From the IMG/VR virus record IMGVR_UViG_3300006924_000099, positions 1-29,957 of that record: a stretch of DNA of 29,957 nt, one strand, 5' to 3'. This document shows positions 1-29,957 of the stretch, in pieces (positions within the stretch are counted from its first letter, which is position 1; the number at the start of each line of letters is the position of its first letter). The DNA is from a virus. The position numbers and the translations under genes are program-made. The notes under the pieces were generated by a model, which saw nothing but the letters and a program-made list of their open reading frames with translations, made no database searches and was not told where the DNA came from.

Positions 1-1362
1 AACGTATCAGTTAAAGAGGTTGACCCTAATGACTATTGGAATTTAGGAACAGGTTGGAGTATAGAAGATGGAAAATTAAAGTCTGATGGAACTATTAATG
101 TACTTGCTATTCAAGAAAATGTATTTAGTCAATCAGGAAGTACTTATAAAATAACGCTTGACGTAAATGTTGTAAGTGGTTCTTTAAGTACAAGAGTAAC
201 AATGGGAGATAGTGTTCATGGTTATACTACAATCTCCAATATAACTAGCGAAGGTAGTTACACTTTATATGCTACTGCTGTTGCAAATCAAGATAATTTA
301 AACTTTACAACTTTATCAGATAATACTGCCGTTTATACAATAGACAACGTATCAGTACAAGAAGTAAAAACAGATACACCTCGTATAGACTTTACAGATA
401 ATACTGATGGTCATTTATTACTTGAACCACAGAGTACTAATCTTGTTACTTATAGTGAGGATTTTAGCGAGTGGACTAAAACAGGTGGTACAACTGTAAG
501 CGCAACAAATATATTAAGTCCTAGTGGAGAAAATAATGGCACTAATATTTCAGGATTAAGTGGTAGTGGTGGAAATGATTTATACCTTATAACGGGACAA
601 GACCCAGCGAGTAAAACATATTCTGCATCAGTTTATTTAAAAGGAAATGGTACTTTGCGATTACAAATTTCAAACAATGTAAATCAAGGTATTGGAGAAA
701 TTATTACGCTAACAAGCGATTGGAAAAGACATACAGTTACTGGCACTTTTAATTCAACATCTGGTAATCTATCAGTTACACTTGATGATAATGGTGGAAC
801 TGCAACGGAATATAAAGTATGGGGAGCACAAATGGAACAACTATCCTACGCAACTTCTTACATACCTACTAATGGCTCAACGGTTACTAGAGATGCAGAA
901 ACTTGCACGGGTGCAGGTGAAGCGCAAGACTTTAATAGTGAAGAAGGAGTATTGTATGCAGAGATAGCTGCATTAGATGATTCAACAACAACTACAATAT
1001 TTTCTTTAAGCAATGGTACAAATGCAAATTCTTTATATATGGGTTTTTCATCGACATCTAACACTATACAAGCACAACTTGTAGTTGGTAATGTTGCACA
1101 AACTAACATGAATTATGTGGTTACTGATAGAACACAATTTAATAAGGTTGCAGTTTTATACCAAAACAATAATCACAAAATGTACATAAATGGCTCTGAA
1201 GTAGCAGTAGATACAAGTGGAAGCGTACCGAGTGCAAATACTTTTGACAGATTAAATTTTGATTTTGGTCAAGGTAGTTTTGATTTTTACGGTAAATGCA
1301 AAGCCATAAGAGTATATAAAAAAGCATTAAGCGATAGTGAACTAAAAACATTAACAAGTTAA
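1..1362 (+). CDS. Tail-fibre / receptor-binding protein, lectin-like (5' end missing)
   Basis: The frame is open from base 1, so the gene begins outside the window and the ATG at 202 is internal. The first residues, NVSVKEVDPNDYW, match the end of a module that recurs as DNVSVQEV at about 346-366; the stretch between them is one complete ~120-residue beta-rich module of a kind common in phage fibres. The rest starts with LLLEPQSTNL (from about 414) and includes YATSYIPT at 847-870 and an end reading ALSDSELKTL (from 1324). These are hallmarks of concanavalin-A/LamG-like phage fibre domains. The likely role is binding host surface glycans at the tail or as a head fibre. The lectin family is recognised; the exact position in the virion and the ligand are inferred. 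No catalytic motif is seen. Confidence 0.8.
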   Translation, partial: NVSVKEVDPNDYWNLGTGWSIEDGKLKSDGTINVLAIQENVFSQSGSTYKITLDVNVVSGSLSTRVTMGDSVHGYTTISNITSEGSYTLYATAVANQDNLNFTTLSDNTAVYTIDNVSVQEVKTDTPRIDFTDNTDGHLLLEPQSTNLVTYSEDFSEWTKTGGTTVSATNILSPSGENNGTNISGLSGSGGNDLYLITGQDPASKTYSASVYLKGNGTLRLQISNNVNQGIGEIITLTSDWKRHTVTGTFNSTSGNLSVTLDDNGGTATEYKVWGAQMEQLSYATSYIPTNGSTVTRDAETCTGAGEAQDFNSEEGVLYAEIAALDDSTTTTIFSLSNGTNANSLYMGFSSTSNTIQAQLVVGNVAQTNMNYVVTDRTQFNKVAVLYQNNNHKMYINGSEVAVDTSGSVPSANTFDRLNFDFGQGSFDFYGKCKAIRVYKKALSDSELKTLTS

Positions 1363-1373
1363 CAATTAATAAA

Positions 1374-1730
1374 ATGAATAAAATAGGTAAATACGAATTT
1401 ACAAACGAATCTACAGCTAAAAGTAAAATAGCTGCATTAGGCGCTGCTACAGATGATGACGGTAATACATACCCAACTCACAAGCATTGCATCGTTGAAT
1501 TAGGTAATATTGTAATCACGCCAGGTGATTATGATGAAGAAGGTAATGAACTCGAAGCTCCAGTGTTATCTGAGATGTATCACGTAGACGTATTGTGGAA
1601 AGATCTAACTATCAACGAAGATGGTGATTTAGATGGCGATCACGACGCTTGGGATGCTTACAAGGTAGATATTGATAGCGAAGGTGTTCACGGCTTCTTA
1701 GGATTGTCCTACGCGGACATGAAAGTGTAA
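1374..1730 (+). CDS. Conserved acidic protein of unknown function
   Basis: A 118-residue, strongly acidic protein starting 11 bases after the fibre gene. It contains a THKH segment, a DEDG-like acidic stretch (NEDGDLDGDHDAWD) and an aromatic end (HGFLGLSYADMKV). There is no signal peptide, membrane segment or catalytic motif. I recognise the general look of small proteins that follow tail-fibre genes in environmental phages but know no function. Its place directly behind the fibre would suit a fibre-assembly helper or small virion protein, which is inference only. The start is supported by the short gap to the upstream stop and the A/T-rich leader ending in ataaaATG. Confidence 0.8.
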   Translation: MNKIGKYEFTNESTAKSKIAALGAATDDDGNTYPTHKHCIVELGNIVITPGDYDEEGNELEAPVLSEMYHVDVLWKDLTINEDGDLDGDHDAWDAYKVDIDSEGVHGFLGLSYADMKV

Positions 1731-1740
1731 AGTATTATTA

Positions 1741-1755
1741 ATTAAATTAAATTAA
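1741..1755 (+). repeat. Three tandem copies of ATTAA in the leader of the coiled-coil gene
   Basis: ATTAA is repeated three times head to tail immediately upstream of the ATG at 1759. It is A/T-rich, unstructured leader sequence and contains no purine-rich Shine-Dalgarno tract. It may simply keep the start site unfolded. No regulatory role is shown. Confidence 0.4.
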
Positions 1756-1758
1756 ATC

Positions 1759-2040
1759 ATGGCAAAAAGAAAGACGCCAAAGGTGGCTAATCTCCGCCCA
1801 GAAAAAATTAGTGACGAGCAGTTACAGAAAATGCAGTCATTAGTTAAAGCGATAAGCTCCACTCAAAACGAAGTTGGAGTTTTAGAAACAAGAAAACACA
1901 ACTTACTTCATCAAGTGTTTGAGCTGCAAGATCTTCTAGCAAAACTTCAAGAAGAGTTACAGAAAGACTACGGCACCACAGATATTAGCATTGCTGATGG
2001 TAGTATAAACTACAAGGAAAATGGGCAAGCTGATTCGTAA
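1759..2040 (+). CDS. Small coiled-coil protein of unknown function
   Basis: A 93-residue protein with a basic N-terminus (MAKRKTPK), then a long helix from about residue 20 to 70 with heptad-like leucines and valines (LVKAISSTQNEVGVLETRK, then LLHQVFELQDLLAKLQEELQ), then a short beta-like tail. A coiled-coil dimer or trimer is the natural reading. Similar small helical proteins with a 'KDYG ... ISIADG' tail occur in many marine phages, without known function to my knowledge. Its last 20 bases overlap the next gene, which suggests joint translation. Membership of the small cluster between fibre and terminase is the only functional hint. Confidence 0.8.
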   Translation: MAKRKTPKVANLRPEKISDEQLQKMQSLVKAISSTQNEVGVLETRKHNLLHQVFELQDLLAKLQEELQKDYGTTDISIADGSINYKENGQADS

Positions 2041-2242
2041 AATAACTATAGGTAAAGATTACAAAATTGACGCTATGCACTATTCTGTTAATCAGGAAGT
2101 GTATGGTGGTCATACTATTTGTAATATATTAGAAGAAAAGGATAAATACAGCATATATATTAAAAAAGGTAACGACGTATTACCATGGAAAGATTTTAAT
2201 AAAAATATGGCTATATCAGTAGAATACAACCTACAGTATTAA
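2021..2242 (+). CDS. Small hypothetical protein, beta-rich
   Basis: A 73-residue protein that begins 20 bases before the end of the coiled-coil gene, in another frame, and ends in TAATG, sharing one base with the next start. It starts MGKLIRKITIGKDYK and has an alternating hydrophobic pattern (YSVNQEVYGG, then KYSIYIKK) suggesting a small beta fold. No motif is recognised. The tight overlaps at both ends argue that it is a real gene read by coupled re-initiation. The start could also be an internal methionine (MHYSVNQ), but the overlap-coupled ATG fits better. Confidence 0.7.
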   Translation: MGKLIRKITIGKDYKIDAMHYSVNQEVYGGHTICNILEEKDKYSIYIKKGNDVLPWKDFNKNMAISVEYNLQY

Positions 2243-2823
2243 TGAGAGCACTTAACGATTTTATTATAGAACCTAAAGGTGATCGCTATAATAATTCTGT
2301 AGACGTTGACGGCAAAAGCTTAATTACAAATACAGAAATATTCAGTCATCAACATGTGAATAGAGAAGCTGTAGTAATCGCTACGCCTGCATCTCACAAT
2401 ACTGAAATACAAGTTGGTGACACCGTAATAGTTCACCACAACGTATTTAGAAGGTGGCATAACATCAGAGGCGAAGAGAAAAACTCTAAAAGCTATTTTG
2501 AAGATAACAAATACTTTGTTAAAGAAGACCAAGTTTTTGCTTACAAGAGAAACAATAAGTGGAGATGTTTGAAAGGCTACTGCTTTGTAAAACCAATAAA
2601 ATCTACTGATATGTTTAGCGAAGCTAAAGAAAAGCCTTTAATAGGTGTGGTTAAGTATACAGATGGCTCTGTAGAGGTTGGTGATCTAGTTGGTTACACG
2701 CCTTGGAATGAGTATGAGTTTGTAATTGACAACCAAAGACTATATAGAATATTATCTAACGACATAGCAATAATATATGAATATCAAGGAGACGAAGAAG
2801 AGTATAATCCAAGCTGGGCATAA
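2242..2823 (+). CDS. GroES-like co-chaperonin with two tandem GroES-like halves (putative)
   Basis: A 193-residue protein, about twice the length of bacterial GroES. The N-terminal half opens MRALNDFIIEP, comparable to the GroES start 'IRPLHDRVIVK', and has EIQVGDTVIVHHN (VGD at residues 58-60) followed by a strand reading VKEDQVFAYK, matching the GroES order 'VKVGDIVIF ... ESDILAIV'. The second half repeats it: LKGYCFVKP at 110, VEVGDLVGYTP (VGD at 146-148), then ILSNDIAIIYEY near the end. GroES caps GroEL and helps fold proteins; phage versions such as T4 gp31 help fold capsid protein. No GroEL gene is in the window, so it would work with host GroEL. Function is inferred from pattern only. 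An unrelated beta-barrel protein is the main alternative. Confidence 0.65.
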   Translation: MRALNDFIIEPKGDRYNNSVDVDGKSLITNTEIFSHQHVNREAVVIATPASHNTEIQVGDTVIVHHNVFRRWHNIRGEEKNSKSYFEDNKYFVKEDQVFAYKRNNKWRCLKGYCFVKPIKSTDMFSEAKEKPLIGVVKYTDGSVEVGDLVGYTPWNEYEFVIDNQRLYRILSNDIAIIYEYQGDEEEYNPSWA

Positions 2824-3052
2824 AGCCGTTGAAGAGCTCATCAAAGTGGCTAAAGAGGCTATCGTTGATAGTGGCGATGATATTACTGCTGACAGACTTA
2901 AAAACGCCGCTGCGACGAAGAAACTCGCTATATTCGATGCATTCGAAATACTTAACAGAATACAAGAGGAAGAGGCGATACTCAATGGAAAGGAATCTGA
3001 GAAGAAAGAAGAACGCGTATTTAAAGGATTTGCTGAAGGAAGATCTAAATGA
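2777..3052 (+). CDS. Small helical protein just upstream of the large terminase; small-terminase candidate
   Basis: A 91-residue, mainly helical and charged protein (KAVEELIKVAKEAI; residues 38-70 form a second helical region, ending in KEEERVF-like charged residues). It overlaps the GroES-like gene by 47 bases in a different frame and shares ATGA with the terminase start (ATG at 3049, TGA at 3050-3052), a classic arrangement for coupled translation. Position directly before terL and the helical, charged make-up fit a small terminase subunit. No helix-turn-helix can be assigned with confidence, so this is a positional guess. Confidence 0.7.
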   Translation: MNIKETKKSIIQAGHKAVEELIKVAKEAIVDSGDDITADRLKNAAATKKLAIFDAFEILNRIQEEEAILNGKESEKKEERVFKGFAEGRSK

Positions 3053-5268
3053 GTTACGAACAGAAATTATATAAAATCGTTGAACCTATTAAGATCAACA
3101 CTATTAAAAGACTTAACAAGTCTAAGAAATGGGAGTATGGTTATAATAAGGAAAACGATATTGTAGTAATATCTAAGACTGGTCAAATCGGTGAAATATA
3201 CGACATACAGGGCTTGAAGATAGCTTTACCACCGGCACCTAAAAACGTATACAAGCATAATAAAAATAAATGGGTTCCATTTGAACAACCAAAAGAGTTA
3301 AGCAAGCTTAAGAGTATTTTTGACTGGAAAAACTATCCTGAAGAGCAAAAGGATAAATGGTACGATTATATAGATGAAGAATTTAAACGTCGTGAAGATG
3401 GTTTTTGGTTCATGAACGACGGGACACCTACGTACATAGTTGGTACTCATTACATGTACTTGCAGTGGACAAAAATAGATGTAGGTAAACCTGACTTTCG
3501 TGAAGCAAATAGATTATTTTTTATATTCTGGGAGGCTTGTAAAGCTGACGTTAGAAGCTACGGTATGTGTTACCTTAAAAACAGACGTTCTGGTTTTTCT
3601 TTTATGTCATCTGCTGAGACTGTAAATCAAGCTACAATATCTAGTGATGCTAGGTTTGGTATACTATCTAAGTCTGGTTCTGATGCTAAGAAAATGTTTA
3701 CTGACAAAGTTGTACCTATATCTATTAACTACCCTTTCTTTTTTAAACCTATTCAAGATGGTATGGATAGGCCAAAGACTGAGCTCGCTTACCGTGTCCC
3801 GGCTAGCAAACTAACAAGGCGTAAAATAACGTCAAATGAAAAGCTAGAAGAGCTAGAAGGTCTAGATACTACTATCGATTGGAAGAACACTGGAGACAAT
3901 AGTTATGATGGTGAGAAATTAGCTTTACTAGTACATGATGAGAGTGGTAAATGGGATAAGCCTGACAATATACTTAACAACTGGCGAGTTACAAAAACTT
4001 GTCTTAGACTAGGTAGCAGAATTATCGGTAAGTGTATGATGGGGTCAACAAGTAATGCTCTTGATAAGGGTGGTGAAAACTTTAAAAAACTATACAACGA
4101 CAGCGATGTCACAAAAAGAAATAGAAATGGTCAAACAAAATCTGGTTTATATGCTTTGTTTATTCCAATGGAATGGAACTTTGAAGGATTTATTGATGAA
4201 TATGGAAGACCTGTCTTCACTACTCCAGGACGAGATGTTTATGGACCAGACAGTGAACTAATAGATGTAGGTGTAATCGACCACTGGGAAAACGAAGTAG
4301 ACGGATTAAAAGACGACCAAGATGCTTTGAACGAATTTTATCGTCAGTTCCCAAGAACTACAGAGCACGCGTTTAGAGATGAAACTAAAAATAGTCTGTT
4401 TAACTTGACTAAAATATACGAGCAGATAGACTATAACGAAGGAACTAAAAGCTCTGCCGCTGTTACAACTGGAAGCTTTCAATGGGTTAACGGTGTTAAA
4501 GACACTCAAGTGATTTTTAACCCTGATCCAAGCGGTAGGTTTAAAGTAAGCTGGGTTCCAGATAGAAATCTGCAAAATAGAGTGATACTTAAAAATGGAA
4601 TAAAATATCCTGGAAATGAACACGTGGGCGCTTTTGGTTGCGATAGTTATGATATTAGCGGTACTGTTGATGGTAGAGGATCCAACGGATCTCTTCATGG
4701 ACTGACTAAATTTTCTATGGAATCAGCTCCAGCGAATACTTTTTTCCTAGAATATATTGCTAGACCACAAACCGCAGAGATATTTTTTGAAGATATACTA
4801 ATGGCTTGCATATTTTACGGTATGCCAATATTAGCAGAGAATAATAAACCAAGGTTGCTGTACTATTTTAAAAGAAGAGGGTATAGAGGATTTAGTATGA
4901 ATAGACCAGATAAAGTTTGGAACAAACTATCTACTACTGAAAAAGAAATAGGTGGTATGCCAAACTCTAGCGAGGATATAAAGCAAGCTCATGCTGCTGC
5001 AATTGAAATGTATATCAACGATCACGTTGGCATAAGTCAAGAGGGCGACTACGGCACGATGTACTTTAATGAAACGCTGAACGACTGGGCTAAGTTCGAC
5101 ATAAACAAAAGAACTAAGCATGATGCCTCTATAAGTTCTGGTTTAGCTATAATGGCTTGTAACAGGCACTTATATAAACCAAGACAAGATAGACAAGCGA
5201 ACAAAGTGAATATAAGTATGGCAAGATATACTAACGACGGTTTTGCGTCAAAAATTATTAAAAATTAA
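3049..5268 (+). CDS. terL: Terminase large subunit (packaging ATPase and nuclease)
   Basis: A 739-residue protein with the two terminase domains in order. The ATPase half has a Walker-A-like segment KNRRSGFS at residues 177-184, a Walker B LALLVHDE with the acidic pair D297-E298, and a coupling motif MMGST at 330-334. The C-terminal RNase H-like nuclease has acidic candidates D532 (GCDSYD), E597 (PILAEN) and D692 (KHDAS). It would drive DNA into the prohead through the portal and cut the concatemer. The Walker A segment lacks the usual lysine after the glycine, so an upstream Lys/Arg probably takes its place. The length is large for terminases and matches those of crAss-like and related environmental phages. 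The start overlaps the upstream stop, and the portal gene follows after two bases. Confidence 0.93.
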   Translation: MSYEQKLYKIVEPIKINTIKRLNKSKKWEYGYNKENDIVVISKTGQIGEIYDIQGLKIALPPAPKNVYKHNKNKWVPFEQPKELSKLKSIFDWKNYPEEQKDKWYDYIDEEFKRREDGFWFMNDGTPTYIVGTHYMYLQWTKIDVGKPDFREANRLFFIFWEACKADVRSYGMCYLKNRRSGFSFMSSAETVNQATISSDARFGILSKSGSDAKKMFTDKVVPISINYPFFFKPIQDGMDRPKTELAYRVPASKLTRRKITSNEKLEELEGLDTTIDWKNTGDNSYDGEKLALLVHDESGKWDKPDNILNNWRVTKTCLRLGSRIIGKCMMGSTSNALDKGGENFKKLYNDSDVTKRNRNGQTKSGLYALFIPMEWNFEGFIDEYGRPVFTTPGRDVYGPDSELIDVGVIDHWENEVDGLKDDQDALNEFYRQFPRTTEHAFRDETKNSLFNLTKIYEQIDYNEGTKSSAAVTTGSFQWVNGVKDTQVIFNPDPSGRFKVSWVPDRNLQNRVILKNGIKYPGNEHVGAFGCDSYDISGTVDGRGSNGSLHGLTKFSMESAPANTFFLEYIARPQTAEIFFEDILMACIFYGMPILAENNKPRLLYYFKRRGYRGFSMNRPDKVWNKLSTTEKEIGGMPNSSEDIKQAHAAAIEMYINDHVGISQEGDYGTMYFNETLNDWAKFDINKRTKHDASISSGLAIMACNRHLYKPRQDRQANKVNISMARYTNDGFASKIIKN

Positions 5269-5270
5269 AT

Positions 5271-7691
5271 ATGGCTGATTCAGTTATAAAAAGTTATTTT
5301 CCTAGTCAAGTAGTTAGTGACATCGAGAAAGTTAGTTACGACTATGGTATGAAGGTTGCTAAAGCTATAGAGAGCGAGTGGTTTTCTGATGGCTATAACA
5401 ACAGATACTTAAACAATCAAAACAACTTTCACAGGTTAAGGTTGTATGCTAGAGGCGAGCAGTCTATACAGAAATATAAAGACGAACTATCTATCAATGG
5501 TGACTTAAGCTACTTAAACCTTGACTGGAAGCCGGTACCTATTATATCTAAGTTTGTAGATATAGTTGTTAATGGTATAGCTGAAAGAACTTACGATATA
5601 AAAGCTTACTCGCAAGATCCGTTTGGCGTTCAAAAAAGAACAGAGTACATGCAGTCTATTATAGATGACATGAGAACTCAAGAAATAAATAACTTCGCAG
5701 AAGAGGCTTTTGGCGTTAATCTATACGCTAACGACCCTGAATCTTTGCCTAGAGATGAAGAGGAGTTACAGCTACACATGCAGCTTGATTACAAGCAGGC
5801 GGTCGAGATAGCTGAAGAGCAAGCCATAAACGTTTTGCTTGAAGGCAATAGATACGAACTTACTAAAAAAAGATTTTACTACGATTTAACTGTTTTAGGT
5901 ATTGGCGCTGTTAAAACTTCGTTCAACACATCTGAGGGGGTTGTAGTTGACTACGTAGATCCAGAAAACTTAGTTTATTCTTACACTGACTCACCTTATT
6001 TCGAAGACATATACTACGTTGGTGAAGTAAAAACCATACCTATTAACGAGCTTACTAAGCAATTTCCACACTTAACTCAAGAAGACTTAGAGGAAATAAA
6101 CAAGAATAGTGCTAGAGACGACGGTAGATATAATACTAGAATGTCTGGTAACAGTAGATACACTGACAACAATCAAGTATCTGTGTTATACTTTAACTAT
6201 AAGACTTATATGAACGAAGTGTATAAAGTTAAAGAGACTGGTACTGGAGCTGAAAGAGCTATAGAAAAAGATGACACGTTTAACCCTCCGCAAGATATGG
6301 AGGCTAACTTCAGCAAGGTTAGCAAGTCTGTAGAAGTTTTATACGAAGGTGCTAAAATATTAGGTACAGAGAAACTACTTAAGTGGGAGATGTCTAAGAA
6401 TATGATGCGCCCTAAAAGTGATTACACTAAAGTTAAAATGAACTATAGTATTGTCGCGCCTAGAATGTATAACGGTAAAATAGAATCTCTAGTTAGCCGT
6501 ATTACAGGTTTCGCTGATATGATTCAGTTAACGCACTTAAAGCTACAGCAGGTAATGTCAAGACTTGTGCCAGATGGAGTTTACTTAGACGCAGATGGTT
6601 TAGCCGAAATAGATTTAGGTAATGGAACTAACTATAATCCACAAGAAGCTTTAAACATGTTCTTCCAAACAGGTTCTGTTATTGGTAGATCAATGACTGC
6701 TGACGGCGATATGAATCCAGGTCGAGTACCTATTCAAGAAATATCAAGTGGATCAGGTGGAGCTAAGATGCAGAGTTTGATTGGTACATATAACTACTAC
6801 CTACAGATGATTCGCGACACAACCGGGCTTAACGAGGCTAGAGACGGTAGTACGCCAGATAAAAACGCTTTAGTTGGTGTTCAGAAGCTAGCGGCTGCTA
6901 ATAGTAATACCGCAACAAGACATATATTACAGGCTGGCTTGTTTTTAACAGCCGAGGTAGCCGAAGCTTTATCTCTTAGAATATCAGATATTATAGAATA
7001 CTCTCCAACAAAAGATGCTTTCGTTCAAGCTATAGGCGCTCACAACGTTGCTACGCTTGAAGAAATGTCAGAGCTACATCTATATGACTTTGGCATATTT
7101 ATAGAGCTTGCTCCAGACGAAGAAGAGAAAGCAATGTTAGAAAATAACATACAAGTTGCTATAGCTCAGAAGAACATCGACCTTGAAGACGCTATAGACT
7201 TGAGAGATATTAAAAACATCAAGCTAGCTAATCAATTATTAAAGATTAGGCGAAAAGAAAAGATGCAGAGAGATCAACAGCTTCAGCAGCAAAATATTCA
7301 AATGCAAGCTCAGGCCAATACTCAATCAGCACAAGCTGCGGCTCAGCTAGATATTCAAAAGCAGCAAGTTATAGCCCAGATGGAAGCTCAACTTGAGCAA
7401 ACTAAATCTCAGCTTAGACTACAAGAAACCCAAGCTGACGTTGAGTTTAAAAAACAACTGATGCAGATGGAGTTTCAAATGAACATGCAGCTAAAGCAGG
7501 CTGATGTTGAGGGTATGAAGACTAGAGAGAAAGAAAAAGAAGATCGAAAGGACGAAAGAACTAAAATACAAGCTTCACAGCAAAGTGAACTTATAGATCA
7601 AAGAAAAACAGGTGCTCCACCTAAAAAGTTTGAGTCTGCAGGTAATGATGTACTTGGTGGATTTGATCTAGGTGGATTTGAACCTAGGTAA
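5271..7691 (+). CDS. Portal protein with long glutamine-rich helical tail
   Basis: An 806-residue protein placed between terL and scaffold. Its N-terminus has the portal-like run LRLYARGEQSIQKYK and then PVPIISKFVDIVVNGIAERTY, typical of large podovirus-type portals. A ring of these would form the DNA gate at the capsid vertex, bind the terminase and later hold the adaptor. From about residue 660 to 770 the chain becomes a long Gln/Ala/Met-rich helix (QLQQQNIQMQAQANTQSAQA and onwards), comparable to the C-terminal barrel helix of P22 portal. It ends with a short Gly/Phe tail (GGFDLGGFEPR). No enzyme motif is present. Assignment rests on context, length and these family-like stretches. Confidence 0.88.
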   Translation: MADSVIKSYFPSQVVSDIEKVSYDYGMKVAKAIESEWFSDGYNNRYLNNQNNFHRLRLYARGEQSIQKYKDELSINGDLSYLNLDWKPVPIISKFVDIVVNGIAERTYDIKAYSQDPFGVQKRTEYMQSIIDDMRTQEINNFAEEAFGVNLYANDPESLPRDEEELQLHMQLDYKQAVEIAEEQAINVLLEGNRYELTKKRFYYDLTVLGIGAVKTSFNTSEGVVVDYVDPENLVYSYTDSPYFEDIYYVGEVKTIPINELTKQFPHLTQEDLEEINKNSARDDGRYNTRMSGNSRYTDNNQVSVLYFNYKTYMNEVYKVKETGTGAERAIEKDDTFNPPQDMEANFSKVSKSVEVLYEGAKILGTEKLLKWEMSKNMMRPKSDYTKVKMNYSIVAPRMYNGKIESLVSRITGFADMIQLTHLKLQQVMSRLVPDGVYLDADGLAEIDLGNGTNYNPQEALNMFFQTGSVIGRSMTADGDMNPGRVPIQEISSGSGGAKMQSLIGTYNYYLQMIRDTTGLNEARDGSTPDKNALVGVQKLAAANSNTATRHILQAGLFLTAEVAEALSLRISDIIEYSPTKDAFVQAIGAHNVATLEEMSELHLYDFGIFIELAPDEEEKAMLENNIQVAIAQKNIDLEDAIDLRDIKNIKLANQLLKIRRKEKMQRDQQLQQQNIQMQAQANTQSAQAAAQLDIQKQQVIAQMEAQLEQTKSQLRLQETQADVEFKKQLMQMEFQMNMQLKQADVEGMKTREKEKEDRKDERTKIQASQQSELIDQRKTGAPPKKFESAGNDVLGGFDLGGFEPR

Positions 7692-7714
7692 TTACTAATT
7701 TTATATTTTATATT

Positions 7715-8899
7715 ATGGAACAAAATGAAAACAAGGATGATACTGTCAAGATAGACATGAAAAACTTAACACCACAAGGAGAACAAGAAAGTGTAACTAA
7801 GGTCGACTTTAGTAAACCTCCGGCGGCAGAAGATGATACCAATGAAGAACCAGTTAAAGATGACGGAGTTGACGAGGCAAGAGTGGTTGGAAGCGATGAA
7901 AGTACCGACACCGTTGAGAAACAAGAAGAAGTACAGGCGGAAGCAGAAGCACAAGAAGCTCCAGCCTTAGAAGAAATAACAGAAGAGAAAGCTGAAGAAC
8001 CGAACGAGGTTACTGAAGAACTAGTTGAAGAAGTTGAGGAGGCTATAGCAGAAGCAGAGGCTACTGGAGAACCACTGCCAGAGAATATTCAAAAGTTAAT
8101 GGACTTTATGAATGAAACTGGCGGAAGCTTGGAAGACTACGTTAATTTAAACAAAGATTATTCTGATTTAGATAATCTAACAGCTTTAACTGAGTATTAC
8201 AAAAGAACAAAGCCGCATTTGTCGGTTGATGAAATAGATTTCTTAATAGAAGACCAATTTAACTTTGACGAAGAGTTAGACGACGAAAAAGATATTAAGA
8301 GAAAAAAGCTAGCGCTAAAAGAGCAAGTTGCCAGCGCAAAGGCCTACTTAGACGGGCAAAAGTCTAAATATTATGATGAGATTAAAGCTGGTTCAAACCT
8401 TCCGCCAGAAGCGCAGAAGGCTATGGATTTCTTTAATCGATACAACAAGGAAAGCGAGCAGAATAACAAGACAGCTGAAAAAGCTAAATCTACGTTCTTA
8501 CAAAAAACCGATCAGGTTTTTAACGACAAGTTCAAAGGTTTTGAATACAACGTCGGAGATAAGAAATATAGATTTAACGTAGGCAATGCTGATGAGGTTA
8601 AGACTACTCAAAGCGACATTAATAACTTTGTCAAAAAGTTTTTGAACGAAGATAATACAATGTCAGACGCTAAGGGTTATCACAAATCTTTATTTACAGC
8701 AATGAACGCAGACGCTGTTGCTAAACACTTTTACGATCAAGGCCGATCAGATGCTATCAAGGATAGTGTCGCAAAAAGTAAAAACGTAAATATGGACCCA
8801 AGACAAAGTCATGGTGAAGTAAAGGTTGGCGGAACAAAATTTAAAGTGTTAAGTGGTGATTCTTCAAATTCTTTGAAATTTAAAATAAAACGAAAATAA
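7715..8899 (+). CDS. Probable capsid scaffolding protein
   Basis: A 394-residue protein between portal and major capsid protein, the usual place of a scaffold. The first ~120 residues are extremely acidic and low-complexity (for example EEPNEVTEELVEEVEEAIAE), followed by helical charged sequence and a basic C-terminus (LKFKIKRK) like the capsid-binding tail of known scaffolds. There is no serine-protease triad, so no fused prohead protease is indicated. It would guide capsid assembly and then leave or be degraded. The leader is almost pure A/T (ttttatattttatattATG), with no Shine-Dalgarno. The function is inferred from position and composition. Confidence 0.8.
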   Translation: MEQNENKDDTVKIDMKNLTPQGEQESVTKVDFSKPPAAEDDTNEEPVKDDGVDEARVVGSDESTDTVEKQEEVQAEAEAQEAPALEEITEEKAEEPNEVTEELVEEVEEAIAEAEATGEPLPENIQKLMDFMNETGGSLEDYVNLNKDYSDLDNLTALTEYYKRTKPHLSVDEIDFLIEDQFNFDEELDDEKDIKRKKLALKEQVASAKAYLDGQKSKYYDEIKAGSNLPPEAQKAMDFFNRYNKESEQNNKTAEKAKSTFLQKTDQVFNDKFKGFEYNVGDKKYRFNVGNADEVKTTQSDINNFVKKFLNEDNTMSDAKGYHKSLFTAMNADAVAKHFYDQGRSDAIKDSVAKSKNVNMDPRQSHGEVKVGGTKFKVLSGDSSNSLKFKIKRK

Positions 8900-8922
8900 T
8901 TTAACTTTAAAATTTAGAAATT

Positions 8923-10314
8923 ATGGCAGGAGTTAATCCAACAGCTGGTAGCGGTTTAAATAGCGTACCAGCACCGGGCAAACAGACAGTCTCATCAGCG
9001 TATGTTGATTTAAGAGACGAGGGCTGGGCTCAACAATATTTACCAGATCTTATGGAGCAAGAAGCTGAGGTTTTTGGAAACAGAACTATCTCAGGATTCT
9101 TATCTCAAGTAGGAGCTGAAGAAGCGATGGCATCTGATCAAGTACTTTGGTCTGAGCAAGGTCGTTTACACATTAAAGAAAGTGTTACTATCACTACAGC
9201 TTCAAGTGGTCTTTGTACTACTAGTGCAGCTCACTCTATAAGAGTAGGTGACACTGTAGTTCTTCACGGACTTACTGGTACTGGCGATGGTGACACTATC
9301 AAAGGTTATGTATCGGCTGTTCCATCAACAACTACTTTCAACGTACTACCTTATACTCAAGCTACGCTAGCAACTAGTTCCTTATTTGCTGACGCTGACA
9401 CAGCTACAGTGTTTGTATACGGTTCTGAGTACGCTAAAGGTGTTGAAGGTAGAGACGAAGGTTTAGAGCCTGGCTTTAAGTCTTTCGAGAACAAACCAAT
9501 TATCATTAAAGATAAGTACGAAGTATCAGGTTCTGACGCGTCTGCAATTGGTTGGATCGAAGTGTCTGGTGAAGACGGACAGAACGGTTACTTATGGTAC
9601 TTGAAAGCTTCAGGTGACACAATGTCTCGTTTCACTGATTACTGTGAAATGGCGATGATTGAAGGTGAATTAAACTCTAACAGTTCAACTGCACCAGCAG
9701 GTACTGAAGGTTTATTTGCAGCTATCAAGAACAGAGGTCACTACACAGCGGGTATTGATGGTTCAAGCGTTTCTGATGACTTAGATTCTTTCGACTTTAT
9801 TCTTAAGAAGTTTGACGCTCAAGGTGCTATTGAAGAAAACATGATGTTTGTAAATAGAGACGTATCTCTAGCTATAGACGATATGTTAGCTTCTATGAAT
9901 TCTTACGGTGGTAGTGGAACATCTTACGGTGTATTCAACAACTCTGAAGATATGGCATTAAACTTAGGTTTCTCTGGATTTAGAAGAGGTTCTTATGACT
10001 TCTACAAGTCTGACTGGAAATACCTAAACGATGCGCAAACTCGTGGAGCTTTAAATGGCGAAGACGTTAGAGGTGTATTTGTACCAGCTGGTGTATCTTC
10101 AGTATACGACCAAATGCTAGGTAAAAATATGAAGCGTCCGTTCTTACACGTTCGTTTCCGTGCTTCTCAAACTGAGTCTCGTAAGATGAAAACATGGGTT
10201 ACAGGATCTGTAGGCGCTGTATCATCTGACTTAGATGCTATGGAGGTAAATTACTTATCTGAAAGATGTTTAATTACTCAAGGAGCTAACAACTTCATGT
10301 TGTTAACTGACTAA
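8923..10314 (+). CDS. Major capsid protein, HK97-fold type (putative)
   Basis: A 463-residue protein after the scaffold, with the size and position of the capsid subunit. The N-terminal arm (about 1-85) includes YVDLRDEGWAQQYLPDLMEQ. Residues about 86-165 look like an inserted beta-rich domain (SIRVGDTVVLHGL, then STTTFNVLPY). The remaining part is alpha/beta and ends with a strand-rich segment (MKTWVTGSVGAVSSDLDAME) typical of capsid C-termini. Phe is encoded by TTC in 11 of 21 cases, unlike the heavily TTT-biased large genes, in keeping with very high expression. A strong terminator follows. The HK97 fold is inferred from family knowledge; no prohead cleavage site can be named. Confidence 0.88.
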   Translation: MAGVNPTAGSGLNSVPAPGKQTVSSAYVDLRDEGWAQQYLPDLMEQEAEVFGNRTISGFLSQVGAEEAMASDQVLWSEQGRLHIKESVTITTASSGLCTTSAAHSIRVGDTVVLHGLTGTGDGDTIKGYVSAVPSTTTFNVLPYTQATLATSSLFADADTATVFVYGSEYAKGVEGRDEGLEPGFKSFENKPIIIKDKYEVSGSDASAIGWIEVSGEDGQNGYLWYLKASGDTMSRFTDYCEMAMIEGELNSNSSTAPAGTEGLFAAIKNRGHYTAGIDGSSVSDDLDSFDFILKKFDAQGAIEENMMFVNRDVSLAIDDMLASMNSYGGSGTSYGVFNNSEDMALNLGFSGFRRGSYDFYKSDWKYLNDAQTRGALNGEDVRGVFVPAGVSSVYDQMLGKNMKRPFLHVRFRASQTESRKMKTWVTGSVGAVSSDLDAMEVNYLSERCLITQGANNFMLLTD

Positions 10315-10324
10315 TTATTATTAA

Positions 10325-10357
10325 GGTCGAGGGCTTCGGTCCTCGATCTTTTTTTTT
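10325..10357 (+). terminator. Intrinsic terminator after the capsid gene, UUCG tetraloop
   Basis: The arms 10325-10334 (ggtcgagggc) and 10339-10348 (gtcctcgatc) pair over 10 bp with two G-U pairs, closed by the very stable c(UUCG)g tetraloop. Nine T residues follow directly (10349-10357). The two bases before the stem (AA) could pair with the first Ts. This is a textbook Rho-independent terminator for the + strand, placed 10 bases after the capsid stop codon. It would cap or attenuate transcription so that capsid mRNA exceeds that of downstream genes. Confidence 0.93.
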
Positions 10358-10380
10358 ATTAACTATTATTATATATTATT

Positions 10381-11211
10381 ATGGCAAAAAAACAAACAAA
10401 AAAAGCACAGGTGGAGAAGCCTGAAGTAAAAGCAACCAACGAGATTACTCAAGTTGTTATTGAAAAACCAAAACCTAAGAAAGACACTTGGGAAATTAAA
10501 GACAGAGTATATATACTTAAACATGGTCTTTCGCCTTTAAGCTATGCTATTAAAAGTTCTAACATATTCTGGTTTGACGAAGAAAAAGGCTACGAAAGAG
10601 AGTTAAAGTATACCAGAAATCAAAAAACACCATTTGTTGATGAATTTCCAGAGGGTTCTCAATCAAAGCTAGAGCATATTGTATTTGAAGACGGCGTTTT
10701 AGTTGTTAAAAAAGAGAAGCAAACCTTGCAGAAACTAATGTCTTTGTATCACCCAAGTTTGAACAAAAAGTACGAGGAGTTTGATGCTGTTAAAAAAGCT
10801 GTTGACGAGGTTGACGTGCTAGAGTTGGAGATAGAAGCTTTAATGGCAGCTAAGGAGATGGACATAGACATGGCAGAAGCTGTAATGCGTGTAGAGTTAG
10901 GATCTAAAGTATCTACGATGAGTTCTAAAGAACTTAAAAGAGATTTACTATTATTTGCTAAGAGAAATCCAAGCATGTTCTTAGAGCTAGCTGATGACGA
11001 TAACGTACATCTTAGAAACATTGGTATTAGAGCAAATGAAATGGGGATAATAAAGTTGTCTCAAGATAACAGAACGTTTAAGTGGGCCTCTAATGATAGA
11101 AAGCTTATGACTGTTCCTTTTGATGAACACCCATACTCTGCGCTTGCAATGTGGTTTAAGACTGACGAAGGTATGGAAGTCTTTAGTAGCATTGAAAAGC
11201 GATTAAAGTAA
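10381..11211 (+). CDS. Conserved virion-module protein of unknown function
   Basis: A 276-residue protein that starts with a Lys-rich stretch (MAKKQTKKAQVEKP) and then has a folded region beginning YILKHGLSPLSYAIKSSNIF and FWFDEEKGYERELKYTRNQKTPF. A helical middle (LELEIEALMAAKEMDIDMAEAVMRVELG) and a C-terminal part with RTFKWASNDRKLMTVPFDEHP follow. The pattern is one I associate with proteins coded just after the capsid gene in marine phages; no function is known to me. Candidates are a capsid-associated, decoration or assembly protein. It is flanked by the capsid terminator upstream and a strong RNA hairpin downstream, so its expression may be set separately from both neighbours. Confidence 0.8.
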   Translation: MAKKQTKKAQVEKPEVKATNEITQVVIEKPKPKKDTWEIKDRVYILKHGLSPLSYAIKSSNIFWFDEEKGYERELKYTRNQKTPFVDEFPEGSQSKLEHIVFEDGVLVVKKEKQTLQKLMSLYHPSLNKKYEEFDAVKKAVDEVDVLELEIEALMAAKEMDIDMAEAVMRVELGSKVSTMSSKELKRDLLLFAKRNPSMFLELADDDNVHLRNIGIRANEMGIIKLSQDNRTFKWASNDRKLMTVPFDEHPYSALAMWFKTDEGMEVFSSIEKRLK

Positions 11212-11220
11212 GTGATTATT

Positions 11221-11261
11221 TATGATAGCTAGGTCGCCCGAGTGGTGGCTTAGCTATCATA
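11221..11261 (+). promoter_or_regulatory. Long GU-containing RNA hairpin in an intergenic leader
   Basis: Bases 11221-11238 pair with 11244-11261 to give an uninterrupted 18-bp stem with a 5-base loop (cgagt). Three pairs are G-U (11232/11250, 11234/11248, 11236/11246), which only pair as + strand RNA, so the structure is read on the coding strand. No T-run follows (the next bases are ataaataaaacaca), so it is not a standard intrinsic terminator. It ends 14 bases before the ATG at 11276. Possible roles are an mRNA processing (RNase III-like) or 3'/5'-end stabilising element, or control of translation of the adaptor-like gene. The role is unknown. Confidence 0.75.
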
Positions 11262-11275
11262 ATAAATAAAACACA

Positions 11276-11989
11276 ATGGCAGTAGACGTAAATACAGTAT
11301 ATCAAAGGGTGTTGGCTATCGCCAATAAAGAGCAAAGAGGTTATATTACACCTCAAGAGTTCAACTTATTTGCTAATCAAGCTCAGATGAAAATATTTGA
11401 GCAGTACTTTTACGATGTCAATCAGTTTAGCAGAGTTCCAGGTAATGATACCGGTGTAGGCGATATGCTGAGTTTATTAGCCGAAAAAATAGCTGAATTT
11501 GAGGTTCATAGCGCTACAGTAACTTCCGGCGCTACTCTACCTACTGATCTTTATAAAATAATGGATCTATATTATACGGACGCTAGCAGCGATGTTTACC
11601 CATTACAAAGAATTACAAAAAAAGAATTTTCTCAGTATAGGCTTTCTAAGTTACCTATAATATCAGGTACTAAACCCGTATACATTCAAAACTCAACTGG
11701 AGTAGTGTGTTATTCAGCGTTGACTAGATCTACTTCTACAGCTATAACTAGCGGTGTTGCTATAGACTATATTAAGAAGCCAGCGAACGCTGTTTGGGGT
11801 TATAATGTTATTGTAGGTCAGGCTTTGTATAACAGCTCAACATCAACAGACTTTGAGTTGCATCCTTCAGAAGAAACATCGTTAGTTAACGAGATACTAG
11901 AATTAGCTGGTATAATGATGGAGAAGCCTGGTTTAATTAATATAGCTAACGCAGAAGAAGATAAAAAAGTACAACAAGAAAAATCATAA
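11276..11989 (+). CDS. Head-tail adaptor / ring-like structural protein (first of a pair)
   Basis: A 237-residue protein with a helical N-terminus (VYQRVLAIANKEQRGYITPQ, then EFNLFANQAQMKIFEQYF), a beta-rich centre with ATLPTDLYKIMDLYYTD, and a helical C-terminus (ETSLVNEILELAGIMMEKPG). The helical N-terminus followed by an 'LPxD' strand pattern resembles short-tailed phage adaptors (T7 gp11 or P22 gp4 type), which sit under the portal. The next gene shows the same central pattern, so the two may form stacked rings. Position after the capsid block supports a connector role. Assignment is by pattern and context only. Confidence 0.72.
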   Translation: MAVDVNTVYQRVLAIANKEQRGYITPQEFNLFANQAQMKIFEQYFYDVNQFSRVPGNDTGVGDMLSLLAEKIAEFEVHSATVTSGATLPTDLYKIMDLYYTDASSDVYPLQRITKKEFSQYRLSKLPIISGTKPVYIQNSTGVVCYSALTRSTSTAITSGVAIDYIKKPANAVWGYNVIVGQALYNSSTSTDFELHPSEETSLVNEILELAGIMMEKPGLINIANAEEDKKVQQEKS

Positions 11990-11992
11990 TAA

Positions 11993-12868
11993 ATGGGACT
12001 ACTTAGCGGAACAGAGCAAGATTATTACGAAGGTAGCGATTTAGGCAACTATCAGTTTATATCTTTAGATGAAATTATTAGTCAATTTATTATTGCTTAC
12101 GTTGGCGAAGATAACCTTATATCTAAAGTAAAGAGAACTGATGTAGCGTTCCACGCTCAAAGAGCTTTAGCAGAGTTATCTTTTGATACTTTAAAATCAA
12201 TAAAATCTCAGGAAATAGTTATGCCAGCTACGTTAGTAATGCCATTGCCTAGAGACTACGTTAACTATGTAAAGCTTACTTGGTCAGACAACGCTGGTAT
12301 TGAACATGTAATATATCCAATGTCTAAAACTAGTAATCCTAGCTCTATTAAGCAAAACGCCGCGGGAGAATATCAGTTTAGTGGTGACGCGCTAGAATAT
12401 AATGACACGTCTAAAACTTCTGACAACTACAAGACTGAAAATCCAGCTGAGAATAGTAACTTTGACTACGATTACGATGATAATATATATAACCTGAACG
12501 AAGGTAAGCGATATGGGTTAGACCCTGCGTTTGCTCAAACTAACGGTTCTTTTTACATCGATGAGTTAAAAGGAAATATACACTTTAGCTCTAACATCGC
12601 TGGCGCAACTGTAATACTTAAATACATAAGTGATAGTCTTGGCACTGATGCCGAGATGCAGGTTCATAAGTTCGCAGAAGAAGCTATGTATAAACAAATA
12701 GCTTACGCTATACTTTCTACTAGAGCTAACGTGCAAGAATATATTGTTCAAAGGTTTAAGAAAGATGCTAGAGCTGCTAAGCGCCAAGCTAAACTAAGGC
12801 TTTCTAATATTAAGCTAGAGGAAATCACGCAAATACTACGAGGTAAATCCAAACAAATTAAACACTAA
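11993..12868 (+). CDS. Head-tail adaptor / ring-like structural protein (second of a pair)
   Basis: A 291-residue protein starting three bases after the previous stop. It has a helical N-terminus with FHAQRALAELSFDTLKSIKS, then VMPLPRDYVNYVKLTWSDN, which parallels the LPxD segment of the gene before it, an Asp/Asn/Tyr-rich insertion (NFDYDYDDNIYN), and a basic helical C-terminus (RFKKDARAAKRQAKLRLSNI) able to contact DNA or acidic portal surfaces. It likely forms a ring between portal and tail. The N-terminal FHAQRALAELSFD stretch resembles adaptor-type proteins of podovirus-like phages. The exact ring position is not determinable. Confidence 0.75.
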   Translation: MGLLSGTEQDYYEGSDLGNYQFISLDEIISQFIIAYVGEDNLISKVKRTDVAFHAQRALAELSFDTLKSIKSQEIVMPATLVMPLPRDYVNYVKLTWSDNAGIEHVIYPMSKTSNPSSIKQNAAGEYQFSGDALEYNDTSKTSDNYKTENPAENSNFDYDYDDNIYNLNEGKRYGLDPAFAQTNGSFYIDELKGNIHFSSNIAGATVILKYISDSLGTDAEMQVHKFAEEAMYKQIAYAILSTRANVQEYIVQRFKKDARAAKRQAKLRLSNIKLEEITQILRGKSKQIKH

Positions 12869-12873
12869 TATAC

Positions 12874-15800
12874 ATGCCGGAGTTAAAAAGAAATTTTCTA
12901 AAAGGTAAAATGAACAAAGACCTTGATGAAAGGTTAGTTCCAGACGGTGAGTATAGAGATGCTTTAAACATAGAGATTTCTACATCTGAAGACTCAGACG
13001 TTGGTTCTGTTCAAAACGTAAAAGGTAATAAATATATTGAAAATACAAGCTACACGCTTTCTAACTCTGCTGAGTCAGTTGGCCACTACGTAGATGAAAT
13101 AAATTCTCACGCTTATAACTTTGTTAGACTAGCTTCAGACGTAACCGCTAACACAAGCTTTGCAAATTACTCTAGCACACCAAGATATTTAGGCACTAAG
13201 TCAGACGCCATCATTAGAATAGAAGATGATAAGTCTTCAAACGAAGTTAAGAGTGAGGTTATATTTTGCGATGTGTATGAAGCAAGAGTAACTCCTAACC
13301 CTTTTACAGCTAACGTTATCGATGGCCTTGATGTAAACATACCTTTATACATAAGGCCTGGCATGAAGGTTCAAGCAATAGATCTTGATGGTAACGATCT
13401 ATGGGGAGAGTCGAACGACGTGAGAGTAGTTAGCGCTCCTTGGCCTAGTCTAATTGGTGCTAGCACAGGGACTGTTAACATAACATCGGTATTAAACGTA
13501 GCTAATATATACACTCAGTCTATGATTGACAACGGGGTTGTAATTAGGTTTACGGATGAAAAAATATTAAACTTTAAAGGTGGAACGTTAGAACTAGAAC
13601 AAAATAACAAAAACGCGTCGGGCGTTGACGTAAATGCTTTGGCCGTATATACTCCTGAAAGTAACATTATAACTGGGGTAAACATAATAGATGGCCTACT
13701 GTATTTTACAAACAATATTGATGAGCCTAAAAAAATTAACATAGCTCAATGTAGAAAAGGTAGTGGTTACTCGAAAAGCACAGCTTTAAAACACCATACG
13801 AGACTTATAATAGACAAGGAAGGTGTTAGCGTTAACAAAGGGCATATAAAAAAATCTCATGTTACACTTATAAAACCATCGCCTACTAGAGCACCTAGAG
13901 TAGAAGGTTTTACTTCAGAAAGAAGCGGTATAACAACATCCTATCTGTATGATACTGCTGGCACTGAGTTTGACTTATCTCCAAACGGAGTGTTATACAA
14001 CGCTTCAGATGTAAGTCCTGACACTATTCAATTAACAACAGGCAACTCTAACCCCGATTGGTTTGTTGGAGATATTATACGTATGAAGGGCGCGACTTCA
14101 TCTATAGAAGTTGATTTAGTTTTAGACGAAAAAATTAACGACTACACTTTTGTTTTTGAAATAAGAAATATACCTAGCTCATACACAGCGAGCACCGCGC
14201 CTGAAATATGGATTGGTAAGCTTTTTGAAAAAGAAAATATATACGAAGATAAATTTATATCGTTTGCATATAGATACAAATACAACGACAACGAATACTC
14301 TGTAATATCGCCATACTCTAAGCCTTTGTTTATCCCTGGCAAATATGACTACGATCCAATATCCGGCTTTAATACGGGTATGTCTAACAACTTAAAAAGA
14401 GTAGAAGTATACGATTACATTCCATACAGTATTCCAAAAGACGTAGTTGAAGTTGAGCTACTGTATAGAGAAACTCAATCACCTAACGTATACCTTATTA
14501 AAAAAATTAGTATATCCGACGAGGAGTGGAATTCGAGAATTACTAAAAGCAAACACAAAGGTAAAACCGTGATCAACTCGCAGCTATTCGGTAGCACAAT
14601 ACCAACAAATCAGGTTGACAGGCTGCAAGACAATGTTCCAACAAAAGCTGCTGCTCAAGAAATTACAGCGTCAAGACTTATGTTTGGTAATTACACGGAG
14701 AACTATAACCTAGTTGACGATGCTGGTCTTCCTGTCAAAGCTAGACTATTGATGCAGTTAAGCTCTAAGAATATTAACTCTGAGTTAAACATAAACTCTA
14801 CAAACAACTTTGAAGCGTCTCAGCTAACTACACTCACCAACAGTTATAATGTAGCGTTACCGTGCGATGAAGAAGCTATCGATGGAGATACCGGAGATAA
14901 TTACAACCCTACAAACTATTATTTTGAAGCGCCGACAGCTGGAGATTATACATTCGAAGCTAGCTGTAAATGGAAAGCTCAAAATGGAATTTTAGCTCTA
15001 GATGCTCTTAATAACAACAATTACATGTGGCTTTTTCCTTGGGCTTATTTAGAGTTGAGAGACTACGACACACAGGAGGTTTTAGCCACAGGAGCTCAGT
15101 ATAACAATGGAGACCCTGGAGCGCACGCTAGTTTTTTGCAGTTTACAAATCAAACCATTAGTGGATCTACGAATCCAAGAGCAGCTTTCAACGGTAGCAC
15201 CTGGTGGGGTAACACTTTTACTTCTAACCAACCGGGTTGGATTACTAGCAATTACAGGCCAACACTAACACTAGACTCTACAGTAAACTTAACCGCCGGC
15301 AAGAAGGTATACATAAGAGTTGTAGCTCAAGACCCTACAGACAATACTAATTTGCCGCAGGGAACAATACCTGACGGAACAGTAGAGTTTATTTACCAGT
15401 ACAACAGTGGAACTTTACCGTTAGATACTTTCTCTTGGATTAACACAACCCATACTTCTGAGATAACAAACGGTGTATTCAAATGTACGGCTTCACCTGA
15501 AAGCAACGGTACTTTTAATGTTACGTCTGGGGTTGAATCAATAAAAACAGAAAGAAAATATCAACTAGGTGTTGTCTATAGAGACTCTTACAATAGACAA
15601 TCGACGGTGTTGATAAGCGATAACGCTGCTTTAGATATTAAAAAGTCTTATTCTGAAAATGCCAACGCAATAAAGGCTAAAATACTAAACAAAGCGCCTT
15701 ATTGGGCTGACTACTACAAGTTTTTCATTAAAGAAAATGCTAATCCTTTTTACAATCTAGTAATGTCTGCTGCCTACGAGAACAACGACGCTAGCGCTTT

Positions 15801-18800
15801 AGCTTCACACTTGTGGTTATCTTTTAATTCAGACGATATTAACAAAGTTCAAGAGGGAGATTTTATTGCAGCTAAAAAAGCTCATGGATCAAACGCAACT
15901 TCTAACACCCCAAGTCAAAAGTGGAAAGTACTAGATATTAGTAGAACAAACCCTATTACAGCAGACGGAGAGACGCCTTTAATTGCGGATGCTTCAGCCG
16001 TCGCTGGTAAGTTTTTTGTCAAAATAGCAAAAGACATTTATAGCGATGCTTTTTTAGGGACATCATTTCCATTGGACCCTAGCCCTTATGGCGCTGTGTT
16101 TGAAGTTCAACCTCAAAAAACTATAGATTTAGATATATACTACGAGGTTGGCAATGCTTACCCTATTAAGCTAGATAAAAATAATCTATCAGAATTTGTA
16201 GATATAGATGCTAAAGTAAAACTGTTGAATGTTTTTGATCCAGGGTGGAGTATAGGAGATGGTGCTCAAACGTATAGGCAAGACAGCATAGATACGCTTA
16301 AGTCTACTATAGACGATCAAGACATAAGGGTAACTGGCCTAATTGGAGCTAGATCTTTTAGCTATTACGGCGTTAATAGCGGCAGCTATTTTAGCTCAGC
16401 TGTTATATCGCTAGATAAAGATATTAACTTAAACCTTCCGCCTGGAGGAAGCATATTAATTGGCTTTGAAAATAAAGATGGAAGTGTAGTTTCTTTAAGC
16501 TTAGCTAAAAGCGTTTCTAACAATCAGGTTTACTGCAGGCCTTTAACACATAGCTACGGCAATATCGAAGCTGATTTACCTATAACTTTACCTTGGTTTA
16601 ACTGTATTTCTTTTGGTAATGGTGTAGAGTCAGATGTAATAAATGACGACTTTAACGCTAATCCAATATTTCCGTACACAGCCAACGGTAAGCAAAGCGG
16701 ATTTAATGTAAACGTCGTATTCGACAGCTATAAAGAAGAAACAAAGCAAAGCGATATTATATTCTCTCAGATATATAATGAAAAATCTGGAGTTAATAGA
16801 TTTAATGAGTTTTTGATAGGTGAGAATATAGTCAAAACATTACCCGATGAAAACGGTAGTATTCAGAGATTATTTACAAGAGACACAGACCTACTAGCGT
16901 TTTGTGAAAAGAAAGTATTAAAAGTATTAGCGGATAAAGACGCCTTGTTTAATGCTGATGGAAATCTTCAAACATTGTCAACAGACAAAGTCTTAGGTCA
17001 AGCTATACCTTTCGCTGGAGACTACGGTATTAGCAATAATCCTGAATCGTTAGCGTTTGATCAGTATAGAATTTACTTTGTAGACTTAGTAAAAAGAGCT
17101 GTGTTGAGACTGTCTATAGACGGTCTTACCGTAATCTCAGAGTATGGTATGTCTGACTGGTTTGGCGATAATTTAAAACAAGCTCAAGCTGTTATTGGTA
17201 GTTTTGACGAAGATAAAGGTGATTACAACTTAACCGTGCACCAGGTTACAAATCCAGACTACAAGAAGAACGTATATACAGTTACGTTTAGCGAAGATGT
17301 AAAAGGCTGGGATAGTTTTAAGTCGTTTATACAAGAGCAAGGATTTAGTTTGAACAACAACTATTACACTATCAACAAAGGTAAAGTATATAGACATCAC
17401 GACGATACTGTTAGTAGAAATAACTTTTATGGAAATCAGTACAACTCTTCAGTTACACCGATAATAAACGATGTTGCTAGTTCAGTGAAAAGCTTTTCCA
17501 CTATAAACTACGAGGGGACGCAGTCAAAGGTAGATCAAAATACTCAAGACAGTAGCTACCATAACTTGACCGCTAAAAACGGATGGTATGTTGAATCTAT
17601 AGTTACGGACCAGCAAGAAGGTACAGTGTCAGAGTTTATAGAAAAAGAAGGGAAGTGGTTTAACAATATACTAGGAAAGCAAACTCAATACACGAACTCT
17701 CAAGAAGGGTCTACAGCGTCGAACAACTTAGACTTCAAAGACTTTTCTGTTCAAGGTCTAGGCGTTCCTACGTCAGTATCTGGAACAACTGCTGGATTTG
17801 GGCACAAGATTTCTGTAACAATGACCGCTTCAGGCACTGGCTGGGAGTCTGATGGTTATACTGAGTATAACATAGCGGGAAAAGCTAACGGTGACACTAG
17901 CACTTTTACAATAACACCCTTACCAGGATATTCAATAGCTGCTAGCAACTTTACGGCAATAGGAGCCGACTCTAACGTAAATTCTATCACTTATAGCGAT
18001 GCTGGAGTAGCTAACACACCTAGCAACACTATAACTGTTACTATAGACTGGAAAACTATAACACTGTCTTCAGACTTAAACATTAACATTTCGGATAGTG
18101 GTACTTATATTGAAAATACTTTTGCTTACGAAACTAAGTTGTCTGTATATAGAGACATTGCGAAAGAAGACGTTACTATAAGCTCAGTCGTTCCATCTAT
18201 AGATGATTCTGCTTCTACAGAGGTTAATAGCGGGGCTTCAATAGTTTTATTTAACGCAAATTCAGATGGAGTAGAAAGCTACAAAATAACTGGCGCTGCT
18301 ACTAAGTTAGCGCCGTTAAACTTATACAAAGTTACACTAACCGCTAAACCTGGTTTGCATTACTTTAATAATGGTCCTGGCGTTCAATTCTCTAGCAATG
18401 CTGAAGAAGCTAACTGCTTTGAGGTAATAAGTGAAACTGTTGAAAGAAACTTAAACGACCTAATTGTAAGTAAAACAGTAATAATACAATATACTCCTAC
18501 TGAAGATATATTATTTACAGATGAAATAAACATTGGTTTTGGTGGAGGTGTTCCAATTTCAAGTTACGCCGTTTTCAATAGTAATCAAATAGTTGTCGCT
18601 CATGATACTAATAGTGTTATTCTACCGTTTACAACTAATGTTGGGTACTTAAGTTTTTCAGCAACATCTACGGATAACACTAACGCGGCTATAAGCGCTG
18701 TGACAAGTTCAACTGTTGAGGTCGCGCTTACAACCAACTCTGGATCTACTGGTAGTCCAAGAACATTTACGATAGGCTTGTTCAATTCGTTTAATAACAC

Positions 18801-19911
18801 AGCCACACCAAATGATACTATAACCATAATACAAACAGAGTCTTCTCAAAACTACGTAGACATAAAAACCCTAGACGACGCAGACGCACTTACCGTGACG
18901 GCTAACGTTGACCTTGACCCATTGTCCTTGGTTGGTAGTACTTTCTTAATTAAAAAAAGCTTATATCTATACACTAACGGATCAGCGCCTGTTGCAGACA
19001 CTTCTTTTAACAGCAATCAATCTTGGGCTAACACATTTATTGTGTATGAAACTGATGACCCTACAGTTTATATTGGTAGAGTTGCTTTAGACATAAACAC
19101 AACTGGATCGAGCAGAACAGCTACGATAACTCTAATACACTCTGATACATCGACTACAGATACCCTTGTTATAACCCAAGAAGCTTATGACGCTGCTACA
19201 GAAACAGCTTTGTTTGACGATGCTGATAATTTTATAAACGTAGATCAAGCTGGCGGTTCTGGAACTATAGATATTACCACCGCTAATGTAGGTGCTTACG
19301 ATCCTTACGTTGAGCTTTTTGATCCAAACGGTGATTTATCTAACTATATTACGCTAGGTGATGTCACTAAAATAGGTACTAACGACTACAGCATTTACTA
19401 TTCTGTTATACCAAACGAAGAGACAACTAGCAAAGTATTTACATTGAAAATGTATCACCCTTCAAACAGAACGCCGGGCGCAACGGCTAACGATACACTC
19501 ACTATTAGTCAAAACGCCTTACCGTACGCTAACTTTGAGCCAGCTCAAGGTGTGCAAAGTCAAATAGAGTTAAGTAGTGCTGGCGAGACAAACTATGAGC
19601 TAAATGTTAATCACAATGATTACACGCCTGGTTCACCGAGCTTCCCTAACACCAGATTCTTAGTAGACGACAATAACAACGGTACGTATGATGTAGATAT
19701 TACAACTTCTCCAGGTATATCTTGGATTCCTTTCGCAAATGTTAACTGGACTAACTCAGCTAACAATGTTGATGGTAACGGTATACTTAAGTTTAACGTA
19801 AGCGCCAATACAACTGGTAGTTCTAGAAGCATAAATTTAGGTGTATTCCACTCGAACAACTCTAGCTCTACTCCAAACGATACAATAATAATTAATCAAG
19901 TTTCAAGCTAA
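12874..19911 (+). CDS. Giant tail-stabilisation / tail-hub protein with C-terminal BACON-like domains
   Basis: A 2345-residue beta-rich protein. The opening NFLKGKMNKDLDERLVPDGE, followed by YRDALNIE, is characteristic of phage tail-stabilisation proteins. Segments near residues 1395-1460 (DQYRIYFVDLVKRAVLRLS) look like beta-propeller blades. Residues about 1505-1630 hold another family-like block (HHDDTVSRNNFYG, then GWYVESIVTDQQEG and FIEKEGKWFNNI). Residues about 670-857 form a jelly-roll-like insert (EAPTAGDYTFEASCKW). From about residue 1900 to the end there are roughly four repeats ending in patterns such as TGSSR...NDTIIINQ, resembling BACON (carbohydrate- or mucin-binding) domains. 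It would close the tail below the adaptors and display glycan-binding modules. Its stop shares one base with the next start. The parts are recognised to differing degrees; propeller and jelly roll are inferred. Confidence 0.85.
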   Translation: MPELKRNFLKGKMNKDLDERLVPDGEYRDALNIEISTSEDSDVGSVQNVKGNKYIENTSYTLSNSAESVGHYVDEINSHAYNFVRLASDVTANTSFANYSSTPRYLGTKSDAIIRIEDDKSSNEVKSEVIFCDVYEARVTPNPFTANVIDGLDVNIPLYIRPGMKVQAIDLDGNDLWGESNDVRVVSAPWPSLIGASTGTVNITSVLNVANIYTQSMIDNGVVIRFTDEKILNFKGGTLELEQNNKNASGVDVNALAVYTPESNIITGVNIIDGLLYFTNNIDEPKKINIAQCRKGSGYSKSTALKHHTRLIIDKEGVSVNKGHIKKSHVTLIKPSPTRAPRVEGFTSERSGITTSYLYDTAGTEFDLSPNGVLYNASDVSPDTIQLTTGNSNPDWFVGDIIRMKGATSSIEVDLVLDEKINDYTFVFEIRNIPSSYTASTAPEIWIGKLFEKENIYEDKFISFAYRYKYNDNEYSVISPYSKPLFIPGKYDYDPISGFNTGMSNNLKRVEVYDYIPYSIPKDVVEVELLYRETQSPNVYLIKKISISDEEWNSRITKSKHKGKTVINSQLFGSTIPTNQVDRLQDNVPTKAAAQEITASRLMFGNYTENYNLVDDAGLPVKARLLMQLSSKNINSELNINSTNNFEASQLTTLTNSYNVALPCDEEAIDGDTGDNYNPTNYYFEAPTAGDYTFEASCKWKAQNGILALDALNNNNYMWLFPWAYLELRDYDTQEVLATGAQYNNGDPGAHASFLQFTNQTISGSTNPRAAFNGSTWWGNTFTSNQPGWITSNYRPTLTLDSTVNLTAGKKVYIRVVAQDPTDNTNLPQGTIPDGTVEFIYQYNSGTLPLDTFSWINTTHTSEITNGVFKCTASPESNGTFNVTSGVESIKTERKYQLGVVYRDSYNRQSTVLISDNAALDIKKSYSENANAIKAKILNKAPYWADYYKFFIKENANPFYNLVMSAAYENNDASALASHLWLSFNSDDINKVQEGDFIAAKKAHGSNATSNTPSQKWKVLDISRTNPITADGETPLIADASAVAGKFFVKIAKDIYSDAFLGTSFPLDPSPYGAVFEVQPQKTIDLDIYYEVGNAYPIKLDKNNLSEFVDIDAKVKLLNVFDPGWSIGDGAQTYRQDSIDTLKSTIDDQDIRVTGLIGARSFSYYGVNSGSYFSSAVISLDKDINLNLPPGGSILIGFENKDGSVVSLSLAKSVSNNQVYCRPLTHSYGNIEADLPITLPWFNCISFGNGVESDVINDDFNANPIFPYTANGKQSGFNVNVVFDSYKEETKQSDIIFSQIYNEKSGVNRFNEFLIGENIVKTLPDENGSIQRLFTRDTDLLAFCEKKVLKVLADKDALFNADGNLQTLSTDKVLGQAIPFAGDYGISNNPESLAFDQYRIYFVDLVKRAVLRLSIDGLTVISEYGMSDWFGDNLKQAQAVIGSFDEDKGDYNLTVHQVTNPDYKKNVYTVTFSEDVKGWDSFKSFIQEQGFSLNNNYYTINKGKVYRHHDDTVSRNNFYGNQYNSSVTPIINDVASSVKSFSTINYEGTQSKVDQNTQDSSYHNLTAKNGWYVESIVTDQQEGTVSEFIEKEGKWFNNILGKQTQYTNSQEGSTASNNLDFKDFSVQGLGVPTSVSGTTAGFGHKISVTMTASGTGWESDGYTEYNIAGKANGDTSTFTITPLPGYSIAASNFTAIGADSNVNSITYSDAGVANTPSNTITVTIDWKTITLSSDLNINISDSGTYIENTFAYETKLSVYRDIAKEDVTISSVVPSIDDSASTEVNSGASIVLFNANSDGVESYKITGAATKLAPLNLYKVTLTAKPGLHYFNNGPGVQFSSNAEEANCFEVISETVERNLNDLIVSKTVIIQYTPTEDILFTDEINIGFGGGVPISSYAVFNSNQIVVAHDTNSVILPFTTNVGYLSFSATSTDNTNAAISAVTSSTVEVALTTNSGSTGSPRTFTIGLFNSFNNTATPNDTITIIQTESSQNYVDIKTLDDADALTVTANVDLDPLSLVGSTFLIKKSLYLYTNGSAPVADTSFNSNQSWANTFIVYETDDPTVYIGRVALDINTTGSSRTATITLIHSDTSTTDTLVITQEAYDAATETALFDDADNFINVDQAGGSGTIDITTANVGAYDPYVELFDPNGDLSNYITLGDVTKIGTNDYSIYYSVIPNEETTSKVFTLKMYHPSNRTPGATANDTLTISQNALPYANFEPAQGVQSQIELSSAGETNYELNVNHNDYTPGSPSFPNTRFLVDDNNNGTYDVDITTSPGISWIPFANVNWTNSANNVDGNGILKFNVSANTTGSSRSINLGVFHSNNSSSTPNDTIIINQVSS
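18562..19908 (+). repeat. Array of about four diverged BACON-like protein domains
   Basis: Within the C-terminus of the giant tail protein, four segments of roughly 90-130 residues end alike. The conserved cores are GSTGSPRTFTIGLFNS...TPNDTITIIQ (Arg 1963, Gln 1987), NTTGSSRTATITLIHSD...DTLVITQ (Arg 2081, Gln 2102), KVFTLKMYHPS...ATANDTLTISQ (Gln 2213) and NTTGSSRSINLGVFHSN...TPNDTIIINQ (Arg 2318, Gln 2342). The 'N-x-G-x-x-R ... V/I-x-Q' frame is the BACON signature. Repeat 3 lacks the Gly-Ser-Arg part. Boundaries are approximate. Confidence 0.7.
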
Positions 19912-20258
19912 TGGCAGATATTACTTTAACGTTCGGTCAAAATATAAATTCATCGCTGTCTGTTGGCGACTCAGTGTACTATGTTAGTTTAGCGTCTTCA
20001 GGAGGTTTTAACGTATCGTCTGGAGATGTAGTTAAGCTTGGGTCTGTATCATCAAGCACAAGCACTACTGTTATTGTAGACACGCCAAGCGACGTGACTG
20101 TACCTACGACAAGTGATTTTATATTCTTTAGCAAAGACAATATAGCTAACTTAAGTTCTTTGATTGGGTATTACGCTGAAGTAAAATTCACAAACAACTC
20201 TACTGATGCTGCTGAATTATTTAGCATAGGCGTTGACGCAATCGAAAGCAGTAAATAA
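19911..20258 (+). CDS. Small conserved structural protein
   Basis: A 115-residue beta-rich protein, translationally coupled to the giant tail gene by TAATG (one-base overlap). It has SVGDSVYYVSLAS, SGDVVKLGSVSSSTSTTVIV, and the ending block FFSKDNIANLSSLIGYYAEV, KFTNNS and AELFSIG. I recognise this last block as widespread in marine phage structural clusters, though its function is unknown to me. A small virion decoration or tail-associated protein is the best guess. There is no membrane segment or catalytic motif. The coupling to the tail gene suggests it is made in matched amount. Confidence 0.82.
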   Translation: MADITLTFGQNINSSLSVGDSVYYVSLASSGGFNVSSGDVVKLGSVSSSTSTTVIVDTPSDVTVPTTSDFIFFSKDNIANLSSLIGYYAEVKFTNNSTDAAELFSIGVDAIESSK

Positions 20259-20294
20259 GCACCTTAGAGTGTAATTATAAAATAACAATACAAT

Positions 20295-20957
20295 ATGAAG
20301 AAGACTCCAAAAAAATATGTAGGTTCATCTCCGATGAAGCTTCCTGTGTGGGCTCCAGCCGCAATATCTGCTGGCGTAGGGCTACTTGGCGCTATAAGTG
20401 GACGTAAGCAAGAAAAGCGAGCTAGACGTAGAGCTTTAGAGGCTGAGAAAGCAGCAGCTCCTTACTTAGAGGCTTATAAAGCAGAAGAGTATGTCAATCC
20501 TTACGCTGGTATGGAAAACGTTTACGAAGACATGCGTGTTGATACTCAAGCTGCAGAGTTTGAAAAGCAACAGCTAGCACAACAGCAAGCTGATATACTT
20601 CAAGGTTTAAGAGGTGCGGCAGGTGGCGCTGGTGTGGCTGCTCTAGCTCAATCAATGGCTAGACAAGGTGCTATTCAAGCTCAAAGAACTTCAGCTGATA
20701 TTTCTAGGCAAGAGCAAGATATACAGCGACAGCAATTAGAAGAGCAGTCTAGAATACAAGGCCTTGAAATGCAAGGTGAAGAAATGGTTCGTCAACAAGA
20801 AAGACAAAGATTAACAGACTTATACGCTATCGAAGCTGGTAAAGCAGGCGTTGCTTTTGGAGAAGCAGCTAGCGCTCGTCAACAAATGATTGGTGGATTA
20901 GGTCAAATAGCTTCGGCTGGAATCTCAGCGACTGACGCTGGTTTATTTAAAAAATAG
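20295..20957 (+). CDS. Internal virion (ejection) protein, T7 gp14-like
   Basis: A 220-residue protein with a basic start (MKKTPKKYVGSSPMK), one hydrophobic Ala/Gly segment at about residues 19-35 (APAAISAGVGLLGAI), then a long Ala/Gln/Glu-rich helix with a Gly/Ala-rich break (GLRGAAGGAGVAALAQSMAR) and a second one near the end (MIGGLGQIASAGISATDAG). This make-up is that of gp14-type internal proteins of podoviruses, which insert in the outer membrane when DNA is released. It is followed after five bases by an unknown 394-residue gene and then the giant polyvalent gene, giving the gp14/15/16-like order. Homology is suggested by composition and place, not by a specific motif. Confidence 0.78.
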   Translation: MKKTPKKYVGSSPMKLPVWAPAAISAGVGLLGAISGRKQEKRARRRALEAEKAAAPYLEAYKAEEYVNPYAGMENVYEDMRVDTQAAEFEKQQLAQQQADILQGLRGAAGGAGVAALAQSMARQGAIQAQRTSADISRQEQDIQRQQLEEQSRIQGLEMQGEEMVRQQERQRLTDLYAIEAGKAGVAFGEAASARQQMIGGLGQIASAGISATDAGLFKK

Positions 20958-20962
20958 TAGCA

Positions 20963-22147
20963 ATGGCAGATATAGTACAAGCAGCATTAGGATTAGAAAG
21001 AGCAAAAGCTGGAGCTAGAATGGCTAAAAGCGATATATCAGGCTTTACTGATCCTATACAAAAACAAGTTGGTGAGATAACTGAAAGAAATAAAGAGGCT
21101 CGCAAAAACTTTGTAAGTAACATCCCTGATAACTACGAGTTTGATTTAATACCAGCGGAAGCTAAAGCCAAATTAACTACTTTTTTAAAAGATAAAAAAC
21201 AAGAGTACATAGACTTTGCAGACCAAGCTAGTAGATACTCTGGCAACACAAGCAGCCAAGAATACATCGATGCTGTAGAGGGTATGGAAAATGTAAAAGC
21301 TGCGATGAATAAAAACTACGAAGATCTAGTTTTAGCTAAGCAAATAAGACAGTACGAGGTTAATAATGAAACGCTAGGAACAGTTGGTTTTGTTGGCGAT
21401 GAAAACGCTGATTCAAGAAGAACTGCTATAATAGACGGTAGCACTTTCAACAACATAGAATTTACTGATGACGGAGCATTTATAAACGATGGTTTTGGTG
21501 AAAAAATAGCGTGGAATAAGTATGATAAAACACCAGTAAGAAACGTTGAAGCAGCTAAAGCTTTCGCAGATTTAAAGAGTGATGTTGGAAAGCTAAGCGC
21601 CGCAGGTAGAGACAAAAAAACTGTAAGAGATGTGGTAGAGACTGAGCTTGGATTTCTTTTTCAAGATTCAAACTTTGTTGATGAAATATACAACATGGGT
21701 TTTTATGGAGATGTAAGAGGAAAAACTGTTTACAAGAACATACCTGGAGCTACTAAAGATAATATGTTTGAGTTTTTTGTTGATATGGTAATGAATGATA
21801 GCTATGTACCACTTATTAGTGATGACCAAGATCCTTCGTTTGACGCGGCGCCAGGCTTTAATTCTTTAGAAGCTGCAGGTCAAGTAAAACTTTCTTCACT
21901 AACCGGTAAAGATGAAGATAAATACAACTACGTTGTTTACAATGAAAAAATAGGTAAGTACGAAATAAGAAAAGGCGGTGAGGCTAAAGAAACTGGATTT
22001 CCGCCTCTGACAATGAGCCAGCTGCGAGCATTTGTTGGATTGACGCCCAATGAAGAAGAAGTCACCGTACCTACTTTTCTTGACCCAGAAAGTAAAGGTA
22101 TGAGCGTAGAAGAGCAAGCAAAAAATTTAATAAACTTATATAAATAA
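20963..22147 (+). CDS. Unknown protein of the ejection cluster (possible gp15-like or cargo protein)
   Basis: A 394-residue, mostly soluble, acidic protein. It starts MADIVQAALGLERAKAGARM, has a charged helical first 120 residues (KNFVSNIPDNYEFDLIPAEA) and a mixed alpha/beta rest with EKIAWNKYDKTPVRNVEAAK and VYNEKIGKYEIRKGG. No catalytic motif, signal peptide or membrane segment is visible. It lies between the gp14-like protein and the giant polyvalent protein, five bases from each, so a role inside the virion or in building the ejection channel is likely from context. I cannot name a family. Confidence 0.78.
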   Translation: MADIVQAALGLERAKAGARMAKSDISGFTDPIQKQVGEITERNKEARKNFVSNIPDNYEFDLIPAEAKAKLTTFLKDKKQEYIDFADQASRYSGNTSSQEYIDAVEGMENVKAAMNKNYEDLVLAKQIRQYEVNNETLGTVGFVGDENADSRRTAIIDGSTFNNIEFTDDGAFINDGFGEKIAWNKYDKTPVRNVEAAKAFADLKSDVGKLSAAGRDKKTVRDVVETELGFLFQDSNFVDEIYNMGFYGDVRGKTVYKNIPGATKDNMFEFFVDMVMNDSYVPLISDDQDPSFDAAPGFNSLEAAGQVKLSSLTGKDEDKYNYVVYNEKIGKYEIRKGGEAKETGFPPLTMSQLRAFVGLTPNEEEVTVPTFLDPESKGMSVEEQAKNLINLYK

Positions 22148-22152
22148 AACTA

Positions 22153-25100
22153 ATGCAAGAACTAGAGTTAATTGTTCAGCGAATGATACAAGCTGGCGAA
22201 AGCGAAGATAAAATAAAATTAGTTATTGAAGAGTACACGAGAAACGTGGAAAAGACAAACGGCTCTCAGACAGAGGATGCAACTGCGGAGCCAGTAGATA
22301 TGGCATCCAAATCGGAGGATACTTTTTCGGAGTCACCAAAACAAAATAAATATGATTGGATGCGCCCAGAAGTACCTACTGACTTTTTTGGCGAAGAGAC
22401 TAAGTTAGACTATAGTTTTTTTGATAGAACTGAAGAAGACGCTATTGGAGATTTAAAGGCAAGGTATCCTGGCTTTAAGTTTGAAGAAACAAACATTTTT
22501 GGTGACCGTAAATCTTTTAACGCTATAAAAGTCAGTAAAGGAGACAAGTCTATTAAAATAGAATTCAACATCGGCGGAGGAATTTTTGAAACTGCCCCAA
22601 CAGATGATCCTAGAACTTTAGGAGCTGTAACAAAATATAAAGAACAAGGCGTCGATGCTTTAAACACGGCTGAGAAAGGTTTGTTAATTTCCTATCAAAA
22701 TAAAAACAAAGCTTACGAAAAAGCTTACAAAGACTTAACTACTTTTTTAGATGAAAACTCTACTTCAGAAACAGATAAACTAGAACTACAGCAAGAAACT
22801 AAAAATGTCAAAAGTTACAAAAAGCACCTTGAGACAACCGCCCCCACAGAAGATCAGCTAAATCAAATTAACGAAACCTTTGATAAAGAAGATTTGTTTG
22901 ATGTTAAAGAAGAAGAGGTTAAAGTATTTCAAGGAGGTGGATTAGACCTTAAGTTTGGAGCTGCTCCAAGAAGCTATGTTAAAAAAACACAGCCTTACGA
23001 AAAAGAGTTGGCTGAAGCTCGAAAAATACTACAACAGACTAGCGAAAATCCCTCTGCTATAACTGAAGATGACGTAAAAAACAAGGCTAAAGAAATACTT
23101 GTTACAAACGCAAATAAAAAGGCTTGGAATTTAAACCAAGAAAAAGTACTCGAAGAGTTAGACGATCTTGATTATATTAGTCCAGAGGCTAAAAAGATGG
23201 TTAAAAAAAGTCTTGAAGTGGGTGCGGAACAATACAAAAAACAATACGCATCAAAACTAACATATAGAGAGCTTTTGAAAGAACAGCTTGATAATGGAAA
23301 GCTTGCTAATAGGCTATCCACTACAATAGAGCGATTTGAAGACGAAGATTACGATTACTCTAAAACAACGATGCGGCCAGGTGAAGGATTAATAACTTTA
23401 GAGAGTGGCAAGCAAATACCAGAAACTGTTTTCGCTAAATATCAAAAAGACTATAAAGAGTATAACGATCTTTATAAAAATTATGTAGACTTAAGTAATG
23501 AACTAGTTGCTGACGTTGAAAAAGGTTTTGTAGACAGAACGCCTGATCAGTTAGACTTGTTAAAAAGAAACTACAATGGTGTAGAAGAGTTTTTTGTTGA
23601 CGCTAGCTTAGGTTTTTTAGAATTAGCTGTAGACGCAGGTTATGGTACAGCTAAGTTTTTTGGAGACTCTAGCGTAGATGATGAAGCTCAGTTAAAGTTT
23701 AAAGATAAAGTAAGAAACATAAGAGAATCATACAAAAGAGACGTGGAGTTTGATGATGCTTTTAATTCTTTAGAAAATTTTGGTTCTTTTGCTACTCAAG
23801 AGCTAGCTAATCAACTATCTATATTTGCCGCGCTAGCAACGCCTGCTGGCTGGGGATTAATAGGTACTTCTTCTTTTGGTAGCCAGTATAGCGACATGAT
23901 CCGTGAAGATCAAGAGCCAGGCGCTGTTCCAACTTCTAAGGCTAAAAAGTGGTGGACATCGTTAGGTTACGCGGGAGCTGAAACAATATTTGGTGCCGCT
24001 CCAACTTATATGCTAATAAAAAATGCTAAGAGCGCATTGCTAACTAATGCTAGTAAAAACAGTTTGTTTGGTAACGGTGTGAAAGAGTATGTAAAGAAAA
24101 ACTTGGTCACACAGAATAATCTTGTTGGTGTTGTTGGTGAACCTGTCGGTGAGGGTTTAACTCAGTTTACTCAAAATATATTAAGCGGTAGAGACCCACT
24201 AGCAGATGTTGATCACGCTATGTTTTCAGGCTTAATGTTTGGTACCGCTTTAGGATCTGTACCTGTTTTTAAAGGTATGTATCTTTCACAGTTTTCTGAC
24301 GCTAAGCAAAAAGAACAAATAAGAACACTTAGATTAGAACAAAGAGATTTACAAAGAAAAAACGATCTTTTGTCAAGAGGAAAATCTATATCGCAAAACG
24401 TGCAGTTTCAAAAACAAAAGTTAATTGAAGACAATAACGGTAGAATAGAAGAGCTTCAATCGCTTATAGATTTAGAGGTTTCAGCCATCGACGCTAAAGC
24501 TAAAACTTTATCTCCAGCCGCTGCTAGAGAGTTTGTTAGCGCTATAACTAGACAAGAAGATATAAGATTAGACGCGCAAGAAGTTTTAGACAATGATTTA
24601 TTATCTGATAAAGACAAAGACAAAAAGCTTTTAGAATTAAAACAAGAGTTTGATGCTATTCAAGACGGTGTAACAGAGTTTAAGAAAAGTAAAACTTGGA
24701 ATAACAATTTTAGCATATTTAAAGGTAGAAAAGAAAACAAAGCTGAAGTTGAAAAAATTAGAGAAGAAGCTGAGCTAGCTTTACTTGAACAAGACGGCAT
24801 TACTGATCCTAGCAGCGAGCAAATTGAAGAAAAAGCTAGGATAGTGTACAACACAGAGCAAATCAAAAAAGATATTGCTAAAAAAACTAAAAGAAAAACT
24901 ACAGCTTTAAGAAATACTTTAGTGTCTCACGAAACTACAGAGCAAACAAAAGAGTATTTAGATAAAATTGCAGAAGATAAGATAAAAGTTATTCAAAACA
25001 GCGATTTAACAGACGCTCAAAAAAACAATGCTATAGAAAGTGTAAAAGCTGAAGCCGAGACTAACAAGTCAGAGGTTGATAATGGCGCGCATGGTTTTAT

Positions 25101-28100
25101 GCAGATGGATGCTGACGGTAACTTTGTTTCTGTAGTAAACATAGAGAATATGGCAAAAGCCGACAGGCTTGAAACTAAAACTCATGAGCTTCAGCATGTT
25201 CTGTTTTCTGATGCTATAGGATTTAATCCTAAATCTTTTACGCCTTTGTCTGACGCTATACTAGAATGGACAAAAGCAAATAATCAAGATGTTTATAAAA
25301 GAATTAATGCTTTTGCAGAAAGACGAAGTGATGGATCATTACTAGAGCAAGAGGTTGTAGCTGTATTTTTTGAAGAAGTTGCAGCTGGCAATATAAACCT
25401 AAACGCTAAAAAGAACTCTACTTTTAGCGGTATGTTAGGTTATCTCGTTGGCAAAGGCGTTGAAGAATCTTCTGATGTTGACATTAACTTAGCAGGCGAG
25501 ACAGATGCTATTAAGTTTTTAGTTGGTATAGCTAACAAAGTTAAAAACGATCAACTTACACTTGCTGATCTTAGCGATATAAAAAAGAATAAGATAATAC
25601 AAGAGATTAGAAAAGGCAAAGTCGAAAAAACTGGTCAAACTCAGTTTTCAAAAGTTTACCAAGAGGTTGAAACAATGAAAGCTGATTTAGTAAATCCAGA
25701 TACTAAGCAAGGAACAGCGTTTATTATTGCAGACACATTATCCAACGAAGTAGATAGACGTTTACCTAGAATAGAAGGTATAACAGCCGAAGAAAGAGCT
25801 GATATAGTTAGAAACTTTGTGCTAGATGATAATAGAGGTTTAGTAGGTTTGTTAAACAACTATAATCCAGACAGAAACGATAGCATAATGGGCTACTTAA
25901 ACTCTTCTACACCTGGAGGTAAACTATTAGATGCTAGACTTCAAGAGTTTTATAAAGACGATCCTAGGTTCGGTCAAATATTTCAAACCACGACTGATGA
26001 AGCTATAGCTACGAAGGTTGAAAGAGAGACAGCTATAGAGGAAGAAGATACTGATGTTTCTAAAGCTGATAGAAAAACAAAGTTAAAAGTATTAGCAGAT
26101 CAACTAAATGTAGCTGATAAGGTTAAATCTGAGGTAGCGGAAGCTAATATAGATATTGATGCGCTAACCAACTTTAATAGTGTACCTAGCGCTACCCCAA
26201 GAACCGTAGGAGAGTTATTAGGCATAAACCCAATGAAACTCCAAAGAACTGTTATTGACGAGGAAACAGGTGAAAAAATAAAAAATAAAAAGTTTAAAGC
26301 CAACTTAACGGCAGGCGAAGTTGCTAGCGCTCAGCGTTGGTTTAATAAAAACGCTAGACTTGTTATCGATGCTCTGCCTCAGGGTTTTGATGCTGAGGGT
26401 AAAGCTACAGGCGTACCTAAAACTGTATTAGAGGCCTTATACACTAAACGTGAGGCTAGGGCTAAAACAAAAGCTGGATTACGTACGCAGGTAAAGAAGC
26501 CAAATATAAAAGAGTCAGAGTTACTAGAGCTTGTAGATATTATAGATGGTAAGCCAACTCGCGATAGAAATACATCGGCTAGAATTATAGCTTTAGCAGA
26601 CTTGTTTGGTAAAACGATCACTAACCAAGAAATAAGAAAGCAAAATCCAGAGATATTAAAAATACGTGATGGTATGTCTACTATCATGTTTTCTAAAGAA
26701 GGTAAGAAATCAAAAGAGTCTGGAGATGTTGATCTAAACAAAATAGAAGGCAAAGAAAAACAAAAGGACTGGTTGATGAAAGGCGGATTTGCTATTCTAC
26801 CCAAGTCGTTTTGGCTTAACAACGGGCAGTTAGTAGGATCTGGAGCAAGATATAAAAATATAATAGTAGACGGCGAGAAAACAAAAGAATACGAGTTGAA
26901 AGACGGTGAAAGAATAGCCGCTCGTAAAATGCTGTTTGCCAACGTAGATCAGTTAAAAGATTTTATTAAAGAATACGAAAAAAACGGCGGTAAGTTTGCG
27001 CCAGAGAATAACAATGTAAATGCTGCTATAACAAGGACGACTGCGTACGGTAAAAAGACAAACAAGCAGGTTTTAGATCAAGCAAATAAAAACAAAGAGC
27101 TGTTTAATAATTCTGATCAAGGCTTTATTGATATTTGGATGGCTATACAGAAAGACATTCAAGATAATCCTAATAACAGAAAGCATTGGGCCGCCTTACT
27201 AGAAGTTACATCTACAACTCAAGCCAACTGGATGAGAGTGGCCTCTAGACTTATAGGTGGTAATACTTTAGGTTTAACAAATGTAGAAGAGCATATGTCT
27301 CCAGCCACTGATTTTGCTCAGTATCTTTGGGAGATGGCTAAGATAAACAAATTAACACCTTCAGTTCTTAAAAAGGCTATGAAATCTTTTACTCAAATAT
27401 CTTTACCAGAGGTATATGATAAATTGTTAAAAGGAGAAGGTTTTGATTACACTAAAAATTTACCGTTAGAATATAAATTTGAAATACTATCTGGTATAAT
27501 GCCTTCTTGGGTAAGATACATAAATCCTGATGTTAATTCACAGGTGCACTACATAGATGGTGTAAAGTATAAAGGAATGAACCCTAACGTCTTGACACTA
27601 GCTAATGGAAATAACTTAGCGCAAGAGTTTGGTTTAGGCGTTGACTCTAAATTTGAAATGAATCAAGACGTTATATCTATTCAACAAGATCTTCTTTTCA
27701 AAGTGTTTGTGAACAATATAACCAAAGCAGAGGCTAAAGCTGAGCTAGACGCTAGAATGAAAGGCATTGAAATCACTAAAGAAGCTGCGTTTGATAGAGA
27801 ATCTAAACAAGCGATTAGCGACAATATATCTAACGTTAGACCGGTTTTACAATACAGCGAAGAGTCAAGAGGTATGTCCACTTTTGACTTTGATGAAACA
27901 TTAATTATAGACGGTGAAAACTTTGTTACAGCAACTAAAGATGGCGAAGTTGTTAAAATACCATCTGACAAATGGCCTATTGATGGTCCTAGATACGCTG
28001 AAGAAGGATATGATTTTGATTTTTCTGATTTTGTAAATGTTCGTGGTGGCAAAGAAGGTCCATTGCTTCAAAAAATGAAGAATCAAATAAAAAAATATGG

Positions 28101-29957
28101 ACCTAAAAATGTATTCGTTCTTACTGCTCGTATGCAAGAAGCCGCTGAGCCAATACATAAGTGGTTAAAAAGTCAAGGTATTAATATACCTTTAGAAAAC
28201 ATAACTGGACTTGGTAAAAGCGAAGGTGATGCTAAAGCTCAATGGTTTATAGATAAGTATGCTGAAGGCTATAATGATATGTACTTTGTTGACGACGCTT
28301 TGCCAAATGTAGAAGCTGTTAAACACGTGTTTGACCAACTAGACGTAAAAGGTAAGTCTGTTCAAGCAAGATTACAATTTAGCAAAGACATAAACCTTGA
28401 GTTTAATAAAATGTTAGAGCGAACTAAAGGTGTTGCGGCTGAAAAAAAGTTTTCAAGAGTTGTTGGTCAAAAGCGTGGTAAAAACATAGGTAGATATAGA
28501 TTTTTTGTCCCGCCTTCAGCCGAAGACTTTGCAGGTTTATTATACGACTTTTACGGTAAAGGCAAGCAAGGTGATGCTGACATGGAGTTTATGAAAAAAG
28601 CTCTGCTAGATCCATTTGGTAGAGCTGATCGAGAAATGAGTATGGCTCGTATGAGTATACTAGACGATTATAAAATGCTCAGAAAAGAATTGCCTAACGT
28701 AAAGAAAAAATTAGGTAAAATAATAGACGAAAATACAGGCTTTACTTTTGATAACGCAGTGAGAGTTTATTTGTTTGACAAAGCTGGATTTGAAGTTCCT
28801 GGTATATCAAAACGAGATCTTGAATATTTAAGAAACGTCGTAAGAACAGATCAAGATTTAAAAACTTTTGCTGACACGTTAAGTATTATTTCTAAAAGAG
28901 AAGAAGGTTATATAGAGCCAGGCGAAAACTGGAGTGTTGAAACAATAGCGTCTGACTTAGAAAACATTGTAAATAAAATTGGTAGAAAGCAATATTTAGC
29001 AGAGTTTATTGAGAACAAGAATATTATATTCTCACCGGAAAACATGAATAAAATAGAGGCTGTGTATGGCTCTAGATTTAGAAACGCTTTAGAAGACTCT
29101 TTGTATCGTATGGAAAACGGTACTAATAGATCTAAAGATAGAAATTACGGGCAAAGTTGGACTAACTGGGTAAATGGCTCTGTGGGCGCTATAATGTTCT
29201 TTAATGGTAGATCAGCTGTATTGCAGACTTTATCTACAGTAAACTTTATAAACTTTCAAGATAACAATATATTCAAAGCTGGTAAAGCTCTTGCTAATCA
29301 AAAACAATATTGGTCAGATTTTACAACACTGTTTAACTCTGACTTCTTGAAAGCTAGAAGAGCTGGTTTGCAAATAAATGTAAATGAAGCTGAACTTGCT
29401 AACGCCGTGGCTGGTGCTCAGAACAAAGCTAAAGCAGCGCTAGCATATTTACTTAAAAAAGGTTTTTTACCTACACAAATAGCGGATAGTTTTGCTATTG
29501 CTTCAGGCGGTTCTACGTTCTATAGAAATAGAATCAAAACTTACGTAAAACAAGGCATGGATCAAAAAGCCGCAGAAGAAAAAGCGTTTTTAGATTTTCA
29601 AGAAATAGCTCAAGAAACTCAGCAGTCTAGTAGACCTGATCGTATATCACAGCAACAAGCGAGCCCATTAGGACGTCTTATATTAGCTTTCGCTAACACT
29701 CCGATGCAATATAATCGTTTAATCAAGAAAGCTGCTAGAGATTTAATAAATAATCGTGGCGACTGGAGAAGCAACATATCAAGAATACTATACTATGGAG
29801 CTATACAAAACGTTATATTCTCTGCAATGCAATCAGCTATATTTGCTTTAAGCTTTGACGACGAAGAAGACGATGAGTTAGATAAAAGAACTATGAGGAT
29901 AGCTAACGGTATGATGGACACTATACTTAGAGGTTCTGGCGTAACAGGCGCGGCAGT
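22153..29957 (+). CDS. Giant polyvalent internal virion protein with peptidase-like and HAD phosphatase-like domains (3' end missing)
   Basis: An open frame of at least 2601 residues running off the window. In order it has: an N-terminal short helical segment (LELIVQRMIQAGESEDKIKL); an alpha/beta domain (about 85-140); charged coiled coil; a hydrophobic Gly/Ala-rich region at about 477-710 (IFAALATPAGWGLIGTSSFG); more coiled coil; a zincin-like HELQH at 1011-1015; several all-helical domains; a HAD domain with DFDET at 1912; and a conserved C-terminal block from 2337 (WVNGSVGAIMFFNGRSAVLQ; QASPLGRLILAFANTPMQYN). Such multidomain 'polyvalent' proteins are known in phages and are thought to be ejected with DNA, with domains acting in the new host. 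Here it follows two other internal proteins. Channel formation is inferred from the hydrophobic region. No lysozyme motif was found. Confidence 0.9.
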   Translation, partial: MQELELIVQRMIQAGESEDKIKLVIEEYTRNVEKTNGSQTEDATAEPVDMASKSEDTFSESPKQNKYDWMRPEVPTDFFGEETKLDYSFFDRTEEDAIGDLKARYPGFKFEETNIFGDRKSFNAIKVSKGDKSIKIEFNIGGGIFETAPTDDPRTLGAVTKYKEQGVDALNTAEKGLLISYQNKNKAYEKAYKDLTTFLDENSTSETDKLELQQETKNVKSYKKHLETTAPTEDQLNQINETFDKEDLFDVKEEEVKVFQGGGLDLKFGAAPRSYVKKTQPYEKELAEARKILQQTSENPSAITEDDVKNKAKEILVTNANKKAWNLNQEKVLEELDDLDYISPEAKKMVKKSLEVGAEQYKKQYASKLTYRELLKEQLDNGKLANRLSTTIERFEDEDYDYSKTTMRPGEGLITLESGKQIPETVFAKYQKDYKEYNDLYKNYVDLSNELVADVEKGFVDRTPDQLDLLKRNYNGVEEFFVDASLGFLELAVDAGYGTAKFFGDSSVDDEAQLKFKDKVRNIRESYKRDVEFDDAFNSLENFGSFATQELANQLSIFAALATPAGWGLIGTSSFGSQYSDMIREDQEPGAVPTSKAKKWWTSLGYAGAETIFGAAPTYMLIKNAKSALLTNASKNSLFGNGVKEYVKKNLVTQNNLVGVVGEPVGEGLTQFTQNILSGRDPLADVDHAMFSGLMFGTALGSVPVFKGMYLSQFSDAKQKEQIRTLRLEQRDLQRKNDLLSRGKSISQNVQFQKQKLIEDNNGRIEELQSLIDLEVSAIDAKAKTLSPAAAREFVSAITRQEDIRLDAQEVLDNDLLSDKDKDKKLLELKQEFDAIQDGVTEFKKSKTWNNNFSIFKGRKENKAEVEKIREEAELALLEQDGITDPSSEQIEEKARIVYNTEQIKKDIAKKTKRKTTALRNTLVSHETTEQTKEYLDKIAEDKIKVIQNSDLTDAQKNNAIESVKAEAETNKSEVDNGAHGFMQMDADGNFVSVVNIENMAKADRLETKTHELQHVLFSDAIGFNPKSFTPLSDAILEWTKANNQDVYKRINAFAERRSDGSLLEQEVVAVFFEEVAAGNINLNAKKNSTFSGMLGYLVGKGVEESSDVDINLAGETDAIKFLVGIANKVKNDQLTLADLSDIKKNKIIQEIRKGKVEKTGQTQFSKVYQEVETMKADLVNPDTKQGTAFIIADTLSNEVDRRLPRIEGITAEERADIVRNFVLDDNRGLVGLLNNYNPDRNDSIMGYLNSSTPGGKLLDARLQEFYKDDPRFGQIFQTTTDEAIATKVERETAIEEEDTDVSKADRKTKLKVLADQLNVADKVKSEVAEANIDIDALTNFNSVPSATPRTVGELLGINPMKLQRTVIDEETGEKIKNKKFKANLTAGEVASAQRWFNKNARLVIDALPQGFDAEGKATGVPKTVLEALYTKREARAKTKAGLRTQVKKPNIKESELLELVDIIDGKPTRDRNTSARIIALADLFGKTITNQEIRKQNPEILKIRDGMSTIMFSKEGKKSKESGDVDLNKIEGKEKQKDWLMKGGFAILPKSFWLNNGQLVGSGARYKNIIVDGEKTKEYELKDGERIAARKMLFANVDQLKDFIKEYEKNGGKFAPENNNVNAAITRTTAYGKKTNKQVLDQANKNKELFNNSDQGFIDIWMAIQKDIQDNPNNRKHWAALLEVTSTTQANWMRVASRLIGGNTLGLTNVEEHMSPATDFAQYLWEMAKINKLTPSVLKKAMKSFTQISLPEVYDKLLKGEGFDYTKNLPLEYKFEILSGIMPSWVRYINPDVNSQVHYIDGVKYKGMNPNVLTLANGNNLAQEFGLGVDSKFEMNQDVISIQQDLLFKVFVNNITKAEAKAELDARMKGIEITKEAAFDRESKQAISDNISNVRPVLQYSEESRGMSTFDFDETLIIDGENFVTATKDGEVVKIPSDKWPIDGPRYAEEGYDFDFSDFVNVRGGKEGPLLQKMKNQIKKYGPKNVFVLTARMQEAAEPIHKWLKSQGINIPLENITGLGKSEGDAKAQWFIDKYAEGYNDMYFVDDALPNVEAVKHVFDQLDVKGKSVQARLQFSKDINLEFNKMLERTKGVAAEKKFSRVVGQKRGKNIGRYRFFVPPSAEDFAGLLYDFYGKGKQGDADMEFMKKALLDPFGRADREMSMARMSILDDYKMLRKELPNVKKKLGKIIDENTGFTFDNAVRVYLFDKAGFEVPGISKRDLEYLRNVVRTDQDLKTFADTLSIISKREEGYIEPGENWSVETIASDLENIVNKIGRKQYLAEFIENKNIIFSPENMNKIEAVYGSRFRNALEDSLYRMENGTNRSKDRNYGQSWTNWVNGSVGAIMFFNGRSAVLQTLSTVNFINFQDNNIFKAGKALANQKQYWSDFTTLFNSDFLKARRAGLQINVNEAELANAVAGAQNKAKAALAYLLKKGFLPTQIADSFAIASGGSTFYRNRIKTYVKQGMDQKAAEEKAFLDFQEIAQETQQSSRPDRISQQQASPLGRLILAFANTPMQYNRLIKKAARDLINNRGDWRSNISRILYYGAIQNVIFSAMQSAIFALSFDDEEDDELDKRTMRIANGMMDTILRGSGVTGAA
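25183..25389 (+). other. Zincin-like peptidase motif region within the giant protein
   Basis: The residues T-HELQH-VLFSDA (His at 1011 and 1015, Glu 1012) form an HExxH zinc-binding motif. About 50 residues later LLEQEVVAVFFEEVAAG offers a third, acidic ligand (E1067 or a neighbour), the spacing and pattern of phage-encoded zincin domains. It would hydrolyse peptide bonds, either on the phage's own giant protein or on a host target. The motif is seen; activity is inferred. Confidence 0.65.
27862..28374 (+). other. HAD-superfamily phosphatase domain within the giant protein
   Basis: All HAD motifs are present in order: DFDET at residues 1912-1916 (nucleophile Asp 1912, acid/base Asp 1914), a Thr in FVLTAR at 1990 region (motif II), lysine candidates K2022 or K2028 in GLGKSEGDAKAQW (motif III), and VDDALPN at 2046-2052 (motif IV Asp pair). 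The domain is about 170 residues with an insert between motifs I and II. It should be a Mg-dependent phosphohydrolase; nucleotides or DNA ends are plausible substrates but not shown. It is bracketed by QYSE (1900) and QFSK (2075). Confidence 0.82.

Follow-up and report, generated by a model that had tools for sequence, protein, structure and literature searches.

The window analysed here is a virus contig of 29,957 bases that ends inside a giant gene, placed last in a module of virion genes. This raises the question of whether the encoded protein is a mechanical part of the particle or carries enzymes into the host cell, and, if it does, what those enzymes act on.

The giant gene and its parts

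A single open frame starts with an ATG at window position 22153 and runs to 29955, open at its 3' end. The 2,601 residues match the minimum length given in the original prediction. The gene is cut by the contig end, and relatives continue for about 180-230 residues beyond the window endpoint. By comparison with them, the complete protein is probably some 2,800 aa long; L003, the nearest full-length relative across most of the sequence, has about 2,830 aa. The parts are as follows.

22153..29957, + strand: giant polyvalent-type open reading frame, 2601 residues in the window, 3' end past the contig
22153..23382, + strand: variable N-terminal region, charged and helix-rich (residues 1-410; occupancy 0.32-0.78, top-residue frequency 0.08-0.18), with little conservation beyond the closest relatives
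23782..24672, + strand: helical and mildly hydrophobic region (residues about 544-840); homologs are phi38:1 gp101 and elemo gp21
25012..25392, + strand: predicted zincin metallopeptidase domain (residues about 954-1080), from conservation and AF2 topology
25183-25197, + strand: HExxH motif (residues 1011-1015)
25351-25353, + strand: Glu1067
27070..27807, + strand: folded Glu-His domain, boundaries approximate, from conservation of the Glu-His pair and the L003 model
27865..28380, + strand: HAD phosphatase domain (residues 1905-2076), from the complete catalytic set and a fold match
28390..29955, + strand: constant all-helical C-terminal block (C-block; residues 2080-2601), running past the contig, from conservation and fold matches

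Scans of the giant with Pfam, PHROG and PADLOC gave no significant match, and tblastn against 50,697 phage records gave none either, which agrees with its description as little known. Neither the two halves nor the HAD by itself gave more than chance matches in PDB sequence-profile searches.

Gene neighbourhood and phage lineage

Several virion structural families are encoded upstream of the giant, in the same direction and beside the terminase and portal genes.

3049..5268, + strand: terminase large subunit, TerL (phrog_6681, E 6.4e-167)
5271..7691, + strand: portal protein (phrog_6547, E 5.6e-160)
12874..19911, + strand: 2345-aa virion structural protein (phrog_14478, E 2.5e-118; tblastn matches to Cellulophaga and elemo structural proteins)
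20295..20957, + strand: 220-aa gp14-like protein, at the position of phi38:1 gp099 and elemo gp23
20963..22147, + strand: 394-aa protein, at the position of phi38:1 gp100, elemo gp22 and N4 gp51

The window TerL is 67.6% identical to that of MW202828 (Podoviridae sp. ctfjg026), 45.7% to those of elemo phages and 36.5% to that of phi38:1. It matches 87 phage records, all of them Bacteroidota phages except one without a named host, and these include Flavobacterium elemo, Cellulophaga, Tenacibaculum and Maribacter phages. The gene order, from TerL and portal through structural genes and the gp14-like gene to the giant, is common to phi38:1 (Pervagoviridae, Callevirus), elemoA (Elemovirus) and ctfjg026. 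As expected from the original prediction, the window phage thus appears to be a Bacteroidota podophage, related to Pervagoviridae and Elemovirus through its TerL, portal and structural gene order. The structural protein at 12874-19911 is a second giant, of 2,345 aa, with far shorter counterparts in phi38:1 (1,324 aa) and elemo (1,470 aa).

Synteny with phi38:1 and elemoA also places the giant behind a gp14-like protein, as had been proposed. The gp14-like protein has a hydrophobic N-terminal helix followed by a Gln/Glu-rich helix, and its homologs occur in 23 loci. The 394-aa protein has no family match; it has homologs in L003, L017 and L025, and is a probable second ejection or structural protein, to judge by its position. 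The last gene of the module encodes 3,859 aa in ctfjg026, 1,691 aa in phi38:1 and 3,694 aa in elemoA, and is annotated as ‘structural protein’ in the latter two. The shared last position, together with partial homology (see below), suggests that the giant is the last structural or ejection gene of this lineage. The ctfjg026 gene (MW202828.1 741-12320, L014) has two HExxH motifs, and its annotation as ‘reticulocyte binding/rhoptry protein’ is almost certainly a spurious name.

Relatives, conservation and module exchange

Relatives of the C-terminal part of the giant were found in at least 450 IMG/VR contigs, a set in which HAD-less members are under-sampled because the query included the HAD. 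Others come from Sphingobacteriales and Bacteroidetes assemblies. One relative in a Woesearchaeota MAG (L098, PBPJ01000012.1) most likely lies on a misbinned phage contig.

Conservation was measured in 81 near-full-length giants of 2,000-4,300 aa. The C-block is the most conserved part, with mean top-residue frequencies of 0.54-0.79 over residues 2101-2600, which bears out the conserved C-terminal block that had been noticed. Comparison with relatives gave dN/dS values of 0.03-0.22 overall, the zincin, HAD and C-block lying at 0.03-0.10 and the N-terminus at 0.22, indicating purifying selection on all four.

While the C-block is constant, the modules upstream of it are swapped among relatives. 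In the sister L017, residues 72-940 of the window giant are unalignable despite a 97% identical C-block; L017 has only 2,402 aa, owing to a shorter N-terminal half. A clean module swap in the middle of L003 and the window giant was rejected, since both align to L002 there (blastp), and judging from these alignments this part is a case of divergence combined with partial swapping. The HAD is missing from L007, L009, L010, L011 and L099. In two of these (L011:9311-10345 and L099:9089-10123), other modules fill the slot before the C-block, with a D...ExK pattern that recalls PD-(D/E)XK nucleases by eye and is without Pfam support. In L081 (9992-11086), a different module of unknown function (phrog_16075, E 2.9e-7) follows an intact HAD. 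A Cys/His-rich tail (C...RC...C..H), DUF5763-like in one member (E 0.0017), is found at the C-termini of L002-L005 and many other relatives, and was lost from the window by the contig end.

N-terminal half and predicted zincin

A profile of residues 411-1570 aligned to elemoA gp21 (hhalign 98.0%, E 2.2e-13) and to phi38:1 gp101 (97.6%, E 3.3e-12), in both cases over the helical, mildly hydrophobic region. The description of this region as channel-like in the original prediction is weak: it is predicted to be all-helical, and its hydropathy shows just two modest 19-residue peaks (Kyte-Doolittle 1.25 and 1.24), at residues 555 and 688, and no clear transmembrane helix on that scale.

The predicted zincin motif stood up well. 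Its three HExxH columns are conserved in 96/98/96% of the 81 relatives, and Glu1067, a candidate third ligand, in 95%. In nearly all of the 81 giants, a single HExxH precedes the C-block. In the AF2 model, HExxH and Glu1067 lie on two helices (model residues 598-612 and 655-667) that come after a helix and strands, and this pairing of an HExxH helix with a Glu ligand on the following helix suggests that residues about 954-1080 form a zincin metallopeptidase. The same order of helix, strands, HExxH helix and Glu helix is described for polyvalent zincins by Iyer et al. (PMC5512222). The alignment to MPTase-PolyVal was confined to the HExxH motif. A structural search (VIA-align) with the N-terminal/zincin model gave long-helix matches confined to the helices neighbouring the zincin.

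Between zincin and HAD lies a Glu-His pair (residues 1713-1714, window 27289-27294) that is 73% conserved. The equivalent region of L003 is modelled with pLDDT 82-96, and this domain is possibly another enzyme.

A HAD phosphatase and the kinase nested in it in relatives

The HAD domain proved complete, as proposed. Residues 1905-2076 contain motif I (DFDETL, 1912-1917), LTAR (1990-1993), K2028 and DD (2047-2048), that is, the DxD, T/S, K and DD motifs on a HAD fold, and the catalytic residues are kept in 76-78 of the 81 relatives (94-96%). The five best chains in VIA-align were all polynucleotide kinase-phosphatases (Pnkp): 4xrp (Pnkp1; Z 10.3, rmsd 2.6, 128 aligned), 5uj0 (Z 10.1), 4xru (10.1), 1ltq (9.8) and 2ia5 (9.4), with T4 Pnkp reaching 10.1 at best. 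Non-Pnkp HADs scored 8.9 or less; the Pnkp lead of 0.5-1.4 Z units is a near tie by VIA-align's own rule. The modelled fold is thus nearest to polynucleotide 3'-phosphatases, narrowly ahead of other HADs. In profile comparison with T4 Pnkp/PseT (hhalign), the HAD aligned over motif I only. The window HAD is uninterrupted; compared with Pnkp, its motifs I and II are set further apart by an additional segment.

This likeness goes beyond the original prediction, as do the gene position shared with cultured phages and a kinase nested in the HAD of relatives. The window giant itself has no P-loop kinase (no Pfam match, and an uninterrupted HAD) and so lacks the linked polynucleotide kinase of a bifunctional Pnkp. 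In four relatives (L075, L090, L093 and L095), a P-loop kinase was initially seen to separate HAD motifs I and II, and a dedicated scan brought the kinase-bearing giants to 66, with the kinase visibly within the HAD in 64 of them. The insertion site is the turn of the HAD flap hairpin.

L093:9308-10462: kinase nested in the HAD; likewise in L075, L090, L095 and L106-L171

The tree sisters L085 and L130 differ by the kinase insert; its left flank in L085, misplaced by the aligner, was read by eye. On a quick tree of 138 C-block sequences, the nested state requires 10 changes, at least 8 of them across well-supported branches, and by this tree the nested kinase has been gained or lost at least 8 times.

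The best PDB matches of the kinase profile, 4gp7/4jst (E 0.006-0.009), are listed as ‘metallophosphoesterase’, and we take them to be the kinase domain of Clostridium thermocellum Pnkp. Pnkp1 was also among the matches (E 0.19). The kinase further aligned to that of T4 PseT (hhalign 78%, E 1.8e-5) and to the polynucleotide kinase family phrog_505 (E 3e-8). Pfam assigned both AAA_33 and Zeta_toxin to all 52 kinases scanned, and AAA_18, CPT, shikimate and adenylate kinases were matched as well. HAD and kinase are independently derived leads that both point to nucleic-acid ends, and neither is strong alone.

Co-occurrence with RNA ligase was dropped as support for RNA repair, as it is not associated with the kinase: among larger, incomplete viral records, PF09414 was not enriched (5/31 kinase-bearing vs 4/18 kinase-free). 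A separate RNA-ligase-family gene, mostly of about 280-290 aa, is present in L102-L105 and in records G327, G340 and G352.

The C-terminal block and a proposed polyvalent link

The C-block (~520 residues) is predicted to be all-helical, with pLDDT mostly 70-90. Its fold matches BFVD proteins annotated as Large polyvalent protein associated domain (LPD) or ART-PolyVal, with E values from about 2e-5 to 4e-3. A further match is Internal protein D of Bordetella phage BB8 (prob 0.97, E 3.9e-3). Matches to tape measure proteins were weak (E above 0.01). No Pfam polyvalent domain was found in the window giant, and no LPD38 in these phages. An identity of the C-block with LPD38 was not supported: there was no Pfam match, and the alignment to a self-built LPD38 profile was at chance level. 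The C-block could be aligned in register with the segment upstream of LPD38 in a protein from a Sphingobacteriales assembly, a lead only at a probability of 0.5%.

The giant does combine disparate activities in one polypeptide, namely the putative zincin and the HAD, and in relatives the kinase or other inserts. Since a Pfam polyvalent domain is missing, the polyvalent nature claimed for the protein rests on its architecture and the C-block fold.

Proposed role and alternatives

We lean towards the giant being a podophage ejection protein of polyvalent build, whose Pnkp-like HAD acts on nucleic-acid ends and is delivered together with the DNA. It would consist of a helical N-terminal half, a zincin, an unassigned folded module, the HAD and, as a constant scaffold, the helical C-terminal block. 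Its place in the particle is most likely the capsid. If T7 and N4 (PMC8954989, PMC12633501) and the cargo of crAss001 (PMC10172136) are a guide, the gp14-like protein would leave through the tail first, followed by the 394-aa protein and the giant, which would partly unfold for the passage and refold inside the cell. The enzyme modules would thereby enter with the incoming DNA. There, the HAD may strip 3' (or 2',3'-cyclic) phosphates left by host nucleases on tRNA, other RNA or phage DNA, and in relatives a 5'-kinase would be added within the same domain. A virion-borne phosphatase could heal ends for host ligases, protect DNA ends or have another target. The zincin probably processes the giant itself, in the head or after ejection.

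An ejection protein could also carry a HAD and a kinase for small molecules or host regulators (nucleotides, sugar-nucleotides or a zeta-toxin-like UDP-GlcNAc chemistry) rather than for nucleic-acid ends. We regard this as rather unlikely, though much is compatible with it. Both enzymes belong to promiscuous superfamilies, and AAA_33 is joined by Zeta_toxin (best 8.6e-14) and CPT among the families that the kinase matches. A relative in BFVD (A0A218MLT5) is annotated as UDP-N-acetylglucosamine kinase, NCBIfam places the HADs in HAD-IA/IIIC, with DNA 3'-phosphatase called in only 2 of 59, and RNA ligase does not follow the kinase. However, Pnkp is among the best solved-structure matches of HAD and kinase independently, and the two are nested as a unit in 64 of 66 cases.

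A purely mechanical ejectosome or structural protein, similar to T7 gp16, would need its zincin and HAD for assembly only, for example for self-processing in the head. The likeness of the C-block to internal virion protein D, a gene position equal to that of the T7 and N4 ejection genes, and a phi38:1 gp101 devoid of both HExxH and HAD motifs would suit such a role, but neither the retention of the HAD catalytic residues nor the repeated gain or loss of a kinase within the HAD is expected for a passive part, and we find it improbable. Very improbable, in our judgement, is a tape-measure-like or adhesin-like tail component outside the capsid; large size and the weak tape measure matches hint at one, while the podovirus-type module, the catalytic domains and the likeness of the C-block to polyvalent proteins speak against it.

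For the preferred ejected enzyme, a broader scenario is that a large uncultured clade of Bacteroidota podophages packs a nucleic-acid-end healing enzyme, often with a flap-nested kinase, and ejects it before or together with the DNA, so that RNA or DNA cleaved by host defence nucleases would be repaired ahead of all phage gene expression; we offer this tentatively, as a conjecture that may well prove wrong. If true, polyvalent ejected proteins would extend to nucleic-acid repair chemistry, and the phage could oppose immunity that cleaves tRNA or DNA from time zero onwards. T4 must express PseT and RNA ligase first. A kinase nested in a phosphatase flap, with at least 8 gains or losses, is in itself an unusual enzyme architecture. 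Hundreds of viral contigs carry the gene, and the cultured Callevirus and Elemovirus phages have a gene at the corresponding position.

Comparison with known systems

Like the polyvalent proteins of Iyer et al. 2017 (PMC5512222), the window giant is large and multi-domain, with a zincin of the HExxH...Glu type, variable enzyme modules and a virion-gene context. It differs from those described there in lacking a Pfam LPD or MPTase-PolyVal match, and the main text of that study does not name phosphatase or polynucleotide kinase modules of such giants.

The cultured counterparts, phi38:1 gp101 and elemo gp21, likewise come last in a gene order common to these phages and share the N-terminal helical region. 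Elemo gp21 has one HExxH and, unlike the window giant, no HAD motif, and no detectable homology to the HAD or C-block. In phi38:1 gp101, both the HExxH and the HAD motifs are missing.

The virion RNA polymerase gp50 of N4 (Schitoviridae) is likewise a giant and the last ejection protein after two smaller ones, with a likely membrane-spanning N-terminus, an HExxH domain and a large helical C-terminal domain (PMC12633501). An N4-type RNA polymerase identity was rejected, as Pfam gave no match and the C-terminal half of the giant had no hhalign match to gp50. In crAss001, also a podophage of Bacteroidota, the cargo proteins gp45-gp50 are an example of large helical proteins that are stored and ejected; of these, gp47, gp49 and gp50, unlike the giant, are related to RNA polymerase (PMC10172136).

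With T4 PseT and bacterial Pnkp1 (of the Pnkp1/Rnl/Hen1 complex; PMC4411300), the giant shares the HAD fold and catalytic motifs, and its relatives the Pnkp-like kinase. Unlike in those enzymes, the phosphatase is here part of a giant virion-type protein, and the kinase of the relatives interrupts the HAD flap hairpin rather than standing in tandem with the phosphatase.
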